Shown in pieces: positions 1 through 64,000 of a stretch of DNA of 64,000 nt. The DNA comes from Micromonospora sp. WMMD1120. GTDB lineage: Bacteria; Actinomycetota; Actinomycetes; Mycobacteriales; Micromonosporaceae. The stretch covers positions 2,636,501 through 2,700,500 of the forward strand of contig NZ_JARUBO010000005.1 in the NCBI RefSeq assembly GCF_029626235.1, in the 5' to 3' direction. The translations under genes and the position numbers were made by a program. The notes below the pieces were generated by a model. That model made no database searches, was not told the origin of the DNA, and saw only the letters and a list, made by a program, of their open reading frames with translations. The stretch's first letter is position 1, and every line of letters begins with the position of its first letter.

Positions 1-299
1 CGGCCGGTGACGGCTGCTCCGCGTCGGTGGCGGTCAACCAGTGGGCCGGCGGCTTCACGGCGGACGTGACGGTCACCGCCGGTCAGTCGGCGATCAACGG
101 CTGGACCGTGACCGTCGCGCTGCCCAGCGGCGCCTCGGTCACCGGCACCTGGAACGCCCAGGCCAGCGGCACCAGCGGCAACGTCCAGTTCAGGAACGTG
201 AGCTACAACGGTCGTCTCGCCGGCCGGCAGTCGACGAACTTCGGCTTCCAGGGCACCGGCACCGGTCCGGGTGCCACGGCCACCTGCGTGACCGCCTGA
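1..299 (+). CDS. CBM2 cellulose-binding protein, C-terminal end (partial)
   Basis: The reading frame is open from the left edge (first full codon at base 3), so only the C-terminus of a larger secreted protein is present. The visible part is a nearly complete family 2 carbohydrate-binding module. It has a Cys near its start (GDGCSASVAVNQW), the aromatic/Gly pattern NQWAGGFTADVTVT, GWTVTVALP and FGFQGTGTG, and a closing Cys (ATCVTA) that would form the usual terminal disulphide. Family knowledge: CBM2 binds crystalline cellulose or xylan and is attached to glycoside hydrolases or LPMOs. The catalytic domain lies outside the window, so enzyme type is unknown. Confidence 0.85.
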   Translation, partial: AGDGCSASVAVNQWAGGFTADVTVTAGQSAINGWTVTVALPSGASVTGTWNAQASGTSGNVQFRNVSYNGRLAGRQSTNFGFQGTGTGPGATATCVTA

Positions 300-313
300 C
301 CCCACCCGAGGGC

Positions 314-350
314 GGGCCCGGCGCGGAGGAACGTTCTCCGCGCCGGGCCC
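314..350. terminator. Perfect 15-bp hairpin terminator
   Basis: Bases 314-328 are exactly complementary to 336-350 with a 7-nt loop, directly after the CBM2 stop and before the convergent M23 gene. It can act in both directions. There is no long T tract, as is common in actinobacteria. Confidence 0.8.
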
Positions 351-409
351 GTCGCTGTCTTCGCCCTACCGACGGGCCGATCGGGCGCTCGCGGCCCCGT
401 CCGCCCGGA

Positions 410-1240
410 TCAACCGATGCCGTCGACCGCCGCCCGGAGCGCGTTGATCGACGGGTCCCAACTGAAGTTGAGGACCGGGATGCCGGATGCCGCGGCGTTG
501 CTGTCGCCGCCGAGCACCACCGCGCGCGGCTTGGCGGTGCCCTGGGGGACCACCAGGTACCAGTTGCCCTTCACGTTCGCGATGAACACGTCGTCTACCT
601 CCTGGTCGGGCGGATTCGGGTTGGCGACGTCCCCGACGTGGTTCTCGAAATCCACTGTCGCGCGGAAGTCCGTCGGGCTGCCGGTGTTCAGCCAGAGGCT
701 GGTGTGCACATGGGGGCCGACGCCGTTGTCACTTCCGTTCGCCGAGGCGCCGGAGTACGCGATCGTCTGGCCGCGTGACACCCGTTGCCCCGTGGAGACG
801 GCGATCGAGGACAGGTGCAGGTGCCGGGTGTAGTTGCCGTCGTCGTGCGCCATCCCCACGACGCGTCCCGTCGCGGTGGAGGTGTCGGTCTTCACGAGAC
901 GGATCGTGCCGTTCGCCGCGGCCAGGACGGGGGTTCCGGTCCCGACCGCGTAGTCGGTGCCCGGCTCGCCCGATGGGGGAGTCCGGTTTCGGTGGTCCGC
1001 CCAGGAGCTGGAGATCCGGGCGTTTCCGCACGGCCGCAGGTAGCTGCCAGCCGCCCGCGCGGAGCCCGGCAACAGGGCGAACGCGGCGGAGACGCCGGAT
1101 GCCGCCAGCGCGGCGCCGGTGAGGAACCCCCGCCGGGAGAGCCCACGCAGGTAGGCGATGCCGTCGAGATCCTCGGGCGGCGGATCGTCGTGGCTGGCGG
1201 TCCGGCCAGGGACGGGGGGAGGCTCCTCGTTGAGGATCAT
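410..1240 (-). CDS. Tat-exported M23 family metallopeptidase
   Basis: A 276-aa protein with a twin-arginine leader (SRRGFLTGAALAASG, residues 35-49, cleavage probably after ARA near residue 63). A lysostaphin-type M23 domain follows: GEPGTDYAV (residues 91-99), RHLHLSS (HxH at 140/142) and GPHVHTSLW (HxH at 177/179). The first zinc ligand, usually His in HxGTDYA, is replaced by Glu92; other zinc positions are present. A C-terminal region after about residue 200 is not recognised. Role by family: cleavage of peptidoglycan cross-bridges outside the membrane. It converges on the CBM2 gene and is not obviously part of the neighbouring biosynthetic cluster. Confidence 0.85.
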   Translation of the reverse strand: MILNEEPPPVPGRTASHDDPPPEDLDGIAYLRGLSRRGFLTGAALAASGVSAAFALLPGSARAAGSYLRPCGNARISSSWADHRNRTPPSGEPGTDYAVGTGTPVLAAANGTIRLVKTDTSTATGRVVGMAHDDGNYTRHLHLSSIAVSTGQRVSRGQTIAYSGASANGSDNGVGPHVHTSLWLNTGSPTDFRATVDFENHVGDVANPNPPDQEVDDVFIANVKGNWYLVVPQGTAKPRAVVLGGDSNAAASGIPVLNFSWDPSINALRAAVDGIG

Positions 1241-1252
1241 CGATGCAATTTA
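1238..1252 (-). promoter_or_regulatory. Leaderless -10 element for the M23 gene
   Basis: On the minus strand TAAATT (1252-1247) ends six bases before the ATG at 1240, and no ribosome binding site precedes the ATG. This is the layout of a leaderless actinobacterial transcript. No clear -35 was identified. Confidence 0.4.
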
Positions 1253-1293
1253 CGGCGACCTCCGGTGGAGGGCAAGGGCTTCGCGGCCGGCGG

Positions 1294-2337
1294 TCACGCG
1301 GAGAGCTGCTCCAGCACCGCGCGCCGGATCGCGACGTCCGTCATGTCGACGCGGGAGACGTAGCAGCGCGAACCCTCACACATCTCGGCGATCGCCTTCT
1401 TCATCCGGCCGTAGTGTTCCGCGAAGGCGTCGATGTCGTGCGCGAAGTGGGAGATGAGGTCGTCCTTCAGGCCGTAGGTGGTGACGCCCATCCCGAACTG
1501 GTCCAGGAAGGCGGTCGCCGTCGACGACGAGACCCGCTCGAGGGCCGGCGCGCCGGCTGACCGCCGCCCCATGATGACGATGTTGCGTACCGGCGCGGCA
1601 TCGACCGGCGGAGCCGGGAACAGTTGCTCCGGGCGGGCGATGTACTCGCCCTGCTCGAGGTGCCGGGGCAGGCGCAGCCGGGCGATCGTGGCACGGAACA
1701 CGTCGTCCGCCCGAACCCGGATGGCGGACGGCACCGCGTGCGCCACCCCGTCGCGGAGAAGGGTGTGTGTGTTCGTGAGGAAGCGCGCGCCGCCGAGACA
1801 CGCCTGCGTCAGGAAGACGGTCTTTCCCCCGCCGCTCTGGCCGAAGAGGAGTGTCGCGCCACCCTCGGGGGAGGCGAAGCCGCCCGCCTTGAGGTCCGCG
1901 TAGCCCTCACCCGCCGCGTAGACGCAGAGGAGGTACTTGACGAAGTAGGGCCAGACCAGCCGTTCCAGGGACGTGCCGTACACCGAGAACGTGCGACCCC
2001 TCGTCACCAGGTAGGCCGGAGCGCCGAAGTAGGGGCCACGGTAGTAGCCCCTGGCCATCCGCTTCGCCCGTACCGTGTCGTCGATCTGGTCCCGGACGAC
2101 GCTCTCGTCGATGCGGTCGCGGGCCAGGTCGATGCACCGAACCTCGAAGTCCGCCGTCGCACCGGGGACGTCCGGCCCGAATCGCGTGAAGTAGGAGGTG
2201 GCGGAGAAGTCCTCCACGTTGCTCGACAACCGCACCCGGAACAGGTTGAGATCCACCACCGTCGAGAACCGGATCGGCGTGCCGTCCGTCGACCTCGACG
2301 CCGTCCCCGCCGACCCGCCCGGCGTGCCGGCGCTCAT
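1294..2337 (-). CDS. HPr-kinase-like P-loop protein
   Basis: A 347-aa protein using the ATG at 2337 (MSAGTPGGS); the frame extends further upstream to 2520, but that extension is low-complexity. A Walker A motif GQSGGGKT lies at residues 166-173 within LLFGQSGGGKTVFL, the usual context of HprK-like/PEP-carboxykinase-fold P-loop proteins found in natural-product clusters. The N-terminal about 150 residues (GYYRGPYFGAPAYLVTR, then VKYLLCVYAAGEGY) fit the family's lead-in domain. The gene is divergent from the biosynthetic operon. Possible roles are phosphorylation of a cluster intermediate, product or protein partner; the sequence does not decide. The assignment to the HprK-like superfamily is firm on the P-loop and moderate overall. 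Confidence 0.65.
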   Translation of the reverse strand: MSAGTPGGSAGTASRSTDGTPIRFSTVVDLNLFRVRLSSNVEDFSATSYFTRFGPDVPGATADFEVRCIDLARDRIDESVVRDQIDDTVRAKRMARGYYRGPYFGAPAYLVTRGRTFSVYGTSLERLVWPYFVKYLLCVYAAGEGYADLKAGGFASPEGGATLLFGQSGGGKTVFLTQACLGGARFLTNTHTLLRDGVAHAVPSAIRVRADDVFRATIARLRLPRHLEQGEYIARPEQLFPAPPVDAAPVRNIVIMGRRSAGAPALERVSSSTATAFLDQFGMGVTTYGLKDDLISHFAHDIDAFAEHYGRMKKAIAEMCEGSRCYVSRVDMTDVAIRRAVLEQLSA

Positions 2338-2843
2338 CGGGCCGCCGCAGCGGGTGCCGCGAGGGGTGACCACCGGGGCCTGACCCGCCTGCTGGATGTG
2401 CGCGGTCGTCGTACGGAAAGAGTCATTGTGGCTCCGGGGATCGAGAATGACCGACGGGCACGTGGCGCGGAGCGGGCGCCGACCCCGAGGCCTTTTTCCA
2501 GCAGGGTCGGACGTTAGCATCCGTCATCGTTGCGCGACAACGAATCGGCGCGGGAATCCGATATTCAAAAATTTGATTCCACGGGCCAGGAAAACGCCCA
2601 GGCGCCGGTGATCCATCCTTGCCCCTTGGCAGGTCAGTCACCTGCCAGCGCCTTCCAACAATTGAAATACGGCAGCGTTTCGCCGAGCCTTGTCGGCTCT
2701 TTGACCCGCATAGTACGGTCGTGAACGCCCGATGAAGAACCTCAATGAGGTGACCGGGTCCGAGGGCATCGCGGATCGGTCCACCAGCCCCATCCACTCA
2801 GGTCCGACCGCCAGCCGGTCTGTCCGGCGAAACGAGGAGCACC
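2338..2843. other. Divergent intergenic region of the biosynthetic cluster
   Basis: About 500 bp between the two divergent arms. A locally AT-richer patch lies at 2565-2585 and a TTGACC hexamer at 2701. I see no convincing -10 at the right spacing and no inverted repeat. The region must hold at least the promoter for the operon starting at 2844. Confidence 0.4.
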
Positions 2844-3290
2844 GTGCCGATCGTCGAGGTGAAACACGTCATTGCGGCCGCGCCCGAGCTCGCCTGGGCG
2901 GCGGTTATCGACATCGAGCTCTACGCCGACCACATGGACAACGTCCGTTCGGTGAAGATCACTAAACAGCTCGGGCCCGACCACCGGATCAGTGAGTGGT
3001 CGACGTTCCTCAAGGGGTCGATTCTGGAGTGGGCCGAGGAGGAGACCCTCGACCACGAGAAAATGCGCATCTCGTTCCATCAGGTGAGCGGCGATCTTGA
3101 ACGGTTCACCGGCTACTGGCAGGTGACGGAGAACGGTGACGAAGGCAGCGCGCTGACGCTGTACGTCGACTTCGAGATCGGCATTCCGCTGCTCGCCGAC
3201 ATGCTCAATCCGGTCGCGGCCACCGCATTGCAGGAGAACGCGGTGCAGATGTTGCAGGCGATCGAGAGCCGCGTCCTGTCCGGCAACTGA
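2844..3290 (+). CDS. SRPBCC / polyketide-cyclase-like protein
   Basis: A 148-aa single-domain protein starting at GTG 2844 behind GAGGAG (2834-2839). The N-terminal VEVKHVIAAAPELAWAAVID, SEWSTFLKG and the amphipathic C-terminal helix (ADMLNPVAATALQENAVQML) match the START/SRPBCC fold of aromatase/cyclases and COQ10-like lipid-binding proteins. The hydrophobic pocket would bind an acyl intermediate or lipid. It is the first gene of the biosynthetic operon. It could be a cyclase or hydratase acting on ACP-bound or released substrate, or a carrier; catalytic residues cannot be assigned. Confidence 0.75.
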   Translation: MPIVEVKHVIAAAPELAWAAVIDIELYADHMDNVRSVKITKQLGPDHRISEWSTFLKGSILEWAEEETLDHEKMRISFHQVSGDLERFTGYWQVTENGDEGSALTLYVDFEIGIPLLADMLNPVAATALQENAVQMLQAIESRVLSGN

Positions 3291-3314
3291 CCCGACGGAA
3301 GTCCAGGCCGCCGC

Positions 3315-4268
3315 ATGCATCCCTCTGCCACCCGCGCCGTCTCCTCGTCCGGAGACCCGTCGGCGAAGCCCGACCCGGGTCGGACCCTGGTTGTCTCCGC
3401 CCTGTCCTTCCGCTATCCCGGGCAACGCGAACCGGTGCTGCACGACGTGTCGTTCGAGGTCCGGCCCGGTCAGTCCCTGGGGCTCCTCGGGGCCAACGGA
3501 TCAGGAAAGAGCACACTGCTCAATGCTCTCCTGCGGGTGCGCCCCGGCGACCACGGCGGCGAGGTCACTGTGGGCGGGGTGGCCGGGTTCGACCGCATCC
3601 TGGTGGGCTACGCCACCCAGCAGATCGCGCTCTACCAGCAGTTGACGGTGGCCGAGAACGTTCGTCACGTCGCCCGGACGCTGTTGCCCCGGCGGGCGGT
3701 GGCCGCCGCTGTCGAGCGCACCCTCGGCGAGTTCGGGCTCACCGGACGGGCCGGGCAACCGGTGCACCGGCTCTCCGGCGGCTGGGCGCGACTGACCCAC
3801 CTCGCCGCCAGCTTCGTGCACGAGCCGCCACTGCGCCTACTGGACGAGCCGACCGCGGCCCTGGATTTCGAGACCCGTACCCGGCTGGTGGAGCTCGTCG
3901 ACCGGTGGCGGCAGGCCGGTGCCACCGTTGTGGTCACCTCGCACTACCCGGAGGACATCGAGGAGATGTGCACCGACGCGGTGGTGCTGGGCAACGGCAC
4001 CGTCGGGCAGCGCCGGCCGGTCGCCGACCTGCTCGCGGGCTACCACCGGGAGTTGGTGATCAAGACGGTCACGTCGGAGGACCTGCCGCGTACCGTCCGG
4101 ATGCCGCTGCCGGGGACCGTCGGCGACCTCGGTCCGGGAGTCGCCCACCTCCTCGCGACGTCCGCCGCCGATCGGCTGCTCGAGGTCCACACCACCGGCT
4201 CCCGGCTGCGCGACGTGCTCGTCGCCGATCCTCGGCTGCAAGGGGTGCTCGATGCCGAAGACCGCTGA
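3315..4268 (+). CDS. ABC transporter ATP-binding protein
   Basis: A 317-aa ATPase. Walker A is GANGSGKST (59-67), a Q-loop lies near TQQIALYQQ (101-109), the signature is LSGGW (153-157, W for the usual Q), Walker B is LRLLDEPT (173-180), and the switch histidine is in TSH (208-210). The roughly 30-residue N-terminal extension is low-complexity and may be non-essential. The C-terminal roughly 100 residues form the accessory domain common in drug/lipid exporters. It overlaps the permease gene by 17 nt and is translated with it. It probably powers export of the cluster's product. Confidence 0.93.
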   Translation: MHPSATRAVSSSGDPSAKPDPGRTLVVSALSFRYPGQREPVLHDVSFEVRPGQSLGLLGANGSGKSTLLNALLRVRPGDHGGEVTVGGVAGFDRILVGYATQQIALYQQLTVAENVRHVARTLLPRRAVAAAVERTLGEFGLTGRAGQPVHRLSGGWARLTHLAASFVHEPPLRLLDEPTAALDFETRTRLVELVDRWRQAGATVVVTSHYPEDIEEMCTDAVVLGNGTVGQRRPVADLLAGYHRELVIKTVTSEDLPRTVRMPLPGTVGDLGPGVAHLLATSAADRLLEVHTTGSRLRDVLVADPRLQGVLDAEDR

Positions 4269-5037
4269 CCGGCCCGCGTTCTGGTCCGTCGTGGCGGCGT
4301 TCGCGGTGAGCGACAGCCGGATCCTGTGGCGGATGCGGACCCCGCTCGCCTTCATGTTCGCGGTGCCCGCGGTGCTGGCCGTCACGCTCGGCCCGGCGGT
4401 GTCCGGCGCCGGTGCCGGCGGGTCCGCCGTCCCCGGCCGGTCCATGGTCGGCATAGCGGTCATGTTCAGCTTCATGACCGTCAACTACACCGGGCTGGCC
4501 CTGTTCCGCGAATACACCAACCACACCTGGGTCCGGCAGGCGGTGAACCGTCCCGCGCGCACGGCGTTCCTGCTCGGCAAGATGCTCCCGGTCGCGGCGG
4601 CCGGCCTGATCCAGCTGGGCATCTTCGCCGCCGTCGCGTTCGTCGCGTACGGGCTGCCGTTGCACGGTTCGCCCGCGCAGCTCCTCGTCGTCGCGGTGGC
4701 GCTGGTCGCGGCCGGCTGCGCGCTCGGCGCGGTGCTGTTCGTCGTGACCCGTACCGCGCCGGTCTTCCAGAGCATCGCCTACGTGCTGCTGCTCACCACC
4801 GGCAGTGTCGGCGGCGCGATCGTGCCCTCCGACCAACTGCCCGCGGTGTCCCGCGCGATGGGCTTCCTCACCCCGCAGCACTGGGCGATGCGCGCCCTCG
4901 ACGAGACGACCAGCGGGGCCGGCTCGTGGGGTCCCACGGTGCAGGCCGTCGCCGTCATCGGGGCGTTGGCCCTGGTGCTCGCCGTCGTCGCGGTCGTCGG
5001 CGTCGGCTACAACCTCGAGAAGTCGGCGTTCACCTGA
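4252..5037 (+). CDS. ABC-2 type transporter permease
   Basis: A 261-aa integral membrane protein with about six hydrophobic segments, including LAFMFAVPAVLAVTLG near the N-terminus and ALALVLAVVAVVGVGY at the C-terminus. The middle contains FREYTNHTWVRQAVNRPART, the amphipathic stretch after the second helix typical of ABC-2 permeases of drug efflux systems. The start ATG lies inside the ATPase gene, so the two form one coupled exporter. By context it exports, or gives self-resistance to, the cluster product. Confidence 0.9.
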   Translation: MPKTADRPAFWSVVAAFAVSDSRILWRMRTPLAFMFAVPAVLAVTLGPAVSGAGAGGSAVPGRSMVGIAVMFSFMTVNYTGLALFREYTNHTWVRQAVNRPARTAFLLGKMLPVAAAGLIQLGIFAAVAFVAYGLPLHGSPAQLLVVAVALVAAGCALGAVLFVVTRTAPVFQSIAYVLLLTTGSVGGAIVPSDQLPAVSRAMGFLTPQHWAMRALDETTSGAGSWGPTVQAVAVIGALALVLAVVAVVGVGYNLEKSAFT

Positions 5038-5080
5038 TCACCGGACAGCCGTCCGCCGGCGCGCCCACGAAGGAGCACTC

Positions 5081-6085
5081 TTGATAACCGACGCCGAGAT
5101 GCTGACGCATCTCACCCGCTTCCTGGCCGGTCACCGGGCCACCCCGGAGGCGCTCCTCGCGGAGGTGGGGTCCACCTTCGGCCCGCCCCTGCTCGTCGTG
5201 GCCTCCGGTTCCGTCCTGCACGGCTTCGGCAACGCGAGCAGCGACGTCGACCTGCACGTCGTCGTCGACGACCGGCGGGTCACCGATTTCCCGGTCAGCT
5301 CGCACGGACTCGGCGTCACCGTCGACACGACGTACTTCGAGGCCCGCCCGGTGCGGGACGAGGCCGCGGCGCTCCGGGCCGGGGACGGCGTGCCCGCCGG
5401 CGCCGAGCGCGCGGTGTGGAAGGCGGCCCGGTCGCGGCTGCAACGCCTCGGCCGGCTGTCCTTCGGGTACGCGCTGGACGGCACCGACGAGTGGCGCGCG
5501 TGGCAGGCCGACCTGCGACCGGTGTTCGTCGACTACGCCGTGCGCTGGTGGCGGACCGAAGCGCTGCGCTACCGCACCGCCGCCCGGCTGCTGGCCGACC
5601 GTCGCCCGCTGATCGCGGCGGTGCGCTTCGGGGACGCCGCGACCGCCGCGCTCGACGCGTACGCCACTGCGGGCGGCGAGGCCTACATCGGGCACAAGTG
5701 GTTGGGCCTGAAGCTGGAACGGCTCGGCCGCACCGACCTGCTCGACGCGTACCACCGCCTGCTCGACCTGCCGACCAGCGCCGAGCAGCTACCGGAATAC
5801 CGCGACCACGCCGAGCAACTCGTCGCGCGACTCACCGTCGAACAGCCGCTGCCCGACGACCCGTACGTCACGCTGACGCCCGCCGAGGGCGCGACCACCT
5901 GGCAGGTGCACGACCGGGTCCTGGTGCACCGGTGGGGACTGCGCGGCGTCGAGCTTGTCGACGGTGACGCGGGCGCCGATCCGAAGCTCGCCTGGACCGG
6001 CCAGGTCAGCGCGCTCCCCGCCGACCTGCGGTTACTGACCGAGGAGGATCTCGTATGGATGTCCGTGTCGGAGCACCGGCCGTGA
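5081..6085 (+). CDS. Nucleotidyltransferase-fold protein
   Basis: A 334-aa protein. I place the start at TTG 5081 because AGGAG lies at 5071-5075 and no in-frame ATG precedes the conserved region. Motif GSVLHGFGNASSDVDLHVVV (residues 43-62) is the Pol-beta-type nucleotidyltransferase signature GS-x(n)-DxD, with D55 and D57 as metal ligands. The remainder is alpha-helical with no recognised domain. Family members transfer AMP or another NMP to hydroxyl groups of antibiotics or proteins. In this cluster it could adenylylate an intermediate, a protein or the product. The exact reaction is not inferable. It overlaps the next gene by 31 nt. Confidence 0.7.
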   Translation: MITDAEMLTHLTRFLAGHRATPEALLAEVGSTFGPPLLVVASGSVLHGFGNASSDVDLHVVVDDRRVTDFPVSSHGLGVTVDTTYFEARPVRDEAAALRAGDGVPAGAERAVWKAARSRLQRLGRLSFGYALDGTDEWRAWQADLRPVFVDYAVRWWRTEALRYRTAARLLADRRPLIAAVRFGDAATAALDAYATAGGEAYIGHKWLGLKLERLGRTDLLDAYHRLLDLPTSAEQLPEYRDHAEQLVARLTVEQPLPDDPYVTLTPAEGATTWQVHDRVLVHRWGLRGVELVDGDAGADPKLAWTGQVSALPADLRLLTEEDLVWMSVSEHRP

Positions 6086-6639
6086 CCGCGACGCCGGTCC
6101 GGGTGCTCGAACCCCGCCGCTGGGCGGCGTTCCACTGCTTCGGCATCATGGACCTGCTGCTCATGGTGCACGCCAGCCACGAGGACGTGATCGGCGCCGT
6201 CGACTCCGGACAACTGGCCGTCGCGAGGTTCGCCACCCGGGAGGTCGTCCTCCGCACCAGCGCGGTGCGCTCGCTGTGGACCGAGGGCTTTCCCGCCGAT
6301 CCCACCGACGCGCTGGCCGACCCGTTCGCCGGTCTCGACCCGCAGGAGATCCAGGACGGCCTGGACCTGGTGCGCCGGATGGTCCGGGCGACCGACACGG
6401 CGGAGGCCGCCACCCACCTGCCGGCGATCGACGCGTACGTGCGTCGGCTGGAGTCGGACCTCGGCTACCCCGACCGGGCGCCCTCGGTGCGCCGCCCGGA
6501 GGGCACCTTTCCGGCGCTGCGCATGGTCCGGCAGATCCTGCCGATCAACCGGGCGGCCCACCTGCCGAGCGCGATGCCGGCGGCATGGCTGCCGGACGGC
6601 GGCGCCGCGGCCCACGGCTCGTCGGGCGGTCCGGCATGA
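6055..6639 (+). CDS. Unrecognised cluster protein (194 aa)
   Basis: I do not recognise this family. The protein is acidic, helical and soluble, without signal peptide or membrane segment. Conserved-looking parts are RRWAAFHCFGIMDLLLMVHA (21-40), PQEIQDGLDLVRRMVRAT and LRMVRQILPINRAAHLPS. It is embedded between the nucleotidyltransferase gene (31-nt overlap) and the aminotransferase gene (ATGA overlap), so it is made stoichiometrically with both and is likely pathway-specific. It could be a partner of the nucleotidyltransferase. Confidence 0.75.
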   Translation: MDVRVGAPAVTATPVRVLEPRRWAAFHCFGIMDLLLMVHASHEDVIGAVDSGQLAVARFATREVVLRTSAVRSLWTEGFPADPTDALADPFAGLDPQEIQDGLDLVRRMVRATDTAEAATHLPAIDAYVRRLESDLGYPDRAPSVRRPEGTFPALRMVRQILPINRAAHLPSAMPAAWLPDGGAAAHGSSGGPA

Positions 6640-7892
6640 GCGGGCCACGGAACGCCGTCGACGCCGGCGACGTGCTCGACCGGGTACGCCGACACCAGTC
6701 GCCCCGGGTCGCGCTGACGTCGACGTTCGCCGGGCAGGGAGCGGTCGAGGTCGGCGCCGGCGGCTGCCGGGTCCGACTGTCCGACGGCCGGGAGATGCTC
6801 GACTTCGGGTCGTACGCGGTGACCCTGCTCGGCCACCGGCACCCCGACGTGGTCGCGGCGGTCCGCGAGCAGCTCGACGTGATGCCGACCGCCAGCCGTA
6901 CGCTGGCCAACCCGGTCACGGCGCACGCCGCCGCGACGGTCTCCGCCTACCTCGACCACGCCCTACCCCGCGTCTACTTCGGGCTCAACGGCGCCGACGT
7001 CGTCGAGGTGGCCCTCAAGCTCGCCCGGCTGACGACCGGCCGCAGGCGGGTCGTCGCCGTCGACGGCGCGTTCCACGGCAAGTCACTGGGCGCGCTGGCG
7101 CTCACCCACAGCGCGCACTTCCGCGACGGTCTGGAGGACTACCTCGCCGACACCGCGCACGTCGCGGGCGACGATCCGGACGCGGTCGGACGCGAACTCG
7201 CCCGGGGCGACGTCGCGGCGCTGGTCGTCGAACCGGTCCAGGGCGAGAACGGCGCGGTCCCCATCGCCCCGGAGGTGCTGCGGGCCTGGTGTGCCAGCGC
7301 CCAGGAGCACGACGTCGTGGTGATCGCCGACGAGATCCAGTGCGGGCTGCGCCGGTGCGGCGAGCGGTCGGTCGCGCTGTCGGCCGGGCTGCCCGTCGAC
7401 GCGGTCCTGCTCGGCAAGCCGCTCGGCGGCGGTGTGGTCCCGCTGTCGGCCGGCCTCTTCTCGGAGCGGCTCTACCGGCCGCTGGCCGACAACCCGTTCC
7501 TGCACTCGGCGACCTTCGGCGGCCACCCGCTCAGTTGCGCGGCGCTGCCGGCCGCCCTGAACGCGATCGAGGCGCTCGCCCCGCGGGGCCAGGCCATCGA
7601 GGCGCAGATGAGCCGCGGCCTGGCGGACCTGCGGCAGGCGCACCCGGCCGCGATCACCGCCGTACGGGGTCGAGGGCTGCTGTGGGGCATCGACCTCGCC
7701 ACCCCGGCGCTGGCCGGGGAGGTGCTGCTCGGCCTCGCGGGCGCCGGCCTGCTGGTGTCGCCCTGCCTCAGCCGGGCCTCGACACTGCGGCTCCTGCCGC
7801 CGCTCGTCGCCGGTGACGGGGAGGTGGCCGACGCGCTGAAGATGCTGGACACCACGATCGCCGCCGCGGAACACACGTTGGAGGGCGCCTGA
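6636..7892 (+). CDS. Class III PLP-dependent aminotransferase
   Basis: A 418-aa protein starting at the ATG of an ATGA overlap. Fold-type I class III features: the substrate/PLP loop GLNGADVVEVALKLAR, FHGKSLGALALT, VVEPVQGENG, the aspartate motif ADEIQCG (231-237) and the Schiff-base lysine K261 in LLGKPLGGG. The length is normal. Family members transfer amino groups to omega-aldehydes, ketones or ACP/CoA-tethered beta-keto groups. Next to the ketosynthase, ACP and reductase, the likely role is to convert a carbonyl on the assembled chain into an amine. The amino donor is unknown. Confidence 0.9.
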   Translation: MSGPRNAVDAGDVLDRVRRHQSPRVALTSTFAGQGAVEVGAGGCRVRLSDGREMLDFGSYAVTLLGHRHPDVVAAVREQLDVMPTASRTLANPVTAHAAATVSAYLDHALPRVYFGLNGADVVEVALKLARLTTGRRRVVAVDGAFHGKSLGALALTHSAHFRDGLEDYLADTAHVAGDDPDAVGRELARGDVAALVVEPVQGENGAVPIAPEVLRAWCASAQEHDVVVIADEIQCGLRRCGERSVALSAGLPVDAVLLGKPLGGGVVPLSAGLFSERLYRPLADNPFLHSATFGGHPLSCAALPAALNAIEALAPRGQAIEAQMSRGLADLRQAHPAAITAVRGRGLLWGIDLATPALAGEVLLGLAGAGLLVSPCLSRASTLRLLPPLVAGDGEVADALKMLDTTIAAAEHTLEGA

Positions 7893-7893
7893 G

Positions 7894-9180
7894 ATGACAT
7901 CACCCACCGACCTCGCGGCCACCATCTGGCCGGACGTCACGCACCTCCTGCCCGACGCGACGGTGGCTCTCGTCGGCGCCGCGGCCGAGGAGGCCGACCG
8001 TGACGGGAAGCCCAACGCCGCCGGGCTCGACGCGCTGCGAGCCGTACGCTGGCCGGGCCTGCCGGTGCCGACCCAGTTCGGCGGGGGAGGCGCTGGTCTG
8101 CTCGCCTGCTGTGCCGCGCAGCGCCGGATCGGCGCGGCCGACCCGGCGCTCGCCATCGCTGTCAACATGCATCTCTTCTCGGTCGGTCTGATGGTCGAGC
8201 ACTGGCGTCGCCGGTCCGACGTGTCGTGGATGCTCATGGAGGCCATCGCCACGCAGGGCCGCCTGGTCGCCTCGGCCTTCGCCGAGCCGAACCTCGGCGG
8301 GTCGGTGGTGCGCTCCACGATCCGGGCCCGACGGACGGCGAAGGGGTGGCAACTCAGCGGCCGGAAGAGCCCCTGTTCCCTGATCGCCGAAGCCGACCTG
8401 GTCTGCCTCCAGGTGCAGTCCGACCCGGCCGACGGGCCGGAGGAGGTGCACGTGCTCCTGCTGCCGACGAAGGCCGAGGGGGTCAGCGTCTCGCAGACCT
8501 GGGACACCATGTCCATGCGTGGCTCCGGCTCGGACACGCTGGTGCTCGACGACTGTCACGTCCCGGACGACCTGGTCTTCTACAGCGGTCCCATCGGCGA
8601 GGACGACGACGTCGTCGCGGCCGGGCTGATCTGGTTCGCGCTCACCAGCGTCGCGGTCTACCTCGGACTCGCGCAGGCGGCGCTGCACGCCACCCAGACC
8701 CTGACCGGGCGGGGCCGGATCGCCCATCTCGACGCCACCCGGGCCGAACTTCCCAGCTACCAGTCCGTCGTCGGGGACCAGGCCGCCCGGCTCCTGACCC
8801 TGGAGGCCGCGTGCGCCGGGCTGGCGGCGCAGATGGACGCCGGCGCCGATCCCCAACTGCTGCTCCCGGCCGCCCTGGGTTTGAAGCACAGCGCGGCCGA
8901 GGTCGTCCCCGCCGCCGTCGGCGCGCTGACCGAGGCGTGTGGCGGCGTCGCGTTGAGCCGGCGGATGCCGCTCGAACGGCTCTGGCGGGACGCGCAGGCG
9001 ATCCGCTTCCACCCGCCGACCGGGGCCGCCACCCGCCAGTACCTCGGCCGCCTGGCCCTGCGGGTGCCGGCGTTCCTCGACCTCGACGAGTCCGCGCCGC
9101 GGCTGCGGGCCGCCACGGCCGGCGATGGTGAGCACCCTGGTACGACCCACGCCGACCCAGACCACAGGAGGACACCGTGA
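7894..9180 (+). CDS. Acyl-CoA dehydrogenase family flavoprotein
   Basis: A 428-aa protein. The N-terminal helical domain contains GLPVPTQFGGGGAGLLACC. The beta domain has SAFAEPNLGGS, GWQLSGRKSPCSL and TWDTMSMRGSGSDTLVLDDC. The C-terminal helical domain ends in CGGVALSRRMPLERLWRDAQ. All three regions fit the ACAD fold with FAD binding. I could not assign the catalytic base with certainty. Because a flavin reductase closes the same operon, it may be either a desaturase of an acyl-ACP/CoA or an FMN/FAD-dependent monooxygenase of the ACAD fold. It overlaps the ACP gene by 4 nt. Confidence 0.88.
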   Translation: MTSPTDLAATIWPDVTHLLPDATVALVGAAAEEADRDGKPNAAGLDALRAVRWPGLPVPTQFGGGGAGLLACCAAQRRIGAADPALAIAVNMHLFSVGLMVEHWRRRSDVSWMLMEAIATQGRLVASAFAEPNLGGSVVRSTIRARRTAKGWQLSGRKSPCSLIAEADLVCLQVQSDPADGPEEVHVLLLPTKAEGVSVSQTWDTMSMRGSGSDTLVLDDCHVPDDLVFYSGPIGEDDDVVAAGLIWFALTSVAVYLGLAQAALHATQTLTGRGRIAHLDATRAELPSYQSVVGDQAARLLTLEAACAGLAAQMDAGADPQLLLPAALGLKHSAAEVVPAAVGALTEACGGVALSRRMPLERLWRDAQAIRFHPPTGAATRQYLGRLALRVPAFLDLDESAPRLRAATAGDGEHPGTTHADPDHRRTP

Positions 9181-9458
9181 GTTCACGGGACGAGGTTGCC
9201 GACCGGGTTCGCGTCGTGATCGCGGAGGTACTCGCTGTCGAGCCCACCGAGATCGGGGACACGAGCGACCTCGAGGTCGACTTCCGTATCGACAGCCTGG
9301 AGCTGATGGAGATCGGCACCAAGCTGGAAGCCGAGCTGGACGTCCGGCTCACCCTCGACGATCTGGTGAAACTCCGGACCGTGGGTGACGCCATCGATCT
9401 CCTGTACGGCCGGCTGACCGCTCCCGCCGCGGTCGCACCGGAGGGTGGTCAGCCGTGA
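9177..9458 (+). CDS. Acyl carrier protein
   Basis: A 93-aa four-helix carrier protein starting at GTG 9177 (GTGA overlap) with AGGAGG at 9166-9171. The phosphopantetheine attachment site is Ser40 in DFRIDSLELM. The C-terminal tail after about residue 80 is a disordered Ala/Pro linker. It should tether the growing chain for the adjacent ketosynthase and tailoring enzymes. The phosphopantetheinyl transferase is not in the window. Confidence 0.93.
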   Translation: MSSRDEVADRVRVVIAEVLAVEPTEIGDTSDLEVDFRIDSLELMEIGTKLEAELDVRLTLDDLVKLRTVGDAIDLLYGRLTAPAAVAPEGGQP

Positions 9459-10693
9459 GCGACCGCGCCCGGGTGGCGATCACCGGGCTGGGCGTGAAGT
9501 CCCCGGCCGGCAACTCGGTCGACGAGGTGTTCGCGGCGATGCTCGGCGCCCGGTCGACGGCGGTCGTCATCGAGTCGCTGATCACGGACAGGTCGCCGGT
9601 CACGTTCGGCTGCCCGGTGCCTCCGTTCGATCTCGATGCCTATCTGCACCGCCGTGAGCAGCGCAAGACGCACTGGACCTCGCACCTCGCGCTGGCCGCC
9701 GTCGCCGACGCCGTCGCGGACGCCGGTCTGACCAGCGACGCGGTGGACCTCGACCGTCTCGGCGTCCACGTCGGCACGACGGCGTCCGGGCTGGCGCCGA
9801 CGATCCAGGTCGTCAAGACGTACGCGGACGAACCGGCCGCCATGCCGGTGTACACCGTCAGCAAGATCATGCCGAACTCGGTGGCCGCCGGGATCGGTCT
9901 CCAACTCGGCGCGCGCGGTCCCTACCAGACCGTCGCGACCGCCTGCGCCAGCGGCACGACGGCGATCGGCGAGGCGGCGCTACAGATCCGGAACAACGCG
10001 CTGGACGTCGTGGTGGCCGGCGGAGCGGACGCGTCGATCGAGGCGATGACGATGGCGTCGTTCGCCAAGGCCGGCGCGCTCTCCCGCCGCCACGACGATC
10101 CCGCCCGCGCGTCGCGGCCCTTCGACGCCGACCGGGACGGCTTCGTGATGGGTGAGGGCGCGGCCTTCTTCGTACTGGAACGCTGGGAACACGCTGTCGC
10201 TCGCGGCGCCCGCATCCTCGGGGAGGTCGCCGGTTACGCCGCCAACTCCGACGCCTTCCACATCGTGGCGCCGCGCGCCGACGGCGAACAGGCGGCCGCC
10301 TGCATGCGCCGGGCGATCCGCGACGCCGGCCTCGAACCCGGCGACGTGGGTCACGTCAACGCGCACGGCACCAGCACCCAGCTCAACGACCGCGCGGAGG
10401 CCCTGGCACTCGGCACGTGCTTCGGCGCGGCGGTGCCGCCGGTCACCGCGAACAAGGGCGTGGTGGGGCACCTGCTGGGCGCGGCCGGGGCCTTCGAGGC
10501 GCTCGTCGCCCTGGTCAGCTCCGCCCGCGGCTCGGTGCCGCCGGTGGCCAACTTCACCGGCGGCCCGGACGCCGACCTCATCGACATCGTCGCGAAGGAG
10601 CCCCGGGCGGTACGGCCGGCGCCGGTGCTCTCCAACTCCTTCGGCTTCGGTGGGCACAACGCCTGCCTGGTACTGACACCGACGGCGGTGTGA
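9455..10693 (+). CDS. Beta-ketoacyl-ACP synthase II-like (FabF family)
   Basis: A 412-aa thiolase-fold condensing enzyme. The active-site Cys164 is in TACASGTTA, and the catalytic histidines are H304 (NAHGTSTQLND) and H339 (GVVGHLLGAAG). The full Cys-His-His triad and GFGGHNACLVL at the C-terminus indicate an active decarboxylative synthase, not a chain-length factor. A single KS without CLF or acyltransferase means the extender probably comes as malonyl-ACP from primary metabolism. The start GTG overlaps the ACP stop. Confidence 0.93.
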   Translation: MSDRARVAITGLGVKSPAGNSVDEVFAAMLGARSTAVVIESLITDRSPVTFGCPVPPFDLDAYLHRREQRKTHWTSHLALAAVADAVADAGLTSDAVDLDRLGVHVGTTASGLAPTIQVVKTYADEPAAMPVYTVSKIMPNSVAAGIGLQLGARGPYQTVATACASGTTAIGEAALQIRNNALDVVVAGGADASIEAMTMASFAKAGALSRRHDDPARASRPFDADRDGFVMGEGAAFFVLERWEHAVARGARILGEVAGYAANSDAFHIVAPRADGEQAAACMRRAIRDAGLEPGDVGHVNAHGTSTQLNDRAEALALGTCFGAAVPPVTANKGVVGHLLGAAGAFEALVALVSSARGSVPPVANFTGGPDADLIDIVAKEPRAVRPAPVLSNSFGFGGHNACLVLTPTAV

Positions 10694-10730
10694 CCCACCG
10701 CCCCATCCACGCACAGCTACGGGGGACACC

Positions 10731-11759
10731 ATGCGAATTCTCGTCACCGGCGCCGACGGCGTGGTCGGCCGGGAGGTTCTCGAGCAGCTCGCCGCGCACC
10801 CGGCGGCGCCGACGGTGGTGCCGGTGACCCGCACCGGCTCCCGGCCCGGCACAACGGCCTGGAACATCGGCGCGGAGGCACCACCGGAGGCCGTACGGGG
10901 TCCGTGGGACGCCATCGTGCACATGGCCGCCTGCACCCGCTGGACGATGACGCGGGCGGAAGCGGAGGCGGCGAACATCGCGCCCACCCGCGCGGTTCTG
11001 GACCTGCTGGCCCCTGGCACGCACCTGGTGCACGTCTCCACGGCGTACGTGGGCGGGGCCCGGACCGAGGAGTCCGACGCCGCCGACTTCGACGGCTACC
11101 GCAACGGCTACGAGTGGTCCAAGGCCGAATGCGAGCGACTGGTGCGCGCGCAGGTGCCGAACGGACTCACCATCGTACGGCCGCCGCTGATCCTCGGGCG
11201 GAGCACCGACGGCGCGATCTCCCGCTTCTCCGGGCCGTACACCCTGCTGCAGGCGCTGGTCTCGGGCCTGGCGGCCGTGGTGGTCGGCAGCCCCGACGGG
11301 TACGCCGAGGTCGCGCCGGTCGACCAGGTCGCGGAGGCCATCGTCGACGCGGCCGTCGGCGCCGCCCCGAACGACCAGCGCCTGGAGGTCGTCGCGGCGG
11401 GCGCCGCGGCGCTGCGGCTGAGCGAGATGGTCGACATCGTGTGCGCCGAACTGACCGGGTGGCGGGCCGAGCGCGGGCTCGGGCCGATCCAGGTCCCACC
11501 GTTGATCTCGACGGAGTCGTGGCACCGGTTCTTCCTGCCCCTCGCGGAGCGCCACCTCAGCCAGGTCCAGCACGAGGCGGTTCGCCTCCTCGGCATGTTC
11601 GAGAGCTACACCAGCATGCCGGCGCCCTTCGAGCCGACCCGGCCGGTCGCCGACCCGCGTGCCGTCCTCGTCCAGTCGGTGCGCTGGTGGGCGGAGAACA
11701 AGCAACGGGCGGCGTCGCGGACACCGACACCGTGGACGATGGTCGGCGCGTCGGCATGA
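10731..11759 (+). CDS. Extended SDR / thioester-reductase-like protein
   Basis: A 342-aa Rossmann protein with TGADGVVG (6-13) as the nucleotide-binding loop, HMAACTRW, the catalytic STAY region and YxxxK (Y127/K131 in GYEWSK). The order and length resemble NAD-dependent epimerase and NAD_binding_4 (fatty acyl reductase/thioester reductase) families. In this context a reductive release of the ACP-bound chain to an aldehyde for the aminotransferase is attractive, but an epimerase or ketoreductase role is equally compatible with the sequence. A GGGGGAC ribosome binding site precedes the ATG. Confidence 0.82.
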   Translation: MRILVTGADGVVGREVLEQLAAHPAAPTVVPVTRTGSRPGTTAWNIGAEAPPEAVRGPWDAIVHMAACTRWTMTRAEAEAANIAPTRAVLDLLAPGTHLVHVSTAYVGGARTEESDAADFDGYRNGYEWSKAECERLVRAQVPNGLTIVRPPLILGRSTDGAISRFSGPYTLLQALVSGLAAVVVGSPDGYAEVAPVDQVAEAIVDAAVGAAPNDQRLEVVAAGAAALRLSEMVDIVCAELTGWRAERGLGPIQVPPLISTESWHRFFLPLAERHLSQVQHEAVRLLGMFESYTSMPAPFEPTRPVADPRAVLVQSVRWWAENKQRAASRTPTPWTMVGASA

Positions 11760-12268
11760 CCACCACCGACCCGCCGGGCGACGTCGACCTGTCGGGCGGT
11801 GAGCGCCTGCGGTCGGTGTTGCGCCACCACCCGGCTGGCGTGGTCGTGGTGACCGCCGCCGGACCGCAGGGCCCGGCCGGGTGCACGGTGTCGTCGTTCA
11901 GCTCGGCCAGCCTGCGGCCACCCCTGGTGTCGCTGTGTCTGGACCACGCCTCGACCACCTGGGCCGCGGTCCGGCACAGCTCGCGGCTGGCCGTACACCT
12001 GCTCGACGCCCGCCACCGCGACCTGGCGGCCCGGTTCGCGGGGCGATGGGACGACAGGTTCGGTCCGGCGACCCCCTGGCACCCCGATGATGACGGCGTC
12101 CCCTGGCTGCGGACCGGTACGGCGCGGCTGCGCTGCACGGTGCACCGCGCCGTGGACGTCGGCGACCACGCCCTCGTGATCGCCGACGTCCGCCGGATAG
12201 ACCCCGGCGAGGCGGCGAATCCTCTGGTCTACCTCACCGGACGGTACGGGGTGCACACGCCGCTCTGA
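11756..12268 (+). CDS. Flavin reductase (HpaC-like)
   Basis: A 170-aa protein starting at an ATGA overlap with the SDR gene. The pattern HHPAGVVVVTA, CTVSSFSSASLRPPLVSLCL, STTWAAVRHSSRLAVHLL and a terminal GRYGVHTPL is typical of the flavin reductase-like domain of two-component monooxygenases. It would supply reduced FMN/FAD to a partner; the only candidate in the operon is the ACAD-fold protein at 7894. It is the last gene of the biosynthetic operon. Confidence 0.9.
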   Translation: MTTTDPPGDVDLSGGERLRSVLRHHPAGVVVVTAAGPQGPAGCTVSSFSSASLRPPLVSLCLDHASTTWAAVRHSSRLAVHLLDARHRDLAARFAGRWDDRFGPATPWHPDDDGVPWLRTGTARLRCTVHRAVDVGDHALVIADVRRIDPGEAANPLVYLTGRYGVHTPL

Positions 12269-12370
12269 CGGTCGCCGCCCCCTTTGGTTATCCGGTGCGC
12301 GTCCTTCCGTGGGCGGCGCAAAGGCGTGGTACGACTGCTTCAGCGACATGGGGACGAAGCAGGCGGGCGG

Positions 12371-13476
12371 GTGACGACGAACAGGGCGGCCAATCTGCTG
12401 CGCAGGCGTGAGAGCCCACAGCGGCCGACCTTCCTGGAGCTGTTCTCGATCTCGTGTTCGTCTTCGCGCTCACCCGGATCGTCCACGAGTTGGTGCTCGA
12501 CTACACCAGGGACCACGTCGCGGAGAGGCTGAGCACGTCCCTCGCGGAGAACGGCGAGACGCTGCTGCTGTTCCTGGCGGTCTGGTGGATCTGGACGCAG
12601 ACGGCGTGGGTGACGAGCAAGTTCGATCCGTTCCAGCCGGCGATCCAGGTGGGCCGTACCCTGTTCTTCGCGCTCATCCTGCGGGGTCACACCCTCCGCC
12701 GCGTCAACATGCTGGCGTTCGTCTGGTTCGGTGTGTCGGCCCTGCCGTGGCTCAGCGGAGCCTTCGCGCCGGAGGTGACGCGCAACTCGCTGTGGACGCT
12801 GGCCCTGGCGATCGACTACCTGGGGGCCAGATTCGGCTGGCCGGTCCCGGGGCTGGGTCGCGCAGAGGTCTCCCCGTGGGCCGGGGCGGGCGAGCACCTG
12901 GCCGAACGCTACTGGCAGCTCGTCATCGTCGCGCTCGGGGAGACGATCCTGACCTCCGGGTCGAGTCTGCTGCTGGGCCCGATCGGGGCCGAACGGACAC
13001 TGGCCCTCACCGTGTCGTTCGTCGTCACGGTGTTGTTGTGGCGGATCTACTTCTACCGGGCCGGACAGATCCTCGGCGAGGCCATCGCGGCATCCGCCGA
13101 TCCCGGCCGGATCGGTCGGTTGGCCGAACTCGCACACCTGCTCATGGTGGCCGGCATCCTCGCCGGCTCGGCCGGCTCCGAACTCACCCTCATCGACCCC
13201 ACCGGAGCCGCCAGACCCGCGTGGGTCGGGGCCATCCTCGGCGGGCCCGCGCTGTTCCTCGCCGGGCGCTCACTGTTCGAGTACGTGGCCTTCGCCCGGG
13301 TGTCCTGGCCACGCCCGATCGGAATCGTCCTCCTTGCGGCCATGGCACCGGCGATGGTCGGCCTGCCGCCGCTCGCGGTCACCGGAGCAGCGGTCGCCGT
13401 CCTGCTCGGTGTTGCCGTCTCGGACACGATCCGCGCACACGGACGGCCCCTGGAGCAGGCCTCGCCGCCCCGCTGA
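12371..13476 (+). pseudogene. ltrA: LtrA family membrane protein, frameshifted
   Basis: The N-terminal part (start GTG 12371) reads RPTFLELF and then loses frame. The next frame continues as DLVFVFALTRIVHELV and runs through seven to eight hydrophobic segments to 13476. The family consensus at this point is FLELFFDLVFVFALTR, so the sequence TTC-TC-GAT at 12443-12449 lacks one base of an expected TTC-TTC-GAT. The rest (GHTLRRVNMLAFVWF, AERYWQLVIVALGETIL) is intact. Either it is a recent pseudogene or a sequencing deletion; translation could also restart at GTG 12454 without the first about 40 residues. LtrA proteins have no well-defined biochemical role. Confidence 0.8.
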
Positions 13477-13525
13477 CCGGCACCCGTCGCGCCGCGCCAA
13501 CGGCGCGGCGGGCACCACCGGTCAG
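13473..13525. terminator. Long GC-rich hairpin after ltrA
   Basis: CTGACCGG (13473-13480) pairs with CCGGTCAG (13518-13525), and inside it a second stem CCCGTCGCGCCG pairs with CGGCGCGGCGGG with one G-U. The hairpin overlaps the ltrA stop codon and probably terminates that transcript. Confidence 0.7.
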
Positions 13526-13743
13526 CTCCGCCGCCGGTCGGGCGGCGGTACCTCTGCCACGCCCAGGGCCGGCTGTGGAGAGTGACGTCTTCCGCTATCC
13601 TTGAGCCGGCTGCACGCGCCAGCCGGCTCCGCGTTCCGGTCACCCACGCCGCCGGAACACCGACGGACAAGGGTCCTTGACTCGCGCAAGGTCGCACACC
13701 GGTCTCTCGTCCTGGTGGAGCGTGGGTCCGCCGGAGGCGTGTC

Positions 13744-14073
13744 ATGACCAGCAGGCGTAACCACAAGCAAGCCATCCGGGCCCGTATGGCGATCACCGGT
13801 GAGCGCTACAACGTGGCGGCGCGAGCACTGCGGAGCCCCACCTTCCGGCCGGCCGCCGAGCTGCCCAGGCGGATACCAGGGGCACATCTCATCCTGGTCG
13901 GTCAGTTGCCCCTGCCACGGCGTCCGCTGGTCATTCGTCGAGATCCGGCGGCGCTGACCGAGAAGCTCAGCACCTTTCTGCAGGGTTGGGAGGCCGGCCG
14001 GGCGGCGCTCGTGCGCTACCGGGTGGACCGGCGCACCCAGGCGGCAGGTTCACGTTCCGGGAGCATCGGGTGA
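13744..14073 (+). CDS. Small basic protein of unknown function (109 aa)
   Basis: Not recognised as a characterised family. The N-terminus KQAIRARMAITGERYNVAAR is a motif often seen at the N-termini of small actinobacterial proteins of mobile elements. The rest contains RPLVIRRDPAALTEKLSTFL and a basic tail. No signal peptide or membrane segment. The next gene starts at the GTG inside its stop (GTGA), so both are translationally coupled. It lies directly outside the tRNA-linked island. Confidence 0.6.
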   Translation: MTSRRNHKQAIRARMAITGERYNVAARALRSPTFRPAAELPRRIPGAHLILVGQLPLPRRPLVIRRDPAALTEKLSTFLQGWEAGRAALVRYRVDRRTQAAGSRSGSIG

Positions 14074-14384
14074 GCGGCGGCGACGGCTCGGTGATCGCCG
14101 CCGCGCTCGCGACCGCGTCCGGCTCCGCCGGGCTGTGGTGGTTACTACGGGACTGGCTGCGCAACCGCCGGGAGCGAGGCCGGTTCAGCGACGTCACGCA
14201 TCTGATCGACAAGGTCGGAACCGACAAGATCGAAGAGATCGCGCACCTCGCCCACGTCCTCATCACCGACAGCCGCACGTCGACTCGACCCACGTTGTCG
14301 GCCTCGCGCCGCGACGATCCCGTGGACGACGTCGGAGCTGTCGACGCCGGCGGGTCATCGAAGCGGCGCGGGCGACGGCGGTAG
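14070..14384 (+). CDS. Small membrane-anchored protein (104 aa)
   Basis: Unrecognised. Start GTG 14070 overlaps the stop of the preceding gene. A hydrophobic N-terminal segment (VIAAALATASGSAGLWWLL) could be a membrane anchor and is followed by a basic stop-transfer stretch RDWLRNRRERGR. A helical middle (THLIDKVGTDKIEEIAHLAH) and a basic tail follow. It is probably an inner-face membrane partner of the 109-aa protein. Confidence 0.5.
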   Translation: MSGGDGSVIAAALATASGSAGLWWLLRDWLRNRRERGRFSDVTHLIDKVGTDKIEEIAHLAHVLITDSRTSTRPTLSASRRDDPVDDVGAVDAGGSSKRRGRRR

Positions 14385-14503
14385 GCGGCCGCTTGGCCAC
14401 GCTGACGCGCGTGCGTGGTCGTGAGTCCAGCGGGCAACGGGGGCCAATCTGGGTCGCTCCCTGCCAACGCGGGTCAACCGCAGGTCGTCACATTGCCACT
14501 CGC

Positions 14504-14541
14504 GCCCCCGTAGCTCAGGGGATAGAGCATCAATTTCCTAA
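14504..14541 (+). pseudogene. Truncated tRNA-Arg(CCT), 5' half (module junction 1)
   Basis: 38 bases match the 5' half of the intact tRNA-Arg at 29087 through the anticodon loop TTCCTAA, with CAA in place of CGG in the anticodon stem. The tRNA 3' half is absent and replaced by CCCGACGGTCC. The about 60 bp upstream also resemble the leader of the intact tRNA. It is read as the left attachment scar of the island. Confidence 0.85.
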
Positions 14542-14660
14542 CCCGACGGTCCACCGGTGTCCGCAGGCCGATGACGTTCGGCTCTTCGGCTCTTCGCTTC
14601 TTGGCCCCGTGTGCCGGTCCCCGCGCGGTCCAGTTGCGATCGCTCGCCGAAGATCAGCAG
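14536..14660 (+). repeat. Module left-end block L1
   Basis: Bases 14536-14568 match 22439-22471 at 31 of 33 positions. Bases 14636-14660 (GCGATCGCTCGCCGAAGATC and on) match blocks at 22531-22555 and about 17468-17486. The block defines the left end of a family of tRNA-targeted modules. No gene was found in 14542-14719. Confidence 0.65.
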
Positions 14661-14719
14661 ACGATGCCCTTTCGGGCCTCGACGGCCCTGACCGGCTGAG
14701 AAGCGGCCTGCGGACCAGG

Positions 14720-15982
14720 TCAGTCTGCTGTCGGGGCGGAAGCCTGCCACACTGCACTGACCGGTATGGCGCGGAGTCTGTCACCGAACGGCAGCGTGGC
14801 GGTTCCGGTATAGAGGACGATGCCGACGATGAAGTCGTCGCCGAGGCAGGCGGCGAGTCGGCGTAGCCCGCGGAAGTCGTCAGGTCCGACGGTGCTGGCT
14901 GCTTTGACCTCGATCCCGACCACCTGACCAGCTCGGTTCTCGAGCACCGCGTCGACTTCGTACCTGCTCTGGTCGCGGTAGTGCGACAGGTCGACGGACT
15001 GCTCGGACCAGGTGAGCTGCCGGGCCAACTCGGACAGCACAAATGACTCGAGTAGCGGGCCGAACGGCGCGCCCGGCCGGAGTAGTGCCCGAGCGTCGGT
15101 CGCGATCTCGTTGGCGGCGATGCCCGAGTCGACGAAGATCAGTTTCGACGCGGCGGTGGTCCGGGTGCCCAGGTTGCGGGACCAGCCCGGGATCCGCTTG
15201 ATCAGGAAGATCTCTTCCAGGGCTCGGAGGTAGCGGGCGATCGTCGGTCGACTGAGCCCGAGGGCGGATTCGAGGGAGTTGGCGGCGATGATGGTCGCGG
15301 ACCTGGCCGCAAGCAGCCGTACCAGTTTCCGTAGCTCGCCCTTGTGCTGGATGTCGGACAGCTGCCGGACATCGCGGTCGATGAGCGCCTGGACGTAGGC
15401 GTCGAGGAACCGCTGGCGGCGGCGCGGGTCGGCACGGGTGGTGGCCTCGGGTAGGCCGCCGCGCACTATCCTGGCCGCGTAGTCGGCGCGGGTCACATCC
15501 GACTCGTGTCGCAGCTCCGGACCGAGGGTGAAGACGGCGTCGATGAATCCGTCCGGTTCAGCATCGAGTTCTCCTTGGGAGAACGGCCAGAGTTCCACGG
15601 TCTCCATCCGGCCGGGCAGCGCGTCCGGGGCGGCCACCATGCCGAACAACCGTGACGAGCCGGTGAGCAGATAACGGCCCGGACGAGGATCCTCGTCGAC
15701 TGCTGCCTTGATGGCCAGCAGGAGTTCCGGAGCGCGCTGAATCTCGTCAATGACCAGGAGTTCGCCGGAGTCCACGAACCCGACCGGATCGGCGATCGCC
15801 GCCGCCCGGTCCTGAGCCCGATCAAGATCGCGGCGCTCGGCTAGACGATCGCCGGCAACGAGGCGAACCAGGGTGCTCTTGCCTGCTTGGCGTGCTCCGC
15901 TGATCAAGACGACGCGGGTGTCCGCCAGGGCGGCATCGACCTGCGCGGCGGCGCGGCGGGGGATTAGGTGCGGTGTGGGCAC
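14720..15982 (-). CDS. AAA_14 / DUF4143 ATP-binding protein
   Basis: A 420-aa protein. Walker A is GARQAGKST near residue 29, Walker B is LLVIDEIQRAPELL, and sensor region YLLTGSSRLFGM marks the AAA_14 domain. The C-terminal DUF4143 domain has a PD-(D/E)xK-like core (YRDQSRYEVDAVLENRAGQVVGIEVKA). The start is GTG 15982, because a TATGAT -10 lies 7 bp upstream and no ribosome binding site exists; a longer frame upstream crosses the repeat array. Function of the family is not settled; nucleic-acid handling or defence has been suggested. It is the only cargo gene of module A. Confidence 0.85.
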   Translation of the reverse strand: MPTPHLIPRRAAAQVDAALADTRVVLISGARQAGKSTLVRLVAGDRLAERRDLDRAQDRAAAIADPVGFVDSGELLVIDEIQRAPELLLAIKAAVDEDPRPGRYLLTGSSRLFGMVAAPDALPGRMETVELWPFSQGELDAEPDGFIDAVFTLGPELRHESDVTRADYAARIVRGGLPEATTRADPRRRQRFLDAYVQALIDRDVRQLSDIQHKGELRKLVRLLAARSATIIAANSLESALGLSRPTIARYLRALEEIFLIKRIPGWSRNLGTRTTAASKLIFVDSGIAANEIATDARALLRPGAPFGPLLESFVLSELARQLTWSEQSVDLSHYRDQSRYEVDAVLENRAGQVVGIEVKAASTVGPDDFRGLRRLAACLGDDFIVGIVLYTGTATLPFGDRLRAIPVSAVWQASAPTAD

Positions 15983-15988
15983 GGCGTC

Positions 15989-15994
15989 ATCATA
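15989..15994 (-). promoter_or_regulatory. -10 element TATGAT for the DUF4143 gene
   Basis: TATGAT reads on the minus strand at 15994-15989. A start point 7 bp downstream falls on GTG 15982, giving a leaderless mRNA. It adjoins the 23-bp repeat array. Confidence 0.55.
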
Positions 15995-16004
15995 ACAACC
16001 GCGT

Positions 16005-16084
16005 TTCGATCTGCGAGGATCTTCGTTTTCGGTCTGCGGCATGGTCCGCATTCGGTATGCGGAATTCTGATATTCGATCTGCGG
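16005..16084 (+). repeat. Four direct repeats TTCGRTMTGCGR, 22-23 bp period
   Basis: Copies start at 16005, 16028, 16051 and 16073: TTCGATCTGCGA, TTCGGTCTGCGG, TTCGGTATGCGG, TTCGATCTGCGG. The regular two-turn spacing upstream of the leaderless promoter suggests cooperative binding of a regulator, possibly the ATPase itself. Confidence 0.7.
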
Positions 16085-16200
16085 GGCCACGGATGAGCCG
16101 GTTCGTGGAAGGGATCCAGATCCAGGGCTACCAAGATCAGTATGGGTGGCGATGTGTGGACTCGCGTAGAGACTCCTCCACCGGATGCCAACCCGCGTGT

Positions 16201-16291
16201 GCTCGAGCGGGGGCCCTGGGCTGGGACAACGGCGATCCGGGGAACGTGGGCCACTCCCTGCCACCCCAGGTGAACCCGCAGGTCGCTCGAC
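16201..16291 (+). repeat. Module right-end block R1 (tRNA leader copy)
   Basis: This stretch matches 28979-29074, the leader of the intact tRNA-Arg, including GGGCCACTCCCTGCCACCCC (16249-16268) and GGTCGCT. It would be continuous with the tRNA fragment at 17339 if the IS5 element were removed. It probably carries a tRNA promoter supplied by the module. Confidence 0.7.
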
Positions 16292-16293
16292 TA

Positions 16294-17327
16294 AGGCGTG
16301 TTTCAGAAGTCGTGGTGGCTGATGAAGGTCATGGTGTGGCGGTGATCGACAACTGAAGAGGTCTCCGGTATCTGGTTCTGCGACCAAGCAAGAACTTCAT
16401 ACCGGAGACCTCGTGGCCACCTTAGCGGTGACGAGGCGGCACGACCTGACCGACGCTCAGTGGCAGCGGCTCGCCGCGCTGCTGCCTGTCGCGTCGGCGA
16501 AGGGTCGTCCGCCGAAGTGGGAGAAACGGCAGCTCATCGACGGGATCAGGTGGCGGATCCGGATCGGGTCGCCCTGGCGTGACGTCCCGGCCGAGTACGG
16601 ACCATGGCAGACGCTCTACGGCCTGTTCCGTCGCTGGCAGCGCGATGGGACCTGGGACAAGATCCTGGCCGCGTCACAGGCCACCGCAGACGCGCAAGAC
16701 CGGATCACCTGGACGATCAGCGTGGACTCGATGACCAGCCGCGCCCATCAACACGCCGCGGGCGCCCGTAGGAACCCTCACCTGCAGAAAGAGCCGCCCG
16801 GCGGCGTGCACGACGAACCCGCTGATCACGCTCTCGGACGATCTCGCGGCGGTCTGACCACCAAGACGCATCTGGCCTGTGAGCAGGGCCAGAAGGTCTT
16901 ATCAATGGTCGTGACCGCCGGACACCGGGGTGACAGCCCTCAGTTCATCCCGGTCCTGCGCCGGATCAGGGTGACCCGACTCGGAGCAGGCCGGCCCCGC
17001 ACCAGCCCCGACCTCGTCCTGGCCGACAAGGCCTACACCAGCCGCGGCAACCGCGCCTACCTGCGCAAGCGTGGCATCAAGGCGTGCATCCCGAGCAAGA
17101 CCGACCAGGACGCCCACCGCAAAGCCAAGGGCAGCCGCGGCGGACGCCCGCCGAAGTTCGACCGAGACCTTTACCGGATGCGACATGCCGTTGAGAACGG
17201 CATCGCCCGACTCAAGCGCCACCGCGGCGTGGCCACCCGCTACGACAAGCTGGCCGTCCGGTTCCAAGCCGTCCTGACCATCACCATCATCTGCGAGTGG
17301 CTCTGACCGGGCTTATGAAACACGCCT
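16294..17327 (+). mobile_element. IS5-family insertion sequence (1034 bp)
   Basis: The ends are inverted: AGGCGTGTTTCAgAAG at the left and, on the reverse strand, AGGCGTGTTTCAtAAG at the right. A TA dinucleotide flanks both sides (16292-16293 and 17328-17329) as target duplication. One transposase gene lies inside. It interrupts the leader of the truncated tRNA copy at 17339. Confidence 0.9.
16413..17306 (+). CDS. IS5 family transposase
   Basis: A 297-aa single-frame DDE transposase starting at GTG 16413 behind GGAG. N-terminal DUF4096-type domain (LTDAQWQRLAALLP, WRIRIGSPWRDVPAEYGPW). Catalytic residues D105 (SVDSMTSRAHQHAAG), D205 (LADKAYTSRGNR) and E261 (VENGIARLKRHRG) are all present, followed by RYDKLAVRFQAVLTI. 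The copy looks intact, so the element may still move. Confidence 0.95.
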   Translation: MATLAVTRRHDLTDAQWQRLAALLPVASAKGRPPKWEKRQLIDGIRWRIRIGSPWRDVPAEYGPWQTLYGLFRRWQRDGTWDKILAASQATADAQDRITWTISVDSMTSRAHQHAAGARRNPHLQKEPPGGVHDEPADHALGRSRGGLTTKTHLACEQGQKVLSMVVTAGHRGDSPQFIPVLRRIRVTRLGAGRPRTSPDLVLADKAYTSRGNRAYLRKRGIKACIPSKTDQDAHRKAKGSRGGRPPKFDRDLYRMRHAVENGIARLKRHRGVATRYDKLAVRFQAVLTITIICEWL

Positions 17328-17338
17328 TAGGCCCTCGC

Positions 17339-17376
17339 GCCCCCGTAGCTCAGGGGATAGAGCATCGGTTTCCTAA
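17339..17376 (+). pseudogene. Truncated tRNA-Arg(CCT), 5' half (module junction 2)
   Basis: 38 bases identical to the 5' part of the tRNA at 29087 up to TTTCCTAA, then unrelated sequence. It follows module A's right-end block (split by IS5) and starts module B. A divergent left-end block with GAAGATCAGCAG follows near 17475. Apart from that block, bases 17377-17619 hold no gene that I can support. Confidence 0.88.
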
Positions 17377-17619
17377 GGCGACGCTCTATCTGTCCCGTAG
17401 GCGCGCTACCTGCGGGTTCCTATTCTGTTTTCACCTTAGTGGGTCGCACACGCGCGTTGCTGAGCTCGCTTGCTGAAGATCAGCAGAGCAGAGGTAAGTC
17501 CTGCTCAGGCCGTGCTTCGGTCCCTTCGGCGCGTCCTGCGGGAGCCGGTGAAGTTGCCGCGCGGCCTCAGTCTACGGTGCCGCGACAGCTTGGCCAGCAG
17601 CGTGGCGAGCGGGGCCGCT

Positions 17620-18870
17620 TTATCGTGGCGCGGCAGCAACCGGTGCCGGCTCTGCCGGGCCGGTCGGCGGCACCTCCATCGTGCGCAGTGGCGAGAGGAA
17701 TATTGGTACCCAGGCGACGGCCATGCCGACGGTGCCGCACCAGAGCGCGGCGCGCAGCGACACGTGCTCTCCGACGAGACCGGCGAGCACCGAGCCGATC
17801 GGCAGTGCCCCGGAGAGCACGAAACGCATGGTGGCGTTCATGCGGCCCAGCATCCGGTCCGGGGTGATGGTCTGCCGGAAGCTGACCAGCAGGACGTTGT
17901 CGATCGACGCCTTCGCCATCATCAACAGGTAGGCCAGGGCGGCGGCCCACAGCCAGACGCCCCGGTCGGCGAAGGGCAGCAGCAGGTAGACGGGTGCCAC
18001 GGTCGTCGCGGCGACGATGAGGGTACGCCCGTAGCCGAAGCGCAGCGCGAGTCGCCGGGCGGCCATCGTGCCCAGGACCGCGCCCACCCCGCCCACGGCG
18101 AAGAAGACGCCGACCAGTCCCTCCGGCAACCGCAGTTCCCGGACGATCAGCAGCGGAACGATGACGACGATGACCGTGGACGCCAGGTTCACCAGCGCCC
18201 CTGATGCGGCGACGGCGCGCAGGGCGGGTTGTCCGGCGACGTAACGCAGGCCCTCACCGATCTCCCGCCACAGATGCCGGGGCCCGTCGGGTACGGCAGG
18301 TGCCGGCTCCTGGCGGCGGATCAGGCACAGGCAAAGAAACGACCACAGGTATGTGACCGCGTCGACGGCGATGGCCACCGGCGCGGTCAGTGCCTGCACG
18401 AGGGCGCCGCCGGCCCCTCGACCGACGATCCGGGAGACCGCCTCGGTGCCGGCGAGGCGGGCGTTACCGGCCACCAGGTGCTCGCGTCCCACGACCGTCG
18501 GCAGATAGCTCTGCGCCGCCACGTCCGAGAAGACCCGGCCCGCGCCCACCAGGAAGGCGACGACGAAGAGTTGGGTCATCGTGAGGATCCCCCACCACCA
18601 CGCCAGCGGCACCCAGGCCAGCAGCAGGAACCGGACGAGGTCGGCGGCGAGCAGGACGGGCCGTCGGCGCATCCGGTCGACCCACACACCGGCGGGCAGG
18701 CCGATCAGCAGGAAGGCCGCCGTGGTGGCGGCGTTGAGCAGGCCCACCTGTTCCGGGCCGGCCTGCAGGGCCACGATCGCCGCCAGGGGGAAGGCGATGT
18801 AGCTGATCTCGCTGCCGAGCCGACTCACCGCCGTACTCGCGAAGAGCAGTTCGAAGTCTCGATTCGCCAT
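17620..18870 (-). CDS. MFS transporter (enterobactin-exporter-like)
   Basis: A 416-aa protein with about 12 hydrophobic segments. The loop-2/3 motif GVWVDRMRRRPVLLAADL is the MFS motif A, and IRRQEPAPAVPDGPRHLWRE is the central cytoplasmic loop. It fits the MFS_3/EntS-like drug or siderophore exporters. It is divergent from an ArsR-type regulator with a 69-bp shared promoter region, a common arrangement for a regulated efflux pump. Substrate unknown. Confidence 0.88.
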   Translation of the reverse strand: MANRDFELLFASTAVSRLGSEISYIAFPLAAIVALQAGPEQVGLLNAATTAAFLLIGLPAGVWVDRMRRRPVLLAADLVRFLLLAWVPLAWWWGILTMTQLFVVAFLVGAGRVFSDVAAQSYLPTVVGREHLVAGNARLAGTEAVSRIVGRGAGGALVQALTAPVAIAVDAVTYLWSFLCLCLIRRQEPAPAVPDGPRHLWREIGEGLRYVAGQPALRAVAASGALVNLASTVIVVIVPLLIVRELRLPEGLVGVFFAVGGVGAVLGTMAARRLALRFGYGRTLIVAATTVAPVYLLLPFADRGVWLWAAALAYLLMMAKASIDNVLLVSFRQTITPDRMLGRMNATMRFVLSGALPIGSVLAGLVGEHVSLRAALWCGTVGMAVAWVPIFLSPLRTMEVPPTGPAEPAPVAAAPR

Positions 18871-18939
18871 GTCGAGAGCATGCTGCGAACAGGACCGTCA
18901 GCTCGATAGATTTAGACCAGGCTGAATTGCAGGAGGGCG
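18871..18939. promoter_or_regulatory. Shared promoter of the MFS pump and its regulator
   Basis: 69 bp between divergent genes. It contains an AT-rich core ATAGATTTAGACC (about 18906-18918) and, for the rightward gene, a CAGGAGGG ribosome binding site directly before ATG 18940. No perfect palindrome was seen. Confidence 0.45.
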
Positions 18940-19977
18940 ATGCTCACCATCGGGTTCTCGGCGTACGACCTCGCGGTGATGCGGTTCGCGTTCTCACCGA
19001 TGCAGGAGATCGTCGCCAGCGTCCGCGTGCTCAAGGATCCAGCGGCATACGCCCTGCACGTGCCGTGGGTCAAACAGGTGGCACCCCGGGTGGCCGCGGC
19101 AGCGGGCGCCTTCGACCTGCTGTTCGCCCTGGTGCCAGTGCCGAGCTGGTACATCCCCGACTTCGTCACACCACCCCCGACGACGCCGGTACCCGATCTA
19201 CAGACCGAGCTCGCAGATCTCCGCCGCACCGCACCGCAGCAGGTGCGCACGGACCTGGACCGGTTGACGACACTGCGGGACCCGGCGCGGCGGAACGCGC
19301 CCCCCGGGCGCGACGACGCGCGGGCGCGCAGGGACGATGCCGAACTGCACGCCTTGTGGACCGACCCCGCCGCGGGGCTGGATCGCCTCGCCGGACAGAT
19401 GAACGACTACTGGCAACTGGCCGTCAGCGAGTACTGGCCCCGGCTGCGCAGCCTGCTGGAAGCCGACGTCGTCCACCGCGCCCGCCGCCTGGCCGACGGC
19501 GGTCCCACGAGCCTCTTCACCGACTTGGCGCCATCCGTGAGCTGGCACGACGACCGGCTCACCATCGTCCATCCACGCTTCGCCGGTCACCGCCAACTGG
19601 ACGGCGAGGGCCTGCTGCTCGTCCCGTCGGCATTCGTCTGGCCGACGGTCTTCTCCAGCACCATGCCGCCCTGGCAGCCGACGCTGACCTACCCCGCGCG
19701 CGGCGTGGCGACACTGTGGGGAAAGCAGACCACCGCGACCGCCCCAGCGCTGCAACGGGTGATCGGGCGCTCCCGCAGCCGGCTGTTGCTGGAGCTGGAC
19801 GCACCAGCCTCCACCACGGAGCTGGCCTACCGCACCGGGCTGACGCCCGGAGCCGTTTCGCAACACCTGGGCCTGCTGCGATCGGCCGGCTTGGTGGGCG
19901 CGTCGCGCAGCGGCCGACTGGTGCTGTACTTCAGAACCGACGCGAGCGACATGCTGCTGACCCAGGTTCGTCACTGA
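18940..19977 (+). CDS. ArsR-family regulator with DUF5937-type N-terminus
   Basis: A 345-aa protein. The N-terminal about 250 residues (LTIGFSAYDLAVMRFAFSPM, WYIPDFVTPPP, TYPARGVATLW) match the long ligand domain found in actinobacterial ArsR-like regulators. The C-terminus holds a winged helix-turn-helix (SRSRLLLELDAPASTTELAY, TPGAVSQHLGLLRSAGLV). It probably represses or activates the divergent MFS pump in response to an exported compound. Confidence 0.85.
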   Translation: MLTIGFSAYDLAVMRFAFSPMQEIVASVRVLKDPAAYALHVPWVKQVAPRVAAAAGAFDLLFALVPVPSWYIPDFVTPPPTTPVPDLQTELADLRRTAPQQVRTDLDRLTTLRDPARRNAPPGRDDARARRDDAELHALWTDPAAGLDRLAGQMNDYWQLAVSEYWPRLRSLLEADVVHRARRLADGGPTSLFTDLAPSVSWHDDRLTIVHPRFAGHRQLDGEGLLLVPSAFVWPTVFSSTMPPWQPTLTYPARGVATLWGKQTTATAPALQRVIGRSRSRLLLELDAPASTTELAYRTGLTPGAVSQHLGLLRSAGLVGASRSGRLVLYFRTDASDMLLTQVRH

Positions 19978-20070
19978 CGCCGCTCGACCAACAGATCACA
20001 ATCGGCGATCGGTCGCCGAGCCGTGAGGGCGTCAGCCATGATCGGAGGGGTGAGCGCCGCCCCGGGGGCG

Positions 20071-20640
20071 TCACTCGCGGGTCAGCCCCGGTGGCAGCGC
20101 GTCCTCGTCGGGCTGGACCTGGCGGGCGTTGGCCACCGGGTTGCGTTGAAGGTTGCGGATCAGTGGTGCGGGGCCGCCGACGCAGGTCCAGGTGTCGTCC
20201 CAGAGCGCGGAGACCAGCCATGACCGGTCGGCGGGAAAGAACAGATCGGGTAGCGCTCCGTGAGGGTGGCGGATATGACCGGTGCGCCAGGTGAGCGCTT
20301 GCTCGGGGCCGGCCTGGACCAGCACGTACTGCCAATTCCAGTAGAGCAACACCCTCGAGGCGTGGGGAAAGACGACGTCGTGGGCGCCGGTGTCGAGGTA
20401 GGCCAGCCACCACGGCTGGTCGGACGTGTGCGCGGTGAGGTCCTCGACGAGGGCCTGCTCGTAGGCGGCAGCGGTGACGTCGTCGGTCTGGTACGTGGTG
20501 GCGTAGGCGTCGAAGACCGGCGGGATCGCGGTGGTGATCGAGACGCCGGCACCGGTGTGCCCGGCGATCCAGCTCACGTCGGCGGCGGCGCCGACGCGCC
20601 AGTCCCGCCCGTCCTTGTTGACTTGCACACCGCTATTCAA
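20071..20640 (-). CDS. Unknown protein (189 aa)
   Basis: Not recognised. A soluble, Trp-rich protein (WLAYLDTGAHDVVF, VLLYWNWQYVLVQAGPEQAL, WLVSALWDDTWTCVGGP) ending in DEDALPPGLTRE. The Trp-rich pattern recalls small SMI1/immunity-like proteins, but that is only impression. It ends module B just before the first IS110 copy and may have lost neighbours to that insertion. Confidence 0.6.
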   Translation of the reverse strand: MNSGVQVNKDGRDWRVGAAADVSWIAGHTGAGVSITTAIPPVFDAYATTYQTDDVTAAAYEQALVEDLTAHTSDQPWWLAYLDTGAHDVVFPHASRVLLYWNWQYVLVQAGPEQALTWRTGHIRHPHGALPDLFFPADRSWLVSALWDDTWTCVGGPAPLIRNLQRNPVANARQVQPDEDALPPGLTRE

Positions 20641-20763
20641 GTCGCTGTCTCGGTGGTTGTAGTGGAATCAGGCCGGTCTCGGAACAGCGGCCGGTGGCCA
20701 GTCGCCATGGGCCACCATGCCGTACGCCTGCCCCGCGCTCGGTAAAGCATGCTGCGTCGGTCC

Positions 20764-21164
20764 CGCACATCGTGTCCGAGGTGCCGGTCGGTGACGGCGG
20801 CAGGCTCGAGGTCGCCGCGCCCGCAGGGTCGGGAGTGGGGATGGCTGTGTGTGTTCCGCCGTGATCGTGGCTAAGCGTCGAGGCGCCACCCACTCCCGCC
20901 TTGCGGGCGGGCTGGTTGAACGGGCGCGGCCCTGCGGGCCGTAGACCCTGATGCCTGGGAGCGGTGGGTATGGCTGCGTGTGTTTCGTCGAGATCGCTTG
21001 GCTGACGGTAGGAGATGCCACCCGCCGCTTCGTCGTCCGCGAGATTCGGTAGACCGCTGATGGAGACCCGCGATCCGCGTTCGCCTCGTGAGAAGGTGCC
21101 GGCAAACCCGAACCCACAGACGACGGGCCGACCGAGAAACCCGACCAAGTGAAGGAGCGCAAGG
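20764..21164 (+). ncRNA. Candidate IS110 bridge RNA region, copy 1
   Basis: The non-coding left end contains two related segments, 20831-20872 and 20957-21003, both reading GGGAG..ATGGCTG.GTGTGTT and ending in GATCG..TGGCT. A short stem CCCGCC/GGCGGG lies between them. Family knowledge: IS110 elements express a structured bridge RNA from a non-coding end with two similar guide loops. Transcript limits are not known. Confidence 0.5.
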
Positions 21165-22355
21165 GTGGCGAAGCTGTGAATCGGCGTGGACATCGGCAAG
21201 ACCCACCACCACGTCGCCGCCGTCGACGGCGACGGCCGGCTCGTCTACTCCCGCCGCGTCGCCAACGACGAGACCGCCCTGCTCACCGTCATGGCCGAGG
21301 TGTCGACCTATGGCCGGCCGGTCTGCTGGGCGGTCGACGTCACCACCGGCCTGTCCGCCCTCCTGTTGACCCTGCTGTGGCGGCGGCAGGTTCAGGTCCG
21401 CTACGTCTCCGGGACTGTCGCATTCCACATGGGGGCCGCGTTCGCCGGTGAGAACAAGACCGATGCCCGCGACGCGGTGGTCATCGCACAGACCATCCGC
21501 ATGCGCCCCGACGTCCCGATCCTGGAACCCTCCGACCGGCTCCTCGCCGAGTTGACCGTCCTGACCGGCTATCGCGCGGACCTCGTCGGCCAGCGCGTCG
21601 CGACCCTGTTCCGGTTGCAGGAGCTGCTCACCGGGATCAGTCCCGCCCTGGAACGCGCGGTCGACCTGAACCGCAAGGCGCCGATGATGGTCCTCGCCTG
21701 CTGGCAGACACCGGCCGCGATCCGGCACGCCGGCGTCGACCGCATCACCGCGCTGCTCCGCCGTGGGCACGTTAAGAACGCCGTCCAGGTCGCCGAGGCG
21801 ATGGTCGCCGCCGCCCGGCAGCAGACCGTCACCCTGCCTGGCCAGCGTGCCGCCGCCGTGGTGGTCGGGCAGATGGCCACCGAGATCCTCGCCCTCGAAC
21901 AACGCATCGCCGCCGTCGACGACCTCATCGCCGACCAACTCGACCAGCATCCCCTCGCGCCGATCATCGGGAGCATGCCCGGCATGGGCCCCCTGCTCAC
22001 TGCGGAACTGCTGGTGCACACCGCGGGCATGACCGAGTACGACAGCCCCGCGAAACTCGCCGCCCACGCTGGCCTGGCACCTGTCTCCCGCGACTCCGGA
22101 GCAATTTCCGGCAACCATCGGCAGCCCCGCCGCTACCACCGCAGGCTGCGGCACATTTTCTGGATGGCCGCATTCACCGCCGCCCGAGAATGCCCCACCT
22201 CACGCGCCTACTACGAGAAGAAACGCGCCGAAGGAAAGAACCACCGCCAAGCCATCCTCGCCCTCGCCCGACGACGCGTCGACGTCCTCTGGGCACTCCT
22301 TCGCGACCGTAAGACATTCGCTCGACCGGCACCGGTAATCCGCGTGGCAGCTTGA
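21165..22355 (+). pseudogene. IS110-family transposase, early nonsense codon (copy 1)
   Basis: Aligned with copy 2, codon 5 (TGG, Trp) is TGA at 21177-21179, giving GTG GCG AAG CTG TGA. The remaining frame is intact from GTG 21186 (MDIGKTHHHVAAV) to 22355 and keeps the RuvC-like DEDD residues (VDIGK, AVDVTTG, KTDARDA) and the C-terminal Transposase_20 part with serine in SRDSG. Restart at GTG 21186 would remove only seven residues, so activity is possible. About 90 percent similar to copy 2 by eye. Confidence 0.85.
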
Positions 22356-22369
22356 ACAGACGGCTCCCC

Positions 22370-22394
22370 GCCGGCGCGACCCCATCGCGCCGGC
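22370..22394 (+). repeat. IS110 right-end hairpin, copy 1
   Basis: GCCGGCGCG (22370-22378) pairs with CGCGCCGGC (22386-22394). Copy 2 has the same stem with a compensatory G-to-A/C-to-T change, which supports a functional structure. Confidence 0.65.
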
Positions 22395-22438
22395 CGCTCC
22401 GCCCTGCCCGTCAAGATCATCCGGAGTCACATGGAGAC

Positions 22439-22555
22439 TCCTAACCCGACGGTCCAGCGGTGTACGCAGGCTGGTGACCTGCGGCTTTACTGTCGTCCCC
22501 GTTGCGTGCCGGTCGCTTCGTGGGCTCGCTGCGATCGCTTGCCGAAAATCAGCTG
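22439..22555 (+). repeat. Module junction 3: left-end block L3 at IS110 edge
   Basis: Bases 22439-22471 repeat 14536-14568 with two mismatches, starting at the tRNA anticodon-loop bases TCCTAA. GCGATCGCTTGCCGAAAATC starts at 22531 as in block L1. The tRNA 5' part that should precede it is missing and the IS110 right end lies there instead. Marks the start of module C. Confidence 0.7.
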
Positions 22556-22609
22556 GAACGTTGTGGGTCCTGCGGGTGCAGCTGCACGTTGCCGCGAGTC
22601 GGGACCGAG

Positions 22610-23257
22610 TCATCCTTCCTCGTCGTCGAGCAGTTCGCGGCGCCACTCCGCGAATCGGCTTCGGAGATCGTCCAGTGCTGGGCCGGTGACGCCGTACTGG
22701 GTGAAGTCGTCGGGATCGAGCTGGGTGGCTTGTCCGAGGGCGTCGGCGAAGATGCGCGGGTCGAAGCCGCGGTCGGCGCGCTGGGCGAGGGCGAGGAGGG
22801 CGTTACGGGTGTAGCGGCCGGATCGGAGGGTGGCGTCGATGTCGATGAAGTCCCGGGCGAACGCGCGTCCGTAGAGGGCGCTCATCTTGTTCGCGACCGC
22901 GTCGTCGGGGTGCAGTACCGGTCCGATCGCCATGAGGATCGGTTCGTTGGCGCGCCAGTCCACGCCGAGTTCGACCTTGGAGACCCGCACGCCGTCGGTG
23001 ACGGTCAGCCGGGCGAAGGTGTCGTACTGCCGTTCGGTCTCGACGGTTAGGCCGTCGTTGCGGTAGGCGTGCACGACGGCGGTGACTGCGGCGGTGAACT
23101 CGTCGCGGCGGTCCCAGGCGGTGAACAGGTCGACGTCCTCGCTGGGCCGCTCCAGGAGCCCGGCGGCCTGGACCGCGTAACCGCCTGCCAGTGCGAAGCC
23201 GTATCGGTCGGCTGCCGCGAGTCCGGTGCGGGCGAGGCGTTCGTGGAAGGGGTCCAC
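22610..23257 (-). CDS. AbiEii-like nucleotidyltransferase toxin
   Basis: A 215-aa protein with GGYAVQAAGLLERPSEDVDL (residues 25-44), the nucleotidyltransferase GG-x(n)-DxD motif of AbiEii/MenT-type toxins, plus VSKVELGVDW (third acidic residue) and the helical C-terminus ALYGRAFARDFIDIDATLRS. Family members add nucleotides to tRNA acceptor ends. It sits 2 bp downstream of a helix-turn-helix gene, forming a toxin-antitoxin pair in one transcript. Confidence 0.85.
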   Translation of the reverse strand: MDPFHERLARTGLAAADRYGFALAGGYAVQAAGLLERPSEDVDLFTAWDRRDEFTAAVTAVVHAYRNDGLTVETERQYDTFARLTVTDGVRVSKVELGVDWRANEPILMAIGPVLHPDDAVANKMSALYGRAFARDFIDIDATLRSGRYTRNALLALAQRADRGFDPRIFADALGQATQLDPDDFTQYGVTGPALDDLRSRFAEWRRELLDDEEG

Positions 23258-23259
23258 CG

Positions 23260-23832
23260 CTACGCCGCGTTGCTGTTGCTGCGGGTCCCGGCGAGTTCGG
23301 GGAAGGCTTCCTCCCAGCGCTGGCGGAGTTGGGGTGGCAGCCAGAGGGTGGGCCAGAGCTGCCGGAGGAGGTCGGCGTCGAGCCAGGTGTTGAGATGGTC
23401 GACGGTACTGGCTTCGGTGAGCACCACCTTGTACATGCTGGCCAGGCGTGTGGTGCGGTTCAGGTCGTACTCGGCGTGTCCGGACCAGTCGAGGTGACGC
23501 GGCAGCGTCACCGTGCCGCCGGTCGGGCCGTGCAGTGCGGCGAGGGTCTCGGCCACCACGTAGGGCTTCCGGTCGCCGTAGGGTCGGTAGTCCGCCGGCG
23601 GCTGGGGTGATGTCCGGCGCCGGCTGAGGTTGGTTGCCCGCCGGACTTCCGGTCGTAGTGCCTGGCGGATCGTCTCTCGGCTGTAGCCGGTGACGCGTTG
23701 CAGATCCACCGGCCGCCAGCCGGCCGCGTGAAACGCCCGCAGTTGCTCGTCCCGCTCGGTCAACGCGGCCGCGCGCGTCGCCTCATACCTCGAAACAACC
23801 GCATGCAGCTCATCCTCGGAGAACCGACCCAT
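23260..23832 (-). CDS. HTH antitoxin-like partner of AbiEii protein
   Basis: A 190-aa protein. The N-terminal helix-turn-helix (GWRPVDLQRVTGYSRETIRQ) should bind its own promoter. The C-terminal half (YDLNRTTRLASMYKVVLTEA, LRQLWPTLWLPPQLRQRWEE) is unlike the common AbiEi domain and is not recognised. It precedes the toxin gene by 2 bp in the same direction, as antitoxins usually do. Confidence 0.75.
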   Translation of the reverse strand: MGRFSEDELHAVVSRYEATRAAALTERDEQLRAFHAAGWRPVDLQRVTGYSRETIRQALRPEVRRATNLSRRRTSPQPPADYRPYGDRKPYVVAETLAALHGPTGGTVTLPRHLDWSGHAEYDLNRTTRLASMYKVVLTEASTVDHLNTWLDADLLRQLWPTLWLPPQLRQRWEEAFPELAGTRSNSNAA

Positions 23833-23958
23833 GCCAGTAAGCCTACTACGCTAGGCCAAGCACGCTGGGCTTATCAGTCAGATGCTTGGGGCCCGAACTA
23901 GTTGGTTTCCGCGAACTGGAGACTGTCGACCGCGACCAAGACGGCAGTAATCCTATTG

Positions 23959-23980
23959 ACGGAGTGAGTCCTCACTCCGT
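23959..23980. promoter_or_regulatory. TetR operator, perfect 10-bp inverted repeat
   Basis: ACGGAGTGAG-TC-CTCACTCCGT lies immediately upstream of the TetR gene and overlaps a TTGACG hexamer (23956-23961). A 22-bp perfect palindrome here strongly suggests autoregulation. Confidence 0.8.
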
Positions 23981-23986
23981 GCGTTG

Positions 23987-24613
23987 ATGGGCATGACTGA
24001 GACGCCCAGCCGGCGCAGAGCGCCGGGGATGAGTGCGGAAGATCGACGCGAGATGATCGTGGCGGCGGCGCTGCCTCTGCTGGTCGAGCACGGCTCGGCA
24101 GTGACCACCCTGCAGATCGCGAAAGCGGCCGGGATCGGTGAGGCCACGGTCTTTCGGGCCTTCGCTGACAAGGACGAGCTGTTGGACGCCTGCGTGTCGG
24201 CCGCCCTGCGCAATGACCATGTTCTGGCCGAACTCGACGCGGTGCCGCTGGATCAGCCCTTGGCCGCCCGGTTGACCGAGGCGGCAGCGACCCTGCATGC
24301 CTACCTCGATCGGATGGGCGCGGTGATCGGGGCGCTGCACGCCAGCGGGCGCCGAGATGAGCGTCGCCGGCCGGCGGACAGCAGCGTGACCGGCGGTCGG
24401 GCGGCGGCGGCCGAGCGCACCCACCAGGCGGTGATGCGACTGCTCGAACCCGACCGGGCCACGCTGCGACTGCCGGTTGAACAGCTCGCCGCCATCTTCC
24501 TCGGCATACTCATGGGCCGGCGGGGAGGACACGGGGGCACGGAGACTTCGGTCGAGACACTGGTCGACGTGTTCCTGCACGGCGTGGTCGATCCGGCGTC
24601 GGCTGCCACATGA
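23987..24613 (+). CDS. TetR/AcrR family regulator
   Basis: About 208 aa; start ATG 23987 or 23993 (no ribosome binding site, perhaps leaderless). N-terminal TetR domain: AEDRREMIVAAALPLLVEHG, HTH TTLQIAKAAGIGEATVFRAF and ADKDELLDACV. The ligand domain is typical in length. It overlaps the next gene (ATGA) and probably represses its own two-gene operon from the 23959 operator until an effector binds. Confidence 0.92.
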   Translation: MGMTETPSRRRAPGMSAEDRREMIVAAALPLLVEHGSAVTTLQIAKAAGIGEATVFRAFADKDELLDACVSAALRNDHVLAELDAVPLDQPLAARLTEAAATLHAYLDRMGAVIGALHASGRRDERRRPADSSVTGGRAAAAERTHQAVMRLLEPDRATLRLPVEQLAAIFLGILMGRRGGHGGTETSVETLVDVFLHGVVDPASAAT

Positions 24614-25035
24614 ACCGTAGCCACCGGATCTGGGGTGTGGTCGGGGCCGTTGGCGTGGCCACCGCTCTCTGGACGGTCGCCGTCCCGCTGCTGGGGCACC
24701 GGCTCACCGTCACCGGCGGGCCACCCGGGCGAGAACGGCCGGAGATCGGTCTTGCTCCGGTCGTGGTTGTCGCGCTGGCCGCCGCCCTGGCTGGCTGGGT
24801 GCTGCTCGCTCTCCTGGAGCGGGTGCTGCCCCGGTCCGCGCGGTTGGTCTGGACGATCACCGCGCTCGTAGTCCTGCTGGTGTCCTTCGCGCCGCTGGCG
24901 GCCTCCGGTATGGACGTCGCGACCCGGGTCATCCTCGGTGCCCTGCACGTGGCGGTAGCGACCGTCCTAATCGCGGTCATGACCCGCACCGCCGCCCGCC
25001 CCGCCCTCGGCGCGGTCACCGACGCCGACCGATGA
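24610..25035 (+). CDS. DUF6069-like four-helix membrane protein
   Basis: A 141-aa membrane protein with four hydrophobic segments (IWGVVGAVGVATALWTVAVP, VVVVALAAALAGWVLLALL, ITALVVLLVSFAPLAA, VILGALHVAVATVLIAVM). Matches the size and pattern of DUF6069 proteins commonly paired with TetR regulators in actinobacteria. Function unknown. Translationally coupled to the TetR gene. Confidence 0.8.
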   Translation: MNRSHRIWGVVGAVGVATALWTVAVPLLGHRLTVTGGPPGRERPEIGLAPVVVVALAAALAGWVLLALLERVLPRSARLVWTITALVVLLVSFAPLAASGMDVATRVILGALHVAVATVLIAVMTRTAARPALGAVTDADR

Positions 25036-25083
25036 CCCCGCACCGCAGGATCCCGGCTCAGGGCTGGTCGGCAAGGGTGGTGA

Positions 25084-25536
25084 TCAGGCCGCCGGGCTGC
25101 CGTGGTGGTCGAGCTTGTCGCGGAGGGTGTCGGCGAAGCCTTCGGCCGTGGCGAGTTGGTCGCGTAGCGCGGTGACACGGGTGGTGGCGGCGGTGTGGAA
25201 CAGGTCGAGCCGGTCGAGCAACTCGGTCCGGTCGGCGCCCGTGGCGGTGTCGAGCGCGTCGAGAACGGTGAGCAGATCCCGCATCTCGTCGAGGGTGAAC
25301 CCGAGGGGTTTCATGCGTTTGACGACGGCGAGGCGGTCGAGGTCGGGTTCGGTGTAGAGGCGGAAGCCGCCCTCGCTGCGGGCGGAGGGGACGATGAGGC
25401 CGGCTTCCTCGTAGTGGCGGATGGTACGGATGCTCAGCCCGACCCGTTCGGCTGCCTCGCCGATCTGCATGAGCCGGCCGGTGGCCGGGCCGCTGGCGTG
25501 CTGCTCCGGCCCGGCGCCGCGGCTGGTGGCGGCCAT
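25084..25536 (-). CDS. MerR family regulator
   Basis: A 150-aa protein starting at ATG 25536, overlapping the stop of the SulP gene (ATGA). MerR winged helix: LMQIGEAAERVGLSIRTIRH, YEEAGLIVPSARSEGGFRLY, then DLDRLAVVKRMKPLGFTLDE and a coiled-coil dimer helix. No metal-binding Cys cluster is present at the C-terminus, so a small-molecule or redox signal is more likely. It probably regulates the SulP operon it closes. Confidence 0.92.
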   Translation of the reverse strand: MAATSRGAGPEQHASGPATGRLMQIGEAAERVGLSIRTIRHYEEAGLIVPSARSEGGFRLYTEPDLDRLAVVKRMKPLGFTLDEMRDLLTVLDALDTATGADRTELLDRLDLFHTAATTRVTALRDQLATAEGFADTLRDKLDHHGSPAA

Positions 25537-27035
25537 CAGTGCCCGACGCCGAGCTGGCCGGCGAGGGTGTCGTGGATGCGGGCGCTGGGCTTGTTCAGCT
25601 CGACGATCTCGACGGTCTTGCCGCAGGCGGCGTACTTGGTGGTGATGGCGTCGAGGGCGGCGACGGAGGAGGCGTCCCAGACGTGGGCGTGGGTCATGTC
25701 GATGACCACGTTCTCCGGGTCGTTGGCGTAGTCGAACTGGCCGACGAGGTCGTTGCTGGAGGCGAAGAACAGCTCCCCGTGCACAGAGTAGATCCGGGTG
25801 CTGCCGTCGGGGTCCAGGACGCTGGTGACCTCGACCAGGTGGGCGACCCGGCGGGCGAAGATCACCATGGCGGTGAGGACGCCGGCGACGACGCCGATGG
25901 CGAGGTTGTGGGTGGCCAGGGTGGTGGCCACGGTGGCGAGCATGACGATCGTCTCGCCGTACGGCATCCGCTTGAGCGTGGCCGGGGCGACGGAGTGCCA
26001 GTCGAACGTCGACACCGCCACGATTATCATCACGGCGACCAGGGCGGCCATCGGAATGACGGCGACCACGTCGCCGAGGGCGACGACCAGGACCAACAGG
26101 AACACGCCGGCCAGGAACGTCGACAGGCGGGTACGGGCACCGGACGCCTTCACGTTGATCATCGTCTGGCCGATCATCGCGCAGCCGCCCATGCCGCCGA
26201 AGAACCCGGTGACGATGTTGGCGACGCCCTGGCCCCAGGACTCGCGGGTCTTGCTGGAGGGGGTGTCGGTAATGTCGTCGACCAGCTTCGCGGTCATCAG
26301 CGACTCCATCAGCCCGACCAGCGCGATCCCCAGGGCGTAGGGGGCGATCAGGGTGAGGGTGTCCATGGTCCAGGGGATCTGCGGCAGGCCGAGGGTGGGC
26401 AGGCTCTCCGGCAGGGCGCCCTCGTCGCCGACGGTCGGCACCGCCACGCTCGCGAAGACGGTGACCACGGTCAACACCACGATCGCGACCAGCGGCGCCG
26501 GTACGGCACGGGTGAGCCGGGGCAGCCCGACCATGATCGCCAGAGCGACGGCGACGAGCGGGTAGACCAGCCACGGCACGCCGAGCAGGTGCGGGACCTG
26601 GGCGGCGAAGATCAGGATCGCCAGGGCGTTGACGAATCCCACCATGACGCTGCGCGGGATGAACCGCATCAGCTTCGCCACGCCGAGCACCGCCAGCAGC
26701 ACCTGGATCGCTCCGCCGAGGATCACCGCCGCGATCAGGTAGTCCAGCCCGTGCTCCTTCGCCAGCGGCGCCACCACCAGGGCGATGGCCCCGGTCGCGG
26801 CGGAAATCATCGCCGGCCGGCCGCCGCAGATCGCGATCGTGACCGCCATCGTGAACGAGGCGAACAGGCCCACCCGAGGGTCGACCCCGGCCAGGATCGA
26901 AAACGAGATCGCCTCCGGGATCAGCGCCAGGGCGACGACCAGACCGGCGAGGGCCTCGGTGCGGAACACCTTCGGCGACAGCCAGGACGGACGGGACAGA
27001 CGCGGCCGGGAGACCGCGGACAGCACAGAAGACAT
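25536..27035 (-). CDS. SulP family anion transporter with STAS domain
   Basis: A 499-aa protein. The N-terminal transmembrane part has EALAGLVVALALIPEAISFS and VGLFASFTMAVTIAICGGRP, and the central FFGGMGGCAMIGQTMINVKA is the sulfate transporter signature. A C-terminal STAS domain follows (VVIDMTHAHVWDASSVAALD and KTVEIVELNKPSARI). Likely sulfate or bicarbonate uptake. It is followed by the coupled MerR gene. The N-terminus is normal, so the module C cargo appears intact. Confidence 0.93.
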   Translation of the reverse strand: MSSVLSAVSRPRLSRPSWLSPKVFRTEALAGLVVALALIPEAISFSILAGVDPRVGLFASFTMAVTIAICGGRPAMISAATGAIALVVAPLAKEHGLDYLIAAVILGGAIQVLLAVLGVAKLMRFIPRSVMVGFVNALAILIFAAQVPHLLGVPWLVYPLVAVALAIMVGLPRLTRAVPAPLVAIVVLTVVTVFASVAVPTVGDEGALPESLPTLGLPQIPWTMDTLTLIAPYALGIALVGLMESLMTAKLVDDITDTPSSKTRESWGQGVANIVTGFFGGMGGCAMIGQTMINVKASGARTRLSTFLAGVFLLVLVVALGDVVAVIPMAALVAVMIIVAVSTFDWHSVAPATLKRMPYGETIVMLATVATTLATHNLAIGVVAGVLTAMVIFARRVAHLVEVTSVLDPDGSTRIYSVHGELFFASSNDLVGQFDYANDPENVVIDMTHAHVWDASSVAALDAITTKYAACGKTVEIVELNKPSARIHDTLAGQLGVGH

Positions 27036-27298
27036 ACAGCCATTTCCACTCGGGGCGTCACGCGGACGCGCACAGGTCCAGCCCCACGCCGACAGGGCGC
27101 GGCGACCACGACCAGCAACAGTCGGTCCTGCCGGCCGAAGACCTCATCACCTGGACTCGGTCTGGGCTGCCGCAGCAGCCACCCGGCCAACACCGGGACG
27201 ACCGGCACCGACCCTACCCTTCCGTCAGGGGAGAGTTGACCGAACGTGCTGATCATCACCATGCCGCGTGAACCAGACGCCGCCCGCCGCCCAGGCCT
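27036..27298. other. SulP upstream region
   Basis: About 260 bp between the SulP start and the second IS110 copy; it should hold the SulP/MerR promoter. I see no clear MerR-type palindrome with 19-bp spacing and no other gene. Confidence 0.4.
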
Positions 27299-27702
27299 CG
27301 CACATCGTGTCCGAGGTGCCGGCCGGTGACGGCGGCACGCTCGGGGCTGCCGCGCCCGCAGGGTCGGGAGTAGGGATGGCTGTGTGTGTTCCGCCGTGAT
27401 CGTGGCTGAGCCTCGAGGTGCCCACCCACCTTCCCGCCTCGCGGGCCGGTCGGTTGAACCGGCGCGGTCCTGGTGGCCGTAGACCCTGATGCCCGGGAGC
27501 GGTGGGTATGGCTGCGTGTGTTTCGTCGAGATCGCTTGGCTCACGGTAGGAGATGCCACCCACCGCTTCGTCGTCTGCGAGATTCGGTAGACCGCTGATG
27601 GAGATCCGCGACCTGCGTTCGCCTCGTGAGAAGGTGCCGGCAAGTCCGAACCCGCAGACCAGGGCCATTCGCCAAAACTGACCGATGAAGGGGAGCACGA
27701 GG
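27299..27702 (+). ncRNA. Candidate IS110 bridge RNA region, copy 2
   Basis: The left end repeats the two-segment organisation of copy 1 at 27366-27407 and 27495-27541 (GGGAG..ATGGCTG and GATCG..TGGCT). Conservation of a 400-nt non-coding end in both copies argues for function. Transcript ends are unknown. Confidence 0.5.
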
Positions 27703-28893
27703 GTGGCGAAGTTGTGGATCGGCGTGGACATCGGCAAGACCCACCACCATGTCGCCGCCGTCGCCAGTGACGGTCGGTTGGTCTACTCCCGCCGGGTCGC
27801 CAACGACGAGACCGCCCTGTTGACGGTCATGGCTGAGGTGTCGACACACGGGCGGCCGGTCTGCTGGGCGGTCGACATCACCACCGGCCTGTCCGCGCTG
27901 CTGCTGACCCTGCTGTGGCGGCGCCAGGTGCAGGTCCGCTACGTCTCCGGGACCGTCGCATTCCACATGGCCGCCGCGTTCGCCGGTGAGAACAAGACCG
28001 ATGCCCGCGACGCGGTGGTCATCGCCCAGACCATCCGCATGCGCCCCGACATCCCGATCCTGGAACCCTCCGACCGGCTACTCGCCGAACTCACCGTGCT
28101 CACCGGCTACCGCGCCGACCTCGTCGGCCAGCGCGTCGCGACCCTGTTCCGCTTGCGGGAACTCCTCACCGGCATCAGTCCCGCCCTGGAGCGGGCTGTG
28201 GACCTGAACCGGAAGGCCCCGATGATGGTCCTCGCGTGCTGGCAGACGCCGGCGGCGATCCGGCATGCCGGCGTCGACCGGATCACTGCGCTGCTCCGGC
28301 GCGGGCACGTCAAGAACGCCGTCCAGGTCGCTGAGGCGATGGTCGCCGCCGCCCGGCAGCAGACTGTCACCCTGCCTGGCCAGCGTGCTGCTGCCGTGGT
28401 GGTCGGGCAGATGGCCACCGAAATCCTCGCCCTTGAGCAACGCATCGCCGCCGTGGACGACCTCATCGCCGAACAGCTCGACCAACACCCCCTCGCACCG
28501 ATCATCGGGAGCCTGCCCGGCATGGGACCCTTGCTCACCGCCGAACTGCTCGTCCACACCGCCGGCATGACCGAGTACGACAGCCCGGCGAAGTTGGCCG
28601 CGCACGCAGGTTTGGCGCCTGTCTCCCGCGACTCCGGAACGGTTTCGGGGAATCACCGCCAGCCTCGTCGCTTTCATCGGCGGCTGCGGCACATTCTGTG
28701 GATGGCCGCATTCACCGCCGCCCGAGAATGCCCTGCCTCCCGCGCCTACTACGAGAAGAAACGCGCCGAAGGAAAGAACCACCGCCAAGCCATACTCGCC
28801 CTCGCCCGACGACGCGTCGACGTCCTCTGGGCACTCATCCGCGACCGCAAAACCTTCAGTCGACCAGCATTAACCGTCCGCGCCGCAGCCTGA
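27703..28893 (+). CDS. IS110-family transposase (copy 2, intact)
   Basis: A 396-aa protein starting at GTG 27703 (MAKLWIGVDIGKTHHHVAAV). RuvC-like N-terminal domain with D9, D58 (AVDITTG), D100 and D103 (KTDARDA). The C-terminal Transposase_20 domain has PIIGSLPGMGPLLTAELL and the presumed nucleophile Ser in VSRDSG (308-312). D58 replaces the Glu more often seen at the second position. The copy looks active and could act in trans on copy 1. Confidence 0.95.
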   Translation: MAKLWIGVDIGKTHHHVAAVASDGRLVYSRRVANDETALLTVMAEVSTHGRPVCWAVDITTGLSALLLTLLWRRQVQVRYVSGTVAFHMAAAFAGENKTDARDAVVIAQTIRMRPDIPILEPSDRLLAELTVLTGYRADLVGQRVATLFRLRELLTGISPALERAVDLNRKAPMMVLACWQTPAAIRHAGVDRITALLRRGHVKNAVQVAEAMVAAARQQTVTLPGQRAAAVVVGQMATEILALEQRIAAVDDLIAEQLDQHPLAPIIGSLPGMGPLLTAELLVHTAGMTEYDSPAKLAAHAGLAPVSRDSGTVSGNHRQPRRFHRRLRHILWMAAFTAARECPASRAYYEKKRAEGKNHRQAILALARRRVDVLWALIRDRKTFSRPALTVRAAA

Positions 28894-28907
28894 ACCAGAC
28901 CGCCTCC

Positions 28908-28932
28908 GCCGACGCGGCCCCATCGCGTCGGC
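28908..28932 (+). repeat. IS110 right-end hairpin, copy 2
   Basis: GCCGACGCG (28908-28916) pairs with CGCGTCGGC (28924-28932), covarying with copy 1. Confidence 0.65.
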
Positions 28933-28978
28933 CGCTCCACCCTGCCCGCCAAGATCAACGGGAGTCACATGGAGACTC

Positions 28979-29074
28979 GAGCTGTGGTCCTGGGCTGGGA
29001 GAACACGGGTCCGGGTGACGCGGGTGAACGTGGGCCACTCCCTGCCACCCCAGGTGAACCCCAAGGTCGCTAGA
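28979..29074 (+). repeat. Module right-end block R3 / tRNA leader
   Basis: Matches 16201-16291, including GGGCCACTCCCTGCCACCCC. It directly precedes the intact tRNA and probably contains its promoter. Confidence 0.7.
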
Positions 29075-29086
29075 CTGTGCCCTCGC

Positions 29087-29159
29087 GCCCCCGTAGCTCA
29101 GGGGATAGAGCATCGGTTTCCTAAACCGTGTGTCGCAGGTTCGAATCCTGCCGGGGGCA
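29087..29159 (+). tRNA. tRNA-Arg (anticodon CCT)
   Basis: Acceptor stem GCCCCCG pairs with CGGGGGC (29152-29158), followed by A and an encoded CCA (29160-29162). D-arm GCTC/GAGC, anticodon loop TTCCTAA with CCT, T-arm GCAGG-TTCGAAT-CCTGC. Complete, and the integration target of the modules to its left, whose crossovers fall in the anticodon loop. Confidence 0.97.
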
Positions 29160-29162
29160 CCA

Positions 29163-29509
29163 AGACAAGGCCCTGAACAGCAAGAAGCTGGCCAGGTTGC
29201 TGATATCTATCTATGCAGTTTTGAATCGCCCCCCGAAAACCCCCCGGTAACGCTGGTGGGCGATCGGGTTCTAGCGGGTCCGTGGTGGGCATGCGTCGAC
29301 GTACGGGTCCAGGTGCACAAGCAGGTACGGCCGGAGCCTGCAGTGGTCGACGTTCCAGGAGGGGCGACGACCTTTGTCGAGCACCTTCCCATGCCGCATG
29401 ACGGACCGCCCTGTCGACTACAGTCCGTCACCGCTGGGCTGGTCGGGCTCGCGCCCGGCCAGCGGCAGATCCGGATCCTCCGGGCAGCTACGAACAGGCT
29501 CCTGGGATC
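29163..29509. other. Non-coding stretch right of the tRNA
   Basis: About 350 bp without a supported gene. It includes an AT-richer patch around 29200-29225 and CCCCCCGAAAACCCCCCGG (29230-29248). One copy of the 13-mer CGGCAGATCCGGA is at 29463-29475. Confidence 0.5.
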
Positions 29510-30157
29510 ATGAGAGGCGTGGCCGGATTCAGTTACAAGACGTCGTGGCTGGCTGTCCGAAATCGGAGCCCAGACGAGGTAGCCGATGCCCTTGGTCTAC
29601 GCGACCGGGAAGTCCTCGACTGGGCCACTGGCACCGACCGGGCCTACCAGGACGGCGTGTACGTGGTTGCGCCGGTGCCAGGCTGGACCTTCGCCCACGG
29701 CCGGCGGCATATGCCGCCGGGTTTCGATGCGACCGAGTCGCCCTTTCCCGATTGGCTCAGGGCGCTGAGTCAGCAGCTGGGTGAAGTGCAGTTCTTCGCC
29801 AACGAACGGGTCCCGGATTATCATGCCTGGGCTCGAGCCTTTGATGGTGAGCTGCTGCGCGCCTACTGCTTCAACGGCGAGCGAGGCGAGGTGCCTCTGT
29901 TCGTCGGTGCCCCCACAGCCGACGAAATCACGCTGGGCGTCGGTCTCCGCGGTATGGAGGCCGGGTGCGAACACTGGTCCGACGATGAGTGGACAGCCTG
30001 GTACAACACGACGCCGTCGGAATCCGATGTGATGGCGATGGCCGGTCGCTGGAGCGTCGACCCGAGCGCGATTGACGACGCCACCGTGACTGCAACCGGC
30101 ATCTACGGGCTAGCGCTATCAGTCTTCGACACGTCCCGCAATGACAATCCGGCTTGA
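29510..30157 (+). CDS. Unknown protein (215 aa)
   Basis: Not recognised. A soluble acidic protein with GWTFAHGRRHMPPGFDATES, HAWARAFDGELLRAYCFNGE and EDW-like Trp patterns (HWSDDEWTAWYNTTPSESDV) resembling actinobacterial immunity/regulatory proteins of unknown role. No signal peptide. Start ATG 29510 has only a weak upstream CTGGGA. Standalone gene. Confidence 0.6.
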   Translation: MRGVAGFSYKTSWLAVRNRSPDEVADALGLRDREVLDWATGTDRAYQDGVYVVAPVPGWTFAHGRRHMPPGFDATESPFPDWLRALSQQLGEVQFFANERVPDYHAWARAFDGELLRAYCFNGERGEVPLFVGAPTADEITLGVGLRGMEAGCEHWSDDEWTAWYNTTPSESDVMAMAGRWSVDPSAIDDATVTATGIYGLALSVFDTSRNDNPA

Positions 30158-30268
30158 AGACCTCCGGTCCCTTTGCGCCCGCTCGTCGGCACGTACGCGC
30201 GTCGCCACTCGCCACGCGGCTGCGATCATGATGCACGGCCTGCGGCTACTTGACTGCGCGTCCTCGCG

Positions 30269-30643
30269 TTACTGAACCAAGCGCCGAACCTCGATCCGGG
30301 CGCCGGGTACTTCGTCGCTCCGAACGGTGCGCTTGGTCGCGTCGAGATGATCGACGCGGTGGTCTGCCGCTTGGGCTGGCCCGGCCCATTCTCGGCGCCC
30401 GAAGACGCCCTCCATCGCATCTAGCGTCGGCTTGACCAGGTTGTCGAGGTCCCACACCTCGTTTGCGTTGCGCGCTTTAGGCGTACGAAACTCGACGAGA
30501 ACCGAGAAGCGTTCCGCCCACGGACCCAGGCCAGTCCTGGTGAATGCCTCGCGGACCGCGGCCTTCCACGCAGGCTCGGCTGCCGACGAGTAGCTCGCCG
30601 GTCGGCCCACCACGTCCACGATGACGAGCGTCTCGAACCTCAT
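30269..30643 (-). CDS. RusA-like resolvase fold protein
   Basis: 124 aa using ATG 30643. The core EVWDLDNLVKPTLDAMEGVF followed by VDHLDATKR follows the RusA pattern D-x-D-N-x-x-K...D...G....D-x-x-V-x-x-L-x-x-x-K. RusA enzymes are phage-type Holliday junction resolvases. Here the expected DD pair of the second motif is partly altered (AADHRVDHL), so activity is uncertain. An isolated gene in accessory DNA. Confidence 0.55.
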   Translation of the reverse strand: MRFETLVIVDVVGRPASYSSAAEPAWKAAVREAFTRTGLGPWAERFSVLVEFRTPKARNANEVWDLDNLVKPTLDAMEGVFGRREWAGPAQAADHRVDHLDATKRTVRSDEVPGARIEVRRLVQ

Positions 30644-30768
30644 GAGAGACCATGATGGCCACCGCTGCCCCTGCAACGAAAGGCTCCCGCCCTCGTCACG
30701 GCAGATCCGGATACCTGCAAGTGCGATGCTTCAAGACGGACGGCGGTGGATTGCTACGTGTGGGTGAC

Positions 30769-31209
30769 TCATGCTGGCGGAGCGTCAGGCAGCGCGAACC
30801 AGCGGCCTTCAACCACCTCGCGTAGGTAACCCTCTCGAACAAGTTGGGTGCAGGCCATGACGATGTCCTCATTGCTGTAGCCGTCGTCGGCGGCTTCGTT
30901 GAGGAACCAGCGAATTCGCCAGGCATCGAATGCTTCAACCTCGCGCCCGAGCAGCGGATCGGTGACCAGATCGACGTCGACCTCCCTGCCGTCAGGACTG
31001 ATCATCCTGCACCCCGCGCCGTGGACGGTGTACTCGATGCCGCTACGGGTGAGGCCCTCCCGGGGCAACTCCCGGCGCGACCGGACCGCTGCCAGAAAAT
31101 CCGCGATGTCTGCGACGGGGGACAAGTCGGCGAGTAGCAGACCACGTATCTCGTGCAGGGCAGCGGCGAAGCGCATAACAGCGTCGACCGACGAAGCATC
31201 CCGGGCCAT
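30769..31209 (-). CDS. Unknown protein, DUF6896-like (146 aa)
   Basis: A small soluble protein. SGIEYTVHGAGCRMISPDG then REVDVDLVTD resembles the G-x-x-Y-x-x-H-G-x-G-C ... VD-x-D core of DUF6896 proteins, and AFDAWRIRWFLNEAADDGYS forms a helical C-terminus. That DUF assignment is tentative. No functional context is visible. Confidence 0.5.
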   Translation of the reverse strand: MARDASSVDAVMRFAAALHEIRGLLLADLSPVADIADFLAAVRSRRELPREGLTRSGIEYTVHGAGCRMISPDGREVDVDLVTDPLLGREVEAFDAWRIRWFLNEAADDGYSNEDIVMACTQLVREGYLREVVEGRWFALPDAPPA

Positions 31210-31271
31210 ACGCCCCAGTATGAGTGTCCTGCCACAGGTGTGATCACTGCCGCGGCAGGGTCACCGGACAT

Positions 31272-31293
31272 CCGCTCATCGGCAGATTCGGAC
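31272..31293 (+). repeat. Direct repeat copy 1 (GCTCATCGGCAGATYCGG core)
   Basis: 22 bp shared with 33075-33096 with one mismatch. It bounds the 1.8-kb stretch with small phage-like genes and the HNH remnant. It contains the 13-mer CGGCAGATYCGGA. Confidence 0.6.
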
Positions 31294-31439
31294 ACTGCCG
31301 CCCCCGCTTGCGGTGCCTTTGCGTACTCGACGAATGCTCGCGGCCTGCCCTCACGGACGTACCGACGTCATCGGCTGCTGTGTACTTCAAGGCGTACGCG
31401 GCTCTGCAGTTCAAGACGTACGCCGACATCTGGAGGGCG

Positions 31440-31660
31440 CCGACTACGACGAGGCGCGGCAGGCGTGCCAGTCCTACCGGGTCGTCCCGACCGAGCCGTA
31501 CAACGCCGCCTGGCACGCACTGAGGCAGATCCTCACGCGACGCCAGGTACGACTCCGCCGACGTCGGGTTCGACATGTCCGACACACCCAGCGACGTCAA
31601 GGGGGTCGACGTCTCACCGGACAAGAAGCCCGCAACACGAAAAGGCCCGCCCTGCCAGGC
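31440..31660 (+). pseudogene. Possible decayed coding fragment
   Basis: Translation gives a protein-like run DYDEARQACQSYRVVPTEPY, then, after a one-base frame change near 31548, DSADVGFDMSDTPSDVKGVD. Such composition is unlike shadow frames and suggests a broken gene, possibly phage-derived. No family recognised. Confidence 0.25.
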
Positions 31661-31667
31661 GGGCCTT
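31642..31667 (-). terminator. Terminator of the 63-aa gene
   Basis: AAGGCCCGCC-CTGCCA-GGCGGGCCTT, a perfect 10-bp stem ending in TT on the minus strand just after the stop at 31683. Confidence 0.8.
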
Positions 31668-31682
31668 AGTGGTACCGGTCAC

Positions 31683-31874
31683 CTAGCTGAGCACCTGCGC
31701 GTTATGCCACTTCCCCGGCGCATACACGGCGACCACAAAACCGTTGGTCCGCGCGCCCCGATACACGTACAGGTGGCCGTCGCCGACATGCACGTCGGAT
31801 GCGCCCTCGTGGAAGTCCCGGCCCGCCCCATGCGGCACCGCGACCTGCACGCCCTTCTTAGCTTCATCACTCAT
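31683..31874 (-). CDS. Small unknown protein (63 aa)
   Basis: Start ATG 31874 (MSDEAKKGVQVAVPHGAG). A beta-rich protein (VGDGHLYVYRGARTNGFVVA, VYAPGKWHNAQVLS), no signal or membrane segment. Bounded by two strong terminators, so it is an independent unit. The composition fits a small phage or mobile-element protein. Confidence 0.6.
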   Translation of the reverse strand: MSDEAKKGVQVAVPHGAGRDFHEGASDVHVGDGHLYVYRGARTNGFVVAVYAPGKWHNAQVLS

Positions 31875-31913
31875 GACCGGCACCGTAGCCGCGCCGTACG
31901 ACAGTTGTGAGGC

Positions 31914-31951
31914 GACAGAGGCCCGGTCCGGTCGCGGACCGGGCCTCTGTC
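31914..31951 (-). terminator. Terminator of the 116-aa gene, 17-bp stem
   Basis: GACAGAGGCCCGGTCCG pairs perfectly with CGGACCGGGCCTCTGTC around a GTCG loop, 6 bp downstream of the stop at 31958. Confidence 0.85.
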
Positions 31952-31957
31952 GGGGTG

Positions 31958-32308
31958 TCAGCCCTCGTCGGTGGCTTCGTCGCTCCGCCGCCGCGCCCAT
32001 TCGTCAAGCTCCGCGCGAGAGGACATGCGCGGCAGAGTCTTCTCCGGCCAAGAGCCGTCCTCTGCCTTCTCCCACGGGAGAGTCGAGCCTCCGACCGGGC
32101 TGACTCCGGGCGTGTCCCGAAGGGCGACCATCGCCGCCAGCACCGCCACGTTGCCGACCTGCTCCTCAAGGTCGAGCCCCACGGCGCCGACCGGCTCCAT
32201 CTCACCCGTAGTCGAGTCCCGGGCCATGTCGAGCTGCCCAGCCCGGAACTCGATCGGGTCGTCGACGGCTACCTCCATGCTGAGGATGAATCGAATGTGT
32301 TCCGCCAT
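31958..32308 (-). CDS. Unknown protein (116 aa)
   Basis: Not recognised. Acidic, with a beta-rich N-terminal half (MAEHIRFILSMEVAVDDPIE, VGLDLEEQVGNVAVLAAMVA) and a charged C-terminal helix (SSRAELDEWARRRSDEATDE). Same orientation as the 63-aa gene but separated by a terminator. The flanking signals are phage-like. Confidence 0.6.
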   Translation of the reverse strand: MAEHIRFILSMEVAVDDPIEFRAGQLDMARDSTTGEMEPVGAVGLDLEEQVGNVAVLAAMVALRDTPGVSPVGGSTLPWEKAEDGSWPEKTLPRMSSRAELDEWARRRSDEATDEG

Positions 32309-32600
32309 GGGGTCATCGTTTCATCGCTTCGGGCGCAGCCGCAGCTACCCCGTACGGCAGCGAGGTGAATCGGTCGGCGCGCTCAACGACGGGGCGCATC
32401 GACCCACCTGCCACCGTCACTCCCAGTTGATCCACCGACTGACGGTATCCACAATCCGCACGACGATCCCGATCAGCGTCAACGCCTGATCACCAGTCAG
32501 ACGCCGACGCTCCCTTGGTCGCCCAGATCCTTGCTTCGATCTTCTTGCCCTTCCCATGCCGAACTCCTTCAATTGTGGACGCCCCCTCGGGCGCCGCTGA

Positions 32601-32834
32601 ATGAGAGATCGGCACTTCGTGCGGGTGAACCCTGGAAGTAGAGGATGCGAAGTACGTGAAGTCGATCACATCCGCAAGGGGTGGAAGTCGGCACTGAGCC
32701 AAGCACGGCGCAACGCGGCGATCCGCGACAGGCACCGAGCATCCATCGCCAGAGGTCGACCACCATGGGCGCTCTGCGGTGACGACATCGACTACCAGTT
32801 CCCGTACATGGATCCGGGCTCGTTCATGGGTTAA
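32601..32834 (+). pseudogene. HNH endonuclease remnant
   Basis: The 77-aa frame ends in RPPWALCGDDIDYQFPYMDP and then GSFMG, matching the first zinc-knuckle region of phage HNH nucleases (C-x-x-CG-x-x-ID-x-x-x-PY-x-x-P-x-SF), but stops exactly where the catalytic VDH and following histidines should be. The first Cys is also changed (WALCG). Residues before the motif (SALSQARRNAAIRDRHRASI) are basic as in the family. A truncated gene. Confidence 0.6.
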
Positions 32835-33277
32835 CCCGTCGTCCCGCTCAAACGCGGCGGCACCGGCACCCTCGACAACAAGCAGCCCGCCCACCGACCG
32901 CATCCCGGCGCTCTCGCCTCGCCGCCGGGTGGGCGGGTGCCCGAGGTGACATTCTGCTTTCGCCTCCGACCGGGCTAGGCGGCCAATCCCCGCCGCCGGC
33001 GGGTGAGGAGCTTGGCGCGGTGGCCAGGCGCTGGGGCAGCCCTTCCCAGAACGCCCACAGAAAAGATCGAGTACCCGCTCATCGGCAGATCCGGACGCCG
33101 AGCGGCGCGGCGCTCGGCGTCCGAAGTTACGTAACGTCACCGACTTCGATGATCGCCAGATCAGAGGGCCAGTCGCCGAACGCAGACCGAACTCGGCGAG
33201 GGTATGCACGTGCGGCCGTCCCTAGCTCTGCGCCCGGACCTGCACGCCGACAGCATGTCGGGAGAAGGTCCCCGTGT
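32835..33277. other. Non-coding stretch downstream of int
   Basis: About 440 bp without a supported gene. It contains the second direct repeat at 33075-33096. The position beyond the integrase C-terminus is where an attachment site would be expected, but no tRNA fragment or long identity block was recognised. Confidence 0.45.
33075..33096 (+). repeat. Direct repeat copy 2
   Basis: Matches 31272-31293 with one mismatch (GCTCATCGGCAGATYCGG core). It lies 180 bp beyond the integrase stop, so an attachment-site role is possible. Confidence 0.55.
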
Positions 33278-34495
33278 CTATCCAGTCGGGCTTGGGCCAT
33301 GGGGGCGACGCTCGTGCCTGGTCGTGGCCCGGCCAGCGCCAAGTTGTTCGAGGATGTCGGAGCTGTCCGGGGCGAGAGCGGGCTTGACGATGTAGTGCCT
33401 GTTGGTGACCTGCTCGGTGGCGTGCCCGAGCTGGGCGGCGGCGTGTTTGGCGTCAGCCTCCTTGTCGATCAGCGTGGCGACGGTCTTGCGGAAGGTGTGT
33501 GGCGTGACCCATTCGAGGCCGGCGCCGATGCGGGCCTGACGCCACTGGCGACGCACGTTCTGCGGAGACAGCCAGGTGCCGCGCCGGGAGGCGAAGATCG
33601 CATCGTGGGGGTTGTCGGCGGCGTTGAGCTTGCGGGCCATCAGCATTCCTACTGCGAAGTGGGGAAGGACAACGGTTCGGAAGCCGGCGTCGGATTTCGT
33701 CCAGTCCTGCCGGAAGAAGCCCTTGCCCTTGAGGTAGACGATCGTGCCGCAGATGGTCAGTGTCGGGCGTTCGGCGGCAAGGTCGAGGTCTTCCCAGCGC
33801 GTTGCCAGGATCTCGCCGATGCGGGCGCCGGTGGCGAGCATGAGGTCGACGATGTCGCCCAGATCGCCGGTGTGCCGAGGCCCGGGTTTACCGGGAGTGG
33901 CCTGCTGCCACCGCCGGATTGCCGCACGGACGCCCTCCAACTGTTCTGTCTCTAAGGCGACGACCTTGCGGCGCGGGTTGCGTAGTCGGCCGGTTTCGCG
34001 GACGGGGTTGGTCGTTAGTGCGCCGCGGCGTACGGCCAGGGCGAGCATCTGCGTCAGGACGACCTTTGCGAGCCTGGCGGCTGTCGGGCGGTCCTCGGCG
34101 ACCTTGCGCAGGAACTTGTCGATGCGGCCGACGCTGGCCTCCCGGATACGAAGGTTGCCCAGGGCGGGCACGACCGAGACGCGCACGCTCACTTCGTACT
34201 GGCTGATGGTCTGCGGCGCGAGACGCTCTTCTGCGGTGATCTCTTCGAGCCAAAGGCTGGCGAGTCTGCTGATGTGGGTCTCGCGGGTGATCTCGTCCTC
34301 GTTGGGAGCGGCACGGTCACGAAGTTTGACCTTGAGCGCCCGGATTGCGGCGGGGCCGGTGGTGTCGGTGGCCTCGACGTCGCGGGTGCTGCCGTCGTAG
34401 TCGCGGAATCGGGCTCGGGCGCAGTACCGGTTGGGGCCGAGCTTCTCGGTGCGGATGTTGCCCCAGGTTCCGATGGGTAGTGGAGGCCGGGCCAT
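33278..34495 (-). CDS. int: Tyrosine site-specific integrase
   Basis: A 405-aa protein. N-terminal SAM-like core-binding domain (LASLWLEEITAEERLAPQTI). Catalytic set: R225 (ATGARIGEIL), K267 (WTKSDAGFR), H333 and R336 (TPHTFRKT), H358 (LGHA) and Y368 (TNRHYIV). All are present, so it should be active. It lies 3 bp downstream of the excisionase gene. It is the integration enzyme of the conjugative element to its right, and a candidate for mobilising the tRNA modules in trans, though that is unproven. Confidence 0.95.
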   Translation of the reverse strand: MARPPLPIGTWGNIRTEKLGPNRYCARARFRDYDGSTRDVEATDTTGPAAIRALKVKLRDRAAPNEDEITRETHISRLASLWLEEITAEERLAPQTISQYEVSVRVSVVPALGNLRIREASVGRIDKFLRKVAEDRPTAARLAKVVLTQMLALAVRRGALTTNPVRETGRLRNPRRKVVALETEQLEGVRAAIRRWQQATPGKPGPRHTGDLGDIVDLMLATGARIGEILATRWEDLDLAAERPTLTICGTIVYLKGKGFFRQDWTKSDAGFRTVVLPHFAVGMLMARKLNAADNPHDAIFASRRGTWLSPQNVRRQWRQARIGAGLEWVTPHTFRKTVATLIDKEADAKHAAAQLGHATEQVTNRHYIVKPALAPDSSDILEQLGAGRATTRHERRPHGPSPTG

Positions 34496-34498
34496 GGC

Positions 34499-34708
34499 TC
34501 AGCGCTCCGGGTCGGTGTGGGCGTCGAGCCAGTGTTCGACCTCGCTGCGCCGGTAGCGCAGGCTGTTGCCGACCCGGATGGCGCGCGGTCCCTTGCCTCG
34601 GCTGTGCCAGGCGTAGAGGGTGTTCTTCGGCTTGCCCAACCAGGTCGCGACGTCATCGATGGTCAGGAGGGGGTCGGGTCGCCACTCGGCTGCCGTCGGG
34701 GTGCTCAT
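34499..34708 (-). CDS. xis: Excisionase-like helix-turn-helix protein
   Basis: A 69-aa protein from ATG 34708. DPLLTIDDVATWLGKPKNTL then YAWHSRGKGPRAIRVG and RYRRSEVEHWLDAH is the MerR-like HTH_17 excisionase fold. It directly precedes int. It would bend attachment-site DNA and bias int toward excision. It overlaps the preceding gene by 4 nt. Confidence 0.9.
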   Translation of the reverse strand: MSTPTAAEWRPDPLLTIDDVATWLGKPKNTLYAWHSRGKGPRAIRVGNSLRYRRSEVEHWLDAHTDPER

Positions 34709-35949
34709 TGCCGGCCCGGAGCAGTAGGTGAATCGAGTTGTGGGCGTGGCCCGTCGGGGTCGCCGGACCGCCGGTGGGCGGTGGGGTCGGGCTGTACGTC
34801 CCCCGGGGTGGGGTGCGGATAGGGCGGGCACGGATCGGACGTCCTTTCACCGTTCCGGTCCGGGTGGGACCGGGGATCGATGGCGCTGCCGCCGGGATTG
34901 GCGTTTCCGGGGGGCACCGCCTGGGCACGTCGATCCACGCGGTGCGGGGCGAAGGCATCAAGCCGGTCAGCGTGCGCCGATGTGCGCGCTGACCTGCACT
35001 CGGCGTCGTGTGGGACGGAGATCGTCGGGGCTCTCAGGACCAGCACGTCCTCGTGCTGGACGAGCCATTGCGGGTTACCGCTGGCGATGGCGTCGCGGAC
35101 GTTCTTCTGCTGGAAGAACGAGGCCCGAGGGATGATCACGCCGTCGCGGACGCCGCAGATGAGGGCGATGCACTCCTCGACCAGTTCGAGGCCGGCGTTG
35201 ATGCCGGCGGCGGCGACCATGCCGGGGATGTCGATGAGTTCGCCGTGGCGGCGGTAGGGCCGGGCGGTGACGACGACATGCCCGCCGGGCCGCAGCAGAG
35301 CCCGGCAGCCGGCAAGGATTGCGGTGAACCCGTTGGCGAGCTGGCCGTGGCTTCGGTACGCGAGGTTGTCCCCGCCGCCATACTTGTGGTTGATCTTGCG
35401 GACTTTGCCGCGTCTCGGGCCAGGGGTACGGACGTGGCCGTGGGTGGACGACCCGTAGGGCGGTGAGGTGATTACGAGGGAGACCTGGCCGTGCAGGCTG
35501 GCCGGCAGCAGTGCCGGCAGCGCGGTCGAGTCCCCGTGGTAGATCTCGCCCTGGCCCGGCGCCCCGGTCTGGACTGTGTGGCGGATGTTGTCGGCTGCCT
35601 TGGCGACCCATTCGGCTTCGTACTCGACGCCGACGCCGTGGCGGCCGAGGTGCATGGCCTCGATGACGGTGGTGCCGATGCCGGCCATGGGGTCGAGGAC
35701 CACCTCACCGGGGTTGGTGTAGGTGCGGATGGCGTACCGGGGGATGGTCGGCAGCATCTTGCCGGGGTGCGTCAACGACTCCCGGGTGTATCGGCCGCGC
35801 CGCAGGTCCCGCGACGCGGTTTGACCGGTGAGCCAGACCGAGCCGAGGTAGCCCTCGGTGAGCAGGGCGGCCAGGTCGGACGCGCCGGGGTACGGCGGTT
35901 CGGAGTGGTGGGGGCCGGCGGTGTGGAACGGCGAACGAGGCTCAGGCAC
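34705..35949 (-). CDS. DNA methyltransferase (N4/N6 type)
   Basis: 414 aa from GTG 35949. SAM-binding motif I is VVLDPMAGIGTT (residues 83-94) and catalytic motif IV is TSPPY (161-165), in I-to-IV order. The target-recognition part lies between (KVRKINHKYGGGDNLAYRSH). The last about 100 residues are Pro/Arg-rich and may be read-through of non-conserved sequence. The gene is overlapped by the degenerate paralogue upstream and by xis downstream. It probably protects the element from host restriction; no cognate nuclease is present. Confidence 0.88.
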   Translation of the reverse strand: MPEPRSPFHTAGPHHSEPPYPGASDLAALLTEGYLGSVWLTGQTASRDLRRGRYTRESLTHPGKMLPTIPRYAIRTYTNPGEVVLDPMAGIGTTVIEAMHLGRHGVGVEYEAEWVAKAADNIRHTVQTGAPGQGEIYHGDSTALPALLPASLHGQVSLVITSPPYGSSTHGHVRTPGPRRGKVRKINHKYGGGDNLAYRSHGQLANGFTAILAGCRALLRPGGHVVVTARPYRRHGELIDIPGMVAAAGINAGLELVEECIALICGVRDGVIIPRASFFQQKNVRDAIASGNPQWLVQHEDVLVLRAPTISVPHDAECRSARTSAHADRLDAFAPHRVDRRAQAVPPGNANPGGSAIDPRSHPDRNGERTSDPCPPYPHPTPGDVQPDPTAHRRSGDPDGPRPQLDSPTAPGRQ

Positions 35950-36664
35950 GGGCGTTCTCCTCACCGGTGGCGGTGGTGCCGAACACGAGCAGATCTCGGA
36001 AGGCCGGCAGGTGGCGGCCGGCGAGCAGACGGCGGCCGTCGTCGCCCTCGTCGGGGCGGTGCGGGGCGGTGCGCGGCTCGTGCTCGGGCAGCGGGACGAG
36101 GACGGCGGGGATGTGCTGGTGGTAGAAGAGTCCGGCGGCTCGGGCGGCGGCGATGACGGTGGCACGGTGGCTGAACTCTCCCAGCCGGGGCGGCGGGGCG
36201 GTGAGTCCGACCAGCAGGAACCCGCCAGGGCGTAGCAGAGGGCGCCAGGTGCGCATCGCCGTGGCCGCCTCGTCATGGGTGAGGCCCGGCGCGCCCTTCG
36301 GCAGGGTCGCCAGGATCAGGTCGACACGTGGGCCGGGACGGCGCAGGGCGTGGCACGTCCGGCGTTCGGGCGCGGGCGGCAGGAGCCGCACGTGCATGCC
36401 GTGGCGACCGGTGAACAGCCAGGCCGGTACCCGGTTCAGGTAAACGGTCGCGGCGATGGCGGTGGGGTGCGCGTCGAGGTCGAGCACCACGTCCCCGACG
36501 TGGGTGTAGCGGCGGATGAGGTAGGCGAGGTGGTTCGGGGATAGCCCGTGCCAGTCCGGCACTCCCGGACGGGGCGTGCGTGGGACGCGGGGGCGGGGAA
36601 GGAGCAGCCCGACCGGTGCCGGCTGAGGCCGGTCACCGGGGGCGGTGGAGCTGGGCTTCGGCAT
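35942..36664 (-). CDS. Degenerate methyltransferase-like protein
   Basis: 240 aa from ATG 36664. The fold is methyltransferase-like (VGDVVLDLDAHPTAIAATVY at motif I, VDLILATLPKGAPG at motif IV, WRPLLRPGGFLLVGL), but the SAM loop reads DLDAHPTA rather than DPxxGxGT and the catalytic SPPY is replaced by LPKG. Catalysis is unlikely. It overlaps the active methyltransferase gene by 8 nt, which suggests a structural or specificity partner. Confidence 0.7.
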   Translation of the reverse strand: MPKPSSTAPGDRPQPAPVGLLLPRPRVPRTPRPGVPDWHGLSPNHLAYLIRRYTHVGDVVLDLDAHPTAIAATVYLNRVPAWLFTGRHGMHVRLLPPAPERRTCHALRRPGPRVDLILATLPKGAPGLTHDEAATAMRTWRPLLRPGGFLLVGLTAPPPRLGEFSHRATVIAAARAAGLFYHQHIPAVLVPLPEHEPRTAPHRPDEGDDGRRLLAGRHLPAFRDLLVFGTTATGEENARA

Positions 36665-36698
36665 GGGCGTGTGGGCCACGTCCGCTGACAAGCGCTGA

Positions 36699-36735
36699 CA
36701 CTAGGGGATTACAAATCTGGGCCTCGAATTGGAAA
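36699..36735 (-). promoter_or_regulatory. 37-bp promoter-like element, copy 1
   Basis: On the minus strand it starts TTTCCAATTCGAGGCC and ends TTTGTAATCCCCTAGTG, 35 bp upstream of ATG 36664. 34 of 37 bases match the element at 39991-40027, which faces the transfer operon. Confidence 0.7.
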
Positions 36736-36778
36736 CCGACGTACTAGCCACGCGGGCGGCGCCGCCCCGGCGCGCCCT

Positions 36779-36807
36779 TTGAGCAAGATCCTCGACAGGG
36801 TTGAACA
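36779..36807 (+). repeat. Outlying iteron pair
   Basis: TTGAGCAAGATCCTCGACAG (36779) is followed by TTGAACACG at 36801, the same pair format as at 38676/38697. It lies on the other side of the metal-resistance cassette. Confidence 0.65.
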
Positions 36808-36851
36808 CGCAGGTCAAAGCCCCCGGAATTCAAGCCCGGTGCAAAAACTGG

Positions 36852-37487
36852 CTACCGTGGCAGCGTGTGATCGCCTCGGCTAGGCGGCTTGCCGATCCCG
36901 GGTAGGAAGCGGCCGACGTGGGCGGCGTAGCGGTCGTAGTCCTCGCCGTGGACGCGGCGAAGGTAGGGCTCTTCGATCCGGCGTACCTGGAGCTGCACTC
37001 CGATGATCGCGGCGGCGAGTCCGGCCAGCGCGATGGCGTTGGGTACGGCCAGGGCTGTCCCGGCGATGACCACTACGGCGGCGGTGAAGATCGGGTTCCG
37101 CACGAGGCGGAACGGGCCGGTGGTGACCAGGGTGGTGCGTTCGGCCTCATCGACGCCGATGCGCCAGGACCTACCCATCATGATCTGCGCCACGACGGTC
37201 GCTGCGGCAGCGACGATGGCCAGGGCAAGCCCGGCGAGGCGTAGCCAGGTCTGATCGAGGATGCCGATGGCCGGCAGGCCGATGAGGTCGGCGACCGGGG
37301 CGGCCAACCCGGCAGCGACCGCCCCGAAGCCGACGATGATGCGACTCCACCACTGGAGGCTGCCTCGTTTGCCGCCCGGCGAGCGCCAGCCAGCATCCCC
37401 GGTACGACGGGCCTGGATGAGGCTTCGCAGCCCGAACGCCAGTACCAGCCAGGCCACGTAGACGGTCAGGGCGGCGACGGCGATCAC
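36852..37487 (-). CDS. ICMT/PEMT-type membrane methyltransferase
   Basis: A 211-aa protein with about five hydrophobic segments and the family C-terminal signature TGPFRLVRNPIFTAAVVV, then RRIEEPYLRRVHGEDYDRYA and FLPGIG. This family methylates isoprenylcysteine in eukaryotes; in bacteria the substrates are mostly unknown, and such genes often travel with metal efflux genes. It overlaps the CDF gene by 4 nt and is the last gene of the cassette. Confidence 0.88.
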   Translation of the reverse strand: MIAVAALTVYVAWLVLAFGLRSLIQARRTGDAGWRSPGGKRGSLQWWSRIIVGFGAVAAGLAAPVADLIGLPAIGILDQTWLRLAGLALAIVAAAATVVAQIMMGRSWRIGVDEAERTTLVTTGPFRLVRNPIFTAAVVVIAGTALAVPNAIALAGLAAAIIGVQLQVRRIEEPYLRRVHGEDYDRYAAHVGRFLPGIGKPPSRGDHTLPR

Positions 37488-38209
37488 TGCGGGTTCCTAC
37501 CCTCGGTCGTGCAGCAGGCATCCGTGCAGCCCGGCCCGCACCCGCACCCGTCGGCGGCCTCCTGCTTCGGGCTCGTGGGGATGGTGCAGTCGTCGCACTG
37601 CTCGCCGCGCCAGGCTTCGACGCCTTCGCGGACGGCGACGGCGGCGATGACCAGTCCCGCGATCGGGTCGGCCGACGACCACCCCAACCACGCGTTGAGG
37701 CCCAGCCCGACGAGCACGATTCCGGACAGGTAGGTGCACAGCAGGGTCTGGGTGGAGTCCGCGACCACGGTGGTCGATCCCAGCTCTCGCCCGGTGCGGC
37801 GCTTCGCCCAGACCAGCAGTGGCATCACCACCACCGACACGGCGGCGATCCCAATTCCCACTGGTGACGGCTCGGCCTCGCCCTGGCCGAGCAGGGACCG
37901 GACGGCGTCGACGCCAATCCACGCGGCGAGGGCGAAGAACGACAGCGCGATCAGCCGCAATGCCAGCCGCTCGCGGGCTTCGGGGACGCGGGAGCGGAAC
38001 TGCCAGATCACCACCAGCGCGGAGGACACCTCGATGAAGGAGTCCAGGCCGAAGCCGAGTAGCGCGGTCGATGAGGCAGCCGCGCCGGCCGCGACGGCGA
38101 CGATGCCTTCGAGCGTGTTGTACCCGGCGGTGGCGTAGGCCAGGTGCAGGCTGCGCCGGTTGAGCTGTGCGCGACGCTGCGGGGTCAGGATCGACGTGGT
38201 CGCGCTCAC
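37484..38209 (-). CDS. Cation-efflux family transporter with Cys-rich tail
   Basis: A 241-aa protein with five to six hydrophobic segments (LLGFGLDSFIEVSSALVVIW with the CDF-like acidic site, ADPIAGLVIAAVAVREGVEA). The tail EQCDDCTIPTSPK and GCGCGPGCTDACC is a likely cytoplasmic metal-binding patch in place of the usual C-terminal domain. It overlaps the regulator gene by 4 nt. Likely Cd, Pb or Zn export driven by protons. Confidence 0.85.
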   Translation of the reverse strand: MSATTSILTPQRRAQLNRRSLHLAYATAGYNTLEGIVAVAAGAAASSTALLGFGLDSFIEVSSALVVIWQFRSRVPEARERLALRLIALSFFALAAWIGVDAVRSLLGQGEAEPSPVGIGIAAVSVVVMPLLVWAKRRTGRELGSTTVVADSTQTLLCTYLSGIVLVGLGLNAWLGWSSADPIAGLVIAAVAVREGVEAWRGEQCDDCTIPTSPKQEAADGCGCGPGCTDACCTTEGRNPQ

Positions 38210-38583
38210 TGGGTCACCGCCCGAGCATGGGTGGTGCCGTAGGTCGGGCAGAGCGCGACCGCCGAACCGGTCGCCGCCAGAACGCCTTCGGCTGCCTGGA
38301 GCAGGTCCATCAGCTCCGGACGGGTCAGCGCGTAGAACGACTGCCGTCCTTCGACGCGGTAGTCGATCAGGCCGCAGTCACGCAGGCAGGCGAGGTGCTT
38401 GGACACCGTCGACTGGGCCAAGCCCAGTTCGCCGGTCAGGTCCACCACCCGGGCCTCCCCGGCGGCGAGCCGCTGCACGATCCGCAGCCGGGTCTCGTCT
38501 GCCAGGGACCGGAACAGGGCCACGGCCGGGGTCATGCCGGCCGCGAGGTTTGCGGTGACACACCCGTCATCATTCATCGCCAT
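38206..38583 (-). CDS. cmtR: CmtR-like ArsR/SmtB metal-sensing repressor
   Basis: A 125-aa winged-helix repressor from ATG 38583. HTH STVSKHLACLRDCGLIDY carries C66 and C70, and C112 lies in the tail (ALCPTYG). This C-x3-C plus distal Cys arrangement, with a 42-residue gap, matches the Cd/Pb sensor CmtR (C57, C61, C102). The operator overlaps the start codon, and TATCAT six bases before the ATG suggests leaderless expression. It heads the CDF/methyltransferase operon. Confidence 0.88.
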   Translation of the reverse strand: MAMNDDGCVTANLAAGMTPAVALFRSLADETRLRIVQRLAAGEARVVDLTGELGLAQSTVSKHLACLRDCGLIDYRVEGRQSFYALTRPELMDLLQAAEGVLAATGSAVALCPTYGTTHARAVTQ

Positions 38584-38593
38584 AACGCGATGA
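38574..38593. promoter_or_regulatory. CmtR operator over the start codon
   Basis: TCATCGC-CATAAC-GCGATGA, a 7-bp inverted repeat spanning the ATG and adjoining -10 TATCAT (minus strand, 38594-38589). Confidence 0.65.
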
Positions 38594-38675
38594 TAGCCGG
38601 TTCTGGCGATGCTTTGTCTAGTGTTGCTAGCCCAGCCGACTCGTATTGCCTCCAAGAGCGCAATCCCGTCGTCGG

Positions 38676-39069
38676 TTGAACAAGATCCTCGCCTGCTTGA
38701 ACACAAGCCGACTGACCACCAGGAAGCCTTGAACAAGATCGTCATCTGCTTGAACACGAGGCGGGCCGACCGCCTCGGGACCTTGAACAAGATCGCGATG
38801 GGGCGTGAGCGCGCCTCGCGAAAGCCGCTTGTGGCCGTCCTACTGCACCCCGTGGCTGCGTCGTAGGCGACGCGTGTTCAAGGGTGCTGCCTCGACGTGG
38901 CTGCGCCCGGCGTGAAGGGCCTTGAACAGCCTGGCCACTGGTTGCACACCCCGACACGGGGTGTCCGCCCGCTGACATCGAGACGCATCGACCGGCGATT
39001 GACGACGGCTGGGTTGAACACGGGTCGAGGCACCTCGAACAAGATCACGAGTGTTCATGATCTGTTCAA
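38676..39069 (+). repeat. Iteron cluster, TTGAACA
   Basis: Perfect TTGAACA at 38676, 38697, 38729, 38750, 38783, 38922 and 39014; inverted TGTTCAA at 38875 and 39063; variants at 39035 and 39052. The first four form two pairs with 21-bp spacing, each starting TTGAACAAGATC. No gene lies in 38594-39147. The region resembles an origin or a multi-site operator. Confidence 0.85.
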
Positions 39070-39147
39070 AGGCCCTGGTGGCGTGGTGGCACAGCGCCGA
39101 TCGGCATTCCCGCCGGACGGCAACGGTCATCACGAGGGAGTACCACC

Positions 39148-39969
39148 ATGGACCGTCGTGTCCCCGCTACCGTGCCAGCCGTCTCTCGGCGCGGCGAGAC
39201 GCTGCTCAACGACATCGAGTACCGATTCCGGCTGATGGGGCAGGGGCCGAGCCCGCTGTCGGTGGACGGCCGCAGCCTCGGCCACGGCCTGCCCCGCCGT
39301 CGGATCGCCCTGCCCGAGCTGTCGGCGATCCTCATGCACCCGTCCTGCGGCTACGCCGGCCGGGACGCGTCGTGGCGGCTGCTGGTGCAACGTGCCCGTA
39401 CCGGTGACCCGGCGTGGCGTGCCGGTGTCGTCGGGGTTGCGCTGCCGGGCTTGCGGTTCAAGGCGTACCTGCTGGCCAAGCTGTTCACCGGCGACGTGCA
39501 GGCCGCCATCGTCGAGCACTTCCTTCGGGCTCTCGGCACGGTCGATGTAGCCAAGCCGGGCGTGGTCGGGAACCTGCTTTCGGCGGCGTTCTCCAAGGCC
39601 CGCGCGGAGCTGCGCGACCTGGAGCCCGTCTCGTCCGGGGCTCCGAACTACGCCCCGGGGGCGGTGTTGCCGCCGGCTGCGTACGGCCACCCGGATCTCG
39701 TTCTCGCTCGCGCGGTCGCCGCCGAGGTCATCACCGTTCAGGAGGCGGAGCTGATCGGCGCGACCTACCTGGAAGAGGTCAGCCTCACCGCCTATGCCGA
39801 GCGCACCGGCCAGCCCCGCTGGAACCTCTACAAGCGCCGCACTGCTGCCGTCGCCCGGCTCAAGGCCGCGATCGAGTCCGGGGAGCTGTCCGATCCGTAC
39901 GCCGACGTGATCAACGAGGCCACCGCGACCCTGGTCCTGGACGTACCTACCGTGCGGAAGCGCCCTTAA
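39148..39969 (+). CDS. Sigma-factor-like transcription regulator
   Basis: A 273-aa protein; GAGGGAG (39134-39140) precedes ATG 39148. The middle (ARTGDPAWRAGVVGVALPGL) resembles sigma region 2. The C-terminal part (AELIGATYLEEVSLTAYAER, TGQPRWNLYKRRTAAVARLK) resembles the region 4 HTH. Overall similarity is weak. It lies between the iterons and the transfer promoter, so it is the natural candidate for activating the 37-bp elements at 36699 and 39991. Confidence 0.65.
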   Translation: MDRRVPATVPAVSRRGETLLNDIEYRFRLMGQGPSPLSVDGRSLGHGLPRRRIALPELSAILMHPSCGYAGRDASWRLLVQRARTGDPAWRAGVVGVALPGLRFKAYLLAKLFTGDVQAAIVEHFLRALGTVDVAKPGVVGNLLSAAFSKARAELRDLEPVSSGAPNYAPGAVLPPAAYGHPDLVLARAVAAEVITVQEAELIGATYLEEVSLTAYAERTGQPRWNLYKRRTAAVARLKAAIESGELSDPYADVINEATATLVLDVPTVRKRP

Positions 39970-39990
39970 GCAACCCTTCTGAACTGCGAC

Positions 39991-40027
39991 TTTCCAATCC
40001 GAGGCTCGGATTTGTAATCCCCTAGTG
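39991..40027 (+). promoter_or_regulatory. 37-bp promoter-like element, copy 2 (transfer operon)
   Basis: Starts TTTCCAATCCGAGGCT and ends TTTGTAATCCCCTAGTG; three mismatches with copy 1. It lies 227 bp upstream of the pilin ATG with a non-coding leader between. Confidence 0.7.
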
Positions 40028-40253
40028 CGGGACTCTTCCGCGCAAGTGACCTGCTCCGACCGGACCCGCTGACGGCGCTGACACCCCCGCACGGTCCCTG
40101 GCCCACCCACCCCGTCTGTGAGGAGGACGGCCGCGCCGGTCGGCACCACAGGTCACCCACGAGCGCACCGCCCGGTCCCGCCTTCGCCACCCACTCATGC
40201 ACCCACGCCCCGCTGCGGGCTGCGTCGGCGTGCGCACCGGAGGTGCCCAACCC

Positions 40254-40697
40254 ATGAATCACCACCCGTTCCCACGCCCCGGGGCGGCGGACCGCCGCCC
40301 CGGGGCGGGCAGGCGCGGACGGCCTTGCGTCCGCCGCCCGCGTCGATACCGGTCTCGGACTGTCCGTGCCGCGCTGATGCTCCTCAACGCCGCCGCGGTG
40401 ACGGCAGCGCTCGTTGCCGTGCCGACCGTGGCGTGGGCGGCCGAGCCCGCTGCGGTGGTGCTGGCCGTCGAGTCGATCCAGCAGGTCGCCAACAACATCC
40501 GCACCTGGCTGATCGGCATCCTCGTCGCCGTCGCCACGCTCTTCTTGACCGTCGGCGGGCTGCGCTACCTAGCCGCCAATGGCGACCCCGGCGAGGTGGA
40601 GAAGGCCAAGCTCGCGTTGCGGTCCGCCGCGATCGGCTATGCCCTCGCGCTGCTCGCGCCGTTGTTCGTGACCATTGTCGGCGCGTGGGTGGCTTGA
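40254..40697 (+). CDS. Pilin-like conjugative protein
   Basis: 147 aa from ATG 40254 behind GGAGGTG. A long basic N-terminus, then an export signal (AALMLLNAAAVTAALVAVPT with AWA cleavage) and two hydrophobic helices (WLIGILVAVATLFLTVGGLR, AIGYALALLAPLFVTIVGA). Size and two-helix mature form match VirB2/TrbC-type pilins. First gene of the transfer operon. Confidence 0.7.
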   Translation: MNHHPFPRPGAADRRPGAGRRGRPCVRRPRRYRSRTVRAALMLLNAAAVTAALVAVPTVAWAAEPAAVVLAVESIQQVANNIRTWLIGILVAVATLFLTVGGLRYLAANGDPGEVEKAKLALRSAAIGYALALLAPLFVTIVGAWVA

Positions 40698-42757
40698 TGA
40701 ACGCCCTCGCGATCCGATCCCGCCGCACGGTCCGAGCGGTGTCGTTGCTGCTGCTCGGCGTGGTGATCCTTGCCGGCCTTGCCCTGAGCTGGGCCGGGCC
40801 GGCGCACGCCGAGCCGAGCCCGGCCCCCGGCCCGCCCGCTACCGCACCCGGCACGCCGCCAACGCCCGGCGTGCCTGACCCTGGCGTCCGCCCGCCGGGA
40901 GTGGATCCGTCACCCTCCGCGCCGGCCGCACCGGCACCCGCGCCCGGCCCGTCCCCGACTCCCGGCCAGCCTTTCGTTGACGATGATCCGGCCTGGTATG
41001 ACATCGGGAGCCAGATCCGCAAGGCCGTGGTCGAAATGGTCGTCTGGACCGCCGAGCAGGCTCTCCAGCCGGTGATGGAAGCCCTCGGCGCATCGTGGCT
41101 GTCCACCCCTGACCTCACCGACAACGAGCACGTCAAGGCGATCTGGACGACCAGCCTGATCACGGCCAATGGCGTCTTGGTGCTGTTCATCGTCGCCAAC
41201 GGTTTCCTCATTACGACCAGGGAGACCCTGCAGAGCCAGCATGGGCTCAAGCAGGTGCTGCCCCGGATCGCGCTGGGCGCGGTGCTGGCCAATTGCAGTC
41301 TGCTCATCGGTCAGCAGGCCATCGTGCTTACCAACGCGCTCACGGTGGCCATTGCCGGGAACACGGTTGACGGCCCGGCCGCAGCCGCCGCAATCGGGCA
41401 GATCGCGGACAACGCCCTGCAGGGCAAGGGCTTCCTGATGGTGCTCCTGGCCGTCGCCGTGGTCGTGATGTGCCTGCTTGTGGAGTTCACCTTCATCCTG
41501 CGGCTGGCCGCGCTGGTCATCCTCGTCGGCGTGGCCCCAGCGGCATTGATCTGCCATGCCAGCCCGCTCACCGAAGGCATCGCCCACACCTGGTGGCGTG
41601 CCTTCGCCGCCTGCCTCGGGTTGCAGATCGGTCAGGCGATCATCGTCATGGCCACGGTGAAGGTCTTCCTGACCCCCGCCGGGCCGACCGTGCTGGGCGT
41701 GCCCTCGACCGCAGACGGGCTCCTCGGCGTCCTGGTCTGCCTGACGATGCTCTGGCTGCTGATCAAACTACCGGGCTGGATGGGGCAGTTCGTCCTCGGC
41801 CCGCTCGGACAGCGCAACGGCAGGGGACTGCTCGGCCAGCTCATGCACGCCTACCTGACCATCAAGACGCTCGGCGCGGCGGCCGGCATCCTGGGCGGCG
41901 CGAGCGCGGCCCGGACCGCCCGACGGACGGCACCTCGTCCACCCGGCCCCCGTCCAGCGTCGGGCGGCCCCCGTCCGCCCCGTCCACCTCGTCCGCCCCG
42001 TCCCGGGCCGACTCCCGTCCCGCCGTCCCCGCCGGGACCGGCGGCCTTCAGCCACGCCCCAGTCACCCATACGCCGCTGCCTGCGCCGTCCGGGACGAAC
42101 GCCGCCCCTACCTTCAGCCACCCGGCGGCCCCGTCCACGCCACCGCCAGCGCCGTCCGGCGGTGTCCCGGCCGCGCAGTTCTCGCACCCGTCCGCGCCTC
42201 AGCCGAGTCCACCGCCCCTGGCCGCGCCGCCCGCCCGAGTCGCCTTCAGCGATGCCACGGCCACGACACCGAGCGCGACACCCCGCGGCGCGGCACCGGC
42301 GGTGGCGTTCTCCGCCGCACCAGCGCCACAGAGCGCGCCGCGCCGGCCACCTGCCCCGGTCACGCCGGTGTTCTCCACCGCTTCGGCCCCACCGGGAGCT
42401 GGCGGGTCACGACGAGCCTCGACCCCCGGGACACGGCCTACGGCGGCGCGGCGCGCCAGCCCGAGTGGGCAACCCGCCGCCAACCCGAGCACCCCGTCCC
42501 CGGCCCGGCGAGCACCGGCCGCCAGCGCATCCCGGCCTCGTCCACCGGCATCGTCCGTCCCGCCGTCCACGGACGGTCGGCGGTCAGCGGCCCCGACCCC
42601 GCCGCCGCGCCCGTCCCCGGCCCCGGCGGCTGGTGCGACCCCGGCGGGTCTGCCGGCCGTCCGTACCGGGCCGTCCCCGTCCCCGCCGTTCCCACCGCCG
42701 GCTCGATCGTCCGCCTCGGCGCGGCGCCCGTCGCGGAAGCGAGGTGATGAGCAGTGA
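40697..42757 (+). CDS. TrbL/VirB6-like membrane protein, Pro-rich tail
   Basis: 686 aa from ATG 40697 (TGATG overlap). Signal peptide (VSLLLLGVVILAGLALSWAG), Pro-rich linker (about 37-95), then about six transmembrane helices between residues 150 and 390 including FTFILRLAALVILVGVAPAA. The C-terminal about 270 residues are Pro/Ala/Ser low-complexity with FSHP/FS-type repeats. It should form the inner-membrane channel of the T4SS. The tail is strongly repetitive and likely variable. Confidence 0.82.
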   Translation: MNALAIRSRRTVRAVSLLLLGVVILAGLALSWAGPAHAEPSPAPGPPATAPGTPPTPGVPDPGVRPPGVDPSPSAPAAPAPAPGPSPTPGQPFVDDDPAWYDIGSQIRKAVVEMVVWTAEQALQPVMEALGASWLSTPDLTDNEHVKAIWTTSLITANGVLVLFIVANGFLITTRETLQSQHGLKQVLPRIALGAVLANCSLLIGQQAIVLTNALTVAIAGNTVDGPAAAAAIGQIADNALQGKGFLMVLLAVAVVVMCLLVEFTFILRLAALVILVGVAPAALICHASPLTEGIAHTWWRAFAACLGLQIGQAIIVMATVKVFLTPAGPTVLGVPSTADGLLGVLVCLTMLWLLIKLPGWMGQFVLGPLGQRNGRGLLGQLMHAYLTIKTLGAAAGILGGASAARTARRTAPRPPGPRPASGGPRPPRPPRPPRPGPTPVPPSPPGPAAFSHAPVTHTPLPAPSGTNAAPTFSHPAAPSTPPPAPSGGVPAAQFSHPSAPQPSPPPLAAPPARVAFSDATATTPSATPRGAAPAVAFSAAPAPQSAPRRPPAPVTPVFSTASAPPGAGGSRRASTPGTRPTAARRASPSGQPAANPSTPSPARRAPAASASRPRPPASSVPPSTDGRRSAAPTPPPRPSPAPAAGATPAGLPAVRTGPSPSPPFPPPARSSASARRPSRKRGDEQ

Positions 42758-43680
42758 GCCGCCGCAACGATGAGGCTCCGATGCGGGCTCGGGTTCCCGC
42801 GGACATCGAACGGCCGGACAGGATCGCGTTCGGCATGTCGGGACGGCAGTTGGTGATCCTGGCCGTCACGGGCCTCCTGCTCTACGCGGTGTGGACGGCG
42901 GTGGCCACGCTCGTGCATCCACTGGTGTTGCTCGCCGGTGCGATACCCGTCGCCGCCGGAGCGTTCCTGCTCGCGGTCGGCCGCCGCGACGGCATCAATC
43001 TCGACGCCTGGGTTCTCGCGGCGCTGCGGCACCGCCGCAGCCCGCGCCGGCTCGTACCGGCCGATGGACCGGTCATCCCGGCTCCGGCGTGGGTTTCCAC
43101 CACCGCCGGGCCGGGTGACCGGCTACCGCTACCCGCGCCGCTGCGGCTACCCGCGAGGGGCATTACCGGCGACGGGCTGGTCGATCTCGGTTCGGACGGC
43201 ATGACAGGCCTGGTCGCCGCCTCGACGGTGGCGTTCGGGCTACGGACACCGGGGGAGCAGAACGGCCTGGTGGTCGCGTTCGCGCGGTGGCTGCACAGCC
43301 TCGACGGCCCGGCGCAGATCGTGGTGCGGGCGCAACGGGTCGACCTGACCTACCTCGCCGACCGGTTCCTCGCCGCCGCCCCGGGGATGCCGCATCCGGC
43401 GTTGGAGGACGCCGCCCGCGCGCACGTGGCGTTCCTCGATGACCTGGCCGGGCAGCGCGAGCTGCTGCACCGGCAGGTCACCGTCGCCGTACGCAGCCAA
43501 CGCGGCGCGCACCACGCCGCGCACCACGCGGCCGAGGCGGTGCGCGCCCTCGCCGGGTGCGAGGTCCCCGCCCGGGTCCTCGATGGGACGGACGCCACAG
43601 TGCGGCTCGCGGCCAGCCTCGACCCCACCGCCCCGGCCCTCACGCCCTACGCCACATCTGACGGAGGTGAACAGCGGTGA
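42754..43680 (+). CDS. PrgI / SCO6880-type T4SS protein
   Basis: 308 aa from GTG 42754 (GTGA overlap). The N-terminal PrgI-like part has MRARVPADIERPDRIAFGMS and two hydrophobic helices (LVILAVTGLLLYAVWTAVAT, LVLLAGAIPVAAGAFLLAVG). The soluble C-terminal domain (EQNGLVVAFARWLHSLDGPA, DDLAGQRELLHRQV) is typical of actinobacterial SCO6880 proteins. VirB3-like role, docking the next gene's ATPase. Confidence 0.85.
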   Translation: MSRRNDEAPMRARVPADIERPDRIAFGMSGRQLVILAVTGLLLYAVWTAVATLVHPLVLLAGAIPVAAGAFLLAVGRRDGINLDAWVLAALRHRRSPRRLVPADGPVIPAPAWVSTTAGPGDRLPLPAPLRLPARGITGDGLVDLGSDGMTGLVAASTVAFGLRTPGEQNGLVVAFARWLHSLDGPAQIVVRAQRVDLTYLADRFLAAAPGMPHPALEDAARAHVAFLDDLAGQRELLHRQVTVAVRSQRGAHHAAHHAAEAVRALAGCEVPARVLDGTDATVRLAASLDPTAPALTPYATSDGGEQR

Positions 43681-45455
43681 GCCTGCTGTCCGCACTGCTG
43701 CCGACGCGGCGGCGTCCCGCGCCCGAGTCGGCCACGATCCTGCCCGGTTCCCCCGACGCCGTCGAGGTCGACGGCCGACACGTGCGGGTCGGGGACGGCT
43801 ACAGCGCCACACTCGCCGTCGTCGGCTACCCGGCCGAGGTCGGCCCGGGGTGGGCCGAGCCGATCCTGTCCTACCCGGGCCTGGTCGACGCCGCCTTCCA
43901 CATTGAGCCGGTCCCGCCGGCGGTGGCCTCCGAACGGCTGCGCAAGCAGCGCGGCCGGTTCGAGTCCTCCCGCCGCCATGACGCGGCCAAGGGCCGCCTC
44001 GACGATCCCGACCTCGACGCCGCCGCGACCGACGCCGCCGAGCTGGCCACGCGGGTCGCCCGAGGCGAGGCCCGACTGTTCCGCCTCGGCCTGTACCTGA
44101 CCGTCCACGGCACCAGCCCAGACGACCTCGCCGACCGGGTAACCGAGGTGCGGTCCCTCGCCGCCTCGCTGCTGCTCAACACCGCGCCGGTGACCTGGCG
44201 GCAGTTGCAGGGCTGGATCAGCGGCCTACCCCTCGGGTTCGACGCGCTCGGGATGAAGCGGGTCTTCGACACCGACGCCCTCGCCGCAGCCTTTCCGTTC
44301 ACCAGCCCCGACCTGCCCGACACCGCCGGAGACAACGGCATGGGCGTGCTATTCGGGCTCAACCTGCACTCGGCCGGAGTCGTCGTCTGGGACCGGTGGG
44401 CGCAGTCCAACTACAACGCCGTCATCCTCGCCCGCTCCGGGGAAGGCAAGTCCTACCTGGCCAAACTCGACCTCCTGCGCAACCTGTGCCTCGGCGTGGA
44501 AGCGTTCGTCATCGACCCCGAAGACGAATACCTACGGCTGGCCGACGCGGTCGGCGGCACGGTCATCCGCCTCGGTGCGCCAGGGGTGAAGATCAACCCT
44601 CTCGACCTGTCGCCCGGTGACGATGCGCTCAACGACCGGGCACGGTTCCTGCACACGCTCGTGACCGTGATGGGCAGCGGTGACACCGCCGTCAGCGCGC
44701 CCATGCCCGGCGACGAGGCCCGCTCCCTCGATGTGGCGGTGCTCGCGGCGTACCGGGCCAAGGGCATCACCACCGACCCGCGCACCTGGAGGCGACCGGC
44801 GCCGTTGCTGGCCGACGTGATGGCCTTCTTGGAGGACACCGACGACGCCGGCCGCCGAGTCGCCGACCGCCTGCACCCTTACGTGGACGGCAGCATGAAG
44901 GGCCTGTTCGACGGGCCGACCACCACCGCCGCGCAGGGGCACCTCGTGGTCTTCGCCATCAAGGACCTGCCCGAGCAACTTCACCCGGTCGGGACGCTGC
45001 TCACCCTGGACACGATCTGGCGCACCGTACGAGGCGCGACCGCCTCCGGCCAGCAGCCTGATGCGCTGCGGATGGTGCTGGTGGACGAGGCGTGGAAACT
45101 GCTCTCCGGCGGACGCGGCGGCGTGTTCCTGGAGACCCTGGCCAAGTCCGCCCGCAAGTACGGCGTGGGCCTGACCGTCGTGACCCAGGACGCCGCTGAC
45201 GTGCTCGCCACCAAGACTGGCCGCGCGGTCGTCTCCAACGCGGCTACGCAGGTGTTGCTGCGGCAGGCGCCGCAGGCGATCGACGCCGTGGCCGAGGCGT
45301 TCGGGCTTACTGACGGCGAGCGGGCGTTCCTGCTGTCCTGCCAGCGCGGAGACGCGCTCCTCGCGGCCGGGTCGGCGCGGGTGGCTTTCCACAGTCACGC
45401 ATCCGCGACCGAGCACGAGTTGATCGTCACCGGCCCGGTCGCCGGCCGCCGCTGA
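43677..45455 (+). CDS. VirB4-like T4SS ATPase
   Basis: 592 aa from GTG 43677. Walker A in LARSGEGKSYLA (251-262), Walker B MVLVDEAWKLL (466-476), and the HerA/FtsK-like arginine region in AKSARKYGVGLTVVTQD. CagE/TrbE-type N-terminal domain. It energises T4SS assembly at the inner membrane. Confidence 0.95.
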   Translation: MSLLSALLPTRRRPAPESATILPGSPDAVEVDGRHVRVGDGYSATLAVVGYPAEVGPGWAEPILSYPGLVDAAFHIEPVPPAVASERLRKQRGRFESSRRHDAAKGRLDDPDLDAAATDAAELATRVARGEARLFRLGLYLTVHGTSPDDLADRVTEVRSLAASLLLNTAPVTWRQLQGWISGLPLGFDALGMKRVFDTDALAAAFPFTSPDLPDTAGDNGMGVLFGLNLHSAGVVVWDRWAQSNYNAVILARSGEGKSYLAKLDLLRNLCLGVEAFVIDPEDEYLRLADAVGGTVIRLGAPGVKINPLDLSPGDDALNDRARFLHTLVTVMGSGDTAVSAPMPGDEARSLDVAVLAAYRAKGITTDPRTWRRPAPLLADVMAFLEDTDDAGRRVADRLHPYVDGSMKGLFDGPTTTAAQGHLVVFAIKDLPEQLHPVGTLLTLDTIWRTVRGATASGQQPDALRMVLVDEAWKLLSGGRGGVFLETLAKSARKYGVGLTVVTQDAADVLATKTGRAVVSNAATQVLLRQAPQAIDAVAEAFGLTDGERAFLLSCQRGDALLAAGSARVAFHSHASATEHELIVTGPVAGRR

Positions 45456-45495
45456 CCCGCCCTGGCGTCCCTCTCACCACCGATCGGAGTTCCCG

Positions 45496-46848
45496 ATGGT
45501 TGTCACGCTGTCCCCATCCCCGCCGCCAGCTCCTGCGATCCCCGGCGGGTGCATGGCCGGCCACGGCGGTGTGCCCCACTCGGTGGTGGGCGAGCTGCTG
45601 TGTGGTTCCTGGGGCGACGACGCCACCAACGCGGTGTGGCCGCTCGTCCGCGACCGGTGGCCGTTGCTCCTCGCCGCCCTGGCGGCGCTCGTCGCCGTGC
45701 GGGTCGGGTGCATGCGGTGGCGGCGGCGCATCTGGCGACGGCACGCCGCCGCAGCGCGATGGCTGCAGATCACCCCGCCGGTGACCGCCACTCCGGCCGC
45801 GACGATCGGCCTGTGGCGACTGCTCGCCACGGCGTTGCCCGCGCCGCGCCGGTGGGCGCTACGCCCGACCCGGCTGGTCTGGGAGGTCGCCGCCGACCCG
45901 GACGGTATGCGCTGCGGGCTGTGGCTGCCGCCAGGGGTCAACCCGACCGCCGTGGTGCGGCTGCTGCAACGCGGCTGGCCCGGCGTCCGCGCCGAACAGA
46001 CCCGCCCGCCGACCGTGCCCACCACCGGGGCCGTCGCCGCCCTCGCGGTCTGGCCGACGCAGCCAGAATGGCTACCCCTGGTCGACGACACCACGCCTAC
46101 CCACCGCCGAGGAGGCATGGACGCGAGCACTCCCGAAGAGGACCGGCTCCGGGCGGTCTACGGCGGACTCGCCTCAGCCGGGCGCACCGGCGGCGCAATC
46201 CTGCAAGTCCACCTTGGCCGCGCACCCGCCCACCGACTGCGGACGCTGCGCCGCGCGATGACCAACCCACACCGCGCCCGCCGTCCCCGAGGGACCGCCG
46301 GCGCCGCCGGGCTGCTCGCCGACGGGCTACGAGCACTGATCCTTGGCGTCCTGAATCTCGTCAACCCCGGCCCGTCGAGCCCGAAGCGGCACACCCGTGC
46401 GACTGACCCGTACACCGCCGAGCTGGTCCGGCAAGCGCGGGCGAAGTACGCCGACGCACCGCACTTGCTCGTCGCCGTGCACACGGTCGCCGCCGGCCCC
46501 ACGAAGGCCGCTGCCGTCGCCGCTGTGGCTGATGTCAGCTCCGGGTTCGGGCTGCTGTCGGCCCACTTCACCCGCCGCCGGCTACGGCATGGTGCGGTCG
46601 CGTCGGCCGACCGTTGGGTGCCCGAGGCCCGGATGAGCCTCGTCTCCATCGCGGAAGCCGCCGCCTTCGCCGGACTGCCCGCCGAACCGGCCGCCTACGG
46701 CCTACCCGGCGCGGCGTCACGGCGTCGGCCCGCCACCCGCGACATCTTTCGGACCTCCGGGCGGGAGACGCGCCAGCGCACGACGGTGCAGGCACAGCCC
46801 GGTGCAACCGAGGCCGACGACTCACCGACCGTCTGGAGCGCACCTTGA
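45496..46848 (+). CDS. Conjugation-associated membrane protein (450 aa)
   Basis: No characterised family recognised. One clear helix (WPLLLAALAALVAVRVG) near residue 60 with a short N-terminus and a large soluble C-terminal region (PYTAELVRQARAKYADAPHL, FGLLSAHFTRRRLRHGAVAS, SIAEAAAFAGLPAE). Position between VirB4 and the VirD4-like gene, overlapping the latter by 4 nt, is typical for a protein of the coupling complex in actinobacterial T4SS elements. Confidence 0.75.
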   Translation: MVVTLSPSPPPAPAIPGGCMAGHGGVPHSVVGELLCGSWGDDATNAVWPLVRDRWPLLLAALAALVAVRVGCMRWRRRIWRRHAAAARWLQITPPVTATPAATIGLWRLLATALPAPRRWALRPTRLVWEVAADPDGMRCGLWLPPGVNPTAVVRLLQRGWPGVRAEQTRPPTVPTTGAVAALAVWPTQPEWLPLVDDTTPTHRRGGMDASTPEEDRLRAVYGGLASAGRTGGAILQVHLGRAPAHRLRTLRRAMTNPHRARRPRGTAGAAGLLADGLRALILGVLNLVNPGPSSPKRHTRATDPYTAELVRQARAKYADAPHLLVAVHTVAAGPTKAAAVAAVADVSSGFGLLSAHFTRRRLRHGAVASADRWVPEARMSLVSIAEAAAFAGLPAEPAAYGLPGAASRRRPATRDIFRTSGRETRQRTTVQAQPGATEADDSPTVWSAP

Positions 46849-48440
46849 ACAAGATCCACACCCAGGCTGCTGCATCCAACTCCCGCCCGGAGGGCCGCAG
46901 GCTGAACCTGGTGCCGCTCGACCAGCGGCACGGCCTGGGCGGCAAGGTCATCGGTGTTGCCAACGCTGGCCCCGAGGTGCGGGTCGGGATCTCCCTGACC
47001 GATTGTCGGTACCACGTCCACGCGCTCGGACCGACCGGCACGGGCAAGACGACGCTGCTGATGCGGATGATCCTGGACGACGTGGAGGCCGGGCGCGGCG
47101 TGGCCGCGTTCGACCCGGCCAAGGGCGACCTGATCCGTGACCTCCTCGCGCGGCTGCCCAAGTCGTGTGGGGACCGGCTGGTGCTCATCGACCCGGACGA
47201 GCGGGCCGCGCCCCCGGCGATCAACCTGCTCGACCCGAGTGTGCACGGCGGCAGCGCGCACGACGTGGCCGCGAACCTGACAGCGGTGATGGCGAAGGTG
47301 TGGTCACGCTGGTGGGGCCACCGCACGGCCGACATCTGCTACCACGGCCTGCTCACCCTCGCCCACCTCGAAGGCGCCACCCTCGCCCAGCTGCCGCGGC
47401 TGCTGTCGGACTCCGCGTGGAGGACCGCCCGGGTCAACGCGGTCACCAGCAGGTTGAACGCCTGGGAGGGCAACACCCTCGGCGAGTTCTGGGAAGGGTT
47501 CAACGAGCTGCCCGCCGCGCAGCGCTCCGGCCTGGTGGCCCCGCTGCTGTCCCGGTTACGCCTCGTGCTGGCGCATCCGATGGCGAACAGCCTGTTCGGG
47601 GTGCCGGCCACCACGTTCTCGTTCGCTGACATCCTCGACGGTGGCATCATGCTCGCGCGGCTACCCAAGGGTGTCATCGGCGAGGACGGCACCCGCCTGG
47701 TCGGCTCGCTGCTCCTGGCCGGGTTGTGGCAGGCCACCACCGCCCGCGCCCGCATCCCTGAGGACGATCGCCCGGACGCGATGATCGTGCTGGACGAGTG
47801 CCACAACTTCCTGCACCTGCCCATCGGCATCGATGACGCCCTCGCCGAAGCCCGCGGTCTGCACACCTCGTTCGTCCTCGCCCATCAGTACCTCGGCCAG
47901 TTGTCCGGGGACATGGTGGAGGCGATTGACGCCAACGCCCGTAACAAGGTGTACTTCGCCCTCGCCCCCCGCGACGCCATCGACCAGGCCCGGCACCTGC
48001 GGCCCTACCTCGATGACGGGGACCTGATCCGCCTCGGTGGCTTCGAAGTCGTCCTGCGGCCGGTCGCGGGCGGGCGGGTCGTACCACCGGTCACCGCCGA
48101 CACCGAGCCTCCACCGCCGGCCGTCAAAGGGCGTGCCGGCGAGCTACGCCGGGCGGCCCGCGAGCACACCGGCCTCGCCGCCGAGGACCGTCGTCGGTTG
48201 CTCGGCGAGACCGCGACCGCTGCCGCACCGGCCGAGCGGTCGACACCCGTCGAGGCAGTGGTGGAACTGGTGGGCCGCAACACCTTCGCTTCTCACCCCG
48301 AGTGGTCTAACGAGACCTCTAACGAGCGATCCAACGAGCAACCCAACGACCACGAACAGCCGGGTGAACACGCCCCCTCGAACACGTCATACGCGCACGT
48401 GGACGGCGGTGAGGAGGACCCGTGGACCGGAACCGACTGA
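46845..48440 (+). CDS. VirD4/TraG-like coupling ATPase
   Basis: 531 aa from TTG 46845 (TTGA overlap; no better start). Walker A GPTGTGKTT (62-70), Walker B AMIVLDECHNF (312-322). FDPAKGDLIRDLLARL and EARGLHTSFVLAHQYLGQL are coupling-protein motifs; no N-terminal helices, so it may be tethered by the preceding membrane protein. The C-terminus (about 450-531) is acidic and low-complexity. Its first codons coincide with a TTGAACAAGATC iteron. Confidence 0.88.
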   Translation: MNKIHTQAAASNSRPEGRRLNLVPLDQRHGLGGKVIGVANAGPEVRVGISLTDCRYHVHALGPTGTGKTTLLMRMILDDVEAGRGVAAFDPAKGDLIRDLLARLPKSCGDRLVLIDPDERAAPPAINLLDPSVHGGSAHDVAANLTAVMAKVWSRWWGHRTADICYHGLLTLAHLEGATLAQLPRLLSDSAWRTARVNAVTSRLNAWEGNTLGEFWEGFNELPAAQRSGLVAPLLSRLRLVLAHPMANSLFGVPATTFSFADILDGGIMLARLPKGVIGEDGTRLVGSLLLAGLWQATTARARIPEDDRPDAMIVLDECHNFLHLPIGIDDALAEARGLHTSFVLAHQYLGQLSGDMVEAIDANARNKVYFALAPRDAIDQARHLRPYLDDGDLIRLGGFEVVLRPVAGGRVVPPVTADTEPPPPAVKGRAGELRRAAREHTGLAAEDRRRLLGETATAAAPAERSTPVEAVVELVGRNTFASHPEWSNETSNERSNEQPNDHEQPGEHAPSNTSYAHVDGGEEDPWTGTD

Positions 48441-49315
48441 TAAGAGATATCCCTCCTACCCGCACATCTGCCACCGGCAGTCTTCGCCTGACGGCGTCCG
48501 TCGTGGCCGCCGAACTCGGTCGGCTCACCCCCCGAGACCGGCTCCTGCTGGACCTGCTCGACCAGCACCGGACGTTCACAACCGGCCAGCTCGTCGACCT
48601 GGCCTTCGGCTCGGTCGGCCGTGCCCGCAACCGCCTCAACACCCTCCACGATCGAGACATCCTCGACCGGTTCCGCCACTACCAACGGCCCGGCTCGCAA
48701 GCCTGGCGGTGGACCCTAGGCCCGGTTGGCGCGGCCATCATCGCGGCCGGACGAGGCGACGCGTTGCCCCGTCCGGCCGTTGTGCGCGACGCCACCGCTC
48801 GACTCGCCATGTCGCCGACGCTGGCGCACCTGCTCACGGTGAACGGGTTCTTCGTCGCCCTCACGGCCCATGCCCGCACGCACCCCGGCGCACGGCTGGC
48901 ACGGTGGTGGAACGAGACACGCTGCCGTGAGGTGTGTGGCAACCTGGTCCGCCCGGACGGACACGGCGTGTGGGCCGACAACGGCCCGGCGGTGCCGTTC
49001 TGGGTCGAGGCCGACCTCGGCACCGAAACCCTTGCCCGGGTCGTAGGCAAGCTGACCGGCTACGCCGCACTACCGCCCCGCCGCGCGTACCCGGTGCTGT
49101 TCTGGCTACCCACCACCGCCCGTGAGACCAACGTGCACACCCACCTACGCCGGGCTCGGGTGCCGCACGGGGTGACCATCGCCACCGCCGCCGCCAACCA
49201 CGCCACGGCGTCCGGCGGCCCGGCGGGGCCGGTCTGGCGTATCGTCGGGCACCTCGACCGGGTGAGTCTGGCCGAGCTGCCCGCACCGGGCGGTGGCGCG
49301 CCGTGGGACGAGTAG
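48422..49315 (+). CDS. Replication-relaxation family protein (Replic_Relax)
   Basis: 297 aa from GTG 48422, 19-nt overlap with the coupling gene. Winged-helix N-terminus (LTPRDRLLLDLLDQHRTFTT, LVDLAFGSVGRARNRLNTL) and the Replic_Relax core WVEADLGTETLARVVGKL, then YPVLFWLPTTARE. This family acts in DNA processing for conjugation or replication of actinobacterial and clostridial mobile elements and may be the relaxosome component here; no classical MOB relaxase was found in the window. Confidence 0.85.
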   Translation: MDRNRLIRDIPPTRTSATGSLRLTASVVAAELGRLTPRDRLLLDLLDQHRTFTTGQLVDLAFGSVGRARNRLNTLHDRDILDRFRHYQRPGSQAWRWTLGPVGAAIIAAGRGDALPRPAVVRDATARLAMSPTLAHLLTVNGFFVALTAHARTHPGARLARWWNETRCREVCGNLVRPDGHGVWADNGPAVPFWVEADLGTETLARVVGKLTGYAALPPRRAYPVLFWLPTTARETNVHTHLRRARVPHGVTIATAAANHATASGGPAGPVWRIVGHLDRVSLAELPAPGGGAPWDE

Positions 49316-50349
49316 CCATATGGCTCGCGGCCGGGGTCGCCGGCTTGCTGCTGCTGCTCACGGCCGCTACCGCCGGAGTCGTCTCCTCGGTGTTCGGCGG
49401 TGGCGGGGGTAGCTGCGTCGGCGCGGTCACCGTGCCGGGTGCCACCCTGGCGGGGTTGTCGGATGAGCAGGCCCGTAACGCCTCGGTGATCGTGACCGTG
49501 GGTGAGCGGTTGCGGGTACCGGTGCGCGGGTGGGTGGTCGCGGTTGCCACCGCGCTTCAGGAATCCTCGTTGATCAACCACGGTGACCTCGGCCCGAACA
49601 ACGATCATGACTCGTTGGGGCTGTTCCAACAGCGACCGTCGCAAGGATGGGGCACCCCGGAACAGATCATGAGCCCCGACTACGCCGCCGGGAAGTTCTA
49701 CGAGGCGTTGCTGCGGGTGCCGGGGTGGGAACGGCTACCGCTCACCGAGGCCGCACAGAAGGTGCAACGGTCGGCGTACCCGGACGCCTACGCCCGCCAG
49801 GAGACACGAGCAACCGAGATCGTCACGGCGTATACCGGCGGAACGCTGCCGGTCTGCGACGGCGCGCCGATCAGTGCCTCCGGGTGGACCCGCCCGGTGG
49901 CGGGCACGGCCGGTTCCGGCTTCCGCACCACCGACCGGCCCGGCCATGACGGGGTCGACATCATTGCCACGACAGGCACCGTCATCCGTGCCGTATCCGG
50001 CGGCGTGGTGGTGCGCGTGCGGTGCAACATCGGGGGCGACTCGTGGGAACCCACCGGCGGCCCGATGCCGTGCGACAGCGACGGCTACCCCGGCCTCGGC
50101 GGGTGCGGCTGGTACGCAGAGATCCGCCACGCGGAAGACACCGTGTCGCGTTACTGCCATATGGTGCGACAGCCGATTATCCGAATAGGACAGACGGTGA
50201 TCGCCGGGCAGCCAATCGGCCACGTCGGCAGTTCCGGAAACTCCTCCGGCCCCCATTTGCACTACGAGATCCATGAAGGCTATCCCGCCACCGAGGACAA
50301 CGCCGTTGACCCGGTTCCTTTCATGCGCCATAAAGGCGTGACCCTATAA
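49303..50349 (+). CDS. Lytic transglycosylase-M23 peptidase fusion
   Basis: 348 aa. An N-terminal membrane anchor (VAIWLAAGVAGLLLLLTAAT). A transglycosylase-like domain with ALQESSLINHGDLGPNNDHD and SLGLFQQRPSQGWG (catalytic Glu in QESS). Then M23 with RPGHDGVDI (HxxxD), RYCHMV and GPHLHYEI (HxH). All zinc ligands are present. VirB1-like role: local opening of the cell wall for the transfer channel. Last gene of the transfer operon. Confidence 0.93.
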   Translation: MGRVAIWLAAGVAGLLLLLTAATAGVVSSVFGGGGGSCVGAVTVPGATLAGLSDEQARNASVIVTVGERLRVPVRGWVVAVATALQESSLINHGDLGPNNDHDSLGLFQQRPSQGWGTPEQIMSPDYAAGKFYEALLRVPGWERLPLTEAAQKVQRSAYPDAYARQETRATEIVTAYTGGTLPVCDGAPISASGWTRPVAGTAGSGFRTTDRPGHDGVDIIATTGTVIRAVSGGVVVRVRCNIGGDSWEPTGGPMPCDSDGYPGLGGCGWYAEIRHAEDTVSRYCHMVRQPIIRIGQTVIAGQPIGHVGSSGNSSGPHLHYEIHEGYPATEDNAVDPVPFMRHKGVTL

Positions 50350-50404
50350 ATTCATAAAGTGATTCTCCGCACAAGTCAAGAAGGCCCGCACGGGTTGCGG
50401 TGAG

Positions 50405-50436
50405 CGCCGCGCGTCCGGTCCGCCGGGCGCGCGGCG
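50405..50436. terminator. Terminator of the transfer operon
   Basis: CGCCGCGCG (50405-50413) pairs with CGCGCGGCG (50428-50436), extended inward by CCGG/CCGG. Confidence 0.75.
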
Positions 50437-50777
50437 TAGTCATTTCAACTCAGAAACCACGACCCCGTAAGACAGTCTGAGCGGCCCCCGCGCCGTGCAC
50501 CCTTGCAGCCCAGGGAGTCGCGCCGAACATGCCGCAGCGTCGGACATGGGGCCGTCAAATGGCGTTTCGGGCGGTGGTAGCGGTTCCTGAATCGAGAACG
50601 GAAGCGGCGCACGGTGGTGCCCCGTAAAGAGTCTTGCCCAACGGGGTTGACAATCATCCGGTGCAGAGGGTCCATGGACGTGGGCAACAAAAACCGCCCC
50701 GGCGGAACCGCAAACAATGCGCGTTACGCGTACGCGGAATCGCTATTTGTCGACCCCTTATGTGGAGGTGTATTGCC
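50437..50777. other. Leader region of the second operon
   Basis: About 340 bp without a supported gene; it must hold the promoter of the 50778 operon. GGAGG at 50764-50768 is the ribosome binding site. No copy of the 37-bp element or of TTGAACA occurs here. Confidence 0.45.
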
Positions 50778-51974
50778 ATGACCGCAAACATCGTTCTCAC
50801 CCCCGGCACCGACGAGGCCCGATCCGCCGTCGCCGAGGCGCTGCGCACCTACCCCGGCGTCACCGCCCGCAAGTTGGCCGGACAGGGAAACCTGCCGCTA
50901 CCGGTCGTCACCGAGGCGCTCACCGCCATGGAGGCCACCAGGACCGCCACCCGTACCCCCGACCCGACCAAGGGCAACCGCAAGAGCGCCGACACGTGGG
51001 AACTCGCCACCCCCACCGGCGCGACTGACGAGGCGACGCCGGCCGACGACGCCCCGCCAACGACCGATGCGCCCCTGGATGCGACCGACGAGCCGACCTC
51101 AGCCGACGACGCCAGCGACGCGACCGCAGACGCCACGGACGAGCCGACGCCCGCCGACGACGCCAGCGACGCAACCCCGGACGCGACCGACGAGGCGACC
51201 CCCGCCGACGACGCGAACGGGGGCGGCGGGGCGGACGAGTCCCCGCTACCGGAGGCTCCCGTGTCCGGTGCGCCGGTGTCGGGGGTGCCGGTCGCCCCGC
51301 GTCAGCCTGACCTCAAGGTGTTGATCATGGCCGGTGTGTTGGGCGGGCACCCGGACGGCATCACCGCCGACAACGCGATCAACGAGAGCGGTCTGTCGGT
51401 CGTCATGGGCGACACGATCCTCGCCGCGATGGAGGTGGCCGGGGCCGCGCGTCGCCTGCCGGTTGACGACGACGGTAACGAGCTGTGGGTCATCGGGGAC
51501 GGCGACCTCGCCACCGTGGACCCGGCCAACGCCCCGACGCACACCACGTGCCCGACGTGCGGTCACACGCGCAAGATCCGCCGCCCTTCCGCCCGGCGCA
51601 CCACCGGCACCGGCCGCACGACCGCCGAGATCAACAGCGACGGGTCGGTCAAGCTGGCTAAGAACGAGTTGCGGCACCGGGTCGAGGCGTTCATGCGCGA
51701 CCTCGGCCCCGGCCACGACGTGACCCCCGGCACCGTCGCCCGTGAGATCGGCGGACGCAGCCCCGGCGCGGTCCGGAACGCCATGGAAAAGCTCACCGGG
51801 TTCGGGGTGCTGATCCTGACCCGTGAGGCCCCGGAAACCTACGCCCTCGCGGACAACCCGCCCACCCCGACCGCCGAGGTTCGCGCGTTCCTGACCACGC
51901 CGCAGACCGACGACACCACCACCGCCGACGAGGCCGACACCGACGAGGCCGCCGCCGCGCCGATAGCGGCCTGA
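50778..51974 (+). CDS. Winged-helix DNA-binding protein with acidic repeat linker
   Basis: 398 aa from ATG 50778. N-terminal winged helix (ARSAVAEALRTYPGVTARKL, LPLPVVTEALTAMEATRTAT). An Asp/Thr/Ala linker (about 75-155) of near-tandem units such as ATDEATPADDASDAT. A second winged helix (KVLIMAGVLGGHPDGITADN), a zinc-ribbon-like CPTCGHTRK, and a third DNA-binding unit (RHRVEAFMRDLGPGHDVTPG, SPGAVRNAMEKLTGFGVL). A likely regulator or nucleoid protein of the element. Confidence 0.7.
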   Translation: MTANIVLTPGTDEARSAVAEALRTYPGVTARKLAGQGNLPLPVVTEALTAMEATRTATRTPDPTKGNRKSADTWELATPTGATDEATPADDAPPTTDAPLDATDEPTSADDASDATADATDEPTPADDASDATPDATDEATPADDANGGGGADESPLPEAPVSGAPVSGVPVAPRQPDLKVLIMAGVLGGHPDGITADNAINESGLSVVMGDTILAAMEVAGAARRLPVDDDGNELWVIGDGDLATVDPANAPTHTTCPTCGHTRKIRRPSARRTTGTGRTTAEINSDGSVKLAKNELRHRVEAFMRDLGPGHDVTPGTVAREIGGRSPGAVRNAMEKLTGFGVLILTREAPETYALADNPPTPTAEVRAFLTTPQTDDTTTADEADTDEAAAAPIAA

Positions 51975-52057
51975 CCGACCGCCCCCGCCGGGGCCGGGCA
52001 CCACGCCCGGCCCCGGCACCCGCACGCCCACCCACAGATGCCACGGAAGGAAGGGAC

Positions 52058-52552
52058 ATGATCACCCCCCACAGCCACCCCAACCACCCCCACGCCGCCC
52101 ACGGCCCGACGCACGCGCCGGGTTCGCTGCGCTGCCCCGAATGCGGGGAACCCGCCCGGCCCGCACCGCCGCGTGACTGGCCCCTCGACGGGTTCGCCTC
52201 ACGTCCGGCCGCGTCCCATGACGACGACGCCCCGCTATGCCCGGTGCCCGGCCCGAACGGCTCGCAACCGGCCGTACCGGTCGGCGCTCCGGTACGCCTG
52301 ACCATGTGGCAGGCCGTCCGGCAATCGTGGCTCATTCATCCTGATTGGAGCGTCGCCGATCACCTTGCGTGGCTCGATGACCAGGCGTACGACACCGGCA
52401 CCCTGACCGGTGACCCGGCCGAGGTGGTCGGTCGGTGGCTCACCGAACACCGCCGCCCCGGCCCGCCGACGAGGCCCGGGTGTACGTGGTGGCCGGGGGC
52501 GACATGGTGGCCGTGTTCGACTCGGCGGACGAGGCCGGCATCATGTCCGTGA
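52058..52552 (+). CDS. Zinc-ribbon protein, C-terminus probably frameshifted
   Basis: 164 aa. CPECGEPARPA (26-36) is half of a zinc ribbon and a helical region follows (WQAVRQSWLIHPDWSVADHL, DPAEVVGRWLTEH). The last about 27 residues (TRPGCTWWPGATWWPC) look out of frame: the natural continuation DEARVYVVAGGDMVAVFDSA lies in the next frame. A one-base deletion in the C-rich stretch 52455-52470 would explain it, merging this with the next entry into a 52058-52695 gene. Function unknown. Confidence 0.55.
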   Translation: MITPHSHPNHPHAAHGPTHAPGSLRCPECGEPARPAPPRDWPLDGFASRPAASHDDDAPLCPVPGPNGSQPAVPVGAPVRLTMWQAVRQSWLIHPDWSVADHLAWLDDQAYDTGTLTGDPAEVVGRWLTEHRRPGPPTRPGCTWWPGATWWPCSTRRTRPASCP

Positions 52553-52695
52553 CGATGACCGGCGCGAATCTCGAACCGGACACCCTGTGCCTGACCGAGG
52601 CGCAATGGGAACAAGCGCACGCCATGTTGCGGTCACAGCTACCCCACATCACCGTGACCGATGCCCGGCCCACCCATGAGGCCGGTACGGCATGA
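52480..52695 (+). CDS. Small protein, or 3' part of the 52058 gene
   Basis: About 71 aa if started at GTG 52480 (VYVVAGGDMVAVFDSADEAG, LEPDTLCLTEAQWEQAHAML). A compact alpha-beta protein with no recognised family. It may be an independent gene overlapping the previous one, or its displaced C-terminal domain. It overlaps the next gene by an ATGA. Confidence 0.5.
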   Translation: MYVVAGGDMVAVFDSADEAGIMSVTMTGANLEPDTLCLTEAQWEQAHAMLRSQLPHITVTDARPTHEAGTA

Positions 52696-53263
52696 CCGGC
52701 CCATCGGACACCGGCCCAGCCACCGACCGGCCCGACATCCCGCAGCGTTGGCCGCGCGTCCTCACGACGCACGGCGCGGCCTACCCATCCCGCCGGTCAA
52801 CATTCACCCCAACCCGACCGGCGACGGCTCCCACGTTGACTTCACCACGATCAACACCACCGTCTCGACCCGCCTCGCTGTCGAACGGAGGTGCTCGTTG
52901 TGCGGTGAGTCAATGGGCTATTGGGTGGCGTTCCTCGGCGGACCTCGGGCGGCCGAGTTGATGCGCTACGCCGACCCGCCGGGGCACCCCGAGTGCATGG
53001 CCGCCGCATTGTCGCTGTGCCCGCACATCGCGCTCGGTCGGCACCGCCGCGCCCACGCCGACCGTCCCGGGGCGGGCATCATCCCGCAGGGATCGCACGG
53101 CGACAAACCCGACCGCTACCTGTTGGGCATCACCCGCGACTACCGGACTGGGTTCATTCCCGAACACGGGTTCACCGTGTACCTACCGGCCCCTTTCGAA
53201 ACCGTCCGCGCGTACGCGTACGGCCCGGATGGGCTGCTACGCCCGGCCACCGACACCAGGTAG
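52692..53263 (+). pseudogene. Unknown ICE protein, frameshifted
   Basis: Translation from ATG 52692 gives QRWPRVLTTHGAAYP and then loses frame. One base earlier in phase it continues IPPVNIHPNPTGDGSHVDFT to the stop at 53263. The junction TAC-CC-ATC at 52782-52789 lacks one base. The C-terminal part has RRCSLCGESMGYWVAFLGGP with a Cys pair, PPGHPECMAAALSLCPHIAL with Cys/His residues (likely zinc binding), and FETVRAYAYGPDGLLRPA. Either decayed or a sequencing deletion. Function unknown. Confidence 0.6.
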
Positions 53264-53431
53264 GCCGCGCCCGACGGCGGTCGTCAGATTCGCCGCAGAA
53301 ACCTTCATCGACTCCACCCGATCGCCTTGATCGTCCCGTCGAGGTAGGAAACATTGTTGTTGACGGCGCGGTCGGGGGTTGCAACCCCCGGCCCGCCGCC
53401 CGCCAAAACACAAGCTGGAAGGGGTGCCACC
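53264..53431. other. Leader of the DUF932 gene with palindrome
   Basis: A perfect 18-bp palindrome CGGGGGTTGCAACCCCCG lies at 53373-53390, and GGAAGGGG precedes GTG 53432. The palindrome could be a terminator for the preceding operon or an operator. Confidence 0.5.
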
Positions 53432-54418
53432 GTGGCACACGAACTCGAAACTCTCGCGAACGGCCAGACGGCCTTCGCCTCCGCGCGGCTGACCGCCTGG
53501 CATCAGCTCGGCACCGTGGCCGACGAGTGCATGACCGCTGAGGAGGTCATGAGCAAGGCGTGGCTCGGCGGGTGGGAGGTCCGCAAGATCGCCCTTCAGG
53601 GCATCGAGGTCACCGAGCGCGGGGTGACGAAGGTCGACTGCCCCGACAAGTACATGACCGTGCGGACCAACCCTGTTACGGGAGAGACGGAGTACCTCGG
53701 GGTGGTCGGCGAGGACTACGGTGTGGTGCAGAACGAGCAGGTCGCTGAGACGCTCAACCTCCTGGTTGACGCCTCCGGCGCGCACTTCGAGACCGCCGGC
53801 TCGATGCGTAAGGGACGCTCGGTGTTCGTCACCATGAAGTTGCCCACCGCGATGCAGATCGCCGGCGTGGACGATATGGACCTGTACCTCGCGGCCACCA
53901 CCTCCCACGACGGCACCGCCGCACTACGCCTCGATGCGACACCGGTGCGGATCGTGTGCAAGAACACGCAGAACCTGGCCTTCGCCCGGTCGGTCAGCTC
54001 GTACACGTTCCGGCACACCTCGAACGTCACCAGTAAGATCGGCGAGGCCCGGCAGGCCCTCGGCCTGATGTGGAAGGCGTTCGGCGACTTCGAGACCGAA
54101 GCCGAAAAGATGATCAACGAGTCGTTGACCATGGGTGAGTTCGAGAAGATCGTCGCGCAGGTTTGGCCTGTTGCGCCCGACGCCTCCGACGTGGCGAAGA
54201 ACAACGCGAAGCAGCGCACGGCCACGCTGCGCTACCTCATCCGAGACGCGGACACGCAAAAGGCGATCAAGGGCACCCGGTGGGCCGGCTTCCAGGCCAT
54301 CACCGAGTACGTGGACCACTTCGCCCCCGCCAAGACGGACCTCGCCCGCGCGACGCGGGCGCTGACCGGTGCCGGTGCGGACCTCAAGGCCCGCGCGTTC
54401 GAGCTGCTGGCGGTCTGA
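53432..54418 (+). CDS. DUF932 phage/plasmid-like protein
   Basis: 328 aa from GTG 53432. Matches the DUF932 (phage/plasmid-like TIGR03299) pattern: WHQLGTVADECMTAEEVMSK, YMTVRTNPVTGETEYLGVVG, VSSYTFRHTSNVTSKIGEAR and QKAIKGTRWAGFQAITEYVD. Widely carried on mobile elements; molecular role unclear, possibly DNA replication or repair. It has its own leader and begins a run of tightly spaced unknown genes. Confidence 0.88.
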   Translation: MAHELETLANGQTAFASARLTAWHQLGTVADECMTAEEVMSKAWLGGWEVRKIALQGIEVTERGVTKVDCPDKYMTVRTNPVTGETEYLGVVGEDYGVVQNEQVAETLNLLVDASGAHFETAGSMRKGRSVFVTMKLPTAMQIAGVDDMDLYLAATTSHDGTAALRLDATPVRIVCKNTQNLAFARSVSSYTFRHTSNVTSKIGEARQALGLMWKAFGDFETEAEKMINESLTMGEFEKIVAQVWPVAPDASDVAKNNAKQRTATLRYLIRDADTQKAIKGTRWAGFQAITEYVDHFAPAKTDLARATRALTGAGADLKARAFELLAV

Positions 54419-54419
54419 C

Positions 54420-55028
54420 GTGGCCCGGCACGGGGGCCGGGCCACCACGCCCGGCCCCGGTACCGGCGAGCACCCCGCCACCGGTACCGCGTCCGTTCCC
54501 ACGCGCGTCGCCGAGCCCATGCTCGCGCCGGAGCCCACCGCCACCTCCATGATCGGGCTGGCCAACCAGGTGTCCGCCCACCACGCGGCGGCCGAGGTCG
54601 CCCGCGCGATGGCCGAACACTCGACGAGCGAAGCCGAACACGCCCACCTGTTGGCCCGCGCCGAGCAGTGGGAAGCCCTCGTCAACGAGCAGTGGAACGC
54701 CCTCTGCTCAGCGATCTGGGCGACTGCACCCGGCGGGGCGACGGTCGAGCGGTTCCTGCCGGTCCGGCCGCTGACCAACGGCCACGTCGAGTTGCACACC
54801 TACAGCACGGAGGGCCGCCGTCTCGTCGTGCTGCTCACCGGTGCGCAGGCCCTCGCCGTGGGCGCGCACCTGACCGCGTACGGGGCGCTCAGCCTCGACC
54901 GCAGCGGCCAAAAGCTCGACTCCGGCCTACCCCACGTCAAGGCCGCGCCGCCTTTCGACGCGGACGTGACCGCCGGTCAACCGACCACCCCGGACGGTGC
55001 TGACGGGCCACCGCCCGCTCATCCCTGA
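54420..55028 (+). CDS. Unknown ICE protein (202 aa), paralogue of 55119 product
   Basis: Start GTG 54420, one base after the DUF932 stop. A disordered N-terminus, a coiled helix (HHAAAEVARAMAEHSTSEAE), and a C-terminal domain HVELHTYSTEGRRLVVLLTG then AQALAVGAHLTAYGALSLD. The same helix-plus-beta plan and the pattern RxxVxLTxxQAxAxGxxLxxxxAL recur in the 55119 protein, so the two arose by duplication. Not recognised otherwise. Confidence 0.6.
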   Translation: MARHGGRATTPGPGTGEHPATGTASVPTRVAEPMLAPEPTATSMIGLANQVSAHHAAAEVARAMAEHSTSEAEHAHLLARAEQWEALVNEQWNALCSAIWATAPGGATVERFLPVRPLTNGHVELHTYSTEGRRLVVLLTGAQALAVGAHLTAYGALSLDRSGQKLDSGLPHVKAAPPFDADVTAGQPTTPDGADGPPPAHP

Positions 55029-55118
55029 TCGCCGGTGGATGTGCCGCGCGGCCACGGTCGCACCCCGGGCCGTGCGGCACGCCCGGCGGCATCCCCTCGA
55101 CATCATCGCGGAGCACCC

Positions 55119-55589
55119 ATGAGACCCGAACACCTGTTCACCGTCGCCGTCGAATTCGCGGAGGCGACCGGCAAAGCCGAACGCGCCCGCGCCCTAGCGG
55201 CCAGCGCCACCGGCGACGAGCGCACCGTCCTCACGAACACGGCGACACGCTACGAGGCGGTTCTCACGCGCCGGCGTGAGTTCCTCCGCGCCTCGCTGCG
55301 TGAGGCCCTGGGCGGAACCGTCATCGCCGAGCCGGACACCGAGCAGCCCGCCGCACTCTGGCGGCGGCGCCACGTCGAGGTCCGCGCCCGCACCGGCGAC
55401 GGCTCCCGCGTCCGAGTGCGCTGCACCCCGATGCAAGCCGTCGCCCTCGGCACCGCCCTCATCGGCCTCGCGGCCCTGACCGATCAACTCGGCGGCGGCG
55501 TTCTGGGCGACACCATCGCCACCTTCCCACCCACCTCCCACTCCACCGCGGAGCCCGAGGCGAGCGGCGAGAACGGGACGCCGGCATGA
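55119..55589 (+). CDS. Unknown ICE protein (156 aa), paralogue of 54420 product
   Basis: Start ATG 55119. Coiled N-terminal helix (EATGKAERARALAASATGDE) and a C-terminal domain VEVRARTGDGSRVRVRCTPM then QAVALGTALIGLAALTDQL aligning with the 54420 protein. Overlaps the next gene by ATGA. Function unknown. Confidence 0.6.
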   Translation: MRPEHLFTVAVEFAEATGKAERARALAASATGDERTVLTNTATRYEAVLTRRREFLRASLREALGGTVIAEPDTEQPAALWRRRHVEVRARTGDGSRVRVRCTPMQAVALGTALIGLAALTDQLGGGVLGDTIATFPPTSHSTAEPEASGENGTPA

Positions 55590-55936
55590 CGACCTTCATC
55601 GACTGCTCCGAGAACACCGACGGCATCGGCGACGGCCAGCGCACCCTCGACGGTCAGCACCTCGCGGACGCACTCGCCAAGCTCGGCACGGTCGACCCGA
55701 TCTGCGTCGAGGTGCTGACCCGGCTCAACCTGCGGGTCTACCCCGGCGAGCCCGGCGACCGCACCGCCTACGTCGTCCTCGACGTGCACGGCGTCTCCAT
55801 CGGCGTCAAACGCCGCGCCGCCGACCTCTACCTGCACGCCGACACCACCGAGACCGACGACCGACTCATCGCTCTCGAGATCAACGGCTACGGCGAAACC
55901 GACCACCCCACCAACCCCTCCCACCCCGGCCCCTGA
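55586..55936 (+). CDS. Unknown ICE protein (116 aa)
   Basis: Acidic alpha-beta protein (GQHLADALAKLGTVDPICVE, YVVLDVHGVSIGVKRRAADL, DDRLIALEINGYGE). No signal, no membrane segment, no recognised family. Coupled by ATGA to the 55119 gene and 11 bp before the next. Confidence 0.6.
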   Translation: MTTFIDCSENTDGIGDGQRTLDGQHLADALAKLGTVDPICVEVLTRLNLRVYPGEPGDRTAYVVLDVHGVSIGVKRRAADLYLHADTTETDDRLIALEINGYGETDHPTNPSHPGP

Positions 55937-55947
55937 ACGGAGCACCG

Positions 55948-56382
55948 ATGTACCGCTCCATGGAATACGGCGACACCGCCCGCGTCATCACCCCCACCGA
56001 CGCCACCGAACACCGCCTCGGCACCATCACCGACGTCACCTACTCCACCCCGCACACCACCTACGCACGCCGCTACACCCTGCGCTTCCCCGGCGGCACC
56101 GAGCGCACCCACCCCGCCGATCACGTCATCAGGTGCACCCGCGCCGACGACCACGCCGCCCTGGAGGCCGCCTTCACCACCGCATGCGCGGCCCTACGCG
56201 CCGCCTGCCGCATCGCCCACGACTACGACCCCGACCTCAGCGTCGGAACCGCGAGCCTGATCCGGCGACTGGTCGACCTCAGCCGGCTACGCCTCGGGCT
56301 GACCCTCAACCCGTCCGGCACCACTGGCGTGGCCAACACCGACTCGCCGAACACCCGCAACCAGGACGGGAGTAACCAGTGA
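55948..56382 (+). CDS. Unknown ICE protein (144 aa), SH3-like N-terminus
   Basis: The N-terminal 55 residues (YGDTARVITPTDATEHRLGT, YTLRFPGGTERTHPADHVIR) look like a small beta-barrel of the KOW/SH3 type. The rest is helical (LEAAFTTACAALRAACRIAH, LIRRLVDLSRLRLGL). No family recognised. GTGA overlap with the next gene. Confidence 0.6.
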   Translation: MYRSMEYGDTARVITPTDATEHRLGTITDVTYSTPHTTYARRYTLRFPGGTERTHPADHVIRCTRADDHAALEAAFTTACAALRAACRIAHDYDPDLSVGTASLIRRLVDLSRLRLGLTLNPSGTTGVANTDSPNTRNQDGSNQ

Positions 56383-57035
56383 TGCCGCACCTTCCGCAGA
56401 CCAACCAGTCCGGGGAACCTTTCGGGCCGGGTGCGCTCGACTCCACCTCGGCGCCACTACTGGAGTCGCCGTACTGCCGACGCTGCCGACGAGGCGTCAG
56501 CATCCGCATCAACGACCTCGGCATGGTGACGTACCAGCACGCCAACGAACGAAGCGACAACGGCGACCACGACCCTGAGCCAGCACCCGTCACCGGGATC
56601 CCGAACCCGATCATCGAGTGCGACTTCTGCTCCGCGCCCGACGCCGCCTGGATCTACCGGTGCGGCAATCAATTCAGCGAGCACCGCCGCGTCACCACAC
56701 AAGTCGTCAGTGTCAGCGACTACCGGTCTCGGCACGCAGCGGCCCGGGTGCGCCGCACCGACACCGAGCACGCTGTCACTCAGGCGTGGGGTGAACGGTG
56801 GCCTGCTTGCCACGGCTGCGCCGACCTTATCGAGGCCCGCGACCTCTACGGGCTGATCCGCCGCGTGGTCGACGCGCTGCCCGCCAAGCTCACCCGAGGC
56901 AAACACCTCGTACGCGTTCGCGGGGAGCTGCATGCCACCTACTCCGAGGTATTTGACACCCTCGCGTCCGGACGAGGCCGCATCATTCCCGGCCATCCTC
57001 TCGGCGTCTGGCCCGATCCGGAGACGACCTCATGA
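56379..57035 (+). CDS. Unknown ICE protein (218 aa), zinc-finger-like
   Basis: Start GTG 56379 (overlapping stop; ATG 56382 is an alternative). Three Cys pairs, YCRRCRRG, ECDFCSAPDAAWIYRC and ACHGCADL, suggest zinc-binding knuckles. VRRTDTEHAVTQAWGERWPA and DLYGLIRRVVDALPAKLTRG are helical. Possibly a nucleic-acid-binding accessory protein; no family recognised. Confidence 0.6.
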   Translation: MMPHLPQTNQSGEPFGPGALDSTSAPLLESPYCRRCRRGVSIRINDLGMVTYQHANERSDNGDHDPEPAPVTGIPNPIIECDFCSAPDAAWIYRCGNQFSEHRRVTTQVVSVSDYRSRHAAARVRRTDTEHAVTQAWGERWPACHGCADLIEARDLYGLIRRVVDALPAKLTRGKHLVRVRGELHATYSEVFDTLASGRGRIIPGHPLGVWPDPETTS

Positions 57036-57424
57036 CCGACACCGCACGGCACCAGCGGCTGGGGTCCACCCACGCGAAGGCCCGCCGCCGCCTCGGCGCG
57101 GTGTGCGCGGCCGACGACGGACCGCTGACCCGCATCACCGACGACCCGCACCTCGTCACCTGCTCAGACTGCGAAGGACTGGCCGAGTTCGACGCACTAC
57201 CCGACGACGCGACCGCAGGCGATCCGCGTGTCATCGAGGTGCTGCGCGAGGTCACGCGCGGCAGCTGCCGCAAGATCGACGGGGTGTTGGTGGACATGAC
57301 CACCGCCGCCGCGATCCTGACCGTCTACGACGCGCTGAAACCCGCCACACGGGTGAAACTGGCCGCGCTGCGCATCGACCGGATGGCGCAGGTGGCGTGG
57401 CGGCTGCTGCGCCCGCACGTCTAG
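57032..57424 (+). CDS. Unknown ICE protein (130 aa)
   Basis: ATGA overlap with the preceding gene. Contains CSDCEGLAEFDAL (one Cys pair) and a helical C-terminal domain (MTTAAAILTVYDALKPATRV, IDRMAQVAWRLLRPHV) that is typical of short actinobacterial ICE proteins. Function unknown. Bases 57425-57621 after it hold no supported gene. Confidence 0.6.
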   Translation: MTDTARHQRLGSTHAKARRRLGAVCAADDGPLTRITDDPHLVTCSDCEGLAEFDALPDDATAGDPRVIEVLREVTRGSCRKIDGVLVDMTTAAAILTVYDALKPATRVKLAALRIDRMAQVAWRLLRPHV

Positions 57425-57621
57425 GCAGTGCGAGTCGGTGGCCGGCGGGCACACCCGAGGGTGCGTGCAATTCCCGACCGGCCACCTCGCCCACTCCGGG
57501 CCGCCTGCGGACACAAGGCCGCTTCTACCCGAGCCAGGGCGTGCCGCCGATCCTACGGCGACTCCCGCCTGCCTTGACGGCACGGCACGGCAGAGAGCTA
57601 CGCGGAGGGAGGATGGGCGAC

Positions 57622-58278
57622 ATGGCACGACGCGTGATCGGCGGACGGACCGCCCTCGACCGGGCCGGTGTCGCCGCGCACACCGGCGCGGCCTACTCCA
57701 CAATCAACCACTGGCACTCCCGCCGCGCCCGGTTCGGCTTCCCGGAAGGATTTCAGCACGACGGTCAGGAGTGGTTCTGGCGCGACGACATCGAGGCGTT
57801 TCACGTCGCCCACCTGGCGGCGAAACGCGCCGAGCTGACGAAGGTCGATCGCCGCGGCCACTCCGAAGACCTGATTGGCTCGGGCGCGGCGGCGAGGGTC
57901 CTCGGCTACACCTCCTACCGCAACCTGCCCGACACCCTGTACGCCCACCCTGACCGGGTTGAGGTGCTGCCGGACGGGCGGATGCGCCGACTGTGGTTCC
58001 GGCGCACCGTGTGGGCCGTGGCCGACGCCCGTACAGGCCGACAGTCCACCGGCCGCACTCCCGGCACCACCGGTGCCCGCAAACCGCACCCGTACGCCGA
58101 TGACCCTCGGCTTCGGTCAGCCATCGCGCTCTTGGCCGAGGCCGACCGGACCGGGCGGGACCGGCGCGGCCTCGGTGTCGCGCTGGCTCAGCAGCTCGGC
58201 ATCGCCCAACGCACCGCGCAACGGCTGATCGCCGCCGCGTACGAGACGAGCGGCACCTCTTCCCGGCAAATGGCCTGA
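57622..58278 (+). CDS. Helix-turn-helix DNA-binding protein (218 aa)
   Basis: Start ATG 57622, with GGAGGGAGG ending 9 bp upstream (ATG 57613 is too close to it). ALDRAGVAAHTGAAYSTINH and WRDDIEAFHVAHLAAKRAEL form one excisionase-like HTH; SEDLIGSGAAARVLGYTSYR a second; a third (VALAQQLGIAQRTAQRLIAA) ends the protein. A likely regulator of excision or transfer genes. Followed by a terminator. Confidence 0.75.
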   Translation: MARRVIGGRTALDRAGVAAHTGAAYSTINHWHSRRARFGFPEGFQHDGQEWFWRDDIEAFHVAHLAAKRAELTKVDRRGHSEDLIGSGAAARVLGYTSYRNLPDTLYAHPDRVEVLPDGRMRRLWFRRTVWAVADARTGRQSTGRTPGTTGARKPHPYADDPRLRSAIALLAEADRTGRDRRGLGVALAQQLGIAQRTAQRLIAAAYETSGTSSRQMA

Positions 58279-58282
58279 GAGC

Positions 58283-58327
58283 GACAGGTGCCGCCGAGAC
58301 TGTCGCCCGGCCTCGGCGGCCCCTGTC
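58283..58327. terminator. Bidirectional terminator
   Basis: GCCGCCGAG (58290-58298) pairs with CTCGGCGGC (58312-58320), extended by GACAGG/CCTGTC. It separates the 57622 gene from the convergent 58339 gene. Confidence 0.75.
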
Positions 58328-58338
58328 CTACGAGCTGC

Positions 58339-58503
58339 CTAGTCTTCGTCGTCCTCGGCAGCGGCCCGAGGCGTCGGAACCTCCATCAGGTAGCGCAGCG
58401 CGCCGTTGATATCGGTGTCTCGGCTGTCGGCAGTGCGCTTGAGCACGTCGTACACGTCGTCAGCGACCTCGATCGTGCGGAGGTCCGGTGTTCGGTCGGT
58501 CAT
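58339..58503 (-). CDS. Small ribbon-helix-helix-like protein (54 aa)
   Basis: Reads MTDRTPDLRTIEVADDVYDV, then LKRTADSRDTDINGALRYLM and an acidic tail. The beta-strand LRTIEVADDVYDVLKRTADS followed by DINGALRYLM resembles RHH antitoxin/CopG-type DNA-binding proteins. AGAAGGGA precedes its ATG. No toxin gene adjoins it; the upstream 280 bp to 58787 hold no gene. Confidence 0.6.
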   Translation of the reverse strand: MTDRTPDLRTIEVADDVYDVLKRTADSRDTDINGALRYLMEVPTPRAAAEDDED

Positions 58504-58786
58504 GTGTGGTCCCTTCTGGCAGCGGTCGGCGTGGTGCCCGTTCGGGCAGCGTGCCTATCCACGCTGACCTCGACGGTGCGATCAAGACGGCCGGTGGTCC
58601 CAGGCCAGGGCTACGACTGACAGCTCTATTCGAGAGTGGCCTCCTCGCGCGTCTGATCGTGTGCGGCGAGCTGACGGACCGGTGGGAGCGCGTATTCGGT
58701 ACGGGCGAGTTCGGCCGTTGCCGCCTGGGCCGCTACTGACAGTTCTCGGGCGCACCCCGCCGGCGGCACCGTGCTTGACTGCCCGG

Positions 58787-59716
58787 ATGGAGCTGGGTAT
58801 CGATGTTGAAGGCACGCGGCTGGCTGCGACGCTCGACCTGCCGACCGGGCAGGTCCGCGGCGCCGTGGTCATCCTTCACGGCGCGCAGGCGGGGCACCGC
58901 TCGTACTTCTGCTACACGCACCTCGCCCAGATCCTGCCCGGCGCGGGGATCGCAGTCCTGAGGTATGAGCGTCGACCCCGCATCGACGGTCACGACGTGC
59001 CGCTGGCCGACCAAGCCGACGACGCGGCTGCAGCCATCGCCGTGCTTCGTCGATACGTTGGTGAGGTGCCGGTCGGGTTGTGGGGCTGGAGCCAGGGCGC
59101 CTGGGCAGCGACGTTGACCGCAGCGCGCAACCCCGGCCTGGTCGCCTTCCTCATCCTCGTGTCCTGCAGCGGAGTCAGCCCCGCCGCGCAGATGCGCTAC
59201 GGCACCGCCGAACAGTTACGCCAGCACGGCTTCACCGATGCGGACCTTCTAGACTTGGACCATCTGCGCGACACGGTCGAGGAGTACCTGCGTGGGCACA
59301 CCGGCCGGGCATCGGCGCAGCACGCCGTAGACCGTGCCGCAGCGCGCCCATGGTTTCCGCTGGCGTGGCTACCCCGCGAGCTTCCCACCGAGCCCGGCAT
59401 CTGGACCGACATGGACTTCGATCCAGAGCCGGTGTTCGCGCAGGCGAACTGTCCAGTGCTGTTGTTCTACGGAGCGACCGATGTCTGGGTGCCGGTCGAT
59501 GCGAGCCTCGCCGCCTGGCGGCGCGCCGCCACCACCGAAGCGCTGGACCTGATGATCTGCCGGCTCGATGGATGCGACCACCTGCCGAGCTTCGACGAGC
59601 GCGAAGATATCGAGAGCATCAGCAGTCAGTACAGCACGACGCTGGTCACCTGGCTCGACGGCCATCTGGGCACCGGCACGGCCGGCAGGCGCGGTTGTCG
59701 CGGTGACAAATCATGA
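58787..59716 (+). CDS. Alpha/beta hydrolase
   Basis: 309 aa from ATG 58787. The nucleophile elbow GWSQGAW (Ser), acid in FYGATDVWVPVDA and His in DGCDHLPSFDE form the triad, with VVILHGAQAGHRSY as the oxyanion region. Resembles dienelactone-hydrolase/S9-like esterases. Substrate unknown. Single-gene unit that probably entered with the element. Confidence 0.85.
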   Translation: MELGIDVEGTRLAATLDLPTGQVRGAVVILHGAQAGHRSYFCYTHLAQILPGAGIAVLRYERRPRIDGHDVPLADQADDAAAAIAVLRRYVGEVPVGLWGWSQGAWAATLTAARNPGLVAFLILVSCSGVSPAAQMRYGTAEQLRQHGFTDADLLDLDHLRDTVEEYLRGHTGRASAQHAVDRAAARPWFPLAWLPRELPTEPGIWTDMDFDPEPVFAQANCPVLLFYGATDVWVPVDASLAAWRRAATTEALDLMICRLDGCDHLPSFDEREDIESISSQYSTTLVTWLDGHLGTGTAGRRGCRGDKS

Positions 59717-59965
59717 CCTTGGACTGGGGTAGCGGCTCCAGGTGCCGCCGGCATTGGTGACTTGGCGGGTCGCGGTGGTGGGGTGGAAGCCGAGGGCGTC
59801 GGCGACGACCGGGGCGGGTGCTTGCAGGACGAGTTGGCGTAACGCGGCGACGCGGGCTTCCTTGATCGGGAACCCGAGCGCGCGGAGCCGGTTGTGCAGG
59901 GTGGTGTAGGCGACGGGCTGTCCGGCGAGCCGGCCGGGAAACAGCAGGGCCGGCGGCGGGCCGGC
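59711..59965 (-). pseudogene. Recombinase/integrase C-terminal remnant
   Basis: The minus strand reads ALLFPGRLAGQPVAYTTLHN, RLRALGFPIKEARVAALRQL, VLQAPAPVVADALGFHPTTA and NAGGTWSRYP, then stop. This is the characteristic C-terminal end of an actinobacterial recombinase family (LFPGRxAGQP...LxxLAxxxPxxVLADxLG), with no intact N-terminal part in the window. No start codon; a decayed fragment. Confidence 0.65.
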
Positions 59966-60014
59966 CGCACGACGGCGAATGCTTCATCAGATGACTCGCA
60001 GTGGTTATGGCACG

Positions 60015-60938
60015 TTATATCGATGAGGTGGGGCGAGAACCGCTGACCGAACGCGTGTCTTGGCGCAGCGTGGCGAGGAGTTCCGACACGGCGCTGTTGC
60101 GGATCGAGTGGCCGTTCTGGCGTATGCGGCGTGCAAGGGCATCTCGGCTGACAGTCTGGCCTTCGCGGATCAGCTCGTCGCGGGCGGCGCGGGCGGCGGG
60201 CAGCAGCGGTACGAGATCCCGGGCAAGGTCCACATCGGCATCGTCTGTGTCGTCGGACGAGTCGTTATCGTGAGATTCCGTGTCGAGGTCATGACCGGGC
60301 TCATTGGTATCTGATTCGTGGCCGTCTTCCGAGCGTTCGGCGGTGTCAGGAGCCTCATCGAGACGCTTCCTGTCGATATCAATATCGACATCGACGTCAT
60401 CGGGAGCGGGCTCGGGTAGTGGTCTCCGATCCGGTGGCGTGGATTCGTTGTTGCCGGGGGAGGGTTCGACAGATGCCGCTGCGGCGCGCTCGGCCGGTGA
60501 CGGTGCCGTTGGTGCCTCGGTCGGCACGGCGTGCGGTTGGCGTTCGGCTTCGCGGCGGCGGGCGGCGAGTTCCACGAGCGATACTGACGCGACGATGATC
60601 AGCCCGTCCACCGAGAGCGGTAGGAGGTAGGGCACGGTTCCGGTCTCGCCGTATCGGGCGACGACTCCGACCATGTGGTGATAGCTGATCCACGCGGCGA
60701 TGGCGGCGATAGCTGAGGCGGCGACGACTCGGATGGCGCCGAGTGAGCGCCGGTGAACGGGTACCCGGGTGACCAGCTCGACGGTGATCAGCAGGGCCAG
60801 CGGTGGCCACGCCGCGATGGCCTGGGAGATCGGGTTCGCTTGCGCGTGCAGGATGTTCGCGGTGACCGAGGCGGCCACGCCGAGTGCCAGCGTCGCCCGC
60901 ACGGCCCATTGCATCCGCTGGAGCTGGCTGCCGTTCAT
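60015..60938 (-). CDS. DUF2637 membrane protein
   Basis: 307 aa. N-terminal DUF2637: four helices (VRATLALGVAASVTANILHA, WPPLALLITVELVTRVPVHR, AASAIAAIAAWISYHHM, YLLPLSVDGLIIVASVSLVE). Central acidic low-complexity linker (DDVDVDIDIDRKRL and Asp-rich repeats), and a C-terminal HTH-like part (TVSRDALARRIRQNGHSIRN). DUF2637 proteins are common on actinobacterial plasmids and ICEs near spread genes. Overlaps the upstream gene by 4 nt. Confidence 0.85.
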   Translation of the reverse strand: MNGSQLQRMQWAVRATLALGVAASVTANILHAQANPISQAIAAWPPLALLITVELVTRVPVHRRSLGAIRVVAASAIAAIAAWISYHHMVGVVARYGETGTVPYLLPLSVDGLIIVASVSLVELAARRREAERQPHAVPTEAPTAPSPAERAAAASVEPSPGNNESTPPDRRPLPEPAPDDVDVDIDIDRKRLDEAPDTAERSEDGHESDTNEPGHDLDTESHDNDSSDDTDDADVDLARDLVPLLPAARAARDELIREGQTVSRDALARRIRQNGHSIRNSAVSELLATLRQDTRSVSGSRPTSSI

Positions 60939-63721
60939 GGCCGTCCTCCGCTGGCCGGGGCGACGGGTTGGAGCTGCCGTTCGGCGACGCGGCGGGTGGC
61001 CTGGGACGGTTCGGCGTCGCCCAGGTCCGCGAGGCGTTCCTCCAATCGGCGCAGGGTGCGCCGCACGGCGTCGGGCCGTAGCTGTCGGCCGTGGATGCGC
61101 ATGATCCGCTGGTACAGCTCCTCGTTGACGGGGTCGAGGTCGGTGGCGCGTTCGAGGGCGGCGATGGCCTGGTTAGGGTGGTCGGGTTCGAGGATCTCGG
61201 CGATGCGGGCGTAGGCGGTGAGGATCTGATGGCGGTAGCTGGCGGCGTAGTCGGTGGCCCAGAGGTGGTTGTGGCTTTCGGCGAAGTCGCCCCTGTACAG
61301 CTCGGCCGCCCGGCGCAGCGCGGCCAGGATCGTCGCCTCGTCGTCGGTGGTGGTGGCCTGGTCGATGGCGGTGAGCATCTGCCAGAGGTCCACGGTGACG
61401 GTCTCGGGGTCGAGCTGGTATCGGGTGGTGGCGGGGGCGTAGACGATGAACATGGGCTCCTCGTGGCCGGTGGCGGCGCGTAGCACCCGCCGGGCGGAGG
61501 TGATGTCGGTTCGGACGCGTTTGACGGCGGCGGTCGGGTCGATGTCGGGGTGCAGGTCGGCGGCGAGCTGATCGAGGGTGCGGCCGGCGGGGTGGGCGGC
61601 GAGGACGGTGAGCGCGGTGTAGGAGCCGCTGCGCATTCCGGTGGCGATCGGACCGGCGTCGGTGGCGACGGTGACCGGGCCGAGCACCCGGAGCCGGACT
61701 AGGGCCGCCGCGTCGCCGGGCTGGACCGGTACGCCCTCGGTCGTCTCGACGATCGCCGCGGCCGGCGAGATCTCGGCGGGCGGGTCGTCGACGTCAGCGC
61801 CCGCCTCGGGACGGGCTATCGCGTCGGTGAGCATGGAGAGGATGGCGGCGAGGTCGTCCGCGCCGAGGGTGGACAGCCGGGTCACCGAATGCGGTTCGTC
61901 GCCGGTGGTGGTGCCCTCGGCGGTGATCTCGACGGTGGGGATGCCGTTGTGCGGGCCGAGGATGACGGGGTGTAGGTCCAGGGCGGCGCGGTGGGTGGCG
62001 ACGGCTTGGAGGCGGGCGGCGTGCCGGGGGCTGGACTCGATGAGCAGCACGTACGGCGGTTGGGTCTCGGCGTGGTCGGTGCGGGCGTTGAGGTCGCTGA
62101 TTGTCTCGGCGTGGAAGGTGTCGAGCAGCCGGCGTCGGCCGATCATCTCCTCCTCGGCGTGGGTGACCGCCGCAGCGATGTCGGCGAGCAGGACGAGGCG
62201 TTCTCCGTCGTAGGCGGTGCCGTCGGGGTCCAGCCCCACCAGCGGGGCACCCGGCGGCAGAAGTCGAGCGAGTAGGTCTGCCGTGGTGACGACTACCGGG
62301 CGGGCGGTCGCGCTGTCGGTGACGCCGGTGGTCAGGGCAGCGGCGAGGACGGCGCGGGCTGCCGGGATGGCTGCGTCTCCCTTCAGGGCAAGGCCAGGAC
62401 CGGGCAGGTGGAACAGGCTCACTTCGTTGCCGTCCCGGTCGACGCCGACCGGAGCCGGTACGGCAGGGCTGGCACGGCGGTGGTCACCAACGGCGGCGCT
62501 GAGGTCGCGGCTGCCGATGGTCTCGACGTCAATGAGCCACGGCGGAGCCAGGGTGGATTGCGCCCCAGTGCTAACGGATGCCGGGAAGATCAGCCGGGCG
62601 TGGCGGTGTCGGTGGAGACGGAGCAGCGCGGCCACGGCGGCGATGGCGGCGGCCAAGCCGAGGCTGATCCAGCCCTGCGTCGGCAGTGCCACCCCAGCCT
62701 CGTCGCTTGGCTGATCGGGGAGCGATTCGGAGGCGGGTGCCGCACCGTCGGCAGGGACGCTCGGCGTGGCCGGCGCGGGGGTGGGCGGCCTCGGCGTACT
62801 CGCTGTCTTGTTGTGGGGGGCCGGTATGGCGCTGGCTGGTGGTGCCGGCGGCGGCGCGGTGGGCGCGGTGTCGGTTGTCCCGGGTGCCGCGACGTCAGGG
62901 CTGCCAGGGTTGGGAGCGGTGGGATCAGGTATGCCAGGTGCTGGCGTGGTTGCACGCGCGGGGAGAGCGAGTGTCCATCCGACGTGGATCTCGTCGGGGT
63001 CGGTGAGGGCGTAGCCGTTGGCCTGTTTGTGGCCCCGGTTGAGTGTGTAGATTTCCCGCCAGCGTTCTGGGTCACCGAGATGCTTCGCGGCGAGGTCCCA
63101 GAGGGTGTCTGCGGCGACGACTCGGCACGTGTCACGCGGGGTGGAAGGAGCCACGTTGGCGGCGGCTTCCTGGCGAAGGGTCGGTGGCGGGGCGGATCGG
63201 ACGGGGACGGTTAGGGCAGGCGGCGTTCCCAGGGTTTCCCCGCGTGGCACTCGTGATGTGGGTGCCGGCGGGGCATTCAGGGCGTCGAGAGTGAGTCGCT
63301 CCTCGGCTGCCGACGATGGGGCGTTTGGTGACGGCTCGGCGTCCATCGCGACAGTGTTGTCGGCGGCAGCGGGCAACGCGGCCACCGTGGTGGCGGCAGT
63401 GCTGCCGAGCAACACGGCCGTGAGCGTTTGCAGTGGCCGGGGTAAGTGCAGCACGACGTGCCAGCGCAGGCGGTCGGCGAGGGATTGGCGGGTGTGTTCT
63501 GCGATGGCGACGGCAAGGAGTAGCCACAGCAGCCAGGCCCCGACTTGCCCCAGCAAGGCGAGGAAACCGGCGCTCAGTGGCTGGCTCAGCCACCCACGTA
63601 ACTGGTCCGCCGACACTACCCCGGGGCTGATCCAGCCGACCCGGTAGAGCAGTATCGGTGGTGCCAGTGCGAGCACGAAGGTGCCGGCGCGTATGAGCAC
63701 TGCTGAGGTTCGTATCGCCAT
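60935..63721 (-). CDS. Membrane protein with LysM and BTAD domains
   Basis: 928 aa from ATG 63721, GGGAGGGAG upstream. N-terminal helices (ALAPPILLYRVGWISPG, LLGQVGAWLLWLLLAVAIAE), a LysM domain (RVVAADTLWDLAAKHLGDPE, WREIYTLNRGHKQANGYAL), a Pro-rich linker, and a third helix (GWISLGLAAAIAAVAALLRL). The C-terminus has a winged-helix/BTAD unit as in SARP regulators (VRLRVLGPVTVATDAGPI, LYRGDFAESHNHLWATDYAA, LYQRIMRIHGRQLRPDAVRR). A LysM cell-wall sensor fused to a regulator-type domain across the membrane. Confidence 0.85.
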   Translation of the reverse strand: MAIRTSAVLIRAGTFVLALAPPILLYRVGWISPGVVSADQLRGWLSQPLSAGFLALLGQVGAWLLWLLLAVAIAEHTRQSLADRLRWHVVLHLPRPLQTLTAVLLGSTAATTVAALPAAADNTVAMDAEPSPNAPSSAAEERLTLDALNAPPAPTSRVPRGETLGTPPALTVPVRSAPPPTLRQEAAANVAPSTPRDTCRVVAADTLWDLAAKHLGDPERWREIYTLNRGHKQANGYALTDPDEIHVGWTLALPARATTPAPGIPDPTAPNPGSPDVAAPGTTDTAPTAPPPAPPASAIPAPHNKTASTPRPPTPAPATPSVPADGAAPASESLPDQPSDEAGVALPTQGWISLGLAAAIAAVAALLRLHRHRHARLIFPASVSTGAQSTLAPPWLIDVETIGSRDLSAAVGDHRRASPAVPAPVGVDRDGNEVSLFHLPGPGLALKGDAAIPAARAVLAAALTTGVTDSATARPVVVTTADLLARLLPPGAPLVGLDPDGTAYDGERLVLLADIAAAVTHAEEEMIGRRRLLDTFHAETISDLNARTDHAETQPPYVLLIESSPRHAARLQAVATHRAALDLHPVILGPHNGIPTVEITAEGTTTGDEPHSVTRLSTLGADDLAAILSMLTDAIARPEAGADVDDPPAEISPAAAIVETTEGVPVQPGDAAALVRLRVLGPVTVATDAGPIATGMRSGSYTALTVLAAHPAGRTLDQLAADLHPDIDPTAAVKRVRTDITSARRVLRAATGHEEPMFIVYAPATTRYQLDPETVTVDLWQMLTAIDQATTTDDEATILAALRRAAELYRGDFAESHNHLWATDYAASYRHQILTAYARIAEILEPDHPNQAIAALERATDLDPVNEELYQRIMRIHGRQLRPDAVRRTLRRLEERLADLGDAEPSQATRRVAERQLQPVAPASGGRP

Positions 63722-63814
63722 GGGGTGTCTCCCTCCCGAGGTGCGCAAAGGGCGGTGAGACAGACCGTAGGAGCTGGATGCGCTGCTGAACCGATGCCGG
63801 TGCTAACAGCACCT

Positions 63815-63840
63815 CACACGGCCTTACACGGCCTTACACC
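63815..63840 (+). repeat. Tandem 10-bp repeats upstream of the LysM-BTAD gene
   Basis: ACACGGCCTT occurs in tandem at 63816 and 63826, followed by ACACC at 63836. Short helically phased direct repeats are typical SARP-type binding sites. Located about 95 bp upstream of ATG 63721. Confidence 0.55.
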
Positions 63841-64000
63841 GGCAGGTCACAGCCTTGCCGTTCCTCCGCGTCCCGCGACGTGGGGGGTGAGGTGACGATG
63901 CGGATTCGTTGCTGCTTTCTTCCCTCTTCACAAACACGCTCTTCGATGGACATGATCGCTGTAGACGAATTGCCGTCTACCCGATGTCGAGGAGGCCGCT
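63841..64000. other. Window end: inverted repeat and possible partial gene
   Basis: GTAGACG-AATTGC-CGTCTAC (63961-63980) is a 7-bp inverted repeat. A frame from ATG 63946 (MDMIAVDELPSTRCRGGR) is open to the right edge, and ATG 63984 (MSRRP) also is; neither can be judged. Confidence 0.35.

Follow-up and report, generated by a model that had tools for sequence, protein, structure and literature searches.

To our knowledge, little is known about the switching-on of T4SS-type ICEs in actinobacteria. Actinobacterial binding sites of the SARP or PhoP type consist of direct heptamer repeats that lie on one helix face at distances of about 11 or 22 bp, and the iterons of plasmid replication origins (oriV) are direct repeats spaced about 21–22 bp apart. 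ECF-type/sigma-70 factors, e.g., SigL from M. tuberculosis or SigmaE from E. coli, possess the domains sigma2 and sigma4 and employ two-box promoters with a fixed spacer, and their sigma4 recognition helix covaries with the -35 box. SetCD of SXT/R391 is described, in the available sections of the source, as a transcriptional activator complex and not as a sigma factor (PMC4344509). For PrgX of pCF10 and Rco of pLS20, control by DNA looping with two operators is described in the available sections of another source (PMC6540685).

In Micromonospora sp. WMMD1120, we analyzed a stretch of 64,000 nt (NZ_JARUBO010000005.1, positions 2,636,501–2,700,500 of the forward strand), hereafter the window, in which an array of TTGAACA heptamers precedes the gene for a sigma-like factor, termed sigmaP. 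Like the sites for PrgX and Rco, this array would belong to a conjugation control region with several operators and divergent promoters, as far as these are covered in PMC6540685, but its heptamers are non-palindromic, number up to 14, and keep their phase across about 500 bp, and its putative target is a sigma gene. As in the SARP/PhoP-type repeats, the heptamers occupy one side of the helix with spacings of about 11 or 22 bp, but the word, TTGAACA, is a different one and no SARP/OmpR-type regulator was recognized among the ICE genes tested. It resembles plasmid iterons in having direct repeats about 21–22 bp apart, but their number and order are irregular, the GC content is high, and no adjacent initiator was recognized. 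As for SetCD, the regulator is encoded by the element itself and would switch on transfer genes (PMC4344509, in part); unlike in that system, a single type of sigma promoter is present in two copies, one on the excision side and one on the transfer side.

A helically phased TTGAACA array upstream of sigmaP

A first-pass annotation of the window, made from the sequence alone, had noted nine perfect TTGAACA copies in both orientations within about 400 bp, and our recount for 38676..39069 also yields nine, seven on the plus strand (38676, 38697, 38729, 38750, 38783, 38922, and 39014) and two on the minus strand (38875 and 39063). The two pairs 21 bp apart that it had mentioned are 38676/38697 and 38729/38750, each consisting of TTGAACAAGATC and, 21 bp further on, TTGAACAC. 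As it had also stated, no gene occurs there, the array being situated between an ArsR gene (38206–38577, minus strand) and the sigmaP gene at 39148 in an intergenic stretch (38578–39147) with 62% GC. Its expectation that the heptamer should be rare holds for the window, where 13 copies are found vs. 1.24 expected and none of 100 shuffles reaches 13; at the window-wide expected rate, the Poisson probability of at least nine copies in 394 bp is 2.4e-25, for an interval picked post hoc around a cluster that had already been seen. In the 7.15-Mb genome, TTGAACAAGATC occurs four times, three times in the array (38676, 38729, and 38783) and once at 46845, and a reversed-pattern control gives 0. Same-strand TTGAACA pairs at distances of up to 30 bp account for five matches genome-wide; four of these lie in the array and one place elsewhere harbors the other, so that the motif is not equally dense elsewhere; equal density is what the annotation had named as refuting its reading.

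The best conserved part of the array is the promoter-proximal cluster at 39014..39069, composed of 39014 (plus), 39035 (plus, one mismatch), 39052 (minus, one mismatch), and 39063 (minus). A distal pair on the plus strand (36779..36807), formed by TTGAGCAAGATC at 36779 and TTGAACA at 36801, is parted from the main array by three cargo genes (36852..38577, minus strand) for an ICMT/PEMT-like methyltransferase, a CDF cation efflux protein, and the ArsR-type regulator. A single TTGCACA at 38942 within the array corresponds to the variant word present in all seven copies of one related locus (L168). At Rfam gathering thresholds, no match is obtained near the array, and one tRNA is found elsewhere. 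A structured RNA leader before sigmaP was considered and discarded, as its folding does not exceed chance expectation (z -1.55; equalled by 16 of 200 shuffles).

The annotation had proposed to search other ICEs for the motif, and the array indeed precedes sigmaP in most related loci. At least three TTGAACA copies are present in the 650 bp before sigmaP in 48 of 53 distinct loci with at least 50% sigmaP identity, a count that leaves out 45 duplicates, 11 loci without sigmaP, three with a short upstream stretch, and two in which the start is missing; none of 360 downstream control windows contains as many. Resolved by sigmaP identity, such arrays occur in 27/27 loci at 80% or more, in 3/4 at 60–80%, and in 18/22 at 50–60%, and below 50% in 1 of 21 loci. 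The five loci without the array possess two copies (L081), one copy (L153, L154, and L174), or none (L162). In our genome collection, all 14 relatives of the 39148 protein have TTGAACA before their gene, three of these records being short or partial. The array is a conserved feature of the family.

Copy number (0–14) and spacing vary freely among loci. Same-strand spacings are mostly 11, 20–22, 31–32, 42–43, or 53 bp, which correspond to whole turns, and phasing at 10.5 bp amounts to R=0.74 (161 same-strand pairs from 47 loci). With 20 loci drawn from the array-bearing ones, one or a few per subgroup, R is 0.65, and the highest value that 2000 random placements reach is 0.33. The TTGAACA copies share one helix face, and helix-phased sites repeated upstream of one and the same gene across relatives are the layout expected of a multi-site operator.

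In more distant relatives the words differ. Class-wide, outside the family, at least three TTGAACA copies exist in one of seven tested loci (L196); the six others have none, nor does L202, whose upstream stretch is short. Fourteen loci at 38–42% sigmaP identity (L136–L149) carry CCAACAG-type words in place of TTGAACA, with at least three copies in 11 of them, and all 100 shuffles are beaten in just two (L138 and L140); these words are also less strongly phased, with R 0.37 at 10.5 bp for 54 pairs from 19 loci. The seven TTGCACA copies of L168 and the six TGGCACA copies of L153 do not beat all shuffles either.

sigmaP and two mirror-image outward promoters

The sigmaP gene (39148..39969, plus strand) encodes a divergent protein of 273 amino acids for which a sigma2 domain (about residues 69–163) and a sigma4 domain (about 176–248) are predicted. 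It lacks the Pfam sigma match of ECF-type/sigma-70 factors, no family of Pfam or NCBIfam being found at E≤0.001, and further differs from them by a conserved N-terminal extension (about residues 19–60), by being borne on a T4SS ICE, and in that no anti-sigma gene was recognized. Sigma70_r4_2 is detected in 7 of 64 relatives, with weak matches (best E 0.004), and comparing its profile with solved structures gives a hint of region 4 of a sigma factor (E 0.027). Sigma factors are the top Foldseek matches of the AlphaFold2 model (pTM 0.55, mean pLDDT 83), the best at E 3.2e-3 and none at or below 0.001, and most VIA-align rows are sigma factors as well. The model's sigma2 superposes on 8i24_F over 93 residues at 3.0 Å and its sigma4 (179–244) on 3vfz_A over 62 residues at 1.7 Å. 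sigmaP is thus predicted to contain sigma-factor domains 2 and 4; as no curated sigma profile matches, we speak of a sigma-like factor that would work like a sigma, and its recognition of -35 and -10 boxes is supported by covariation. At least 557 homologs, 120 of them listed, emerge from a protein search in which the best 7998 candidates were scored, and 197 of 354 family genomes contain a relative at E 1e-3. sigmaP's own promoter and start site were sought but not located.

Array and sigmaP are flanked by TAGGGGATTACAAATC, which, with up to two mismatches, occurs just twice in the whole genome, at 36702 (plus) and 40009 (minus). Read outwards, each copy consists of a -35-like TTTCCAAT, a spacer, and a -10-like TGTAATCC followed by TAGTG. 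The left putative promoter (36699..36737, minus strand) stops about 20 bp short of the start codon (GTG 36679) of the first gene in the left set (35945..36679, minus strand, about 245 aa). The right one (39989..40027, plus strand), an inverted copy, lies between sigmaP and the T4SS operon (40254..50349, plus strand) and precedes the pilin gene (ATG 40254), the operon continuing with genes for a VirB6-like protein, PrgI, and a VirB4-like ATPase, an ORF at 45496, and genes for a coupling-protein-like ATPase, Replic_Relax (48422), and an M23 peptidase. The two face the methyltransferase/integrase gene set on the left and the T4SS operon on the right. The left set includes a methyltransferase-like gene (34705..35964, minus strand; PF01555/PF01170), the start codon of which is uncertain as the ORF is open to 36276, and behind it, after a gap of 209 bp on the same strand, a tyrosine integrase gene (33278..34495). 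In L181, L185, and L192, too, the methyltransferase gene is followed by an integrase gene, as it is by distant ones in L006 and L129. With a weight matrix built from 31 promoter copies, the window's own two included, these two score 70.1 and 72.0 bits, and the rest of the right strand stays at or below -14, save the overlapping reverse of one copy. Among 88 promoter copies from 51 loci, both boxes are kept, and the spacer is fixed in length and poorly conserved.

The left flank is usually 0.4–0.9 kb from sigmaP, and this distance reaches 2.4–7.4 kb in 7 of 38 normally oriented loci. In the window, the enlarged gap is due to metal-type cargo inside the array, and in the genome G168 to IS elements outside it; two transposase genes inserted at a CTAG explain the odd flanks of G168. 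The locus L089 of another genome (G260) breaks at the same CTAG and sits at a contig end. Between the left promoter and sigmaP there appears to be a spot for cargo insertion (36852–38577 in the window; L129, L092, L130, L012, and L159), and ORFs in the left gaps of L129, L092, and L130 are HNH nuclease-like, Hypoth_Ymh, and a TauD fragment. Loci L084–L088 together with L089, which have the left promoter and a few TTGAACA copies and no sigmaP, were set aside as decayed ICE remnants; in L085 (7898–9875) the N-terminus of a Replic_Relax gene continues in frame into a NUDIX domain gene. Regarding the ends of the ICE, the tRNA 3' end is not repeated within the window. The 5' part of the tRNA at 29087–29159 is duplicated exactly over 46 bp (window positions 17331–17376 and 29079–29124), which suggests tandem integrations to the left of the ICE.

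Covariation connects sigmaP with both promoters. With 22 loci clustered at 85% identity, APC-corrected mutual information ranks W225 first and R224 second in coupling to the -35 box, both at the start of the predicted sigma4 recognition helix, and S145, in the last sigma2 helix, is the residue most coupled to the -10 box; as residue 225 is outside the top 15 for the -35 box when mutual information is divided by entropy, the ranking by itself is suggestive. Stronger is a direct count over the 51 loci in which one or both promoters are present (both in 37). K225 goes with TTCGA in 10/10 loci and W225 with a different box in 40/40 (39 with TTGG and one with TTTGC), the remaining locus having a gap at position 225, and wherever a locus possesses both promoter copies they agree on the -35 type. 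On a tree of sigmaP residues 1–196, the K/TTCGA state requires five changes, at least four of them forced by well supported branches. Judged from these sequences, residue 225 and the -35 box switch together repeatedly, with no exception in 50 loci, and this joint switching indicates that sigmaP very probably reads both outward promoters.

Alternative readings and the reader of the array

The first-pass annotation had offered two ideas, an oriV/oriT for the element or an operator of the sigma-like regulator. The second is the better one, given that the array precedes sigmaP in 48/53 loci and that sigma2 and sigma4 are predicted; as an operator of sigmaP, a reading we consider rather likely, the array is better explained than as an origin of transfer, an origin of replication, or a centromere.

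Best surviving among the alternatives, and in our view unlikely, is that the array represents oriT, a part of it, or a site of relaxosome assembly, where the repeats would be bound by Replic_Relax or by an accessory protein of the winged-helix type, which would position a relaxase beside the T4SS operon. Winged-helix proteins that bind oriT boxes, such as TcpK, provide a precedent, phased direct repeats do adjoin the transfer operon, and the array is next to that operon in 38 of the 39 loci with both flanks and is the part nearest to it in the inverted one. The element encodes a Replic_Relax protein, and this family is counted among the relaxases in the available sections of one source (PMC11104534). 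Against such a function, neither a nic site nor a strand-specific hairpin was identified, and the array always stands before sigmaP and not before the Replic_Relax gene about 9 kb away; moreover, the 2.4–7.4 kb found between left flank and sigmaP in 7/38 loci imply that the array region tolerates splitting.

Nine or more heptamers at about 21–22 bp would fit an iteron origin from which the excised ICE replicates, or a centromere for its partition, but this reading is very unlikely considering that copy number and spacing are so variable between loci and that neither an initiator nor a partition gene was recognized adjoining the array among the genes examined. An iteron origin would be expected beside an initiator gene and an AT-rich stretch, and the intergenic stretch at issue is the GC-rich one described above.

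Still less probable is a reading in which the inverted repeats serve as recombination sites and array plus sigmaP form a module whose programmed inversion switches conjugation. In one genome (G287; L126, 13301–14789), array and sigmaP are indeed inverted between the promoters when compared with the orientation of the T4SS operon and of the methyltransferase gene. This is the case in 1 of 39 distinct loci with both flanks, the other 38 showing one orientation, whereas in an invertible switch both orientations should be common and the crossover sites identical; within one locus, the two copies have different spacers between their boxes, which fits promoters better than crossover sites, and the flank breaks of G168 are caused by IS insertions. 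The G287 element itself looks decayed, as VirB4 was not found in it, nor was most of the coupling protein. As recombination between near-identical promoters would leave both of them in place, we read this inversion as incidental, having probably arisen by chance.

The least probable reading, that the array is sigmaP's own binding site for autoregulation through sigma4, can appeal to the resemblance of TGTTCAA to the -35 box TGTCCAAA of some relatives, but the -35 box changes from TTGGA to TTCGA with W225 to K in 10/10 loci, while 9 of these 10 retain at least three TTGAACA copies, and in L168 and L175 one recognition helix (RWAAYRRR) and one promoter type go with different array words (TTGCACA and TTGAACA, respectively). 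Since the array word is independent of these switches, the array seems to be read by something else, and the 39148 protein is probably not its binder; where the annotation had thought of the sigma-like regulator as binding there, the sites of sigmaP are very probably the promoters outside 38676–39069. A reader encoded by the host is disfavored as well, because two genomes that the tool used assigns to one genus, G320 and G324, have different array words (L093/L094 vs. L168).

As a lead, we tentatively propose the product of 50634..51974 (plus strand), a MarR-like protein with three predicted winged-helix domains (model pLDDT 76) and a zinc-ribbon-like stretch, by association with the array. 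MarR-type winged-helix matches are found in 46 of its 48 relatives, and in a locus from another actinobacterial family (L204) the gene of a relative with two winged helices is immediately followed by a TTGAACA array that has sigmaP and pilin behind it. Among array-bearing loci with enough flank, the protein is present in the window, L126, L180, L181, L184, and L185, and as fragments in L182 and L183. It is also encoded in L178 and L190, where the array differs or is missing, and in L178, with its other array word, the conserved third winged helix displays no change that would obviously correspond. It was not found in the fetched stretches of L176/L177, L191, and L192, the last of which has only three TTGAACA copies and, in the stretch fetched, also lacks the coupling protein and Replic_Relax. 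Nor was it found in seven loci of the distant CCAACAG group, which distance alone could explain.

A model for the control of excision and transfer

Under the operator reading, the array would be a multi-site operator controlling sigmaP and probably the master control region of the ICE. An ICE-encoded regulator would bind several TTGAACA heptamers on one helix face and set sigmaP expression, and sigmaP would direct RNA polymerase to the two near-identical promoters facing outwards from the module. The left promoter would serve the methyltransferase/integrase gene set on the excision side and the right one the T4SS operon on the transfer side. Computed for this model were the conservation and phasing of the array, the predicted sigma fold, the two promoter copies, the covariation of sigmaP with both of them, and the independence of the array word from the sigmaP recognition helix. 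From these we infer that the array controls sigmaP transcription, and in which direction, who its binder might be (50634–51974 being the best lead), and that the integrase gene may share the left promoter.

It is quite possible, if somewhat less than evenly so, that the circuit as a whole is of a kind not described in the literature searched: a multi-winged-helix regulator would fill up to 14 phased heptamers and set sigmaP, which would fire mirror-image promoters so that excision and transfer genes start together, and the independent evolution of array and promoter words would insulate related ICEs from one another. The available sections of that literature (including PMC11104534, PMC3218068, PMC9632896, and PMC6540685) mention no ICE-encoded sigma factor with such an array, which does not prove its absence in print.

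The locus offers a testable circuit consisting of an operator array, a sigma factor, and two identical outward promoters. The paired changes of a sigmaP residue and a promoter position amount to a natural specificity experiment and predict which sigmaP serves which ICE. Phased heptamers before a sigmaP gene that is flanked by inverted promoters provide a signature for locating such ICE control regions, and in antibiotic-producing genera, e.g., Micromonospora and Actinoplanes, the locus may represent a control point for using or blocking conjugation.
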